The position numbers were made by a program, and so were the translations under genes. A stretch of DNA of 64,000 bases from assembly GCA_021904315.1 (NCBI GenBank), contig CM038925.1:9116501-9180500 (forward strand). Direction: 5' to 3'. The DNA comes from Sphagnum magellanicum. Its lineage: Eukaryota > Streptophyta > Sphagnopsida > Sphagnales > Sphagnaceae. Positions 1 through 64,000 of the stretch are shown here, piece after piece. Within the stretch, counting starts at the first letter, position 1, and each line of letters begins with the position of its first letter. Under the pieces are notes generated by a model. That model did no database searches, was not told the DNA's origin, and saw only the letters and a list, made by a program, of their open reading frames with translations.

Positions 1-1462
1 AATTTTTAATTAATTAAAGTAAAAGAAAAAAAGACTTATTTGTTAAAGCTATTGGTGCCGAGCAAGCAACAAGAAAAGTAGAGTTCTACAACAAGAATAC
101 AATGATTTGAACCAATTCCATTGGAAGAATCGTAATGACTTGAGTACTTTACAAGTTGAACATGACCAATTCACTAGAAATTATGAAAAGACGGGTGTGT
201 CAAGTGTTCAATATGAAAAGGTCATATTCGCTTTGGAACAAACATGTCATGAACAACAAAAATAGGTGGCTACTACCCTATGGAATTGGAAAACCAAACC
301 CACCAACTATGTGTGTCCAAATTTAGGAGTTGAAAGGGCAATTGGAGCTTTTGAAGTTCAATTTAATAAGCCAAGGTTCAATTTTTACTTGTTCAAATGG
401 ATAATACGTTAAAGGAGTTCAAGGAATTGATGTTTGACAACACCTTTTGAAAAATCCAGGATTGGGCATTAGGTGATAAAAACCCCAAGTGGAAGGAATG
501 GTGACAAATTATGTAAGATCTCAATAACAAAAGAGTAAATTCAAGAAAACATGGAATTTTACATGCGCTATTGAACAAACCTACCTATTGAAATTGGTAG
601 CCTACTAAACAAAATTTCTAAATTTCAAGTACCAAAGTGAAAACCCTTTAAGGTGTACGACATAAGATAAAAAGGACCTAGTCCTTATTGTAGTCCTTTT
701 TTACCTTATATTTTGGTCCCCATAAAAAATAATGAATCAAAAGTTGTTAAATATTTCAAAAGGACCATATTTTAGACCACTACAATTTTAGATTCCATCA
801 TAATCATCCATAAATGTGTTTTTACATGATTAAAAAAAGACTCTAAGTAAAAAAAACAAAAAATGGTGATGTTGTGACAAGATTTTGGTACACTTAAAAA
901 ATTTGGACCTACTTCGATTTATATACATGTTGAACTTGAAATTAATGCAAGACCCTCTTAGATATTTTCACCTGAAGTCCAAATATTTGAAGCTAATGAA
1001 CAACAAAGTGAACATGTGCTTGCAACCACTAAAATAATTAGTCCAATTTGCAAAGGCTCAAGTTTAGCAACTACACCTTTTACCATACCCATTGTCACTA
1101 ATGTTGAATTAGTTGTCACACTAGCATTAATATTTAGCGGTAAAATTGAATCATCAGTGGTAACTTCTAACATTCTACCATTCACATCACTTCAGATAGG
1201 TGTAGGGTTAGAGGTTACTATGATCACTATTCCATGCATCATAAGTTTTTGCCACACCAACAACTTTGGATGACACACATGTTTAACAAGTGTCTATGGT
1301 GGGATTCAGTGTTCAATTCACAATTATTTGCAAATTGGTCGAAGGAATTATCAACCAACAAGTTAAAAAAATCACCAATGTACCTGTTATAGAATTTTAG
1401 GTTAACATAAAAGCTTAGAGCTAGTATTTTGAGGATGAAATATAGTTTTTGAAGGGGGATAA
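1..1462 (+). pseudogene. Decayed LTR-retroelement internal region (gag-like) ending in a polypurine tract
   Basis: No intact reading frame survives. The stretch at about 50-660 is clearly related to 35,100-35,690 further along this window: both carry a translated phrase of the type LKEFxxLM, then NPKWK, then a lysine-rich segment, broken by stops and frameshifts. The part at about 1,000-1,290 matches 35,870-36,060 in the same order (for example a 'FQIGxGxxxTMI' phrase in both). At 1,451-1,462 lies a purine-rich tract GAAGGGGGATAA immediately before a TGTTACC start, the usual arrangement of polypurine tract and 3' LTR. I infer a gag or other structural polyprotein remnant on the plus strand; no protease, reverse transcriptase or integrase motif is visible, so family assignment is open. 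The 5' part lies outside the window. Confidence 0.5.
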
Positions 1463-1833
1463 TGTTACCTTTTGTGTGTGTAATGGTGATAGGTTTATTT
1501 AACATGTGGTGATAGAATTGGTGATTGTTATTAGTCATTTATTTTGAACTTTTGATTATTCATAGTAGTTAGTTGTTATTTAGTATCCTAATTTAGGGTT
1601 TTAAAATTTGAAATCAATATGTATATAGAGGAGGATGGTAGGAGAAATGAGGAACTACTAATTGTTATTCTTATTGTTTTCATACTTATGATCTTGCAAC
1701 TAGAGAAAACACATTTCATTTGAAACCTTGATTTGTACATTAAATTTTAAGTTTCTTTTGAATGTACATGTTGTTGTAATTTGAACCCATTTTTGGAAAT
1801 AACAAGTTGTGTGAATCTAGGTGGGAAATAACA
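1463..1833 (+). repeat. Candidate 3' LTR of the decayed element at 1-1,462
   Basis: Begins TGTTACC directly after the purine tract and contains a TATA-like GTATATAGAGG at about 1,621. A plausible end is the ...AATAACA at 1,833, giving about 370 bp, but another CA occurs at 1,849. There is no second copy in the window to fix the boundary, so the 3' end is a guess. Confidence 0.35.
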
Positions 1834-4800
1834 AAAATGTCATTCACAGTTTTATTTTGAAGAAAAGGATGACATGTTTGGGGGACTATGGATGGAAATG
1901 AGATTTCTTGCGCTCCTCATTCCATTATTCCATTCCATGGGATTCTATTCCCTTCTTGTGTTGTTTTTTTTTATGGCATTTTCATTTTATGGTACCTTGG
2001 GTGTGTTTTGTTCCTTAAACATAATATTTGGTGTGTGATTACAAGTACAAGGAAAGAATGTAGCTTGTGTGGGAACCAATACCTTATACTTTGTTTTCTT
2101 TATGTTTTGGATGCATTATTATCTTTGCAAGTAGATTTGATTAATTTGATTGTAGCTTTTAGTTATCTATTTTATATTCATTTTCCTTGTCCAATAACGT
2201 ACACGATAATTACAACATAATACAAGGGATAGTAGTGATGGTGGATAATGGCAATAATTTCATGAAGGTTATTGGTCCTTTGGACCAATTTGTTGCAAAA
2301 GTACTAAGGCAGGTCGGAAGGTAGTTACCTTCTTGCCTTTATTGTGAATTCTAGTTTTTCTATTGAAAAAACTTGTTTCATTGAAATGCATGGTTACCTT
2401 CCCCTTGGCAGTATGTTGCAAATATAGTTTCTATTTCCTTCATGTGGTTTTACATAGTAGCTTCCATCTAAGTTTATTCTAAGGTTATCAAGTTTGCAGT
2501 TTTACATTGGCCTTAGTAAACTCTAATTGATACACCAAGGTGTGAATAGTTGGGGTTAGTTGAAGAGTGTTCAGTAATTACAAAATTTGTCTTTGTACAT
2601 GCCTTATAGTATTTGAAACCTTGATCATGGCTTAAACACTTTCCCTCTCACCATTCTTGTTTTATACTACACCAATGACCAACAATTATTTGTGTTGCCA
2701 TATCAAGATGATGATAACATGAAGCAATGACATTAGATGTAGAAAATCATGGATATGTGATGATGCCATGCGAGGTAAAGATTGCAAGTTAGAGGAAAGA
2801 AAGATTGAACATGGGATTCCTTGATTACACAATAAAAGTATCCACAAAATAAGGAAAATGCAATTCAATATCCCCTATTTGGTCATAAAGGGGTTGAAAT
2901 TTCTTTAAAATAGTGAAAAAAATACATTAAGTTTAAATGAGGATTGAAACTTACATTAACATTAAATTTGGTGAAAATTGAGTTTCATCGTCTTTTTTCC
3001 CCTAATTTCTTTCAGCTAATCACTATTATTGCTATCTGTATGATAACTATAAATATTTTCAAACCTCGTCCATTTAATCCTAAGTTCCATAAAATTTCAT
3101 TTATCAATCACATTAACATAGGTTGAAAAGGGGTTGGGGTGATAAAAAAGAGCTAAAAAGGAGGGTCAGTTTACGAATAACCTAATATGTTAGGTTTTCC
3201 CTAGCAAAACCCTTGATGTTTTAAAAATAGGAACATAGCAAAGGTTGGATGAAGGCATGCATGGTATTCCCTAGTTGTCTATTAGTTGAGAAGCCACTAT
3301 ATGTTCAAGTGCTTTTGCCTAAGCTTGGAATTTATGGCCCAACAACTTGAAATGTGTTGCCAAGCTCAACAAGGGTTTGATTGTATGGGCAATGAATGAA
3401 GCTCACTGCCTTCAAAACCCAAAACATTATACTCTTGCAACTTCATAATTTCCTGCCACCACGACACCTTAAGAATCTTAATAAGGTGGGCTCATTTTGA
3501 GTAAATGGCCCTATGGGCCCTACGTCTCAGCTGCATGCTAACCATGAAAAACTATGGCAAGTAGAAGAGGCATATGCCATTTTCAAGAGGGCCTGTATGA
3601 TGAGATGCAATTGCACCCTACCATGGAGACTGTTCTCTCTCAAGGATGATGGTCCATTGACACTTTACTACATTTGGTTGCAATCCAACATTGCAATGTG
3701 GCAAGCCTAGACATGTAAGCCTTGCATGAGCTCTCTTTGTATGGCATGCATTTGTTCAATTTATGAATCAGTCTCTTTTCAATTTGGTAAAACGCAACAT
3801 TTGCTAATCCTGACGATGGCAACCAATATGATGGCCCCACCCTCAAGCAAGCGATGGCAAGCGCTTGTAACTTATACCTTTATATGTGCCTTTCTCTTGA
3901 CATAGTCACAAACTATTTGGGGTAACAACCCTGTTTCCTAGTTTGCCAACATCCTACCCAAGGTCATTGTGAGGATGTAGTTACATTGGTTATGGTGCAT
4001 TCACACTTGATGTTAAACCTAAATGTAGGTGACATCCTAGGTGACACCCAATGTTAAATGGGTGATAGCTTAATGTTAAGTGAATGTTAATTTAACATCA
4101 AATCTTCCTGATAAGTAAGTTTAAGTCTTAATTGACTAGTATGGTGATAAGGGACTTAACACTAGAGTCACTAACACCAAGTGTGAAGGCACCTTCAGTG
4201 TTGTATGGTAGTTGAATTGCAACTAGAACAAGGTAGAAGCCCAACAACAATCACGTCAGGGGCCTCCAACTGCCTACAACAATCAGGGCTAGACTTAAGC
4301 AATGGCATTTCAGCGTCCCATAACTTTATAATTCATACTTACTCTTATGTCTATGCACCTACTGCAGGATGCACCATCTGATTCATTCGCGAAGGGGACT
4401 GGGTTGATGGGGGGTGAGGAGATGCTAAAATCCTATATTTGGGTATGGTACACAATTTTCAATAGTTTTCATAGATTAACCTAATTCTATTCCATTACAC
4501 ATTTTTAACAAGTGCAATACGAAAGGAGATTTAATATTTGGTATGAGAATGGTCCTTAAACTTTAAAGGTTTTTTAAACCCACGTCTCCTCCTTAAAATT
4601 GTTTTTGCAAGAAAAATAATTGTGAAGATCAACTTCAAAGTTTCTTCAACACAAAGTTGAATGCACGAACATTTACATGTGAAATCATGCACAACTACTT
4701 TTCAAAGAAGAATAAAAGCTCCAACCCCGGCCCTCCCCCAGGAACCCCAACTGAAAATAAAAAGAAAAAGACTTTACTACTACCCAATAAACAAGCTTTG

Positions 4801-7205
4801 ATGTTGAGTAACTTTGGATACAATTTGCTATCCAAATCATAGTAAAAGAGAAGAAAATCAATTTATTTGTTTAAGAAAAAACCCAAGCTAAACAACCAGG
4901 CATTAGATTTAAAGGTCCAACTGGTCAGTTGGTTCACCGTTTCCAATTCTAGGTGAGGCAAGGGAAAGAAACAGTACCTATTTGTTTGCATGTGCACAAG
5001 CAACCCAATGATTAAAATTCCAACATGTAGAAATCTAACTCACCTTCTTTTAAATAAAATGGGTATACTTGTCATTACCCTGCTTGAAGACACATTATCC
5101 GACCCTAGGTATATATATATATATATAAGCCGGGTAGAGTAAATTAAAAAATTACATTTTATTTACTATTGAGGTAGGGTAATAAGCCAAGTTAATTAGA
5201 AAAATATACCAACTGGGTAGGGTATATATTTACCCAATTATTCACCCACAGGTATATCCAGGTAAAATATTTACAGCCTGCCCAACACTGGAAAAGACCT
5301 TGCAAACATTTGAAGCTTTGGCACACATTAGCACTAAGTCCAATCCAATTGAAAGCTAGTGGTGGATAAGGTAGTTGGAATCTCCACATGCATGATGAAA
5401 GTTTCTCCCCCCTTGCAATGCCACTTGATTACCATGGTGGAAGTAAAATGAACCTAAACTTTTTGCAAACAATGTCACTTGTTGATAATAAAGATTGTGT
5501 TATTGGATGGATTATGGTCATGTGAAGTATCTGATTTCTAATGTTTACTTCATATGTTCTGCCAAGAGTTTTGTTCATTTAATTATTTGAAAAGAAAAGC
5601 TTTACAATAATTGGTTTTGGTATATAAGTGCTATACTTAAATTCTATTACACTTTTGGTGCATTAAAATTTCATTCTTAAGTGGCTGCATAATGCATTCA
5701 TTTAGAGGTGATAATAGATAAAGTGTAAACTATGCACCTTCAATGGTTTTATGTGTCATTGCTTGAGTGCAAGCTGCAGGCTTGGTTATCAATTTTGCTT
5801 TGGTAAATGTAGCCCATTATCATCTCCATTCTATTTTTAAAAATTAGCATACATTCTATTGTGTTGTGAAATTTTGATCATCCATTATGATGAGTTGTTT
5901 CAAGATCTTGAACTATCACAAAAGATAAGAAAAGTAAGCTGCACCCTTCCACCCAACTTGGTTATGTAGCCCACTAAAATGTATGTTACAAATACTCAAA
6001 TCCTTCACAAGGCCATGATCCATTTTCTAATATGGTTTCTCCTTTCAATGAACAGATCTTTTGCAAATAAAAGTCTGGAGGCCTGGCAATTCTGTTTCGC
6101 AACATAAGGGCTTAAAATTTGCAGTGCAGATACAGAGGTTTTTTGAATACTCTGTGTCCCCTCAGCCTCACTGTGACCTCCTTCAAGGGCTTTACTGGGT
6201 GCAAAGCCATGGGCCCATGTCCAGCAATGGATGAAAACTCACAAAATTCGGGACATGGGGATGAAGAAGCGTGAGATCCCACAGGAAAGGGATGAAGAAG
6301 TATACATCCCATCCACCCAATCCCTAATTAGTGTAGTTTTTTGTGGCCTAAGGCTTTGTTATGGGACCTAGGACCCACCTCTGCACCATCCATTCAAGCC
6401 TGTTATGGCTCAATTATGAATGAAGCGCAACTGATCTCCAAGGTTCCACAGCAGCCTATCTGGTAAGCCCTCCTACTTCCACCTCAAACTGCCTAGGTGA
6501 CTACTCATGTAAGTGGGTAAATATCATAGGTAAGTAGATAAGGAATTCAAGTGGTTACTATGTAGGTAAAGTATGTAGGCAAAGCACTTGGTGGCTACTA
6601 GGTAGGTAGATACATGTGGATGGGCTAATAAATAAATAGTCACAGTGGTTAGCTATGGGACAGCAATGGTACAGTGAAAAAGTGTTTCCTATCCACCATT
6701 CATCCTGTGTGGTCTGGTGGTGTGCACTGGTTCACTGTGTTCCTTACCGTGGGCTGTCTTGGGTTGAATGTTTACTAGCCTGCCCAAAGAACTGGCTTAT
6801 GATTTGAGTCCCAAAATTTTCATCAAATCAAAGAAAGACATCTAAGATATCCTCACTGCAGCCTTCCCGATTAAAAAATACGCTGAGAAGGGCTTCATTA
6901 ACGTCCGTCTCTGGCATTTGATGGGCTCCATATTTCTCCTATCAGCCTCCCAAAAATGTGTTGTATAAGTGCCCTTAGGAGCCTGGAGAAAGTATAGTTT
7001 ATGGAACAGAGTAGATTTGTTGACAAATTTTTTGAAGCTCCACAGCTCCTTTCAGATGTTCGTAACTACTTCTTCATTTGTCTTAAAAATGAACATTTGC
7101 ACTGCAAGGACGTTTCAACTTTCTACTCTGTTTATTTATTAATTATATCAGGGCCAGAGGGAACCACACTAGTTCCTTCACTTTCTTCTTGAGTGGGGCC
7201 TCTTA
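1834..7205. other. Intergenic stretch without a recognisable gene
   Basis: Short open frames here have no recognisable domain and look like chance. Visible structure: a (TA)n run at about 5,110-5,127; degenerate GTAGGTA/TACCTA-type phrases at about 6,480-6,620; and a less AT-rich patch from about 6,060 to 7,200 that may be low-copy sequence. Nothing else is supported. Confidence 0.6.
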
Positions 7206-7554
7206 GTGCATCTCCAGTGGCGCTCAATATGTGATCCCGCAGAGTAAATTTGGATGAAGAAAAGTCACACAATGCCGGTTTGGCTCAGCAAATTTGATCT
7301 TTTGTGGTAGCTGGTAAATGGCCCAGCAACGGCGTGCAACTGCAGTGTAATAAATACGATCTGAGCGCTGGTCAATGTTTCTGATTGGCCCATCATAATG
7401 ATTGGTCCAGGTGGTTTGCTATTAGTAGTCCCCCACCTATTTGCTGTCCCAGTTTCAGTTTTATGGGTGGGGTTGCAAATAAATAAATAACTAAACTTGG
7501 ATGTGAAAAATATTTTTGCAGAGGGTCACATACTGAGCACCTTTGGAGAGGCTC
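7206..7554. mobile_element. MITE, PIF/Harbinger type, with TTA target-site duplication
   Basis: The left end reads GTGCATCTCCAGTGGCGCTC and the reverse complement of the right end reads GAGCCTCTCCAAAGGTGCTC; over 28 bases the two ends agree at 22. Each end is flanked by TTA (7,203-7,205 and 7,555-7,557), the target duplication typical of PIF/Harbinger MITEs, and the GxGCxTCTCCA terminus resembles known plant Tourist-like ends. At 349 bp with no coding capacity it is a classic miniature element. It would have been mobilised by a transposase encoded elsewhere. Confidence 0.75.
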
Positions 7555-7680
7555 TTAGAGGTTACAATATACGACCCTGGAAATGTTAAATTTGAACTTA
7601 GAGACTCTGAACTTGTCTAAGGACAGGGTGTTTATATGTATAGTAGCAACTCAAAAACATTTGTGGTTTTTACAAGGACT

Positions 7681-8251
7681 AGTGTGGCCTGTGCCATTGG
7701 CCCAAATGTGAACTTGCTATGATGTATGGTGGACACAAAATATGACATTATTTTGCAAGGTATACTTATATCCCATTGCAAGATCTTTGCAACAATGCCA
7801 AAGGCATATCACAATTCCTTCTACTTGAATTGAATGGTAGACATTCAAGTGTTCGAATGTCCAAAACTGATTTTTACTTCCAAAACTTGGTTTTTTGGAA
7901 TTTATTTGAATTTTCAGTGGCAGAAATCACTTAAAAATCAATATCTCCCACATTCTGAATTCAAAACTTACCAAATAAATTACATTAAATCCTGCTCATC
8001 AAGATCTTTCCAACCACACCAAAGGCACATTCCAATTCCTCCGAAATTTTCAGCTATGGCTTAATTAAATTAGTGAAGAAATCATTCAATATTCAAGAAC
8101 GTTTGCATCATAAGTCCAAACGTCATGGAACCAAGCACATGCACCCCTCCTCATTGAGAGCTTTCCAAAGACACCAAGAACACAATCTGAAGCATACCAA
8201 TTCAATGGATCTCATACCTACAAAACAAAACAAACTACCTTCTTCCTTCAT
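7681..8251. repeat. Dispersed repeat family B, copy 1
   Basis: Starts near AGTGTGGCCTGTGCCATTGG and ends with an AAAACAAAACAAACTACC stretch followed by CTTCAT. The same ordered set of phrases (CCCAAATGTGAAC; a TTTGAATTTTCAG block; CAAGATCTTTCCAA; CATGCACCCCTCCTC; GAGAGCTTTCCAA) recurs at 25,969-27,345, and more divergently at 53,161-53,590 and 53,602-54,028. It has no terminal inverted repeat or coding frame that I can see, so it is an unclassified non-autonomous repeat. Confidence 0.75.
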
Positions 8252-9092
8252 ACCAGTGGACCAGTGGACATGCTGGTTCACCTAAAGCAAGGGGTGCACA
8301 CCCACTTTGGCCCAAGTGTTAGTGTATGCGTAGATTTTCCACGTTCCAGTAATAATGTAAGTTTTAAACCTTGAGTCATACCTGGAAGGAACTCCAACTC
8401 ATCATCAGCATGTACACTCACACGATGATCACGTTTCTAGGGTGAATGACTAGCTGCAAGTGGAAGACTAGGACCCGCAGCACAGCTACAGTCATCAACA
8501 CCACAGCCAATTATTTACATCACATGTACGGCCTTCTTACTCACTTGAAGAGCTGTGAGTGGCTACTGCACCTGGTGACCACATGGGCTCGGTATGTGCT
8601 CTAGAATCTGCAAAGGTGTTGTGGGTCTTATCTTTATTACGCCATTAAGTTTCTCATGTCAGTGTCAATTTAACACGTCACTAAAGACAATAAGGAATCC
8701 ACATTTTCCAGTTCCCCACTTTCCAGTGATTGATTCGTAAACATGACAAGGCTGAAGCCTGGAACAGTAGTAAGTACCCTTGTAAGAAATAGTACTTTAT
8801 GTGGTAGGTGAGCATGTCAATTTTGGGAAGCTGCTCATGAATCTGCTTAAAAAGTGGCGGACGTTTCTGGCTATTTGAGTGTCAGTCTCCAGAGCATGAG
8901 TGTACCCTAAAGGCATCTTTCTGGGTGAAGATTGGAGGACGTCAGCTTCCATCTTAGTGGATTTGAAAATCATATCAACGATCTGGAGTTGAGCAACGTT
9001 GGGCCCAGTAACTCACAATGTCCCTCTTCCTTTTGATGTTGTCAGCACACTTTCAGGTAAATTCAGTTCCAGGATTGTTTTGCATTGTCCAG

Positions 9093-9263
9093 ACAAACCT
9101 TGTGAGCAACGCAAGAAGAGTTCTTGAAAGATGTAGCTCAGCATACACAGATTTTGTGGACAAAGCCAGGAAAGCCAAAAGACTAAATCCGGCGACATTA
9201 GAAGAAGATGATCTGCGCAGACACTTTTTTGAAGTAATGACATACAAAACTGATGAACTTTAG
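9093..9263 (+). pseudogene. Exon-like coding fragment, product not recognised
   Basis: A 56-codon frame opens directly after a good splice acceptor (TTGCATTGTCCAG, ending at 9,092) and runs to a TAG at 9,261-9,263. The peptide is soluble and charged, with helical character: it contains an ARRVLERCSSAYTDFVDKA segment, then KAKRLNP, then LEEDDLRRHFFEV. Its composition and lower AT content than the surroundings are unlike the chance frames nearby. I do not recognise the family. No donor site or neighbouring exon could be joined convincingly, so it may be the last exon of an unseen gene or a captured exon. The terminal KTDEL resembles an ER-retention signal only superficially; I would not read function from it. 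Confidence 0.35.
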
Positions 9264-12200
9264 AGGCAATAAAACATGATTTTGTTCAGTGAATTGCTCT
9301 GCACAGAATCACACGGACTGTCCTACTAGGTTTATATGGCATGAGCACTCTAGTACCTAGTCTGATTAGGCACTAATTAGGTTTTTGAAATTGTTGAAAA
9401 ATCAAACAAATATTTGCTTGTCACATCAAAAATCTGAAAAATGGTAGAGGGAAGTGATGAACTTCGAACTATGATCTTTAAATTTTTTGAAAGGTAAATA
9501 AAAGTAAAACAAGTCCTCTCATAATTAGTCATTGGACATCACTTATGGTTTGTTGTCACGAATTTGTGCATACTATTTGATAGGTGTTGTTAACTTTGGT
9601 ATTGTGCCACACATCATATGTTGTGTTTTCAATCCAATGATGATTAGTTAAGAGAAGATTGTTTGGATTGGACAAGTCCTCCTTTAATTAAAAACCAGAC
9701 ATCACTTATGACTGTCCTTACCACTTTTATCATCACTGCTTAATCATAAATTTTCGAGAAAATAAAATGTTAAGTTGTAAGAAAAATTACTTTTAGTATC
9801 AAACTTAAATGACCCAAAACAAAATTAGACACCTTGTTGCCAAATCAGGCTTAAGTAACAGGTAATCCAATAGTTCATCAAGTGACCACCCTGCTCTTTG
9901 ATTTGAACAAGACTTAGTGGAAAAACCATCATGTTGCTTTTTCTTTACTCCCCAGCTAGTTGGATTTTCCACACATATTTGGAAGGGCTTTGAGTTAATG
10001 TTTGGAACATAATACACCTATTTTTGAATTTGGTACCAGTCAAGTCATCACATGTTGGAAAGCTTAATAACTGTACTTGTTTTGAATCCAATCATCCATC
10101 CCATGTCCTTTAATTTATTGGCCTTGCCTACCAAGGCAAGGATATTGTGTTTAGATTCATTATAGAGTATAGTAGCTTAAGGGATTTTGGCCCTTAGGTA
10201 GTAGGTCTATTTTCATATGAGGATTTTTTAAAGATGACATTTTTGGCTTGTGTTGAAACTTAAGATTAGTTATAGAGTTATGATATCTTGAAGGATTTTG
10301 GTTTCTTTTAGAGGATTTTTTTGAAGATTTATATTTTTGAATGGAGAAATTTTTAGATTTTCATCATACTTCTTTTGCTTGAGGTTTAAAAAAGTATTGC
10401 GAATTAACATGGGTTATTGGTGTAATTTCAATTGTATTAACAATTTTTTTTTGGTGTAATTGGATAATTCCTTGCCTTTGGATCAAATTGGTTACTTGGC
10501 CATCAAGATTGTAACTGGTGTACCTGAAGTTATTCTTATTATAGGATCCCTCAATAGAGTTATTATGTGGAAGTGTTGGAGGGGGTCAATCCACACTTAC
10601 TCATTTATAGTTTACATATTTTTATATTACTTCTTTTTATTGCAATTTTTATGAATGCATTTCTCAATGATTTGTAAACAAGGTATATCAATTCCTTTAT
10701 GAGCCTAAATTATTATAATTAGCACATATGTTTATAGTATTACAAGAATTATTACATGAAGATTCAATTGACATAGAAATTTTTATTGAATAAATCCATC
10801 ACATAATATATGAAATATTTCGAATATTTCATTTAAAATTTTTTTTTAGAGAGATGATAGATTATGGGAGTGTGTGACTTGAATTACTTATTGAACTGTG
10901 TAAATATCTCAATACTTTTTAATGCAAATGGCAAACCCCTTGTGACACACCCCTTGTTCCATTTAATGCTAGTATAATCAAAGTTTGTCATTCATAAATG
11001 TCTTTTCACTCTACAAGCAACTACCTCCTTTGTGAGGCCAATATAGGAAAAGTATTGCAATTGCTGAATTTTCACCCCAAGACTTGGAACCCCTTTAGGT
11101 TAGTCCAACTACAAATTCAATTCATAACCTCCACTACCTACTAGGCCATGCCAAATGGCTTTTAACCATCAATAACACATGTCCACAGTAACACACTTGA
11201 AAACCAATTTTCTTAAGGCAAAATGAAAATGATGCATTTAGAATTCCATATTTTGAGTGAAATTGCAATTGCATTATATTGTCAGCCTTCTACATTACAT
11301 TCCCCACATTAGAAAGTGGCCTTAATTTGAAAGTTGCAAGCAAATGAACTTGTTGGTCCACCCAAGTTTCCTTTATAGATTAGGGAGAAAAAAAAATTTC
11401 TCACTATAATTAATGTCCAATTTGTAGCATGGATGTGGGTTCCTTGCTCTTTTGAAGTGGAATGGAAATTTTGTGAAAAATATTTGACAAAAAAAAAATT
11501 GTATGTTTTCCATGTGTATATACATAAGATTGAAATGAAAAAAAATTCATAAACAACAATTGAATGAGTTCAAATGACCAAACTAATAATAAATCAGTAA
11601 ATTTTTAGAAACTTTCCTCTTTAAAATGAAACAATTCAATAGCGTGAACAATTTTTATTTAGATGATAAAAAATGTTAGAGGATGTCTTTGGTTCACCTT
11701 AAACTATTCAAATTAGTATATTGAGAATTTGATAAATTTATAAAATTTATTCTTGTTATCATAAAATTAGAATAGAATATCATATTGAATATCAATAACT
11801 ACTAGAAAATTAGACTTGGACAAATATTTAAGGAAAATTGAGTACTTTTAAATATGTTTTGCATCCTACATGTATAATTCTTGCCAATAATTTTATTTAA
11901 ACAATTGGTGTTAAATATCAAGATATGTTTTATTACATTAGCCATATGGAAGTTATAATGTTTGTGATATGGTGCAAAAATTTCTAATTGAGAACACAAT
12001 TGACGACACATGTGCAACTTGTTCTTCAAACCTAATAAATAGTTATTTAAAATTAGCTGTGTTTATTGAAAGGGTGCTTATGATGTTCATGATGCCAATA
12101 TGTACACCTAACAAATTTGGTTATTGAGTCAAATCTTTAAAATGTTCTATCTTGCAAGAAGACAATCCTTGCTATGAAATTTTCAATACAATAAGGACAA

Positions 12201-15200
12201 ATGTTCATTATTGAAATTTGAGAATGATGTAACAAGGAACACTTTTGGTGTTAACTTCTTTGAATGTTTGAATGTTAATACATTGACAATATATATTCTA
12301 GGGTATTGGATTAAGTTGTGTAATTGTTCAACTTTGTCATGTTCAACATATTAATAACCCCATTCAAATGAATACATACACCATCTATATAGTCGCTTGA
12401 TTTTCATTTTATACATATTGGTTAAATATGCCAATTGCCATTTAAGTTTTGATCTAGATGAAAGTGGTTGAATCATTTTTCCAACGACATATTAATGCAT
12501 CAGGTTGAAACTTACTTGTGCCTTTACTAATATGTACACTCCCAAGCCACAATGGTTAAAAAAGAGACAAAATCATTATATGTGATATAAAATTGTAAAT
12601 GATTGGTTGGAATCAACAATATTTCTTTTAATGAAATGATGCATTAAAACAAGTCACATTAAAATGACATGTTGCAAAAATATTAAATCTTTATGTAAAC
12701 AATACATTAAAATCACATTACAAATGCATTTAGAAACATCTTTGATTGTTTGTCAATGTGTTTTATTGGGAGGAGTTCAAAATAAAATTGAATCCACATG
12801 TCAAATGACTTGTTGTGTTATTTGAAAATATTGAACTTAATAACAATGCCTTTGGATCACATTTGAATTGTCCTAACAATCAATGATATGAAAATGTTGA
12901 TTTTTGTGGCATTCAATTTGAAAACAATCCTCTATAATGTTTTTTCTTTAGTTACCTTCTTGAAAATATTACATTTCATATCACTTCAAAAGTCTTGAAA
13001 AAAACAACTTGAACATTCAAATCATAATTGGGTATTACTAAAACCTAAATGATGCAACATTTTTAGTTCAATTCTACATAATCATTATTATTGCAACTTT
13101 TAGTCTTTTTTCCTAAACAAGCAAAGCTCATCTTACTAATGACACTTCAAAATATAGTCCCATTGTAAAGGAAAAAATGATGCAACTTAAAATATTTTTT
13201 CCCCAATTTTGTGTTGATGATGTTGTTTTGTTGATCATTAGTTGCCCCCCTAATTTTGATACTAATTAGTTAATATAATCAACCCAAGTTTTGTATGGGA
13301 AATTGAGTGGTCCAATCAATTGGAAACTATCTAGAAATTAAATGTCAAACCTTGGGAAATTGTATGGTTTGGAGGTAACCATATGGAAAAGAAAAAATAA
13401 TCTTAATGTAGATGAGAAAGTCATGTTGAGTTGGAAATCTTAATGTCTTCCCTTTTGTATCTACCAAAATCTAATATTGAGTTGATATTCCAACAAGTAA
13501 CAAATTGACCATGAGTCATTATGTTATTGCAACACAAATCAAATTTTAAAAACTAACAAATACTTTTTGAAAAAGGTATAGTGATGAATTGTGAAAACAT
13601 GGCATTTTTTAATTGTAAACTTGAAGAACATGTGTCATGTACTATTCTATCCTCACATTAGAGAATGTATGCATGTGCAATTGCAAGAATCCAAGTTTTA
13701 AAAAAAAAACTAACATGGAAACATAAACTTTGGCATCACTTGCACTGAATATTCTTTTGGTGTGCCCTAGAATTTCATGATGGAAAAAATGAAACTCTAG
13801 AGCCACACCTTGGGGATAAAAGTCCCAAACACAAAAAAAATGAAAACCTTATACACACTAAATCAAATTCCAATAATATGTGATCATTTGAACATCATGT
13901 GTATGGTTGATACTACAATACCTACATTGATGGAAGCATTTTGCAATTCTTTCAACCAAGAGCTATCATTTCATGACCTTTACTTGCTTTTTGCTTGGGT
14001 GGTTTATTTGCCATCTATGACTTCCAAAAAACACTCATATATTATTACCCAAAAATATAGAGCCATGGTGGGTGCACATAAAAGAGCAATTATCCATGAA
14101 CAACTATCAATTTCAACAACTACTATCTCATGATGGAACTCAATCATATTTTCATTTGTCTTCTTTGCTTTTATTGCAACTTGGCATTTGAAACCATCGT
14201 CCAATTGATTGAATACTTGTGTTATGCATTGGTAATGCCTTCAAAGTTCAATAAGCTTATGCTTCCCAAAAACATTTTATGTGATCCAAAAGCTCTCCAA
14301 TTTGCAAAACTAAAATGAAATATTGAAGGAATTTTGTAATGTGCTTCCTTCCAAGAACCTTAACACTACTCTCATGTGCAAAAAGTGAATTTCAAATGAA
14401 ACTAAGATAAGATTTGTCAAATTCTTCCCAAAAACACTTGTGTTGTGCAAAAGCTCTTCAATTTGCACAACTAAAACGAAAGAATTGTGTGAGGAACAAA
14501 CATGCATACTTGACATTTTGAAAAACTTGTTCTTCTAACACCACTAGTAAGTAGGATGTTGTTTGGATGCTCATTGTGGTGGTGGCATGGAACCTTTGAT
14601 TTCAATGGTAAGAACCCTACACCTACATAAGAGTTGCACCATTTTGTAGAACAACTAATGTTGTCAAATGATTTAAAAACTAGTTCATTTCACATGCTTC
14701 AAGTGAAATTGAGTTTTGAAACATAGCTCCAAAAATCACCAATTATTTCAAAGATGTACTCATTGAGGCTCAAGTTTTCAAATAAGGTTGACACAACAAT
14801 AAATCATATTTTTTAAAGAAAAATAGATATACCCCCCCTTCCCCCCCACCCCACTTTGTCACTTTGCCTTTTTGTCCAACTTAACCAAATTGCCATTTTG
14901 GACAACTTGATTTCGACTATAATTAAAATGTTAAAGGAAATTGTCAATTTTGGACAAAAAAATTTTTAACAATTTTTTTTCCCCATTAAAATTAAAATTA
15001 TTATTTGCAATTTTGATAATAATGTATTAATGGTAGGTTTGTAAACATGTAGGTAGGTAGGTAGGTAGTTATGTAGCCTATCTATTAGCATGCTTACTTA
15101 CCCTAGTTACCTAGGGCAACCCTCTAGGCATGTGAATAGGTTGCAAGTATGAGGAGTTGAATCCCTAACTTCCATGGAGATAAAATAAGTCCTTAACCAT

Positions 15201-18200
15201 TGGACAACCCAATTATATGGTGATAACTTTTTTCCATTTATTCATTTTGACATGTTTATCCTAATTTTTTAATAAATAAATAGGTATGAGGGTAAGTTAA
15301 AAATAGCTAGGTGTATTGGCATCTACCTACCTACTACACCTACCTGTTTATATGTAAGTAGGCTAGGCTACCTAATCAAAACCTAACCTAACTAGGAGCC
15401 TAACTAGCTAATCTACAAAGCCTAGGCTATCTACATAATTTAACTAGTTAGCCTACTTGTTAGGCTTAAGTTTCCTCCTTAGTCTAACTTAATTACTAAC
15501 CTAACTAGTTCTTGGTAAACTTTCAAGAAAAGGTAAATATAAGCATTTACCCTCACTTTGCAAATATGGTAAATGACAATCCTTTATGCTTATTTAGATC
15601 ATAAATTTTGGAAGGCATATTTACTTTCACCCTTACCTTGGTTACAATGATTTTGAAACCTATATACCTTTACCTAATTCATATACTTTGAAATTTTTTA
15701 TTTATCCTTACCTTATTGAATTGGGCTCCACATTGCTTAAAACTACTAGTGACAATGATTAAATTTGTTTTGTGAACAAATTAATTTTGTTGTAATCAAT
15801 TTTATCTTTTCAAAAGATTAAATTTCATAAATTTCACTATATATATTTTTTCTATTAATTTTTTTTTTTCATTCTTAATTTGGTAGGCAAAATGTCAATG
15901 AAAGTCTAAATAAATTTAGAGCAAGATACAAGTAAACCAAAAGAACAAAAAACAAAAAAAAATTGAAAGAGTGTAAGAAAAGCAATAAGATATAAATAGA
16001 CAAAAACATTGAAAAAATGCACCACAAACAACAAAAAACAATTCTAAAATAAAATTTCATCTATGATGAATTATAATTCAGAATGGCTTTGGAATTGTCA
16101 TAATGATGAGCACTAAAATCCCATCCTACATAAACCAATTCCAATGAAACATTGTCATTGGAATAGATTCAAATCAATAACCCCACCCAACACTAATCTT
16201 TCTGGGCCAAATGTCCCTTATATCAAGCTTGCCATCAAGGACAATCCAAGGAGTTATGGAGTTGTGCTAATTTCATATGTTCTTCCTATAACAACCAATT
16301 TATCAATAGAATAAAATAAAATAAAATTTGGGGGGGAAGTAAGTTTAAACATTGTTCACAAGTGACATTGATACCTATTAAGGTTGTGTAAATTTGAACT
16401 AAAACTATTGTGATGAAATTCTAATGTTGGAACTAAATTATGCACAAATTGGAGATATTAAATGTGGGTGCTTACAAGGTCTTGAAACACTTCCCCTTTC
16501 ACTTTTCTTTTCCCCTTAGAGCACAATTCTAAACACTTGAAGTTACAAGGATGAGATCATGCATTACTATGGTTTAAATTGGTCAACCTATTACACCCTA
16601 AGTTGGAACAAAGCCTTCAAACCTACCAAGCAAGTATGAAATAACACCTACCAACGGTAACTTTTTCATTTAATTTGTGTGCATTTTGCAAGAGAACATT
16701 TGTTGAAATTTTCCTAGTTTAGGGCATAAGCACACTAAGCCCCCCAGAAATTGTAGTCACAAGTATAATCTTTTTGCAATTATTTTTTTGGTAATGTATG
16801 GACATCACATCTTGAATTGTTTTTGTTTTAAATAGATTTGATTAACTTGAAACTCAATCTAATCAATTTTTTTAAAAATACAACAAAAAATGAAAAAATT
16901 GAATTTATGTAGTATATTTGTGACAAAATAATACATGTCACAAAATTTGAAAAATTTACATATATACTTCAAAACTAAAGTTGTGAGTGGAATTTTGGGT
17001 TGAATTTTTTTATGGTGTATGATATTGAAGTACATGAATCAAATCCAATACCATATAGAGATTTTAAGTTTTTAGATGAAATTTCATTAAAAAAAAGTGT
17101 GTTTTTTGCATTTTTGAACAATAAATGCATAATAATATCTTTTTTTTAAGAAGAAAATCACTACCACATCAAAGAGGAGAAGATTTTATAAATGGGCATT
17201 GCATTATTTTTTCAATTTTATTTTGTTTGCTAATGTTTCATGAATCACAAACATGAGGCCTTATGGCTATTGAAAATTTAAAAATTATATACTATATGTA
17301 CATTAATTTTATCCAATCCTTTTCATCTAACTATTGGATCAAGATTAATTTTGACTTAAAATGAACTTTGAGTTCCAAAATGTTATCATGCAAATTTTTA
17401 AGTTTTTTGTTTGTGTTTAGGAGAGCCAAAGAATACCATCAAGATTTTAACTTATTATGTACTATAACACTCACTAGACATCACCTTTTTTGGTGAAAAG
17501 TGGCTCACCTTCAGTGTGCTTTCACCCTTTAGATATGAAAAAAACCATGGAGATCAAATTTTTGTCTTTAATTTTGTGACGTAATCACATTAATGATCAT
17601 TCACAAGAGGAATTAGTCAAATTTGGCCATACTTCAAAGAGGAAAATAGAAAAATTTGAGAATCCTAGTAGTTTAGCTACCTACTAGTACCTATTTCCTA
17701 AATATGACAATTTTAGAGAACAATTTCCTTTAGAATTTAACAATTGTCACAATTTTTTTCCTTCAAAAATCATTTGTATGAATGGCACTATATTGTTTTT
17801 GGTCACCAAATGGTGAAAATTTTTAAAAATGAAAAATTTAAACATTGGTGGAGAGGAGTTATCAAAACAAGACCTTATTCAATTGTTTGTTTGATGTCAC
17901 TCTACTTCCTTCAAGTTTGATGGCAACAAATGCCACCTACTATCTAAAGCCCATGCAAAACCTTCAACTTAGGTCCCATTTCCATTCGATCTCCTTTTAT
18001 TTACAACCAAATGCAATTAAGGTTTTTATATTACAATATGAAGTTATAATGTTTGAATTTGTTTTCAAAGAAGGATTTTTTTTGGTATTACTTTATGTTT
18101 GTCATATGTTGACTTGCATTTCAATTTGAAAGGTGTTTTTCAATAGCTTTTATGGTATTAATCATCTTTTGTGAAGATGATTTACAATGTTTGGGTATGA

Positions 18201-21200
18201 TAAAAAATACTACAATAAAAAAAATTGAATGCCACAAAAGCATAATTTATTGGATTGGACACATATTATTATATAAAACTTGTATGCAAGCTAAAAAATC
18301 CAACAAAATGGATTCAAATAAGTGAAACTAACTTCTTGTTCCTTCTTATTTGTAAATGATTACACCAAAAACATTAATTTTCAATGAAATATGGACTTTG
18401 CAATCTAGGCAATTCAAAGGTCATAATCCATATAAAAAAAATTATGGACTCATTACTTATAAATTTTTCCACAATTTTGGGACATGCTATAATTTCAAAC
18501 GTTATGATACTTAGGAATAAAAAGTTTGGAAAGTATGAAGTATGTGATGGACTTTATAATTCCTTATTGTGTGTAATAAAAGTAAAAGAAAATTCAATGT
18601 CCATCACATATCCAAAAGGATGTTTTTCATGACCAATATTAAATAAAGGTGTTCAAAAAAGTTGAATATAGGGCACCATTAACTTGGACATGGAAAAAGA
18701 TGTCAACTTTAACATTGTTTCAAAGTTTTTGTGTTTTTGTTCAATTTTCTATGTTTGAAAATACACAAAAAAAACTCCCAAAATAAAATTTATAGTGCTT
18801 GTTTTTGATACACCTTAATGTGTTTTCACCTTGCATGTTTGTAATTGGGAAATATATGCCCAAACTTAGGTAATTGCAAATTGTCATTACTATTTATGAA
18901 GTTGATGGTTTAATATTTGTCAATCACAAGGTTATGATTTATGATTGCATTCATGCTTGCTTGTTTTGATTTGGTTGGAGTGCAAAACATTATTTTGGAG
19001 TTTTCTCTATAATTGCATAGGTAAGTTCTTGTGATATTGTTATTCAAATGGACATTATATGTTTCCAATGTGTTGGACATATGTAATTGTATATTAGAGT
19101 TTGGATATGAAAAATTAGGTTGATTTTGTTGCAAGTCCTTAAGAATATCCAAGGCAATATTTGATCTTGACCATGAATCCACTATTACTACTTTGCAAAA
19201 TCTTAATCAAAATATTTTGTGTTGAATAAAATATTTTTTGTTGTTCATAGAAAAACCATTTATTGTTCAAATCAAGATTTTGGTATGTTTCAACTATTCA
19301 TGTTTTATTATACTAATATTACATGGCACCTTAATTGCAATACTTATGTTTCACTTAGTGTAATTACATTTCAATACTAAAAAAACAGTGGTTCATAACA
19401 TGCAATATTAACAAGTCAATGTTATGAAATTGTTTCTTATCACAATTTGCAAAGGAAAATAATGAAAATACAACTATCTCCAATTGTCCAAAGAAGGTGC
19501 AAGGTAGATTGCTTGTATGATATCATGCATGTTATAATTATTATTTTCACTCATTGTAAATACACATGGTGATTCTTTCATTGGAATCATGAAAATGAAA
19601 AAAAATTCCCAATATAATTCTATTTAAATGTTTTAGGCTTGACTTCTTAATCATTTTATAATTATGTTTCAATGGCAATCCTTCAACAAGTCACACAACA
19701 CTTTTGAAAATAAAATACCATAAGGTCCAAACACAATAAAAGGAATCAATGGTGCCTTTGATCAAAGTCCTTTTCAAGGATTACATTTGACATCTTGCAT
19801 TCAAGTTTTGGTTTATAATCCCATTTTTTTTCATTATTCATACCTTGTTTAACATTGTGTTATATATATATCATATGTATTATGCATTCATGTTTTGCAC
19901 CATTTAAAAATGAATAACTTTTGTTCAAAACACATTTTCAAAATTTATAATTTTCAAGGTTGAAGCATGTTTCAATTAGAAGTGCTGAAATGTGTTGTAA
20001 AGATGAATTTCCCCTGTTTCCACTCATAGTGTTTTTTTATTTATCAACATTACAATCCTCCTAAAATTTCAAAACCAATGGTGCACATTTGATTTCTAAA
20101 TAGGATGTTCAAAAAAAAAGATTGTCTACACTCGGGTTTTAAGTGTTTTAAACATACAAAAGGACCCTTGCAACATTATCAATTTGCATAAATTTTTCAT
20201 CACTAAAACTTTGGAGCCTACTCCAAAAGGAAAAATGACAATCCAAATTATTGTGTTTGCTTGGTTATCTTTCAAAAATACAAAGGTACATTTTTAAACA
20301 TTGTTTAATACACTCTAGTGTGGTACATATTATTAAGACTACACCCCACATTTAGACACAAAAACCAGATTGGGCATTAATTCCAATAATTTGCACACAT
20401 GCAAATAGATCACTAGTAGGTTGGATTTCCCTATTTCAAACTAGGATTAACCACATGCCAACATTAAAACTCAAATCTCCAAGAATTAATAGGTTTATTC
20501 CATCAAACCTATTCCATTACACATTCAACCACACAAGTCCTAGCAAGACAATGGAGATTAAGTTCCATTCCATCACAACTTTTTAGAATATTTAAAAAGA
20601 ATGAATGATTATTTATCTTTTTCATTTTGGCCCAATCCATATTCATCATGTATGTCCCTCCAATTTGTAGATGAAACATTATATAATTTTGGCATTCTCC
20701 CCTTGAAAACTTTAAATCTAACATCTTTCGAACATATGACAACAATTTGCTTGATTCTCATATGTGCCTAATGATTTCCTAACCCATACCTAATAAATGA
20801 ATTAATATTGATTCATTTTGAACTTCATCACCTAGGAGGTATGGATGAATACAAAATTTCAATGATGATGATTCATTGAAGCTAGTTTAAATAGAAGTTG
20901 TACATGGTAAGTTTGCACTTGAATAGTTCCAAACTAAAGTTTCTTTAGCCCATTCCCAAATAAAGAGGCATAGGAAGGTATCTTTTCAATTTATTTCTTT
21001 TTTAAGGTTTTTTTCCCAACATCACATTCACAAGTAGATATTCAATACCTTTTTCACCAATTTGCATCTGATTTCTTTTCAATTAAACCTGACTTCAAGT
21101 GTTGAATTCAATTCAAATTCCAGTTCTGAATTAGAATTCAATTCAAGTGAAGCTACATGCAATGTCATTCAGTATTTTCATTTGAATGGAACTTAATTTT

Positions 21201-22892
21201 CACAAAATCAATTCATAGTTTTCATCAATTGAACATTACCAGTAGTTTACATAAATGTGGAGGCCAGGTGGGCATTTGAGATCATTCAAGAGTTTCAACA
21301 TAGGAGACTACCAAGAAAATCCTCATAAGATATTGTAAGTTGATAATGATTAAGTTGAGATCAAGACAATTTTCAATGGTTCTTGGATTTTTCTTTACTT
21401 TTATAAGTCCTAGACACCCTCCAGAGTCCAGATGTTCAGTCAACAGTTTTTGTGTTACAACACTGGCATTAAAATTTTCACATTCCTACCACAGAAAATG
21501 TCTTTACTTTCAATCTAAAAAATAGAAAGTTTTAACCAGAATGTGTTTCTTGATTTGCCACTTTTGTTAGATATTCAAACTCTGAATAAACAGCCACTCA
21601 ATTCTTATATGTTTCTTCCTGAAGGAAGAGATTCCAAAATTCCTGAGTCAAATATCAAAAGGAGAGTTATTTGAGCGCTTGAACCCAAAATCAAGTTGCT
21701 TGCCTCACTCATCTGTATCTGCATTAGTTTCAGAAACTGGACTTCCAAATTACAGTGTACATTCTACAAGAGGTATCAAATGACCAAACTGGAAATCACC
21801 TAAAGATTTTTTGTAAAGTTTACTCTATGATCCAACCCAACCATCCATGCTAATGACTCATACCTGAGAAGTCCTCTAAATGTTTCAGCTAGCTACTGTA
21901 AGGAAGTGAGCAAATCAATCACATACAGAAGGCACAGAAACTGTTTCCTCCTCCCTACAGAGAACAGCAAGCTTTGTCTTCAAATGTCTACATAGCTGTA
22001 CAAATCTTGCAAAGCAGATCAGAAATATTGATGACACTCTCACTTTAACTACACCAACTTACAAAATGAGATCTCTGCCTTTTATCATCTATATCTCATC
22101 TTCACCTTGGGTATTTGACATTCATATACTTGGTGCCATTGCAAAAAAATTGGAAGATGAAATCAACCATCCAGAATCTGAATACTACAAAAAAATGCTC
22201 TAACTGTATTTATTTCATTTAAACATCAGTATCATAAGAGTTTACCTATGATATTACAGGAAAAATCCCACAATAATGCTCTGAACATAAAACAGTTATG
22301 TCAGCTCCAACTAAATTAAAACAAGCAAGTGCAAGTGCAGTTGTAAAATTGTGAGCGACAAGTACGAGACCAACTTTACAAGTGGCATTTGAGAATCTGC
22401 TATTACTGTCACTGACTTCATCAACTCCTCAAGATGGGTGTTGGCATGTACACCATAATCTGCTCAATAGTTCTGAAACAAAAATTACTTTAGGAATGTG
22501 TCCTGAGTTTGTCAAATTTCTGGAAGCAACCTGGAAGACTTGGTGACGGTGATATATAGCTCATAAAAAGAGGTCAATAGTATCCTCATTCAAGCTGCAA
22601 CAAGCTTGTGGGAGCTTCATTACATTTTAGTGTGCCCATTTACAAGCAAGCATCTCAGCCTACATACAAGGTAGTGGTTGGGGCCTCTTGCACCCAAACA
22701 TATCCTTTCAGCATACACACTATTACAAGAGCTTAATATACTAACAAAAAACCTACTCTTAACACCACTCCAAGTATATATGGAGCTCTTCACATAAGTG
22801 AGACTGCTTCACTCAATTAAATTCTGCATTTCAGTGCTACATCAGGATACATTGCATTGTGCACAATCTGACAAATGCCATCAAAACATGAT
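9264..22892. other. Long AT-rich gene-free stretch
   Basis: None of the short open frames shows a recognisable domain. Structure noted: a roughly 162-bp tandem duplication around 14,264-14,330 and 14,426-14,490 (shared CTTCCCAAAAACA and AAAGCTCT phrases); a C-rich run at about 14,832-14,853; clusters of TAGGTA/CCTAGG-like words at about 15,040-15,120 and 15,290-15,500; and an ATAAAATAAAAT run ending in a G7 tract at about 16,305-16,337. The part from about 21,300 is less AT-rich and includes the 3' flank of the FKBP42 gene. An AATAAA on the minus strand near 22,208 is a possible poly(A) signal. Confidence 0.55.
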
Positions 22893-25271
22893 CTATTCCT
22901 TTTTAGGCCGTTGAAACCTAAAGAAAAAAGAAAAGATGGAACACAGGAAGTTCCAAAGTGATGTGTACCAATGGGTAGTGGGTGTTTTGGCTGGAAGTTC
23001 TGGGGCTTTGAAAAGGCCCTTGTACATTTCCTTTTGCTTTAGATAGACCTCTCTTTCCTGTTGTGCAATAACCCGGAGCTCACGTATTGCAGCTTTGTCT
23101 TCTGGTGCAAGCTTCCGAACTTTTTCAAAATCCAGCTTAGCTGTATCAGTTTGACCTAATTCCAGACGAGCCTTTCCTCGTCGGAACAATGCCTTGCTGT
23201 TATCTTGATCCTCTGCTAGCACCTGTATGCATCCATGTTCTCCACACTCAAAAATTGTGGCAATACAAATGAATGACCATCTGGTGCTTGCATGGGCCTG
23301 GAAGAAAATGCTTTCTGCCTGAGTTGCTAGTCATTCATAAAACAAAACTTCACAGATCTGTCTTTGGTTCAGATACACTAGTCTGATCAGTCAATCTAGC
23401 ATAGAATGCAGAATTGCATAAAATGTGGGAGGGCAGTATGCTAGTTTCCAAGACTCCCTTCATGGGTGGTGCTCAAGAATGAAGTTCATCTCTGACACTT
23501 CAGCAACAGGCTTTTCATTGATTAATGGTTGATGTTGTTCCAAGTATGAAACACCAAATAGACAGCAACTTCTCATGGTAACTCAAATAGAAACCACAAA
23601 AATCAGCAAATTTGCACACAAAGAGTGGCCCAGTTTGTTTTGAAATGGAGTAGATAGGGGCATCCTTACCACTGTGCAGTGACCAACGACTTCCTCAAAA
23701 CGATTAAGTTTAAGCAGGCAAGCAGCCAGGTTGAGATGACAAGGATTCTTGACAGCATTTGCCATGTCCTGGTATTTACCAAATAGCTGGAACATGAAGT
23801 CATCCCCCATAAAAGCCAGAGCCTGCAAACCCCAATTGCCCACACCCAACTGTTCAGTGGAAACCATTTTCCTGCCTATTTCCATCATGTCACTATTTAG
23901 TTAATGTGGTATGCTTTCAACTGGTCATCTACAGAATTGAAAGCGGAAAAGCCTACCATTTCATATTGTTGCATTGCTGCTTCAATGTTCCCTTCCTTGA
24001 AAAGCTCATTGCCATCAATTCTCCTGCGGTCTGCTGCTTCAATCCGCTCCTCTACAGTCATCTCACCTCGTGGCCTTCCCTGCTAACTCCAGTTTTTCAG
24101 AATTGAATATTTGGTGCAAGATTGCAACAAGCTTCAAGAATCACCTCTCTGGTGCTATGAATGGCAAACATGGAGGAACCAATAAGAATTCAAGACACTG
24201 TACAGAGAATTACTTAGGACTTTGAAACTTGTATGCAGAGAAAACTTACTTCCTTGGCTTCTTCGAAGCCAATGAGCTCAACCTCATAAATAACATCTGC
24301 CCGTGGAGGCACATTTGGGAATGAAAAACTGCCTTCCTCACCATATGCAAGCTGGTATCCAACATGAAGAACAGCACTCTCGCCTACATTCATACTGGCA
24401 ACTCCAATTGCCAGGCCTTTCAATTCTCGTTTCTCTGCAACACTAGTGGAGGGTTAGTGTTTTGCAGCGCTTCATGGGTTAAAGCAACAGCCAAGTGCCA
24501 GAACCGAGGGTTTTCTCCAATCCAAGCTCACCATGGCCAAGACGGAATTCTAGGGGTCGTTGCTCCAGCCAAGTATCCTCGAACTTGTGCAGGGTGCTTT
24601 CTGTCCATGCTCGATAATGCACTGCAGCCAGTTTCAATAAGGTCATCACTCCTATCTTCTTCAACAGTACAAACGAACCAGATTAGGGCTTCAAAGCAAA
24701 GAAACATTGCTCTTCTTCACATCATAGTTTATATTTTCAAATACAAGTTTTGATCCGACATACCAAAGCAAGTGGAGTGCCGAGAAGGAGGTGCATCCCC
24801 ATGGCCTTCCTTGATGATTTGCTTGGTCACGCCCTGTTGCAAAACCTCGACCTCCGTGTTGACTTTCGGTGGCAGCTTTTCATCTCTCCCTTCTGCGGGT
24901 CTCGCTGCTGATTCCTCAACTCCTCCTGCTCCATCTTCATGTCCAAAGCAAGTGCAATGCAGTCTTGAGCTCCAAGTCACTTCTCAACATCAATCCACGA
25001 GCTCCGAAGCGTCCTTGACCTAGCCGCGATCCCAAGCCTCAAAAGAATTGCAAGCAAAACCCTAACTAAACATACCGCAAACGAATAAGTTTACAGATCA
25101 GAGTCCTGAAGGACTCTCGTTCTCACCTACAAGCTTGCTGGACTCCTTCACTGCCACACCGTCTTCTTCTTCTTCTCTTGTGCCAACCCCATCGCCGAAT
25201 TCCGCCGGTGTGCTCGAATTTTCCTCGGGTCCAGAAGATTCTTCTGCCACAGTTTCCACATCCGATGCCAT
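22893..25271 (-). CDS. TWD1: FKBP42 / TWISTED DWARF 1-like membrane-anchored immunophilin (7 exons)
   Basis: Exons (minus strand): 25127-25271, 24764-24925, 24532-24621, 24250-24434, 23957-24079, 23670-23822 and 22893-23222. All introns are GT-AG (97-447 bp), and the exons join in phase to 395 codons; Arabidopsis TWD1 has about 365. Visible order: acidic N-terminus (1-70), FKBP domain (about 75-192), three TPR units (about 204-328, including ALFRRGKARLELGQ), a KQKEMYKGLF stretch, then a hydrophobic tail (371-389) ending in RPKKE. In the FKBP domain the tryptophan of active isomerases is leucine (KGLAIGVASM), matching the known lack of prolyl isomerase activity in TWD1. In Arabidopsis the protein binds HSP90 through its TPRs and supports ABCB auxin transporters at ER and plasma membrane; that role here is by homology. 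The start is the ATG of MASDVETVAEE. The exon-2 acceptor is uncertain: 24934 is also in phase and adds three residues. Confidence 0.93.
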
Positions 25272-25550
25272 CCGAGAAACACTGGGCTGCTACGACTCTC
25301 ACCTCCTCCTGTCTCAAAAATCTCCACCTTTCTCTTTCTCTCCAACCTAGAGCAAATTTCAAACATACAACGAGCAGGAAAAGTGTTCCAAGAGCTTCTG
25401 AGAGTCAAGACGGGGAGGAACACCATGTAGCTATGCAACGACGATGGCGCAGGAGGGAATCTGCAAGAAGCTTCGAGACTCATGTACTTAAAGAAATACC
25501 GTATTACACAGAAAAAAAAAACTCACACCCGAATGCACATAAATACATAA
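25272..25550 (-). promoter_or_regulatory. Probable 5' leader and core promoter of the FKBP42 gene
   Basis: Read on the minus strand, the 230 bases before the start codon are rich in GA/AG runs (about 25,310-25,345), typical of plant 5' leaders. A weak TATA-like TATTTATG lies at about 25,541-25,548. No transcription start can be read from sequence alone. An open frame that overlaps exon 1 in another frame starts at 25,483 and would be an upstream reading frame only if transcription begins above it. Confidence 0.3.
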
Positions 25551-25622
25551 TCCACCCCAACAAGAGGCAAACTTTATTCATAATGTTCTTTCAATAATGT
25601 ACATGATTATATAATTTTTTAA

Positions 25623-25990
25623 AAGAAAAGGTAAATTCACTTCAAGAGAAACTTATTTGAATTTTTTTTATTGAATAACATTTTAGTGATCATTTTTTGA
25701 AAAAAAAATTCAAACACATAATTTGTAAGTGCAAAAACCTTTATGGGTAATACAAGAATAAATTAAATTTATTTTTCATTAGTGTGGAAGGTGCCGTTGG
25801 CCACACTATTAAGAAAAGGTAAATTCACTTCAAGAAAAACTTATTTGAATTTTTTTTATTGAATAACATTTTAGTGATCATTTTTTGAAAAAAAAATTCA
25901 AACACATAATTCGTAAGTGCAAAAACCTTTATGGGTAATACAAGAATAAATTAAATTTATTTTTCATTAGTGTGGAAGGTGCCGTTGGCC
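25623..25990. repeat. Near-identical tandem duplication, period 188 bp
   Basis: 25,623-25,802 and 25,811-25,990 are 180-bp copies differing at only a few bases (for example AAGAGAAAC versus AAGAAAAAC, and AATTTGT versus AATTCGT), separated by ACACTATT. Both end in GTGTGGAAGGTGCCGTTGGCC, which is the start of family B. The high identity implies a recent event, and it lies about 350 bp upstream of the FKBP42 start codon. Confidence 0.9.
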
Positions 25991-27345
25991 CAAGTGTGAA
26001 CCCATTACAAAATAGGGAAACACAACATGTGAACATTGTTTTGCAATGTATGTATCAATTTTTTGAACAACCAAATATGAAATGAAACCATGCTTGAATT
26101 GAATGGTAAGCCTTTAAGTGTTACCACGTTCTCAACTGATTTTTCCTTCCAAAACCTGGTGTAACCAAAAATGGAGGGACACCAGAGAGACGCAGAACAA
26201 TCATGGCAGCCAGCAACCTCTCTCCTCCCTCGCGTGCTCTGACTGATCAAGCACAATGGCACCTTACGGCCAAAACACAACAGGACAGACAACCTTCCCT
26301 TGTCTCCAAGCTTGAATTTATAACCCAGCTACAGGAGCAATCCTCTGAGCTTTCTCACACTTAGCTCACACTGACTCGACTCAGACAAGCAAAAAATCAA
26401 GTGCCAGCATTCCATGGCTTAGATTTCAGAGAAACAATTCCGACAGCACAAGCATTGTTCTTCTTCCAAAATCTCTATCCGCAGTCCTCTTCATTCTAAC
26501 TTTCTAATTAGCTCTACCAAAATACAGAAGCTAGAGGTCATCGGTTGCTAATAGCAGCGGAAGAAGAGCGACACTACTCCATTCTCCTAGCTCCTGCTAA
26601 TCTCTCTGCCAAAAACTAAAAACTCAGAACTTCCCTTCCTCCCAACTCAAGACTGTCCCCCTTTTCTTTTAATCGAGCTTGCCTCTTCAATCCTGAATCC
26701 AGCTTCTTCAACAAGCTTCCTCCTCCTCGTACTCATCACCATTAGTCGTTCCCTCCATCCTCATCAATGAGGCGCCGCAGCTTCTCATAAAACGCGCCGT
26801 CATCTTCCTGTCCTTCCACTACCATGCATCCCATGCACTTCTGATTTCCCTCTCACTCTCCTCAAGAGAAAATCCGCTGCCACTAATCAAGATTCTCGAC
26901 CACATTATCCAGATCAAGATTTTCATGTTCACACCAACAGTACATGTATGAAGTCCTTGTCCGGCGACATGTTGTTCGGTCACACTGGTTTCTTGGAAAT
27001 TGTTTGAATTTTCAGCAGAAGAAATCACTTTAAAATCAATATCTCCCAGTATCTGAATCCAAATCTTACAAAATTAATTCCATTAAATCGTGTTCATCAA
27101 GATCTTTCCAACAACACCAAAATCACATTCCAATTCCTCCGAAATTTTCAGCTATAATCTAATTTAATTTTCAGTGAAAAAATCATTCAAGTATTCAAAA
27201 CCTTTCGCACCGCAAGTCCAAAGGTCGTGGAACCAAGCCCATGCACCCCTCCTCGTTGAGAGCTTTCCAAACACACCAACACAATCTCAAGCATCTTGGT
27301 TCGGTGGATCTCATACCTACAAAACAAACAAACAAACAAACTTCA
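25969..27345. repeat. Dispersed repeat family B, copy 2, split by an inserted LTR
   Basis: The flanks 25,969-26,159 and 26,985-27,345 align in order with copy 1 at 7,681-8,251; the break falls in the phrase CCAAAACCTGG / TTTCTTGG, which is continuous in copy 1 (CCAAAACTTGGTTTTTTGG). It ends in an (AAAC)n run at about 27,321-27,341. Confidence 0.75.
26160..26984 (+). mobile_element. Solo LTR (825 bp) inserted in repeat family B copy 2
   Basis: The insert begins TGTAACC and ends GGTCACA, so it has TG...CA ends with a short inverted repeat. It is flanked by CTGG on both sides (26,156-26,159 and 26,985-26,988); removing the insert and one CTGG restores the sequence found in the uninterrupted copy at 7.7-8.3 kb. 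It is less AT-rich than its surroundings and has a TATA-like TTTATAACCC at about 26,305-26,315. No second LTR or internal domain is present, which is what recombination between two LTRs leaves behind. A 5-bp duplication (CTGGT) with GT...CA ends is an alternative reading of the same junction. Orientation is inferred from the TATA-like site only. Confidence 0.65.
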
Positions 27346-28264
27346 TAGATAGATATCTTAATTTTTCATTTGATTTATGAGTTTATATTATACAATTTTG
27401 TTTCCAATATATCATATTTTTGTTAATAAATTTTAATTTAGACTATGAGTCCATATAATTTATCCATATACAATATTTATAAATGAATCATAAATCAATT
27501 ATATCTAAAATACATATATTAATTTTTTTATATTATTTTTATTAAATATGATGTATAAGTTTTTACTTAAATTTATGATAAAAGTTTAATCTACAAATAA
27601 CTTATATATTTCTCACATCTTACATTTTTATTTCATTTTTAAATAAAATATAAAAATTTATTTATAATATATCATATGTTTACCATTAAATTTTATTCAA
27701 GTATAATAATTTATTTATTCACACATAATATTTTTAAATGGATCATATATCAAATATATTTCTAAAAATTGTAATAAAAGTTCTTATATTATATATACAT
27801 GTATAAATATTAATCAAAATTAATTCCTTACATGCCATAATTCTTTATGTCTGTATTTTATTGACTTATAATATTTTTTAATCATTGTTAATTAATTTTA
27901 TGACCACATTGTCTATGTAATAACATATCATTTTATCCATGTCATTTGCATAGTTATTTTTTAGTTATATTTGAAATGATTTTATCATGATCACATTTTC
28001 CATGTCACTTTATCATTAACACATCACTTTCCAAGAATCGCCAATCATAACACTATGGCTATAATATAAAAAATTGTCATGTTTCTTTTTATCTCTTTTC
28101 ACTACTTCATTGTTTATTCGAAATGAAAAGATGAGTGCATGAAACTAATTGAAAGAAAGAGTGAATAAACGTGTAAAAGAACTTCAAAGACAACAGAGGA
28201 GAGAAAGAGGGAAGAAAGCTTCAACAATAAATAAATAAAAAATTAAAGCCACTAGGGCTATTTA
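27346..28264. other. Very AT-rich gene-free stretch
   Basis: Mostly A and T, with recurring 'CATATAATTTAT' and 'ATATCATATGTTT' type phrases but no clean repeat unit and no gene. Towards 28,140 the composition becomes more balanced, leading into the coding remnant. Confidence 0.6.
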
Positions 28265-29108
28265 TATAAAACCAATTGCTTTGCGACCACTTTCAACATT
28301 TGAAGAACTTTCACTTTATAAGGAAGAGCGGGTGATAGAAGACAAATTTTTTGAAACTTTATGTTGAACAACAATAGTTGGAGAAGGATTCGAAGAAATA
28401 CTGTGCAATCTTCGACAAGAAGTTCCATTTGCTCTAGAAATTTGCATAATCATCAATGACTCTGAAAAAAAGAAGGCAAACCTAGTAACTTCTCAACTAG
28501 TTGAGCCATAGCAATTGGCTGAATTTTCATCACAATTGGTTCAAGGAAACCTATTTGAGGTAACAATCTCCACCATTTGAACCTATTCCAATTCATACCA
28601 AAGCATGTTCAAAACGTATGATGAGGCGCAAAAGGAAGGAGGTGACGGAAGAAACAAGTTCTCCAACCGCGGTTTTAGAAAACAAGCACCAATTAAAAGG
28701 TAAGAAATATATAAAATGTTGCAATGGATCTGGATGGGTCCAAAGATGAAAATGGGCAGAAAAAGCCAATTTGGGAGGCCTATTCACTATACATTAGACC
28801 ATGCCACAAGGAGACCTGTTGGAATAATTTTTGCATACTTGGGAGGCCACAAAGATGGAAGAATCATAGCTAAGGTATGCGGTGAGAATATTACAATTAA
28901 CCAAGTGCTAATAGCCCATTAATTTGGTGTAAGCGTTGAGGGAGCTATTAATGCAACAAACATGTTAATCAAGGAGGCACAAACCATTTTCAAGAACATT
29001 ACAGGAATGGATGCATTTGTGGACAAAGAGCAATGGAACATGATACGCATGAAGGAGTTTCATGCTAAGTTTGTAGCTATTTTCAGTATTAAAATTCCTA
29101 ATTTTTTT
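28265..29108 (+). pseudogene. Decayed coding remnant, probably transposon-derived, product not recognised
   Basis: Translation keeps a protein-like character over several frames: about 28,280-28,560 is rich in E and K with stops; 28,619-28,740 reads MRRKRKEVTEETSSP...KGKKYIKCC; a shift then leads to a frame open from 28,716 to 29,115 apart from a single TAA at 28,920. That last part includes HATRRPVGIIFAYLGGHKDG and, after the stop, INATNMLIKEAQTIFKNITG. It stops abruptly where the next element begins at 29,109. I cannot name the family; a retroelement gag-like or plant-transposon protein is my best guess. Similar coding character resumes at about 32,530. Confidence 0.4.
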
Positions 29109-29933
29109 TACTAGTAATTTGGCCCAAAAAGACCCATTTTGGAATGTGTCAAAAAAACCTCTTAGTCATTTTGGACAAGTCATTTTGAACATGTCCATTG
29201 TGATTGGGTCATGTACTTTTTTACTAGGCCTAGGTTGGCATTTTTGACCAATCATTTCAACTAGTACTTTTGACTAATCATTTCAACTAATATTTTTGAC
29301 TAGTCATTTTGATTGGTCAATACAACAATCAAATGATTTTTTGACTCATCAAACACCATTTTGACTAAGCAAATGTCATGTGACATTTAAACAGTGGCCA
29401 CCCAAGTCTAAGCCACGTGGCATTTCAACTTTGGCCACTAGGTTATGCCATGTGGATAGAACCTAAGCAACCTAGGTTAAACCTAAAATTAGATACCTAC
29501 TCTTAAGGCACCTATGTCTAGGAACCTATAATCTAAACTCCTAGGCCTAGGTCGAAGAATGGATAACTAGCAACTAGGTATAAAAGCCTAAAATAAGCTA
29601 GGGCAATTTAAGTTATGATCTTTACTAGGTTTAAGTGTACACCACCTAGATTAAACCTACACCTTGATGACCTAGGTGGAAAAATCTTATTTCATTTTGA
29701 ATTTGGCCTTTAAGGTTGAGCCTTTTCAATTGGCTCATCCCAAGTGGTCTTCCTTTTTAAAATATTTCTTATGTCTTGGATGCTTATGGTGCATCTATTT
29801 ATATTGCTCATCATTTGGAATGGATGATGACAAGGGACAAACTTTTGGGAAGGAGAAACATTTTCATGTCCACACAACATTAAAAGTTTTTGGTTCACAC
29901 AACATTATTCATAAATAATTATGTAAGATACAT

Positions 29934-29958
29934 TAAATAAATAAATAAATAAATAAAG
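29934..29958. repeat. (AAAT)n microsatellite
   Basis: An uninterrupted TAAA/AAAT run of about six units. Confidence 0.9.
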
Positions 29959-30384
29959 AGGTAGATAAATATGTATGTTAATTAAGTTAAAATAAAAATT
30001 AGTAATCGTTAATGTTAAGTTATTTAGTTATAATGAATAATTACAACCAAATTATAATTAATCTTTACAAATTTGAGCTAATTCATTACATATTATCAAC
30101 AATATATTTGTAATATTTAATATTTAACTACTTAATTACACATTCATTAATGTATTTAGGTAAATAATTAGTTAACCAAATAGTAATTTATCATAGGTAT
30201 ATAAGTGGCCTATCTTAGCTTATATAACTAGGTTACCTATAAGGTAAAATATAAGTAAATAAGTGGAGTATAAGTAGGGTATGTATAAATAGGTACACCT
30301 ATATATAACTTACTTATATTTAGGCTATTTAACCACATACTTACATTACATAAGTTAAATAGGTGGCGAATTTAACCTAGGAAA

Positions 30385-31975
30385 AATTAATTATGGCAAA
30401 ACTAATGATTTGTACAATAATAATGCCTAAACCAACCACATCTAAATTAATTATGGCAAAATTAAAAATGGCTAAACTAATTGTGACAAACCAATAATGA
30501 TTAAATTAACCATGAATAAAGTAATTATGGCAAAATTAATGATTATTAAACTAATAATGGCTAAACCAACCCAAAAATAAAAATAATTATGGAAAAATAA
30601 CCATGATTAAACTAATTATGGTTCAATTAACCATATTTAAATAAATAATGGTTAAATATATAATGACTAAACTAATTTTGTGTAAAATAATTATGGCAAA
30701 ACCAACCATCACTAAATAGAAATGGTAAAATTAACCATGAGTATAATAAATATGGTGAAACTAACCATGAATAAAGTATATAAAGCCAAACTAACCAATG
30801 AATAAATATTTTATGGCTAAACCAACCATAGCCAAATTAGAAATGGTTAAAACTAATCATGAGTAAAATAAATATGTCTAAACTAACCATGAATAAAATA
30901 AATATGACCAAACTAACCAATGAATATATATTTTATGGTTAAACCAACCATGGCTAAATTAGAAATGGCTAAATTAACTAATGAATAAATATTTGATGGT
31001 TAAACCAACCATGGTTAAATTTAAAATGGTTAAATTAACCATGAATAAAGTTAATATAGCAAAACTAACCAATGAACAAATATTTTATGGCTAAACCAAC
31101 TATGCATAAATTAATTATGGCTAAAATAAAGATGAATGAAATAATTATGGCTAAAATCAAAATGGTTAAAATAACTATAACAAAAGTAACCGTTGTTAAA
31201 TTAGAATTGGTTAAACTAACCATGAATAAATAAATTTAGCTAAATTAACCACTAATAAAGTTAATATGGCTAAACTAACTAATGAATCAGTATTTTATGG
31301 AAAAATCAATTATGAAAATTTTAATTATGGCTAAAATAAACATGAATGAAGTAATTATAGCTAAAATCAAAATGGTTAATTTAACCATGAGTAAATAAAT
31401 TTGGCTAAACTAACCACTAATAAAGTTAATGTGGTTAAACTAATTAATGAATGAATATTTAATGACAAAATCAATTATGCAAAAATTAATTTTGGCTAAA
31501 ATAAACATGAATGAAATAATTATGGCTAAAATCAAAATGGTTAAAATAATCATGGCAAAACCAATTGTGATTAATTTACTAACCATGAATAAAATGAATT
31601 TGGTTAAAATAAACATGAATGAAATTATTATGGTTAAAATAATTATGGCAAAACCAACCATAGTTAAATTAACAATAGTTTTAAATTAATTATGGGTCTA
31701 TTAATTATGTTTAAATTTAGTAAAATAAAATAATAATATGATAAAAATAAATATAACGAATTTAATTATGCTTATAATAACCATGGTTAAATTATTTATA
31801 ATTGTTAAATTATTTATGGCTAAATTAGCCATAATTAAACTAAATATGGCCCAAAAAAATGATGGAATAATTAGCTATGGATAATTGAATAATGGCTAAA
31901 TTAAATATGGTTAAAATATCCATAATTATTAAACATGATTAAATCGACCATGGTTAGATTAGTTATGGTTAGTTT
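30385..31975. repeat. Degenerate 15-bp minisatellite, about 105 units
   Basis: The sequence can be cut every 14-16 bases into units close to AAAYTAACCATGGCT (variants: AAATTAATTATGGCT, AAACCAACCATGGTT, AAACTAACCATGAAT). Longer-range order is visible: the set AAACTAACCAATGAAT, AAATATTTTATGGCT, AAACCAACCATGGCT, AAATTAGAAATGGCT recurs several times between 30,780 and 31,090, suggesting a higher-order unit of about 60-120 bp. Because 15 is a multiple of three, the array stays open in several frames and yields spurious pentapeptide-repeat proteins (for example at 31,440-31,690). Confidence 0.9.
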
Positions 31976-32474
31976 TAACTTCAATTAATTTTTTCTTAGG
32001 TAGTTAAGCCATAATTAATTTCAATATAATCAATTTAACTATTATTAAATAAACCATATATATATAATTAGTTTTACCATGATTAATTTAATTACAATTG
32101 GTTAACTTTTACATTTTCCAATTTTGTTTTCATTAGTCAAACATAATCAAAATGTTACATGTAGTCTCAAGATACCCAACTGGTATTGTAATTTGTAATT
32201 CATCTTTTTTATTAGACCATTGGCCATTTTGACCAAGCCTATTTAGTTAGCCTTATTGATTGAATATGATAAGTGGTTTTATTGACTAGGGCACCTACCA
32301 ATTTGACTAGATTGGGTGGTCTTATTGACCAAACCACTAATCAATTTAACTAAGTGGTATTTCAAAATTTAATTTGACTAGATGTCTGATTTGATTAATT
32401 ATCAAATTGGTCACTTGAATCAAATTGATTAGTCAAAATATATACATCATCATTCAAGCCCTTGGCCTCTAGTA

Positions 32475-34265
32475 AAAAATACATGTCCTTGTCAAAAAGA
32501 CATGTTTAATCAACTTGATTAATTTGAAAAAATAGGAATTATAGTAGTGTTTGCAAATCATTTATTAGCAAAAGAAGTTGGCCTATTTCAACAATTGGAC
32601 AACCATCATTCTCAACTTAGCAAACTCTGGTAGGAAGATTAACCGATTCTCCATAATGTTGACACAACTATCCATTTAGTTAACCTGGTGGACATAGCAT
32701 CAAAAGAAAATAATGGCAAGGCTAGCAACACATGACAGGAAAACAACCACCTATTACTCAAGACTCTTGATTGAAATTTGCTTATGACATTAATTTCCAA
32801 TTTCAAATAAAAAAACATTTGTTGATTTCCCAAAAACATAACATGTTCAAGAAAAAGAGAAGAAAAAAATTAGTTGGTGAACGTTCATAGTCCCTTGAAG
32901 TTGTGACATGAGAATAGTTCATCAATGAATGCTAATAGGTGCATTCCACGAATATGTTTCCACAACCTATGCATAAATCTCATGGGTTGAAGTTACGCAC
33001 CAAACCACCAACACCATGACATCAATTGAGTCCAAAACGAACCATTTCACCACCAAGGAAGAAAGTTCATAATTGTTAGCAAGTGTGGGTCATTGAAGGA
33101 AGAAATGAAGAACTAAAAGTTGATATCACTACACACTAGGATGACAAATTAATAGGGATATAGAGTGACAAAGTCATGGAAGAAGGAGGTAAATGTGACT
33201 TTGACCAAATAATAGATAAACTGCTTTTACCTATTGATGCACCTTTTGCTACACCAAAACCAGTCAACAACTCGTTGCCAACCAATGTTGAACATGTTCA
33301 ATTAATTCAAACTGCATCAGTTTATGTTTTTCTTAAAACATTTATAGCTTATGTTTAACATGAAAGCCTTTTGCAAATTACCATTTTCTTCGAACAAACA
33401 TCTTTACTTACCCAAACCCAGCCTTGAACAATGGATAGCTAGGTGAAAGTATCTTTGGGTGGCACCACTAGGAACCACCTCAAGGAATGGTTAAAAATCA
33501 CCAAATTATTTTCCTAGGCCTTTTATTTTAAATGTTTTCACAACCATAAATTTTTACTCTCATGTTTATCAATTGCATGCACTAATATATGGCTTCAAGT
33601 TTATTTTGGAATTTTAAAATGGAAATTGTTAAAATTTTGTATTTTTATTTTAAATGGCCCTTCATAAATCTATAGCCTTAACTTTGGAAATTCATAATTA
33701 AATTATACTTACTCAATTCATTTCCTGATAAAAATGTAAAAATAAAATGATTTCCAAATTACCTTAGGAAAATAATTCCCAAAAAAATTCTTAAATCATG
33801 TTTCAAATTTGTGTTCTTGACTAAAAAGTTTAAGGAAAGGAACTAGTGCTACATTCTTGAAACTTTTTCTAAACGCAAAGATTAGAAACATCAAAATACA
33901 CAATATTTTTAATATTATTGAAATTTTAAAATCAAAATAACCTAATAAATTTATTCATTAAAAAAATTATGAAAAAAATTACTTAAATGTTTCCTATGAT
34001 TTTTCAAAATTTGATGGGTCTAGGAAAATCAAGGTGTGACATCCTAGTGGTACCACCCAAAAAAACTTGTTGTTAGCCTAATTGATTTGAAAATAAGTAT
34101 AATTATGCTAAAATCCTACTTGAAGACACAAACAACCAATTAAATGCTCGTTGTTTAAAATTAATTAGTAATAAACGAACTATTCAAAATTGGAACAAAA
34201 AGTTCATTATTGCAAAAACATAGCATGTCAAACTCCAAACCAAAAGTAAGCACTTGGTTGTAAGT
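32475..34265. other. Mostly non-coding, with possible continuation of the coding remnant
   Basis: From about 32,530 one frame reads VVFANHLLAKEVGLFQQLDN and then continues with stops to about 32,720; this may be the other side of the remnant cut at 29,109. A short open frame at 33,176-33,358 has no recognisable domain. From 33,360 to 34,265 the sequence is AT-rich with no feature I can support. Confidence 0.35.
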
Positions 34266-35088
34266 TGACGCGCTCTCAAGTTCCTAGTTAGACCCAATAT
34301 GGGTCTAAATTACTCAAACAACGGAATTGTGAGGAACTCGAGGCATGCTCCCAACTCTCAGCACTAGAAGGGGTAGAGGGGTGTGTTGAAGCTTCGGGAT
34401 GGGACTAGGAAGAGTGACAAGCTTTAGTTACTTATTCGAAGCTGCATCAAACCAACCAAAAAGCTGGTTAATTCATTTTCTAGAGCACCTTTAATGCTAG
34501 GACAAGCCACGGGCAACCCTGGACTCACAAGACTCACAAGACTCACCACGGCCTGAACTCGGGGGAAGCCACCACCTTCCCCCATATAGTATTCTCTACG
34601 TCTCTCCATGGCACCTACATCCGAATGGCTTTTTATCTCGGGACTCCCAAGGAGGAGTCCTGAAACTGTCCCAGATTCTCAGGACTTGCGAAATCATAAC
34701 TCTTTGCTCAGACCTCCGATTGGGATGAGGTCTGAAGCAAACTTGTAGCTCTCCTCGAGAGCTTTCCAAGGTGTATTGCATTCCACCTACACGCACAGGG
34801 GTCGGGTCGATTCCCGACTTTTAGTGGTCGGAAGCCAAACTGCTAGTTTGACTCCCAGCCCTTCTTTTTGCCATAACTTCTGTTACAAATGTCCAAATGG
34901 CCCATGCGAGCCCATTTTCGACATCTACACTTCGATAGCTTTTCAATGATATAAATAGCAACCCAATGCAAGGTGTTTTGACCCCTGTAGTCGAACTTTG
35001 AAGTTTTGATAGTCGCGGGGGACTCCCAAGTCCCCATTTTGAGAGTGTGAATTTCATCCTCACACTCTCTCAAAGTAGGGTTGCGACA
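34266..35088 (+). repeat. 5' LTR of a decayed LTR retroelement
   Basis: Begins TGACGCGC and ends GGGTTGCGACA. Along its whole length it matches 36,602-37,524 in order: GGGGTAGAGGGGTGTGTT, GGGGGAAGCCACCACCTTCC, ATAGTATTCTCT, GGACTCCCAAG, CGACTTTTAGTGGTCGG, AGCCATAACTT-type phrase, and AATGATATAA. TATA-like CATATAGTATTC lies at about 34,583. The clear divergence between the two copies implies an old insertion. Confidence 0.7.
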
Positions 35089-36601
35089 CAAGTGTTGATG
35101 TGGAGAAGGCGATTAAGAAATCTAAGACCCGGCAATAGGAATACAATGAGTTCAACCATGTTCATTTCAAGGGACATAATGACCTCAAGGCTTTGCAACA
35201 AAATTTTGACTAGTTGATGAAGGATTACAGCAAGATGGAGGCTATTAGCATCCATCAAGAGAAGATTTTTGTAGGTTTGGAAAACACTTATAACTAATAA
35301 CAAGAGTAGTTGGCGACAGTCAACATGGAATTGGAGAATCACATTCATGAGCTAGGAATGTGGATTCAAGAATTGAAAGGTAAGATGGAAGCAATGCAAC
35401 AATAACCTAGTAAAAAATTTCAGACTTTGTACATGGATAACCGGTTGAAGGAGTTTGAGAAGCTAATGCTAGATATTGTTCTACTCAAGGTACAAAACTA
35501 GGCCTTGGCAAACAAGAACCCGAAATGGAAAGATGGTGACAAATAGTGTAAGAGATCACAAAGGAGGATATTAAAAAATGTCTGGAATTCATTTACGCCA
35601 ATGAAAAAACATACCTAAATAAACTAATTACCTACAAGGTGAAGTTTCCAAAGTTTAAATATGACCGATTAAGCTGAAAACCAATTGAGGAACATGTTGG
35701 AATATCTCAATTACTACCATCTATGTAACCAATGCCCACAACTGTTAGTGTCAAAGGAAAACTAGTTGTTACTACTGTGGAAATATTAGCACAAATGCGG
35801 GGAAGATTTGTACTTGTTACTATTTCCTGTATTTTACCTTTATTGCCCATAATACATGTTGATGTACATATTATAATTATAAATACCCAAGTAGTTAATT
35901 TGCATATACATGTTATTCCCAAGCTTGTACCATTAACAATATTTCAAATTGGATGTGGTACAAATATCACCATGATTGATATTGCCTTGTATGTCTTAGG
36001 AATTTTTAGAACCCCAAAAATAGTATTAAGAGACACATGTTATGGAAAAACATGTATTATGAAGAAATTAAAATTTGAATCTAGTTTTTTGGTTAAAATT
36101 ATTATTGTAGCAAATAAAAAACATGTTAATGAGAAACAATAAATGTACAACATGTATCTATTGGTGATCAATTTCAAGGAAGAAATTTGGTTATTTGATC
36201 ACCTTTTTTTATGGCGACCTAAAAATTTCAGTCATTAAATAAAGGGGGCATGTCATATTTTTTGGAAAAGATTTGCTCATCATTGGATAATGGGAATGTG
36301 TTGGATGGCAACCGAGTTTTCAATCACCATTCAACACACCCCCAACACTAAATGGTAACTGAAATTTTTTGATTGCCCAAAAGGGCATGAGGGGGATGAT
36401 TTTTTTTTCAAAAATGACATTACATGTGCCCCACTTTTTGGGTAACCTATAATAGGTTATATTATGACTATTGATGGTATTATATTATAAACTATTGTTG
36501 GATATTTTAGGTTATATATAGGCACTAATAAAATAGGCACCAATAGTCACCAATAACCACCAATAAAATAACCACAAATAGTTTATGGTAATATAGCTTA
36601 G
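35089..36601 (+). pseudogene. Internal region of the LTR element: gag-like remnant
   Basis: Only about 1.5 kb separates the two LTRs, too little for a full gag-pol, so the element is deleted or was never autonomous. The first 600 bp encode a broken lysine- and glutamate-rich protein with a DNRLKEFEKLMLDIV phrase followed by NKNPKWKDGDK, the same as at 394-520 in the decayed element at the window start. A second block at 35,732-36,142 is open for 136 codons and is the counterpart of 1,000-1,290; its translation is hydrophobic and unrecognised. The final part (36,240-36,420) resembles another repeat present at 38,690-39,600 (GGCAACCGA, TTCAATCACCAT, TTGCCCAAAA). The likely role was a structural polyprotein; no enzymatic motif is left. 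Confidence 0.5.
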
Positions 36602-37524
36602 TGACGCACCCCCACACTCCTTGAAAGATTCAAATGCTAGTCCAAAAGTGGAAATATAGTGGAAGAAAAAGGAATTGGCATATGTTCCTTAGCTCGTAAC
36701 ACTTCGGGGGTAGAAGGGTGTGTTAGAGCTCTGAGATGGGGACTAAGATGAGTGACAAGCAAGTCAATTATTCACATGAACTTGCACAAACCAAACAACA
36801 AATTAGTTAGTGTGTGGTTGGAACATTTTTTGTGCATGGACAAACCACATGCATACATAGAGTCACAAAACTCACCACAACCTGGATTTGGGGGAAGCCA
36901 ACACCTTCCCCTTTATAATATTCTCTGTGCCTGGCCACGAGGCCTGCATCCAAATGTCATTTTGTCCCAGGACTCCCAAGTTGAGAGTCTCCAAATTCCT
37001 GAAATTAAGACTCTCGCGACTTTAAAAGCCCATAACAATTTTTTTGAAGACCTTTAATTGAAGTGAGGATTGAGGCAAATTTATAGCCCTTATCAAGAGT
37101 TTTCCAACGATATGTAACGTGCCATCTGCACACGAGTAAATCAAAACAATTCTCGACTTTTAGTGGTCGGGAGTCAAATTAACAAATTGACTTTTGACCC
37201 TTTTTTCAGCCATAACTTATGTTTTAAGTACTTAAATGGGACGTGCAAACCCAGTTTAGACATCTAAGTCTGAAGAACTTTCTAATGATATAAGAAAATC
37301 TTCAATCCAATGATATTTTACCCCTACAATTGCTCTTTGAAAATTTTGAAATCCATTAGAACTCTAATTCCCAAAGTGGGAGCCCATTTGGGAGTGTTTG
37401 GGTTCATTCCTTCACACCTTTCTACATTCTTGAGAACATGAAATGTGACTCCTGGGCTTCATTCTTAGCTCGCACCTTCACAAGCCCTTGCTTTGGTTGT
37501 GAGCTTAAGGCTAGGGTCGTGACA
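36602..37524 (+). repeat. 3' LTR of the decayed LTR retroelement
   Basis: Begins TGACGCACC and ends GGGTCGTGACA; the counterpart of 34,266-35,088, about 100 bp longer near its 3' end. The five bases outside the element (TAAGT before 34,266, CCTAA after 37,524) do not match, so either the target duplication has decayed or the ends are slightly off. Confidence 0.7.
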
Positions 37525-38690
37525 CCTAAAGTAGTCAAAAATAATATAAGGTGAAATAACCTTCAATAGTCAAAAGTAACCAACATTAACCTCACATACT
37601 TGAAAATAACTTTGGATGAAATAATTTAAAATAACCAAAAATAACTTATCATAACAACAAATAACTTAAAATGAAATAGCCTAAAGTGATATAGCATAAA
37701 ATAATCAAAAGTAACATAAAATAGTCAAAAATAACTTAGAATAATTGAAGTTAACCTATGGTGAAATAACTAAAAATAACCCAAAATAATTAAGAATAAC
37801 CATAAATAGCCGTAAATGATTTACGTTGAAATAATTTACAACAATGAAAAATAGCCCTAGAATAACTAAAAGTAGCCTAACATAGGTAATATCATTATAG
37901 TAGCAAAAATCTTATCCATTTATTAAACATTTTTTTTTTCAAAAGAATGGTCATTGAAATGTTATTGAATAGTGATATTCCAAAAAGAATATTCAAATGA
38001 TTTTACACTTTCAAAAAGAAATAAATGTAATTATGTACATTACTGAAAAAAAATTAAAATTAAAATTTGATCGTTTCATTTGGACAAATTTTTAATAACA
38101 TATGAATTTTCAAAGTTTATGTTTTTATAATGTTTAAACTAATGTATTTAATAAATAGAATGCAATATGACACATTATCGCAATAAATGTGATGATTTGA
38201 TGGTAAGGGTGTTTGCTTCCATCCTAAAGGTCAAGGGATCAAACCTCAAAAATGGTGTGTTTATGGTCAATGGTGGTAAGTTGATCGAATATTTTCCCAT
38301 GTAATTCCATGTAGTAGGTGTTTACTTAGGTTGATTACATGGTTTATGTACCTAGGCTAGGTGTTTAATTTAACATAGGTAGTGACATGCATCAATAATT
38401 CATAAACTAAAAATCATGAAATTATTAATAATATTTGATATTACATTAAATATTAAATAATTTAAATATAATTTATTTTCCATGCTTCCTGATTAATTAA
38501 TTAACAAATGAAATGACTTAGTAAATATTTATTTCACTAAGTATTAGTGGACCAATTCACTATTCGTAACAATTGGTCCCTATTCACTAGGGGGTTGACT
38601 AGTTTCATCATGGTAAAAATGTCTAAATTCACTCAAAATTTAATGAAACCCAAAGTGAACTTAGACGCATTTTGATGTAATGAAAATTCT
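37525..38690. repeat. Degenerate AAAATAACC-type short repeats, then AT-rich sequence
   Basis: From about 37,530 to 37,890 the words AAAATAACC, AAAAATAACTT, GAAATAACC and ATAGCC recur at uneven spacings of about 14-20 bases, like a much-decayed minisatellite. The remainder is AT-rich with a small TAGGT cluster at 38,315-38,385 and no gene. Confidence 0.5.
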
Positions 38691-39600
38691 TCGATTGTCA
38701 TTTGATGATGGGGGTATGTTGAATGGCGACCAATTTGTTTTTGTTGCCCAAAAAGACATGAAAGGAAGGGCATGAAATGACAATAAAAAACAAGGAGAAG
38801 GGGGGAGCAGGGGAAAGGAAAAAGAAGAGTGGGAAAAAAAACAATAGAAATAAAAGAAAAATATTAGCAAGACTAAACAAAATGTGAAAAGAAAGGGCAA
38901 GAAGAAGAAGGAGGGAAAATTGGGGGTGGGGGGGGGATAAAAGAAGAAGGGAAAAAAAAAGGGGGGGGGGACCAAAGAATAAAAGGTAAAAGCCCAATTG
39001 GTGGGGAAGGAAGAAGAAAATTAAAAAAAAGGTTTTCACCATATGGTAATTGAATTTGCTTGCATTAATTGAATTCGCTCACCCTCATCAAATGGCAACC
39101 GAAATGGATTCAATCACCATTAGATTTGATCGCCACTATTGGATGCCAAACAAAATGGAATATGTCATTGCCATTAGATTTGGTTGTTATTGGATGGAGA
39201 TTGAAAAGAAGGAAAAAGAAAAACCCCTTTCAACTTGTTTTAGTCACTCACAAGGATGGGTGATTAAAAAAAATATGGTCACCATCCAATTGTTACAATT
39301 TCTCATATCGCAATTGAAGTTTTTTAATTGCTAGAAAAGTGAAACATGCCACATGTTTTTGAAAAGCTCTCGACGAAAGCTTTTTAAAAAATATGACAAC
39401 TCCCTTTTTGTGGTGACAAAAATATTCGATCATCATCCAAAAAATAATGACGATAAGCTAGTAATTGAAAATTTCAGTTGCCATCCAAAAAATAGTGACG
39501 ATAGGATGGTGAACGAAAATTTCGATCACCACACCTTGTCCCATTTCGGTTGCCCTCATGTGGCCAAACGGTATGATGACTGAATTTTTTCAATCACCGT
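38691..39600. repeat. Repeat with 'ATGGCAACCGAAA / TTCGATCACCATC' words and an internal purine tract
   Basis: 38,690-38,765 and 39,060-39,600 contain recurring words such as GGCAACCGAAATGG, TCAATCACCATTAG and GTGACGATA, also found at 36,280-36,390. Between them lies a plus-strand purine run (38,786-38,990): AAGGGGGGAGCAGGGGAAAGG, GGGGGTGGGGGGGGG and a final run of ten G. Minus-strand open frames here are an artefact of the phenylalanine/serine/proline-coding pyrimidine strand. Confidence 0.6.
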
Positions 39601-42600
39601 AGGGTTTACAAAAACTAAAATGGGTTCAATTTTAATCACCCATAGGCCTACCCTAGGCAACCTAAAAGTGTTTTTGACCTAGGTTGACCTTATATTGATG
39701 TGATGCAGGGGTGCATCATCATCCAAATGTGTCCATCATGTCGTGACAGATGCATGAACACGGTGACAACCCTACTAGTAATGGATGAAACATTCTTATT
39801 TTGAGGAACTATTTGAGTTGTTATTAGATAAAAAGTAACCAATTTATTAGATAACGAGTAACATGTTTGTTAGGATAAATGGTCTATTGACAAAATAGGT
39901 ATGGGATTAACCTATGGCTAGTAGTTGATGTGGTTCAATTTTAAATTAATTGAAACTTGTACTAATTAGTGATTGTTTGTTTTAAAATAAAATTATGTTT
40001 GGTATAAGTAGGAAGATTTGAAGATGGTAAACAAGTTTTTATTTTCTATTTTTATTTTGGGGAATTCATTTTAGATTTTTTTTGTTTTTGTAAATAAACA
40101 TCTTCACTTTCATGATTATGTTTTTCTGGTTTCATATCTAAATCAATCATACCTGTTAATGTTTCTTTTGCAAATTAGAATTGGAAAAGTAGAATGTACA
40201 ATTCTATATTTTGAAGGAATAGAAAAAAACCTTTAAAAAATTCCCAAAATACATTCCTTACACTCATTCAATTAAACTAATTAATTATTAATAATGTCTT
40301 AAAATGTCATGTAAATTGCATCTTCAAGTGAATCATCTAGGCCCTTTCAAATTCATAATACATTAAGCACAAAATATTGATATGAATTTAAATATATTAT
40401 AAGCGAAAATGATATAAAAAAATCTTGTATTATGCAACCATTCGATTTGTGACTACATGTGACTATTCGTCATTTGCAACTATGTTTTATAATTTTTACA
40501 ACTAGTAACCATCTTTTTCTTTAAAATATTATTTTTTCGACTATGGTGCAATTATTAAATTGTATATCCTTCCATATTGACTAAAATTTTAGGCTTTTCA
40601 TCCAAAACTAAATCCTTAATAATTTAGTTGTAATTTGATTATGTCTTGTAATGTCCTTGTACATTTTATGCACATTAAGGTTTTTTGGACTAAATTAAGA
40701 ATATGTTTAACATGTAGTCAAGGTATGTGAAACATATATTAAAACATCTTCAACCCATTTAAATGTATTTAAAATATATTAAACACATATTACTTCATGG
40801 TATGAACATATTAAAATAAAAAATTTCATCTTGATTTTGTGTTGTGGTTTGTTTACAAATATACCATGTTTATTTTAATGTACAATTAAATTATAGTGGC
40901 AAAGTCATATTAAGATGACATAATCTTAATGTCAAACCAATATTATTTACTCATAAAATAATATTATCAACTAATTGATTAAATAATGTAAACTATGGAA
41001 TAATAATTAATTAAATAAAACTGATTTTTAGTGAATTTTTAGTTTAATATTTATTAACTAATTAATCATTATTGATTAATAAAATTTTTAAATTTATTAG
41101 AATGAAAAATATGAAATTATTATTATTTAATATTTATTCAATAAGTTAATCAAACATAAAATATATTTGATAATTTAATCTAATTTTTTAATCAATTAAA
41201 TGTTTTAATATCTGATATTCAATATTACTAATTTATTTAATAAATATTTTTTATTAAAGGTTAATTAATACTTTAATGAGTAAATTAATTAATTCACAAT
41301 TCATATTTACCAATGAAGAGTTATGATAAATAGCTAATAAATATCAATTAATTAATAGTTATGTAGCTTATTAAAATATTAATTAAAATTTCACAAATGC
41401 AATTATCTAGTTATTATTAATGATTAATTAAAGTTTTTTCTACTTAATTCGCAAGTTTAGATTAACAATTAATATTTAGTAATCATTTTTAATTTATTAA
41501 AATATAATTAAGACTTTAATTATTAATTTAATTAATTTAAAACTAATATTCAATGAATTTACTAATCAAAAGTTATGGTGAATAAATATTAAACTAACAA
41601 ATAGGTAATGATCTGTCAAATATTAATTAATTAAAAATTCACGAGCTAATTCTTTACTTAATATTAATTATTAACTAAAACTGATTATCTTTCTAAATGA
41701 TATTTATCCACTAAATAAGTTAATCAGTTCATAATTTAATTGTTAATATGCAATATTCAGTATTTATTTTTATTTAATAATTAATTAAACTAGATAGTCA
41801 AACAATTATTTATTTATTATTCAGTTGATAACTAAAATTTGAGTTTTATTAATAATAAATAATTCATTAAATTTAGACTTAAAATAATAGATAGTTAATT
41901 AATTTCATAAAATAATTATGTTGTTTAATATTAATAACAATGATGTTTAAAACTTCACTACATTTTGCCTAAATGATAGAATGCAAAAGTAATAATTATT
42001 AAACGTATTGCCAAAAAATTCATAATTTGGATATTGATTACAACTATAGATTCATTGCAAACAGAAAAAATCATAAAGTTGATGTTGAGTACCATTACAT
42101 CCATTTTCGAAAAAAAATTAAAGACACCAAAAAAACATATTCTATTTCATAACTTTATAAACATATATTAATATTTACAAAAAAATTGAAAGTCTTCTAG
42201 TACTTTCAATAAACATAAAGGATAATTTAATGTATCTAGTTATTCATAAAATCTTAAAGGTCTTAAAGGACATGTATGATTTGTTTATGATTTCTTGAAA
42301 TGGTTTTTTAAACATATAAAGTTTCATTATCAATCTTTAAGTTTAAATTACATTACATTCTTGTGAATCTATATAAAGATCTTAATGCATTTTTTAATGA
42401 TGTAATATATTAAAGGCTTCCAATCCTTTTCTTTTCATTTTTCAACTCCAATTAAGGATGCAATCATGTCATCTTGTTTTGAATTTTTTTCAAAATTCAA
42501 TTGGATTTTCAACATATTTGAGTGTTTTGTGTTTTTTTTTAAAAATTGATTTTCATCCTTTGTATAAAACATGTTTTTGGCATACAAACATTCAAATTAA

Positions 42601-43542
42601 AGATTTAAAATATATTTATTTACTTATATACTATATGACTTATGGGGCATTTATTTATTTAGTAGTTTATTTATTAAATGCAGAAATATTACATAAATGT
42701 AAAAACACCCTTACCTTGATTATTAATCATTTGACTTGGTTAATATACCTTGGAAAATATTAAAAATATTAAAAATATATATGCTCTAAACATGTATATT
42801 AAAAATCTTTAAGCGTATATAGTTTAAATATTTTCCTTTCATGTTTAATGTGCACACTTGTGAGGTAAACCAAATATATATTTTGTGGAATTTCAAATGT
42901 GTTGATGGGTTATTAAAATTTGATGGATGATCTTACATTACATGAATTCACATGTTGATTGAGTTCTTAGAATTGTAACAACTTAATGTGTTTTCTATAA
43001 TTACTATCCCTACACATAAGAGGTGTGATATATTTTGTATTTTTTGTGGCATAGAAGGGTGAGTGATTCATGCACGTGAAGGTTGAATAGTCACACAACA
43101 TGGAAATGAAAATGCAGTTTCAAGGATAAATGTAAGGTACAATGGGTCACTTTTGTGATAGAATGGAGTCTTTTTGGGGTACCTTTTGCCCAAATTTGTA
43201 TGGTGGTTAATATGTCCTTGGATATACTTTTTGGGATTTGAATTTAGACCAACAACTGGATTATGAACATTTTTGTCAAATTAGTTTTTGATAAATAGTT
43301 GAAAAGTTATGAACTTTTGAAGTCCAAAAATATTGAATAGTAAGACCCTCTAAAGTATTTTCAAACATAAATAATCTAGTTTAATGAGTCTGCAGGCCTC
43401 TAGCATATGCTATTTTCTTTCTTCAACGTCTATAGACCCTTTTGTGGTTACTTCCTATTGTCAACACTACTGTAGACTTTCTATAGTTGTCTCTTGGCAT
43501 CTATAACCCCTGTAGGCCCTTTGTGACTATTGCTTACCATAT
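39601..43542. other. AT-rich gene-free stretch
   Basis: 40,250-42,900 is extremely AT-rich, dominated by TTAATTAATTA-type words and without a gene. A piece at about 40,448-40,510 (GTGACTACATGTGACTATT then TTTGCAACTATG) matches the left subterminal region of the element at 56,469 and is probably a fragment of the same family. Open frames such as 42,458-42,763 look like chance in low-GC DNA. Confidence 0.55.
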
Positions 43543-44490
43543 GCAACCCAAATTTCTGCCCTTGCCATTAGCACAAGCAAAAAATGGGCAAAAACAGTTT
43601 TGGAAATACAAATTTCATGCAGCCATTTGGAAGTCTCATTATGCACTCATGAATGACCCAATTTTTTTCTTGTTGAAAGAGGGGAGGACAAGGAATTTTT
43701 TTTCCCATTGTTCTTAATGTGTTCCCATAAAGTTTGCAAATCGTTCCCAAGTTCCCAAACTGTTCCCAAATGTGCTCCCCAATATGTTCCCAATAAAAAG
43801 GTGAAAACTAGGGCTGCACATTTCTTTCTATTTTTTCAACTGGGGTCCAAAGAGGTGCTTCAATTGGGGGCATGCCCAATGTTTCAAAAAAATTGCTAAT
43901 GGGCCAATCAATATTGCTCTTTTTAAAAAAAACTTGTGAATGCACCCATGACCTAATTAGTACAAATCACATTATATCATTATGTCCCCAAAATTCTGCC
44001 CCTGCAGTTACCCCAGGCCAAAAATGGTGACAAACAGTTTTGGAAATAGAATTTCTTGTAGCCAATGGGAAGGCTCAACATGCACTCATGAAGGGTGTTG
44101 TTTTTTCCTGTCAGGGGTGGGGTGGGGGAGATTTTTTTTGTTTTTTCTCCTTGTTCCCAATGTGTTTCCAACATCTTCTCATCATGTTCCCCTAAGGTTC
44201 CTCAAGATCCCGAGTTGTTCCTTAAGACGTTCCCAATAGCACTTCAATTTTATCCCATGTGGTTTGCCCAAAGTTCAACTCTCATGTTATATAAATTGAA
44301 AAGTTATGTTATTGGGGAATACATTGGTTTCTATTTTACACATGTGGGTCCAAAGAGATGCGTCCATTGGGGAGTGCATACCATTCCAAGAAAATTGCTG
44401 ATGGGCCAATGAATGTGGCTCTTTCAAAGAAAAATAAAATGTTATGAGCGCACCCATGAACTAATTAATATGAATCACGCTATATTATAC
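43543..44490. repeat. Tandem duplication of a 440-510 bp unit
   Basis: 43,543-43,980 and 43,981-44,490 align in order: TTCTGCCC, AAAAACAGTTTTGGAAATA, ATGCACTCATGAA, several GTTCCCAA words, GGTCCAAAGAG, and GATGGGCCAAT then CACCCATGA. The copies are clearly diverged and differ by insertions, including extra sequence in the second. No coding function is apparent. Confidence 0.75.
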
Positions 44491-47400
44491 TACCCTTTCC
44501 CTAAGGCTATTTGAATTACATAATGTTTGCAATGTTTTGAATTAAACAACAGCTTGCAATATGCCAAAAAAACCAACATAGTTTGTAGGCATACAAATGA
44601 GATAATGCTTAACACCCCTAGTGGCATTGTTTGATGCCTTTTCTTGGTTTGACAAAACAACCCTACATAAATCTGTGTATCTATAACATAGGGGTTGAGT
44701 TGACAAAATGGTGCCTATAACCAAATAGGTCCCAGGATATTTCTATATAATAACTAATAAGTCAAAACCAAGTGGCCTCCATGGCACGTCGTGTAGCATT
44801 TTTGGCCACGGTGCCAGACCCTAGAAAGGACATTGCAAATGTCTTCTCAAAATGAATTATAAGGCATGGGAACAGAACAACTGATCTCATCTACAATCTT
44901 CTATCCAAGTCACTTCCGAAGGTAGTTGCCATTTCGCCCTGGCCTTCTACAATGCTAGGATGTTGTACTGAAGGAATGTGAAGCAACCAAGGACAAGACT
45001 ATATGTGAACCACATAATGTCACGGTCATCTGTGGCCCCTTAAAACACCATATTAAAGGAATGTGAATGTACCAAGGAAAGGGTCATATGTGAACCACAG
45101 ACCCCCTTTCCAACCCTTGAGACCATTGCTTGTGTGTAGTGTGAACTATGAACAATGTTACTTGGCATTGACAAAATTAAAATGGCTGAGTCACTGGTGA
45201 ATGATTCGCATCGACATCGGCAATGGTCACCCAACATGATTGTTGTCTACTTTTTGTCAATGATTGATGGTGACTTTTTGGTGGCTTGTTGGTTTGTAGG
45301 AATTATGCAAATTTGGGCACTGTGTTGAAAGATGAGGGCACATATATCTCCTTTCACATTTGGAAAAGATGACAAGGGAGGGAAACCCATAGAAATTCTA
45401 CTCACATCCATGGTGATTGCTCACCTCCATAGAACCTCGCTTGCAGAGGGCTGTTTGATGGCTTGAAGTTGATGACCACGATCATCTCTTTATTCTTGTC
45501 ATTGTGTTTAAGGTTAAATCTTCCAAGTAATGGGAATTTTTGAATCCCTTATGAAAAAAACATTTCAAGTACCTGGGCACTACACATAACATGCACATTA
45601 TTTGGTGTTATCGACTATTTTTTAAATTTTAAGTTGTCTTGTGTCTTTGCCTTTTGTAGCATACCGTGGAAGAACAACACATAATGGAAGGAGTTTGACT
45701 ACACAGAGTTGTTAGCTTTTAACCAAAAATGACTTGGGCCTAGAAGAGGTTGGCATTGCAACCATGCTTCTGGTCTACCAATGTGTCCACTTATTGGCAT
45801 AAGAAAATTAGGTTGATGTTTATTCCTTGGATTTCAATATATTATTTCAGGTTGTTGTGTTTGCAAATATGAACTGAAGTCCATGTAAGTAGTGAGGCTA
45901 GTAGCAACCACCAACTTTGGGTGTAGATGGTATGGATGGTCAAAATTGTCTACACACATCTCTTGAACAATTGGTTGCATTTGTCCACATTTTACCTTCA
46001 CCCTTGTGGTTTGTTCTTCCTTTTTGTAAACTTCAAATATCATGTTGCCCTCATTAGATGCTCCTAGTCATATGTAAAGGCTGGTTGTGCATCACCAATG
46101 TGGCATGTTGAGTTGGGAACCAAGTTTCAAATGACCATGATGTGCATCACCAACTTGGTTATGACTGTTGAAATCTCTATAGTGTTTTCATTGCTCCATC
46201 TATTACCATCCCCATAACTTGATTTCTACAATATAGTTATGTTACATAAAATTGAGTTGAAGTTAACGGAGACCTAACTTAATTTTTGAGCTTCACAACT
46301 TGTATTATGGGTATAGATGAACTTTTTACAATTGTTCAACAAATTTGTTGTCCTATTAAAGTTCTCCATTGGCAAGGCATGCCATGCACAACTATTTATT
46401 TGGAGTGGTGGAATTTGCATTTTCCTTTTGCCATGTGCATACCCAAGTAGGTTATTTTTCAAGTTTTACTGTACTATTGATTATTTGTTTGCCATCTGGC
46501 CTTCAACGTGTAGATGGTTTTGTCAAGGATGTTGTTCTTGTTTACGAAAGCCAAATATGGCACACAAAGGAATATGATCACTAGTACCAAGGGTGTACTA
46601 CATTTGTGCCACCCAATGATACACCAATAAGCAAAATGGTTTTTGTTGCCACTTATATGCAAGAACCATGAATTACAAGTATGGCATTTTGCTTGAACTA
46701 AAATGGTAGTGTCAATTGTTATTAGATAGCAATGCAATCCAAAACTAAATAAGTGCAACTAATATATGAAATTACAATTGTTCAACCATATCAAGTAGAA
46801 AGATTCCCAACTAGATTTCATGAGGTAAAATGTCACAGGGCTAGTGTTCATTACTATTCATGATTAATGATTAGTGAATTGTTTTGTAGTAGTAGGATGT
46901 TGTGGTTGAGATGGCCTTTGAAGAGGCATTTTTAGTGCCATACTCAATTATGCTTGACCCTAAATCTAAAATGGACAACTTGTAATACTTTATGGAATTC
47001 ATGTGAGTATTGCCTTAGATGTTGGATTTGCTTTTGAAGGTGATGATGGGAACAAAAAAAAGGACCAAAAGAATATATCCAGGTAGCAAATGCATTGTTG
47101 TTTTGTACCTTTCAACCATTCCATGAAGTATTTGGGAAATGTTGATGCTCTTGCACATAGCCCACATTATTTTGGAGCCGTCTTTTCCATTGCTAGATGA
47201 CAACTGATGCATCACTACATGGGGTTTGATAATAATTTCAGCTACCACACATTATTATATAGTTGTTTTGTTCATAAAAAATTCTTAAAAATCCAAGTTA
47301 AACTAAGGTAATTGATATATCCATTGTGAAATCTTGACACATATTGATATTAAAGTTCCAATTCCATGCGGCAATAATACAATTTTATCAATTATTTGCA

Positions 47401-47946
47401 CATCTTGTCAAAAGAAGAGTTTGCATGGTCATGAACTCATACATTGTTATTTATGGGTTGCAAGTATAACACATGAAATATGTCCCAAGTGGATCAATCC
47501 ACCATCATGCTATTAAATTTTGTTAATAATGGTAATGTAAAAAACCATGCAGGCATGTCTAAGCATCATTAGCAACTCCGGAACCCCATATATATTGAAC
47601 TTGTTGGATTAAGCAAAAAAGGGAAACACTCTTAGAAGTGTATGAACTTGCAAGCATTCTATTAATTGTTGGAAACTAAACTGTTAATGTAAGGCACCTA
47701 CACTTTTGTGCCAAATGCTTATACATGGGATTTTAATAAATGTGTTGAATGACATTATGGTATAAGAAGCAAAGATAAGAGCAAGTTTGCAATGAATTAG
47801 ACGAAAACCAAATAACCTTGTACATGACTTTTCATCTATTAACGGTGTAATGTTTTTGCAACAATATGGACTTGTATTGTTCTCTACCATTAATTTCATG
47901 TTTTAACATAAACATTTGTAATGGTAAACTATATTGAAGGCTTCTT
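44491..47946. other. No recognisable gene; probably 5' part of the CACTA element
   Basis: Open frames at 45.8-47.5 kb have no domain I recognise. The sequence is less AT-rich than 40-42 kb. The left end of the CACTA element that carries tnp2 must lie here or further left, but I could not identify it; CACTAGTACCAAGGG at about 46,583 is only a weak candidate. Confidence 0.4.
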
Positions 47947-49800
47947 ATGGCCAATGAGGAAGATCCAATGCTTGAACCTTTGGATGGGTGTCAAATGCAT
48001 GATCCAAAGAGGCAGGCAACATGCAAGGGACAATAAATTGTGGAAGCAAGAGTTCACATGGGCTCAAAAATAGGGGGTGCACAAAATGCGGTGTCAATGC
48101 ACCAAATGTGAGGGAAGGGGCAAATTTATTTTGCTTACAACAATTCGAACCATCTTATTTTAAATGGGAGGCACCCATTATTTAGGGTATGGAAAGGTCC
48201 AAGTGCAATGATGATTCATATGAAAAATGGATTGAAGCAAGTAAGGCCCCATTCGGTCGGATGTAAACAATGGGGCAGATGGTGGACGAAGGTGTGAATG
48301 TGGAGTAGCTTTTGGATGACTTGTTCCCATTGCCAAATGATGAACATGAAGGTGTGGAGGTTACAAGGATGGATCCAAACCAAAATGGCCTAGCAATGGG
48401 TGAATTGGCATTATCCAAGATGCATGTGGGATCATGGTAGAATTAGCAGAAGTGCCAAAGAGCATGCCAATGCAAAACAACCCTAATAGGGTTGAAGGTG
48501 ATGTGGACATGGAAACAACAGAAGTTGATTTATGGGTACTAGTAGCACCCTTGTTGATGACATATCAAATGAAGCCAATTATCTTTAAGATACGTGCCAA
48601 CCAGTATATCTTGGTGTAAAGTGTATAGTCTTAGGGTTAACACTATTGTTGATGAATGCCTACATAATTCATGGCATACAAATTCATTGATAAATTATTG
48701 GCCCTTCTTCATAGGCACTAATTGCCAAAGGATAATTACTTCCTAGCAAGTGTGTACATGGCTAAAACCTTTACCAAAAAGGTCGGGTTGGATTACAAGC
48801 ATATCCATGCATGTGTCAATGGGTGCATATTATTTTGCTGGCAATATGCATCATTGGAGACTTGCCCTAAGTGTGGAGTTGCTCGATTTAAAACATATGG
48901 CAAATCTCATGTTGCAGCCAAGGTTTTGAGGCATCTCCCATTAGCTCCTTGATTGTTCTAGATCTACTGAGCTTCAATAATAACTAAACTCATGACATGG
49001 CATAGTAGGAATAGAAGCACGAACGAGAAAGTTCGACATGTGGCTAATAGTAAGGCTTGGCAACACCTTGACAATACTTGGCTTGAGTTTGTAGTTGAAC
49101 CTAGAAATGTTAAATTAGGGCTAACAATTGATGGAATGAATCCATTTGGGGAGAAAAACAATGCTTGGCCAACCTAGCCAATATTAATCTTGAATTATAA
49201 CCTTCCCCCATGGTTGGTAACAAAAAAATAAATCATGTTATTATCTTTGATAATACCAAGGCTTGAAAGTGTGAAGAACATGAATTTCAATGTCTACATA
49301 GCTCTAGTACTTGAGGAGCTACAAGAATTATGGGGATGAAAGGCCTAGATGTACTTAAACCTATAGGGAGTATGCAGTTTATAATGAAAGCAATATTGAT
49401 GTGGACAATACACAACTTTTATGGATATGGTGTTGTTTATGGATGCCAACACCAAGGCTACAAGGCATGCCTTTTGTGTGGACTAAGAATAGTTAGTTGG
49501 TGGTCCAAAGAGCTAAGCAAAACATGTTTTGAAGGAAGTCATAAGTGGTTGAGGAAAAACCATTTGTATAGGATGCACCCAAATGCAAACATTTCAATGG
49601 TAGAAAGGAGTTGTGAGGGAGGCCACCAACAAAAATAGCTACATAAGTAATAAAAGAAGCACAACATATGGAATAATGGGTGGCTAAAGGCAATATGCTA
49701 GGAGCGGCAAGTTGCCCATCATGAGTGAATGGGATGAAACGTCTATTAGCATTATGGGGGTTACCATATTGGCAAGAGAGACTAGTACATCACAGTCCCT
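47947..49800 (+). pseudogene. tnp2: tnp2 transposase pseudogene, N-terminal and core part
   Basis: The product would be the DDE-type transposase of a CACTA element. After an N-terminal segment with LILNGRHPLFRVWKG, typical of the transposase-associated domain, the frame at 48,722 gives the tnp2 signature: LDYKHIHACVNGCILFCW, then CPKCGVARFKTYGKSHVAAK. From 48,992 it gives MTWHSRNRSTNEKVRH, then EPRNVKLGLTIDGMNPFG, and from about 49,370 WTIHNFYGYG with a cysteine-containing block. A further piece at about 49,735-49,795 reads KRLLALWGLPYWQ. At least three frameshifts and several stops separate these blocks. The cysteine pairs of the HACxNxC/CPKCG zinc-like motif are kept. It is in-line with the parts at 51,874 and 59,298. 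Confidence 0.8.
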
Positions 49801-51873
49801 ATCCAAATGCCATGCTATGTTGTTGAGATGTGTATTCTAGCCACTATAAAATATGTCACGTACATAATGTGCTAAAAACTCCAAAAGGGCTAGTAAAAGT
49901 GGGTTTGTAATGTTGGTACAAACTAATGTTGGTTTCATAATTACTTTTCATCAAACTAGTTGGTCTTGGTACTAGGGTTTCATACACTAACATGACTAGT
50001 AGTTAGGAATATATTAAGAACTTTCAATGAACTAATTTAAACATGGTATCAAGTCCAAGACTATTTTTCAATTGCTATGCATTATAATCATTCGATATTG
50101 CAATTAGTTTGTGGTAGGATCCAATACCACTAAGAATAGTGATGCTATTCAATCTAGTTGTCATTTACTTGAAACATGTTTCAGTGTTTGCAATCCCAAA
50201 TGTTGCATGATTACAATTTTTCTACCCCTTCATAATCTATGCATTCATTGATTGTTGTAATGAATGCTTAACGGGGATTTCATTGAGCTCTCTGCATCCT
50301 ATCACAATTTGTGTGGTTATGTTGGGATCAATGGGTTTGTGTTGGTTAAGCCCATTGATAAGCGTTGGCTTTAGTAAGTTGGACAATGACTTTAATGTCT
50401 TGATTAAAACCTTAATCCATAACTATTTATTATCAACTATTGTCAACTGAACCTTGTTACTCAAGGAAATGGTGCATAGAAAGCCACAAGTTCTATGCTT
50501 GGTTTTGTGGTGTCTGGCACACAAGTTTCAAATTGTCCAAGGGACTATAATGGAATTGATTGATGTTTTATTGAATTTAATGCTTATCTCATTGATGTGT
50601 TTATGTTGAACACTGGTGTGGGTGAGTAGTCATTCAATTGTCATCTAAAATGGATAAAATGTCAATAATTAAAAATAGGTTATTATGTATGCTTCATTTG
50701 TAAGTAGAAGGCATATCACTTTACACCCTTGTTCATTGGAACATGAGGTGTCCATTCACTTACTGATCTATATTTAAAGGTTGTTACCACTGTGTTGTTA
50801 ATTTGTAGCTTTTGATGAATAGCCAAAAAATGCGTTGCAAGGGTGGGTGCATCTATTGTTCTGTTTGAAGATTATTAATTTGGTGTACAAAAGCACAAGA
50901 AAAAACCAATATAAGTTTGGGTTTTTCCTATTGTTGCACTTTTTAACATGCCCCCATTTTAAATGACATGTAAAAGTGATACATTTTGATTGGAAATCTT
51001 GATATCCTTGTTAAATATGACACCAACGACAAATTTTGGTCGGGTTGATGTAAACATTGAATTAATCCTAGTAGCTCCTAGTTTGATCAATAGTCTTTTC
51101 TAAAATTGTCTCTACCAAATTAGTAGGATATTCAGTTGTTTTCGTAAGTTTGCTTACCACCCCTTCTATACCCATATGGTAATGTATTTTGTTATCATTG
51201 ATTAGCATTTTGATTGCACTAGAAATGCCCATTTTTTCCGACAAGTTTGTTAAACCTCACCATATCATTACAAAGCAAAATTGCAAATTGTTGGATATGT
51301 AGGAACATTTTGCAATAGTTAAGATACATTAATAGTACAACTTGTAAAGAACATGCAAGCCTATTGTTGGATAGGATGTCAATAGTTGGAGATAGGTTAT
51401 GTTAGTTCATTTACAACCAAAACCCATATATCAACATTATACCCTTAATACCAATCATGAAGTGTCCAATGCCTTACTAATATGTTCAAGGTGGTTATGA
51501 TTTCCTGTTTTTTTAGCTTTGTAACTTGCCATGGATTTCCAATCAAAGTTTATGTAGGCAAATAAACATTTTTTGCACCGTTACTTTTAGATTCCTCTGT
51601 TTGATGTATAGAAGCATGAGAAAACAAGAATGTGGCCATGGTATTTTATTATGAAGTTGAATAGGATATCCAACCTAGAACTCTAAGGAAGTTCAAAGTC
51701 ATGACATGCTTATGGCACAAAAAGTAGCTAAAAGGCAACTTACAACTAGAGGATAAAACAGTGGCATAATTAGAATTTGGGGAGTACTTATATTGAATTG
51801 GACAATGTGATCCGTACACACCCTCATGAGTCCATTTAGAATTGAATCTAACCAACATGTTTGCATTTGCAGG
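49801..51873. other. Probable tnp2 intron, or a later insertion, with a diverged internal duplication
   Basis: The tnp2 frame breaks after LPYWQ near 49,780 and resumes at 51,874 right after TTTGCATTTGCAG, a very good acceptor. Residues just left of the gap (ERLVHH) and just right (ELLIRHMLD) overlap in the family alignment, so the exact donor is unclear. Inside, 50,640-50,830 and 51,360-51,530 are related (ATGTCAATA..TAGGTTAT, TTCATTT, TTACACCCTT, GTGTCCA), an old tandem copy with a period of about 710 bp. No separate gene is seen. Confidence 0.5.
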
Positions 51874-52512
51874 AACTATTGATTAGACACATGCTAGATG
51901 TGATGCACATTGGAAAAAACATGTGTGAAAACTTGATCAAATTCATACTTGGATTGAAGGACACCATGAAAGTGAAGTGAGACATGGAAATGTGTGGGGT
52001 TCAAGAACTTTTATGGTTGAAATGGGATCCTCAAAGGCTAGGGAAGATTTTCAAACCGGTTGTTGCCTATGTGTTAAAACTGAAAGAGGTAAAAACTCTC
52101 ATGAGCGAGTTAACATCTTTGAAAGTGCCTACAGACTACTATGGTGCTCTAGGAAAACACATCATGGAGAAGAAGTTAGGCTCAATGAAAAGCCATGATT
52201 GGCATGTTTTAATGTGGTAATTCATGCCTCTAGCTCTAAGGGGGCTAATGGATGGTCATGTAAGGTTAAGCTTGATGCAGCTTAATTGAGTGTTTCATAA
52301 GATTTATGGGAAGGTATGGGATCCTGTTGACCTACCAACTTTAAGATAGGATGTAGCAACTACTTTGAGCTTGATTGAATGGGAGTTGCTTGGGGCATTC
52401 TTTGATGTGATGACACATTCAACACTTCATGTGGTTGAAGAGTTGGACATCTATGGGCAAGTGCATACTCATTGGATGTACCCCATAGAATGAGCAAATG
52501 AAAACATTCAAA
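51874..52512 (+). pseudogene. tnp2: tnp2 transposase pseudogene, C-terminal part, cut by a nested element
   Basis: Starts after a splice-like acceptor with LLIRHMLDVMHIGKNMCENL, the family motif LDVMHIEKN. Next come a DMEMCGVQELLWL block, KVPTDYYGALGKHI, then GSMKSHDWHVLMW with the conserved KSHDxHxLM motif, FMPLALRGL, and finally LEWELLGAFFDVMTHSTLHVVEEL and HTHWMYPIE, matching the family's FFDIMxHLxxHLxxE and RWMYPIERY. In-frame stops occur between blocks. The coding sequence ends at 52,512 in ATGAAAACATTCAAA, where another transposon has landed, and resumes at 59,298. Confidence 0.85.
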
Positions 52513-52900
52513 CATTAGTAAAAAACCCCCCCTTTTTAACCAAAAGTTTTCAACTACAATGTCATTTGTTGAATATTCTTGGCATCAACAATGTCTCCAA
52601 GTTGAATTTCCAGTTATGTTGGTAAACAATGTGAAGCATGTTTCAACTAAGGGGTCATTTTTGAAATATTTTTGGCATCTAAGGTTTTTTAGTTGGCACA
52701 TAGTCAAGACATTGACTAGTGTTAAACTATTTTGGATGATAAAATGTAATAGAGGATGGATGAAATATAATCTTGTTTGCAACTATCTTTTTCAACTAAG
52801 TTAAACAACTAATAGGTAACTTTAATTTTATACATATAATATTGTAATATTTATTTAAAATTATGATAACATTAAATTACATGTAAATTTTACTTATATA

Positions 52901-53160
52901 CATGAATGGTTTTTTTTTTGTGTATATAAATATTAAACTTTAATTTCAAAATAAAGTTTAAGAAATTTTTACAAATATGTTAGTACTAATGTTTATGTTC
53001 AATACACATGTAAATTATTATTTCTATGTAGATCATTACAATATATCAAATAATGACACGTAATTAATAATATTGTGCAACTATAATGTTTATTCATTTT
53101 TATACACGTGATATCTTAATATTTGTTTAGAATTATGATAAAAACTCATTAAACACCAAT
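52901..53160. repeat. Repeat A, copy 1
   Basis: Defined by ATGAATGG, a T-run with GTGTATATAAATATTAAAC, then TTCAAAATAAAGTTTAA, TATGTTCAATACA and AATAATGACACGTAATTAAT. The same order recurs from 54,067 and 54,355. Confidence 0.75.
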
Positions 53161-53590
53161 GTACCATACGTCATTGGCCCAAGTTTGAATGCATTCAATT
53201 GAATTTTCCTTCCAAACCCCTTTTGCGCAATTTGTTTGAATTTCCAATAATAATACGTACCCACCAAAAATTCAATAATATTGTTCACATTTTAGGTCTT
53301 AAAATTATCAAATCAACTTTATCAAATCAAACTTAGTGAGGGCTTTCCAACAATACCAATAATGCCCCCAAATTTCAATATAGTTTTCAATCTTGGTTTT
53401 TCGAAAAATTCAATGAAAAAATGGTTCAATAATTAGTAGATTCCACATTGTAGCTCCAAACATTCTAAACCAAGTCGTTGCACCCCTATTCATTGAGAAC
53501 CTTTTGATGATAAATTCCATAACATAACCTAAGACACCGTGGTTTGGGAGATATCATTATGACAAAACAAAACAAATTACCTTCCTTCAT
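53161..53590. repeat. Dispersed repeat family B, copy 3
   Basis: Begins GTACCATACGTCATTGGCCC and ends AAAACAAAACAAATTACC...CTTCAT; follows the order of copies 1 and 2, with many substitutions. Confidence 0.65.
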
Positions 53591-53601
53591 GGATAAATAA
53601 T

Positions 53602-54028
53602 GTAATACGTGTTGTTGGCCCCAAGTGTGAACACATTCAACTCACTTCCCCTTCTAAACCCAATTTGTTGTAATTCGTTTAAATTTTCAACAACAAAATT
53701 CATTCAAAATTCAATATCTTCCACACTTTAAGTATGAAAATTATGAAATAAATTTCATTAAATCTAGTTCAACGATTACTTTTCAACAACACCAAGTACA
53801 CCTTTGGATTCAAGTAAATTATTTATTTATGGTTTTATTAATATTTATTAAGAAAATGGTTCAATAATCAATAATCTTTGCATTCCAACTCCAAATTTTT
53901 TCAACCCAAGTCTGTGCACCCCTATTCATTGTTAGGTTTTCAAAAATATCAATAGTATTATATGAAATAATTTGTTTTGGAAAATTTAAACACAATAGAA
54001 TAAAACAAAACAAATTATCGACCTTCAT
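53602..54028. repeat. Dispersed repeat family B, copy 4
   Basis: Begins GTAATACGTGTTGTTGGCCC and ends AAAACAAAACAAATTATC...CTTCAT; lies in direct tandem with copy 3 at a period of about 441 bp. Confidence 0.65.
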
Positions 54029-54066
54029 TAATAGATTAAATTATGTATAAATTACTTTTGTATAAA

Positions 54067-54760
54067 ATGAATGGTTATGTATGATGCAAATATTTTTTGT
54101 GCATATAAATATTAAAATTTAACTTCAAAATAAAATTTAAAGAATTTTTGAAATATGAGTTTGCAATAATGTAAGTTCAATATATGTAATTCATTATTTA
54201 TTTGTAAATATAATGTTAATTGACAACAAATCAAGTAATGATACATAATTCATAATTTTGTGGAAGTTTAATATGTATGATGTCTTAATATATATTTAAA
54301 ATTACAATAAAGATTCATTAATTATTAAAGTACACGTAAATGTTTTTTGTATACATGAATGATAACATGTATGATGAATTTTTTTGTGCATATAAATATT
54401 ACACTTTAATTTGAAAATAAAATTTTAAAAAATTCTGGAAATAGAAGTCAATTTAATAATGTGTATGTTCAATACATGCATAATTTATAATTTTTATGTA
54501 AATTGAATTTTAGTTTACAACATATCAAGTAAGGATATTAAAGTAATATTTTTTTGGAATATGTTCAATACATGTGTAATTTATTATTTCCATTTATATT
54601 CAATTTTAGTTTACAACATATCAAGTAAGGATATTTTTAAAATATTTTTTTGGAATATGTTCAATACATGTGTAATTTATTATTTCCATGTAGATTCAAT
54701 TTTAGTATACAACATATCATGTAATGATACATAATTAATATTTTTTAGAAATTTTATTTT
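54067..54760. repeat. Repeat A, copies 2 and 3, and a 96-bp tandem subrepeat
   Basis: Copies starting ATGAAT at 54,067 and 54,355 (period 288) carry GTGCATATAAATATTA and TATGTTCAATACATG phrases. At 54,556 and 54,652 the block GGAATATGTTCAATACATGT repeats almost exactly, giving a 96-bp period. Confidence 0.75.
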
Positions 54761-56468
54761 AATTGAATTTTCGCCATAATTTCCAATAATTATTTCATTT
54801 ATTAAAATTAATTAATTAATTAATTATGGCTAAATTATAATAATGTTTAGAATAATTAGTAAATATACTTAATAAATTATCATATAATTTCAGAAATTAT
54901 TTTTATTTAACACTATTATACTATAAAATATTTTATTATTTATTATATCAGGTCATTTAATAATTCCAACAAGTTAGATAAAAATATGAATAAAAACGGT
55001 TAAATAACTAGCTTAACCTAATTATTAGTTGCAATATTATTATTAATGTTGTTGTTGTAATTATATTCAATTATTAATTATCAAAACATTATAATAATTA
55101 ATGTAATTAAAATATCATCTAAAATTTATTATTGAATATTTATATTTGAGTCAATTTTTTTATTATGGAATGTTAATAAAAATTTATAATGAATTTGAAT
55201 TATAAAAAAAATAGTGATAATTAATTATTTACCAGATAAATACATTTAATTTTTGATTAAAAAAAAACTAATCACCATATTATTTAATAAATGATGATAA
55301 TAAAACTATATAGTTTAAAATAGTTGATGAGTAATTACTATAAGTAATTAAAGTAAGTAGTTAGACATAGGTTAAGTAGATTATTAGTTTAAGCCTCTGC
55401 CGAACTAAGCTTAAACTAGTTTGTACAACTAGATTATAACTATTTGAGTTGCAGTGAGGTTACAACTACAATAGACAACAAATGGTATTTTATCATGAAA
55501 CATTTTCAAGTTTTTTGTCATTTCAACACCAAATTGAATGGCTTTTATGTCATTGGAAGCACAAAACGGAGAGCTACAAATGTTCTTGGAACCTTAAAAG
55601 CAAAGGAACAAAGTAGAAAACATAGGAAGATAAAGAGTGATATTTTGTCACTAAAAGCCCTTTGCTTATAGCAACTATATCTTGTTCATTTCTCATTCAT
55701 TTTGAACAATTTGAAAGGCTACAAATGTGTTATCTCAAAATCTATAAAACTTGTTTAAAGTGAAAATTAAAAATAGAATAGTTGAAGAGCTTAAGCTTCA
55801 AAATCATACTGAACATTTATGAAAAAATCCAAAGCACAACCCCCCTCACTTTGAAAAGGCATATCTTGTTCATTTCCATTAGATTGTAGTGTTTTTTACA
55901 AATTTGGATATGCTAGGTGGAGGACTACAATATTGTTTTAAATTTCAAAAGGAACAAACCATGGATAAAAGAGTTATAATGATCCAATATTGTTAAATGT
56001 TCAGTGGTAGGTGTGTTTAGCCTAGGTCACAATTAAAATCTTTATCCCATATTGTATGGTTTCCATTCCATGAATCCAAATTATATAAAGGAGTGGATTA
56101 GATTGTTGGAGAACATAATGAACATGAAAATGTAATAGCCATTTGGGATGAGGCAATAAAAAAAAGTTCAACCTTAAAGGTTAAACCAAATGAAATAGGA
56201 TTTCATTTATTAATTGCCATGTGGTTTAGGTCTAGGCCTAACATATATGCCTAAATCTAGCCCTAACTTAAACCTAAATTAAATGGCCTATGTTTAGGTT
56301 TAACCTAGGTGCCTAGGTTTAAACCTAATCTATGCTTAGGCGCCATGTGGCTTAAACTATTAAGGTGGATGTGCCGTGTGTCATTTAATTAATTGTTAAC
56401 CCCAAAATTTGTGATCATGCCACGTGTCATTTAACTATTCGTTGACCCACATTTTATGAATGTGCCAC
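54761..56468. other. Interior of the nested element; no recognised gene
   Basis: 54,760-55,380 is very AT-rich. 55,380-56,060 is more balanced; a 75-codon frame at 55,444-55,671 and nearby phrases show no known domain, and AAAGCAAAGGAACAAAG and CATATCTTGTTCATTT-type words recur locally (near 55,680 and 55,860). 56,220-56,345 is a CCTAGG/ACCTAAA cluster. GCCACGTGTCA occurs at about 56,418. Confidence 0.45.
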
Positions 56469-56981
56469 CATTAGTAGAAATTGGCCAAAATGTAACCACT
56501 TTATTTGTGACTACATGGTGACTATTAATTATTTGTAATTACATTTGGACATTTTTGCAACTATTTCTTGTGTTGGTCATATTTGCAACTACACTACAAC
56601 TATTTTGCAAGTATTTTGGTGTTCATACTTCCCTGTGAACAACATTTAATTTGGCTTTCATCCAAGAATAACAATTTATGTCCCATTACTTACAAATGTG
56701 ACCCATTTAGTTATAACCCTACGATTCTAATGAATGTTTTATGAATTGTAAAAAATATAATTGGGAGTATTAAGATTTATAAATGTATATGAACAACCAT
56801 ATTACATGTGTATTCAAGTATTATTATTAACATAAATGGCCTCAATATTATGGTTGCAATAATTAGTGTATATTTTGAGTATATTAAAATCTTATGTAAG
56901 ATATTTACGAAATGTATCGTGCCCATATTACAAGTTTATCCAAACTAACTTATTATATTTAAAAAAATTATTACAAATGAA

Positions 56982-56982
56982 A

Positions 56983-57017
<35 letters not shown>
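56982..57017. repeat. (ATT)n microsatellite
   Basis: About twelve uninterrupted ATT units; creates an isoleucine run in a chance open frame. Confidence 0.95.
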
Positions 57018-57018
<1 letters not shown>

Positions 57019-58096
57019 ATATTAAATCCATGTAATAAAAATTTAAATTTCAATATTATCTTTGATTAATTTTAATATTTTAATATTTTATTACATAATG
57101 ATCATAATAATGATGATGATACTAGAATGATCAGAAAAATAATTACTTGATTATTAAAAATATATTATACTATAATAATATTATATTATTATTAAATGAT
57201 TTTCAAATGACTAATGTACTTATTAAGAATTCATTTCTTTTGTATAGAAAATAAATAAATAAATAATAATTCATAGTAGTTCTAACAAGTGACATAATAT
57301 AATAAAAATAATAAATAGCCAACCTAGGCTAGCTACAAATTACATTATTATTATTATAAATAATCAATTATGAAATATGACTATGTTATAATAATTACCA
57401 GGAAATATTGATATATAATTTTAAATTTTTATACTTCAAATTTATAATTAATAATTATTCGATGATTATAATCAATTATTGGTATATAATTTTTATTTTC
57501 AGTTTTATTATTTCATTCTTCTATAATAATTACTATAATAGTTAGAATGGAAATCTAATAAATTATTATACAAATGCAAAAATTATTTTTGAAGGAAAAA
57601 TATACTTATTAAAAATATAAAACATTTATTGTAAAGTTCATAAATAGGTGTAATGAATTCAATAATAATATGAATAATAAAAATAAAATAGTTAACCTAG
57701 GGTAGGTTTTAACTATATTATTATATTTTTTTAAACTAGTATTCAATATTTATAATTGATAGTTAATAATTAACCAATTACTAGTTATTTAAATTGGTTG
57801 ATATAATTATAGTTAATATATAATTTTAAAAAATATTACTACTGTTTATGTAGCTAATAAATTATGTAATATTTAATAATACATAATAATATCATTTATT
57901 CAGTAATCATAGTATATTAACGATTATATAAATAATTAGTTAGTAGATAGTTTATAAAGTGAATTAATTAGTTTCTAATTTAGTTATTAATTAATTAATT
58001 AACAAGTTTATTAATTTATTTATCCATATTTTATCCATTAAATAATTAATAAATTTATTAGTTAATTAGTTAGTTGTCATTTACCTATTTAATTAT

Positions 58097-58247
58097 ATAC
58101 TTTTCAAGATGAGAATGAAAGCCAAAACATATGGGATAAACTTTTTAGTTGTAAGTCGTTTGCAATTAAACATTTTTAGTTGCAAACAATTTACAACTAA
58201 ATAATTTATCTTATATATTTTGGCTTTCATTCTCATTTTGAAATATA
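58097..58247. repeat. Foldback (long inverted repeat), about 150 bp
   Basis: Left arm TTTTCAAGATGAGAATGAAA...GCCAAAACATAT...GATAAA...TTTTTAGTTGTAA; the right arm is its near-perfect reverse complement, ending GGCTTTCATTCTCATTTTG. Arms are about 70 bp with few mismatches and almost no loop, centred near 58,172. It may be a MITE or a palindromic transposon fragment; transcription would give a long hairpin. Confidence 0.85.
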
Positions 58248-59297
58248 TTTTCATATTAAAAAACATGGGCATATGGTATGAACGAACAAAAATGACTTAA
58301 CCCAAAATAAAATATAAATATTCATGTACTTACATCTAATTACCTATTTCCTTAACTTACCTACCTACCTAAGTAGGTATTTGGCCTAAGTATGTAAAAA
58401 GGTTTTATGTAGATAGGTGTTTAGCCTAAATAGGTAGGTAGGTACCTAGTTCAACCTACATACCTTCATATTGATTTAAATTTAATTTGAAAAAATTCAA
58501 TTAATATGCCATGTGAAAAATTTCTATTGCACCACGTGTCACAATTTAAACAATCCAAACATAAAAATTAAATGCCTTAGATTATTTCAAAATAATAATA
58601 AAATATTTTTAATTATTAAGAGTTGGGACATGTGGCAATACATAATTAGTTCCCATTGTTCACCAAAAAAATTGCATCCTAATTGCAAGCAATAATATGT
58701 ATATGACTAGTTGAAGGATGAAAGTGTATTTTGTTGACTTTTTCTTTCATCCAAAATTCGTTGTCGTTTGTGATTAGTGTCATTGTGACATGTCCAATGC
58801 GATTATTAAGATTTTAGTTGCAAATGTTGCTTGCAATTAAAAATTAATAGTAAGGACCAATTGCAAAATGGCCATTTTCTATTAATGCACATGTCAACAT
58901 TGTGAGTGTGCCACGTGTCACCAAACCACTTGCTAAATGTTCGATTTACATAATTGTAACCTAGTTGAAATTATAATTATATTTTTGACTAATGTCATGT
59001 TTAGTTAACAGACGAATTTCATTCATTTTTCAAATGTAGTTGACAACATCCCTCAACTATATTGGTAGAACAATCTTCAACTATAATGGCTATTACTGTG
59101 GTGTTGACACGTGGCATACATTTTCAACTATAATTTCACTCTCGACTTGTACTTTTCGACATTATTAGTTAGCAATTGCAAAAAAATTTCCCAATTGCAA
59201 AAAATAAATTGCAATTATATGTGTAGTTTTCGACTTTGTCTATAGTTGAACAGTAGTTGAAAACGTAGTTGCAAAAGGGGTGGGTGTTCTACTAGTG

Positions 59298-59570
59298 AAA
59301 GGGTATGTATGAAATAAGGCAAAGCCAAAGGTGTCCATGGTGAAAAGGTACATATGTGATGAGACAATCGGCTTTGTCATAGAGTATATACATGAATTCA
59401 AGCATGTTGGAGGTAGAATATGGGATGCAAAGGAAAAATAGGGCATTTGTGGTGAGGTTTTGGAAGGGGTTGCAACAAAGTTTATTCTTGATCCTAATGT
59501 TCAAGATCTGGCACGCCAATATGTTGTGACAAGTGTGGCATGTTTGGTTCCGTGGGTTTAGTAGTGAAGC
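59298..59570 (+). pseudogene. tnp2: tnp2 / DUF4218 region, continuation after the nested element
   Basis: Directly after the AAA duplication the frame gives GYV, a stop where the family has arginine, then NKAKPKVSMVKRYICDETIG and FVIEYIHEFKHVGG. This matches the family's KGYVRNRAxPEGSI segment followed by a conserved alpha-helical stretch. It continues with LEGVATKFILDPNVQDLARQ to a TAG near 59,560. It is the direct continuation of the coding part that ends at 52,512 and proves the gene was one unit before the 6.8-kb insertion. Confidence 0.8.
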
Positions 59571-59870
59571 TGAAACCCTAAACCCTATTGTGAACCTAGT
59601 TTATATTATTGTGACATTTTGTGTTTATAACTTAATGTGGGGTTGCAATGATGGGTAGTGTAGGAAGCATGAGGAAGAAGTAGCTTAGGTCAAAAGGATG
59701 CAAATAGAATTTGAAGGACAATGGCAAAAAGAAACCACCATAGCAAGGAAGCTTACATAGAATTTCCACTAGAGATGCAATAAGTGGAAGACTTGGCAAC
59801 ATGGTTGTGTAAAACAATCTGAACCCAAAAGGCGCGAGGGGGTGACCTTAAAAATGAATATGCAATACAC

Positions 59871-60533
59871 CTTTTAATTCATTAGCAATTTTTTTGCAAT
59901 AAAATACACAAGAATCAAGGCATATGGAAACCATTATATGGTTTTTATAGATACACATGGAATAATAATGGCAACATATGATTCAGGAATGGCATCAATT
60001 TTCTAGAAACAACAATAATTTCGCAAAGGCACAACATTTGGGCTATGCAATATGTGGGGGGTATTTAGGGACATAATATTGTTAGATTATGGGCTTGTAT
60101 CCCAACTAGTAATATTGTTTAAGTGTGATTGGGTTATTAATGGGGTTGACAGATGGGGCAACCCCACATATAAATGTGATGACGACGATTTTTTGTTGCC
60201 GAATTTTTGACATTTAAAAGGACAAGTTGATGAACCTTATGTCTTCCCAGCATAGGTACAACAAGTCTTCTATTTTGAAGAACCTAAAGAACCATGGTGG
60301 AAGGTTGTCCTCCATAAAAAACCAAGGTCTAGACGCATCATGGTAGAAGATAGAAAGGACATTTTAACCCCACCTGATAATGTGATTGGAATAGATGCAC
60401 CACTAGAAATTCTAAAAGTCCCAAGGAACATGACACTTGTAAATGCTATTGAATTAAGTGGAGCTAACTCCATTCGAGCTACTAAAGAGCTACAAATGCC
60501 ATTTGATGATGAAGATGATGGGCCTAACTGAGC
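59871..60533 (+). pseudogene. DUF4216-like region of the CACTA transposase gene
   Basis: A frame from 60,052 reads MWGVFRDIILLDYGLV, then ILFKCDWVINGVDRWG, and after a stop and a TAG, VQQVFYFEEPKEPWWKVVL, with KKPRSRR following. This is the DUF4216 pattern YGVIxEIxELDY, FKCxWVD, QVFYVxDP...WxVVL, a domain found after tnp2-DUF4218 in plant CACTA genes. The upstream part (59,880-60,040) is in broken frames. It ends at a TGA at 60,529. Its function in transposition is unknown. Confidence 0.75.
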
Positions 60534-61589
60534 TACAAGTGTACTGCATAGGTGACATTTGGACCTTTGTGTTGTTAGTTGGTCCTAGCACCAAATTTGT
60601 TTTGCATGAACATGTTTTTCAATAGTGTTTAATGAACATGCTCTTTACCTCCTTACAAACCTTCAATAGTTTCAAGAAAATCCTTATGGGTATGATAACA
60701 CATGAATCATGCATGTAGCGCCTTGTACAACACAAATACCTAGGACTTGAAATTTTTCTAGTTGGTTTTGTATTATAATAGGGCAAATGTAATTTGAAAT
60801 AGTCCCATCATGAGGTCAATGCTAATATGCACATTCTTGGGTAGTGCAACACCCTTGTTGCTTGTGCAGTGTTAGCACATTCACACCTAAACTTTAAACC
60901 AAGTTGCGAAACATTGTAGCCTATGACTAGCTTTCAAACAATGACAAAACAAATAATTGATTAGTTATCTAAAACCAAATGTTATTTAACATGTGAAATT
61001 AGGAGTATGTTAATGATCTATAATAATATACGTAGAATTTGTCATATTGCCAATGAAATTATTCAAATCATAATGTCTAGCAAGCTTATCCATTGACATG
61101 GGGTCATCAAACATTTAGGTGCAGGTTTATTTGTCATGTGAAATTCTTAGAATTGGAGCAAAGGTAGTAAGGGAAGTTGGATATGGCAAAGCACATAGAA
61201 AAGAAGTTGGCCATGGTTTAAAAGATATTTTGCTTCCAATGAAAATTAGGGATACACATAGACAGTTATGGATGTTTTTGTATGGTCCACATTTTTTGCT
61301 AGGAAAATGTGGATATATGGATAGTTTATTGGAAAACCAGTGGTAGGTGCAATTATTAATATGTACGGTTTACAATTATACGTAAATATATGGTAGAAAC
61401 CATCCATTTAATGGTACAAAGTGGTTGAAGTTGCACTATAGTTGCATACATGACCAAACTCCATCCAAAATTCTCTTGTAGTTGCATGTGACAAAATGGA
61501 CAGTTACATGAGACATGTAGTTGTATCTAATTGCAAACACAATGGTTGCATACGACATGATTTCTATTAAAGTAAGTGTGATGTTGTTT
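60534..61589. other. No recognised gene
   Basis: A 75-codon frame at 61,119-61,346 has no recognisable domain. At about 61,430-61,550 several TAGTTGCATG / TTGCATAC words resemble CACTA subterminal repeats and may mark the decayed right end of the outer element, but no TAGTG terminus could be fixed. Confidence 0.35.
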
Positions 61590-63160
61590 TCCAATGGAGT
61601 TCAGCCTGTCAAATTTGAGCAACTAAAGCAAGCCCTTGTTTTTGTTCCCTTATTAGTGCGACGAGATTTCAGCAAAGCTTTTATCTTGGATGTAGACTGG
61701 TTTGCAAGGGAGTTAGGGTTATTTTATCCTAGAAAGATGGAAGGAAGGAATGTGTGATTGCCTTTGTCACCAAAGGTTTGTCCCTTGTTCAGAAGAGGTT
61801 CTCCCCATGGAAGGGCAATGTTATGCCTTAATTTGGGGGATAATGCACTTCTGCCAATTTTTATATCGCAACCACTTTACCTTGAGGACTGATCACAAAT
61901 TGCTAAAATGGCTAGCTATAATTTTTGATGCATATGGGCAAAGGGGGCGTTGGATTGACATGTTGCAAGATTTTAACTTTAAGATCTTAAATCGATCGCG
62001 CTTTAAACATCTAAATGCAGATGTGCTCAGTAGAAACCCTGTAAACAAGGCAAAAGAAGATGAATATTTCTCCCAAGAAATCCAAGATATTAGATTATTG
62101 CGGGAAATGGGTATATGGACATGGATTGGAAGGAGGAGTATTCAAAGTACCACCACATTTACCCTATTCATGGTTGAAACCAATGAAATGGCTGTGACAA
62201 AAGGAGCTAATGAACATGAAACATGAGGAGATGCAGCTCCAAACATGGATAACAAAAAGAAGTTCCAACAATTACCTTTGAAAAGGAAACAACTAGTGAT
62301 AGGAAAAAAGGTGTGTTGGGAGTTGGTTGTTGAGGCTTAATTAATGGTGGATGATAAATTGAGTGGAGGAAATGGACATGACATTAATAATGACATTGAA
62401 GATGATCTCGATCATCTAAAGGTTCTAGATATTTGGGAAGGCAAAAATTGTTTACATATGTTGTAAACAAGATGTTCAATTGAAGATGTAATAGAGGAAG
62501 AATTGGTAAGAATTTGGAAGAGGATTCAACACTACCATTGGCAAGTGGACTAGTTGATTTTCAAAAATTTGATTATGTTGTAGCTTGGGGAGAAAAAAAG
62601 ACATCATTGCAGATTTACATCAAGAAATTGGTCATGTTGGAAAAAATAGGACTTTGGCAAAAATGTGTAAGAATTCTATTAGCATAACCACACGAAGCAA
62701 GTGTGTTCGATTGTTAAATCATGTAAATAATGCCAACTAGCATGACACGCTTGGAGTTTGAGGTCTGATGTGGAAGATTTAAAAAATGTCTTTATTTGTG
62801 ATTTGTTTTATAGAGTAGCATTTGTTATTGTAGGACCTTTCCTAGAAACCAATCAAAGTAACAAATACATTTTGGTTGTGATCGAACACTATTCGAAGTG
62901 TGAAGCTAAGGCTATGTAAGATCATATAACAATTACGACTACCAAGTTTTTCAAAGAAGACATCATCTGTAGGTATGGGTTTTGAAATATATCCTTACTA
63001 ACAATGGTGGTGAATGGTTGGTAAAATTTGACAATTTGTGTAAGGTGTACGGTATACAACATTAATATACTACACTAAAATAGCCTTAGTGTAATGGGAT
63101 GGTCGAAAGACTAATTAAGACAATCAAGCATGGTATCACTGTTATGTCTACACTGTAGGA
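61590..63160 (+). pseudogene. pol: Ty3/gypsy pol remnant: RNase H and integrase
   Basis: The RNase H part begins VKFEQLKQALVFVPLLVR, DFSKAFILDVDW, continues in a second frame with DGRKECVIAFVTKGLSLVQK (about 61,735-61,808), then in a third with GQCYALIWGIMHFCQFLYRN, FTLRTDHKLLKWL and HLNADVLSRNP. So there are at least two frameshifts. Where gypsy elements have K-E-C-L-A the sequence has GQCYAL, a loss of the catalytic Glu. The integrase part shows EIGHVGKNRTLAKM and a CxxxxxC..CQ remnant (62,610-62,745), then GPFLETNQSNKYILVVIEHY (about 62,836), TNNGGEWLVKF with Asn in place of the usual Asp, and NGMVERLIKTIKHG with Glu kept. Upstream reverse transcriptase is not seen. It is dead. Confidence 0.85.
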
Positions 63161-64000
63161 CAATACAAACGTTGATGGCGTACCTCAACATGGCAGGTTG
63201 TTGGTGGAATTTATGAATGGGAGTGCAAAAGAACTTATTTAATGAATTGATTTTCCAAAGTTAAGTGCTGAAGTTGTTTTGTTGAAGAAGTTGGTGTTGT
63301 GATAGAATGTGGTATGATAGTTTTATGTGTTCAAGTACTCATGCTGTACTGGACTTTAAAGCTTTTCCACTAAGCACTAAAATATCAGGACAACAAATGT
63401 AGGAACTACAACATAATAAAAAAAGTGAGTTTGGTGAAGGTGATGAAAGATAATAGGGGACCAAAGAGTTGCTAGTTTGTGAGTGGCATCTAGTGAAAGA
63501 GTGCAAAAATTGCAACTATCTAAGTCATTTGAATTTTGAGAATCCATGGGCTGTAAGAGACCTAGTTGATTCGGAACTTCGGGGATATGGGATTTTGCAT
63601 TGAGTGAGAATTTTAAGGAGTGTGGGGTTGCTATTATGTGTCAATGCTTAAGAGAATAGCTTTTCAAAATCTGCCTAAGCTTAAAAATGGGGAGTGGGCA
63701 AGTTTCTCACTCAAGTGAGTCACTAGATGCCCAACAAAGACCATGATAGCTACTGAGAGAGAGATCCAGGGAGATTTGATTCACTAGAACGCTTCAATTT
63801 GATGTTGTTGCAACTACTTTGTTTAGGCTGATATTGTGGATGTTTTGGTCTTGTAATAAACATTTGGATAGATTCTAGAAGATGACAAAGGTTTTCCATT
63901 TGTGATGATATTATGTTTGTTGAAAACTTGATGCATTTAGTGAAAATTGAGTCATGTTGACCAATCTAATTCAATAGTATATGTGGGATTATTTGGTCCT
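63161..64000. other. Downstream part of the gypsy remnant; no separate gene
   Basis: 63,200-63,600 keeps a faint protein-like character in broken frames and is probably the 3' end of pol. 63,590-64,000 could belong to a 3' LTR (it includes a TAATAAA at about 63,856), but no start, end or partner copy is visible in the window. Confidence 0.35.

Follow-up and report, generated by a model that had tools for sequence, protein, structure and literature searches.

A 64,000-nucleotide stretch of the Sphagnum magellanicum genome (the window) contains three nested cut-and-paste transposons of the CACTA (En/Spm) type: a host element with a tnp2 gene, an outer insert within that gene, and an inner element within the outer insert. 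We put the probability of this reading at roughly 97%. The host came first, then the outer insert, and the inner element last. A preliminary description of this DNA, which had proposed one CACTA element inside the tnp2 gene of another, is supported but was incomplete. For both insertions, we established the ends, the duplications, the empty sites, the family membership, and the order. The genome searched for copies comprised 438,994,042 bases.

The second coding block of the host gene is split by the outer insert:

48023..49862, + strand: host tnp2, first coding block, decayed (Pfam Transposase_21, PF02992, and tblastn)
51870..52512, + strand: host tnp2, second coding block, left part (DUF4218 profile 4-64, 33.3 bits; tblastn; paralogues)
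59298..59558, + strand: host tnp2, second block, right part (DUF4218 profile 70-105, 14.9 bits alone; tblastn)
59626..60519, + strand: host tnp2, third coding block (DUF4216, PF13952, at about 60,103-60,309; tblastn)
61370..61572, + strand: host right subterminal repeats (TAGTTGCA) and eroded right end (likeness to tnp2-carrying relatives)

The tblastn query was a 674-amino-acid stop-free fragment of a genomic relative, and it places the coding blocks in order; the left part of the second block is 70% identical over 219 amino acids, with the match running to 52,526. Matches to Transposase_21 lie in two frames, one covering about 49,028-49,336 (92 bits) and the other about 49,342-49,578 (45.1 bits). 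The cut-off for DUF4218 is 27 bits, and DUF4216 scores 30.0 bits, just below its cut-off of 30.6. The order of the domains (Transposase_21, DUF4218, DUF4216) is that of a CACTA transposase. As far as the part of PMC8978399 drawn on here describes it, the CACTA (En/Spm) transposase gene contains TAD, Transposase_21, DUF4218, and DUF4216. Our site resembles that description in the last three domains of the host and in the CACTA ends, 3-bp duplication, and subterminal repeats, but the transposase-associated domain was undetected in the host by Pfam across 43,101-52,512 (43,101-48,050 on both strands and 48,001-52,512 on the + strand).

The right end of the host element, at 61,572 (terminus 61,560-61,572), is eroded; its reverse complement reads CTTTAATAGAAAT... 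The region at 61,370-61,572 is 69-71% like the regions adjoining the right ends of tnp2-carrying relatives. The left end was not located. We did not accept as the left end a stretch at 40,411 that looks like a CACTA end: the preceding AAT differs from the TAA after 61,572, and although 23 bases match the host's right subterminal region at 87%, the match to the inner family is better (74 bases at 77%). Pfam scans of 36,001-40,420 and 43,101-48,050, on both strands, found no other half of a neighbouring Gypsy-type fragment and no transposase-associated domain, and a SAUGI match there (14.3 bits versus a cut-off of 27) was taken as chance.

The outer insertion is confirmed. Its features are:

52510..52512, + strand: AAA target-site duplication, left copy (sequence)
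52513..59297, no strand assigned: outer insert, apparently a non-autonomous CACTA element, 6,785 bp in total (terminal inverted repeats, genome copies, no domain)
52513..52557, + strand: left terminal inverted repeat (comparison of the terminal inverted repeats)
54464..54746, no strand assigned: tandem repeat within the outer insert, 2.9 copies of a 96-bp unit
59253..59297, - strand: right terminal inverted repeat (comparison of the terminal inverted repeats)
59298..59300, + strand: AAA target-site duplication, right copy (sequence)

CACTA-type ends are present (in the window, CATTAGTA on the left and CACTAGTAG on the right). As the preliminary description had it, the 45-bp inverted repeats at 52,513 and 59,297 agree at 33 of 45 positions in a fixed register, and AAA is present at both flanks. 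The chance of a 33/45 match is 7e-9 (binomial with local composition), a figure that ignores the number of possible places. We also scanned the window, without a target, for CAYTA...TARTG pairs whose 3-bp flanks are identical. Over the 18 terminal bases compared, this pair matches at 14, which is unremarkable (pairs with 14 matches arise 0.55 times per shuffle). The proof rests on the copies elsewhere in the genome and not on the inverted repeats alone. Another pair in the window, at 32,131-38,132, ties the outer pair in that scan. A gapped local alignment of the insert's 400-bp ends picked a subterminal stretch instead of the terminal repeats; we do not use it as evidence because its score was reached by 9 of 2,000 random window pairs.

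The subterminal repeats that had been reported are also there. CAACTA/TAGTTG occurs 6 and 7 times in the 500-bp bins at 52,500-53,000 and 59,000-59,500, which are the two highest bins of the window (mean 0.78). Within the insert's terminal 400 bp, CAACTA occurs 6 and 8 times (both strands); 1,000 random 400-bp pieces with starts within 1-52,000 have on average 0.47 copies of CAACTA plus CGACTA, and at most 4. The whole insert contains no Pfam domain (six frames, E 0.1), in agreement with the statement that it codes for no transposase.

When the insert and one AAA are removed, MKTFKGYV is read across the junction, which includes the KTFKGYV that had been claimed, and the joined flanks score 74.1 bits against DUF4218, versus 41.0 and 20.7 apart. 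The score of the joined flanks drops to 70.1 bits if the extra AAA is kept. The insert is carried by none of the 12 tnp2 paralogues that we fetched from the 39 non-self matches scored, and all 12 read continuously over the site. Alternatively, the 6.8 kb might be intronic to tnp2 or represent an old indel in it; this gene has two further non-coding gaps (49,862-51,870 and 59,558-59,626). Given the CACTA ends, the AAA duplication, the dispersed copies with the same ends, and the absence of a gap at this site in the 12 paralogues, we consider this extremely unlikely.

The genome copies bear out the transposon insertion and its ends. Both refuting conditions named in the preliminary description, displaced ends in other copies and tnp2 paralogues that carry the insert, were checked, and it withstood them. 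At the right end, we scored 40 of the 228 first-look candidates, not selected on the end: 35 of 39 non-self matches have their last base at the equivalent of 59,297, three fall short of it by one base, and one falls short by two. At the left end (40 of 229 first-look candidates scored), of the 39 non-self places, 25 have a piece whose first base corresponds exactly to 52,513, two have a piece that begins later, and 12 are without a reported piece. Across the genome we found the exact 19-base outer end 60 times and a reversed control pattern 0 times.

We fetched 20 copies of the outer family from the 25 with a complete left end, so it is by selection that all 20 start at the same base. Eighteen begin with CACTA (16 of these with CACTAGTA) and two with CATTA. 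Within 10 kb of the left end, the right end is complete in 12 copies, incomplete in two, and missing in six. The 12 copies with both ends have a 3-bp duplication that is perfect (10 copies) or has one mismatch (2 copies), and eight of them are 4.6-5.1 kb long. Once the inner element and one CAC are subtracted, about 4,363 bp of outer insert remain, and at about 4.36 kb it is near the common size of its family. None of the 20 fetched stretches has a tnp2 match at E 1e-4, but the eight copies without a complete right end within 10 kb may exceed the stretch that was searched. The outer family appears to be non-autonomous; we could match a transposase neither to it nor to the inner family.

The preliminary description treated the 6,785 bp as one element. 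It is actually two, as 56,469-58,887 is a separate, later insertion:

56466..56468, + strand: CAC target-site duplication of the inner element, left copy (sequence)
56469..58887, no strand assigned: inner element, a second CACTA, 2,419 bp, inside the outer insert (CAYTA/TARTG pair scan; own genome-wide family)
58888..58890, + strand: CAC target-site duplication of the inner element, right copy (sequence)

One pair of ends and one duplication do enclose all 6,785 bp, and deletion derivatives are common among CACTA families, so a single transposon whose internal part (56,469-58,887) was deleted from other copies would be conceivable. However, the inner stretch has ends of its own (CATTAGTAGAAATTGGCC / CATTAATAGAAAATGGCC), which agree at 16 of 18 bases and, with the CAC duplication, form the best CAYTA/TARTG pair of the window; 16 matches were reached by one of 60 shuffles. 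None of the 12 outer-family copies has the inner element. All 12 align straight over the joined site, and bases at the very junction are present in 10, which keep the insertion site and show the target once. In 10 of the 12 copies, other parts do resemble pieces of the inner element's interior (short, AT-rich, 67-78% identity), but these matches fall away from the insertion site, and we take them as composition. The inner stretch also has its own family, with more candidate places than the outer ends: 1,055 and 1,120 first-look candidates versus 229 and 228 (these are candidates, not counted copies). Taken together, a single transposon is scarcely credible.

In the family of the second insertion, 32 of 39 non-self matches to the left end share their first base, and 33 of 39 matches to the right end share their last. 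Family members are 2.4-3.0 kb long in the copies that we looked at. Among four relatives, the left ends are CACTA (two), AACTA (one), and CCCTA (one), and one of the four end pairs has equal 3-bp flanks, perhaps from wrong pairing or decay of the ends. CAACTA occurs 3 and 2 times in the inner element's terminal 400 bp. We found no recognisable coding in this copy (no Pfam domain in six frames at E 0.1).

On this reading, the starting host was a large element with a tnp2-type transposase. A member of the outer family entered its DUF4218-coding exon, duplicating AAA, and a member of the inner family, the second and more abundant one, later entered the outer insert, duplicating CAC. Without its own transposase, the outer family would have to borrow one in trans, and the whole inner family is probably non-autonomous as well. 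This movement in trans is probably driven by a tnp2 transposase through recognition of CACTA ends and subterminal repeats. All three elements are probably immobile today. The preliminary description stated that the relative age was visible; this holds for the order of events, but whether the host gene was already dead at insertion cannot be told. The terminal branch lengths (0.093 for the outer insert and 0.214 for the host) do not show that the host died earlier, because the host's branch includes its time as an active element.

Because the outer insert lies in a host tnp2, it might be that non-autonomous CACTA elements favour tnp2 targets and so destroy their own supply of enzyme. This is one site, and none of the 20 fetched 10-kb outer-family stretches (with 200 bases of left flank each) has a tnp2 match. 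Also, CACTA elements make up 6.8% of the genome according to the portion of PMC9946827 consulted, so some insertions into tnp2 would be expected by chance. We think that such a preference is very improbable. In a broader version, a few tnp2 lineages would drive several non-autonomous CACTA families that are unrelated to one another in their interiors, acting across family lines, and the families would destroy these genes and so limit their own supply. Short ends and subterminal motifs of the CAACTA/CGACTA type would be nearly all that these families have in common with the tnp2 elements; one such family has more than 1,000 candidate places in the genome. This version is a little less improbable, but we would still bet heavily against it.

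In the excerpt of PMC9946827 on which we rely, CACTA elements rank first in abundance among the classified repeats of Sphagnum. The corresponding portion of the report on wheat chromosome 3B (PMC4290129) counts 30,199 nested insertions, stacked in as many as 8 layers. As there, we see transposons within transposons, in several layers and with CACTA elements taking part; unlike that account, our case is in a moss, all three layers are CACTA, and both empty sites come from paralogous copies. The pvCACTA1 elements of common bean, a non-autonomous family, are described as small in the text seen of PMC4938662. Our families are similar in being abundant, with CACTA...TAGTG ends and 3-bp duplications, but they differ from that description in size (outer, mostly 4.6-5.1 kb; inner, 2.4-3.0 kb) and in their AT-rich interiors. 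In the literature on nested CACTA elements and on Sphagnum CACTA elements, we recognised no paper for this site, and we do not claim that there is none.

The nest is well resolved yet ordinary, as such nesting is common in plant genomes, and a triple CACTA nest raises no new question. Two abundant CACTA families of a moss now have exact ends, duplications, and both empty sites, and exact ends with empty sites aid repeat annotation and dating. An apparent transposon of 6.8 kb can be two insertions, which is a trap for repeat libraries.

We found that the 6,785-bp insertion (52,513-59,297) in the host, a larger CACTA element with a tnp2-type transposase gene, comprises two elements: an outer CACTA insert that is flanked by AAA, and within it a second CACTA insertion (56,469-58,887, the inner element) that is flanked by CAC. 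The preliminary description had proposed a single CACTA element in another CACTA element's tnp2 gene. Our analysis confirms its observation of the ends, the AAA duplication, and the site in tnp2, but there are really two elements. We also support its interpretation and add a third layer.

The boundaries of the outer insert read AAA then CATTAGTAAAAAACCCCCCC on the left, and GGGTGGGTGTTCTACTAGTG then AAA on the right. Its 45-bp ends are identical at 33 of 45 positions in a fixed register, and CAACTA/TAGTTG occurs 6 and 7 times in the 500-bp bins at the two ends, which are the highest counts in the whole window (the mean is 0.78 per bin). The terminal inverted repeat taken alone is modest evidence, because pairs matching at 14 of 18 bases arise in shuffled windows (0.55 per window when every CAYTA...TARTG pair flanked by identical 3-bp sequences is considered) and one further pair in the real window equals the insert's 14-of-18 score. 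A six-frame search of the whole 6,785-bp insertion found no Pfam domains at E 0.1.

Features of the host tnp2 gene (window positions; Pfam scores)
Host, two frames: Transposase_21, 92 and 45.1 bits
Host left flank: DUF4218 left piece, profile 4-64, 33.3 bits
Host right flank: DUF4218 right piece, profile 70-105, 14.9 bits (below cut-off)
Downstream in host: DUF4216, 30.0 bits (slightly below its cut-off)
48,023-49,862: coding block, collinear with stop-free fragments of a genomic relative
51,870-52,512: coding block, same; the match extends a few codons into the outer insert
59,298-59,558: coding block, same
59,626-60,519: coding block, same

Joining the DUF4218 pieces after removal of the insert and one AAA gave a score of 74.1 bits, versus 41.0 and 20.7 for the separate pieces and 70.1 if the second AAA was retained. 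(In the typed pieces, an X bridged a frameshift left of the junction.) We also searched the genome (438,994,042 bases in 31 contigs, with the window at C19:9,116,501-9,180,500) with the host's left flank. This gave 63 candidates; 40 were scored, and 39 of those are non-self. All 12 paralogues that we fetched from these 39 are uninterrupted across the junction; nine of the matches reach the junction base and three end 22 bases before it. The host has one extra base immediately left of the junction, which is in none of the 12 paralogues. The host tnp2 gene is decayed, and several stops are present. Its blocks at 49,862 and 51,870 are separated by about 2.0 kb, while the corresponding fragments of the relative are only about 140 bp apart; the gap may contain another insertion, or the intron here may be longer.

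The outer insert's ends recur across the genome. For the left end, 40 of 229 candidates were scored; among the 39 non-self places, 25 have a piece that begins exactly at the equivalent of 52,513, 2 start later, and 12 have no reported piece. For the right end (40 of 228 scored, 39 non-self), 35 matches stop at the equivalent of 59,297, 3 stop one base before, and 1 stops two before. Exact matches to the 19-base end CACTAGTAGAAAACCCCCC number 60 genome-wide, versus 0 for the reversed control. We fetched 20 copies from the 25 places with the exact left end: 14 have a right end no more than 10 kb away, and in 12 of these it is complete. These 12 copies are 2,789-5,814 bp long (8 are within 4,588-5,059 bp), and the 3-bp duplication is perfect in 10 and has one mismatch in 2. 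At E 1e-4, tnp2 was matched in none of the 20 fetched stretches. A tree of 13 copies has terminal branches of 0.051-0.117 and short internal branches, as after a single burst and then silence; the window's copy is 7.7% diverged from the majority of the other copies.

A scan of the window for CACTA-type pairs ranked the inner element first, not the outer ends: 16 of its 18 terminal bases pair, with CAC at both flanks, and a score of 16 was attained in 1 of 60 shuffles. This stretch is missing at its place in all 12 aligned outer-family copies. Ten of the 12 have, at other positions, matches of 67-78% identity to short AT-rich parts of its interior, which we attribute to composition. With its flanks joined and one CAC removed, the alignment spans the junction in all 12 copies, although L011 and L027 lack roughly 25 bases surrounding the site, so that the site itself is visible in 10. 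The inner element also contains a hairpin (58,097-58,248) with 74-bp arms, 85% complementary, a spacer of 4 nt, and TAGTTGCAA motifs.

The inner element is a member of its own separate family. Its ends gave 1,055 (left) and 1,120 (right) first-look candidates; with 40 scored for each, 32 of 39 non-self matches begin at the equivalent of 56,469 and 33 of 39 stop at that of 58,887. Four end pairs that we checked are spaced about 2.6-3.0 kb apart; just one has equal 3-bp flanks, which counts against the family. Judging by the window copy alone, this family would be non-autonomous. A CACTA-end-like stretch at 40,411-40,504 (77% identity to the inner left end over 74 bases) is probably another decayed relative.

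The host's own left end was looked for and not found. On the right, 61,377-61,569 matches the right-end region of a tnp2-carrying relative (69%), and in a genome search with 61,370-61,600, three of 39 non-self places sit 6-13 kb from tnp2 matches (C20, C18, and C8). The relatives' ends read CACTACTAGAAAT... versus CTTTAATAGAAAT... in the window, so we placed the host's putative right end, eroded, at 61,572. Directly after it is a decayed Gypsy-type fragment with an RT_RNaseH domain (61,573-63,700), into which the host may have inserted; no other half of this fragment was found in 36,001-40,420 or 43,101-48,050.

The window has other repeats. A dispersed repeat lies at 7,888-8,242, 26,986-27,344, and 53,664-53,952; the second copy is 84% like the first and 67% like the third, which is situated within the outer insert. 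At 30,369-31,966 there is a long, diverged tandem array with nested 15-, 30-, and ~122-bp units around ATGGCTAAACTAACC.

Non-autonomous CACTA elements are mobilised by a transposase from elsewhere that recognises their CACTA ends and subterminal repeats. The outer insert and the inner element would have moved in trans in this way; such movement is established for the superfamily, according to PMC8978399. Two tnp2-carrying elements in this genome are almost identical (99.8% over 11.9 kb), with right end CACTAGAAGAAAAC and subterminal motifs CGACTA and CAACTA. The outer family's end, CACTAGTAGAAAAC, resembles CACTAGAAGAAAAC without equalling it, so we infer recent mobility, in this genome, of tnp2 lineages of broadly this type.

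Nested transposons are common: wheat chromosome 3B is reported to have 30,199 nested insertions in up to 8 layers (PMC4290129). In the 439-Mb assembly of Sphagnum divinum, CACTA elements are given as 6.8% of the genome and as the most abundant repeat type after unclassified repeats (7.8%; PMC9946827). A genome with that much CACTA DNA should hold many cases of CACTA within CACTA, and this site is a tidy, well-resolved example of nested transposons.
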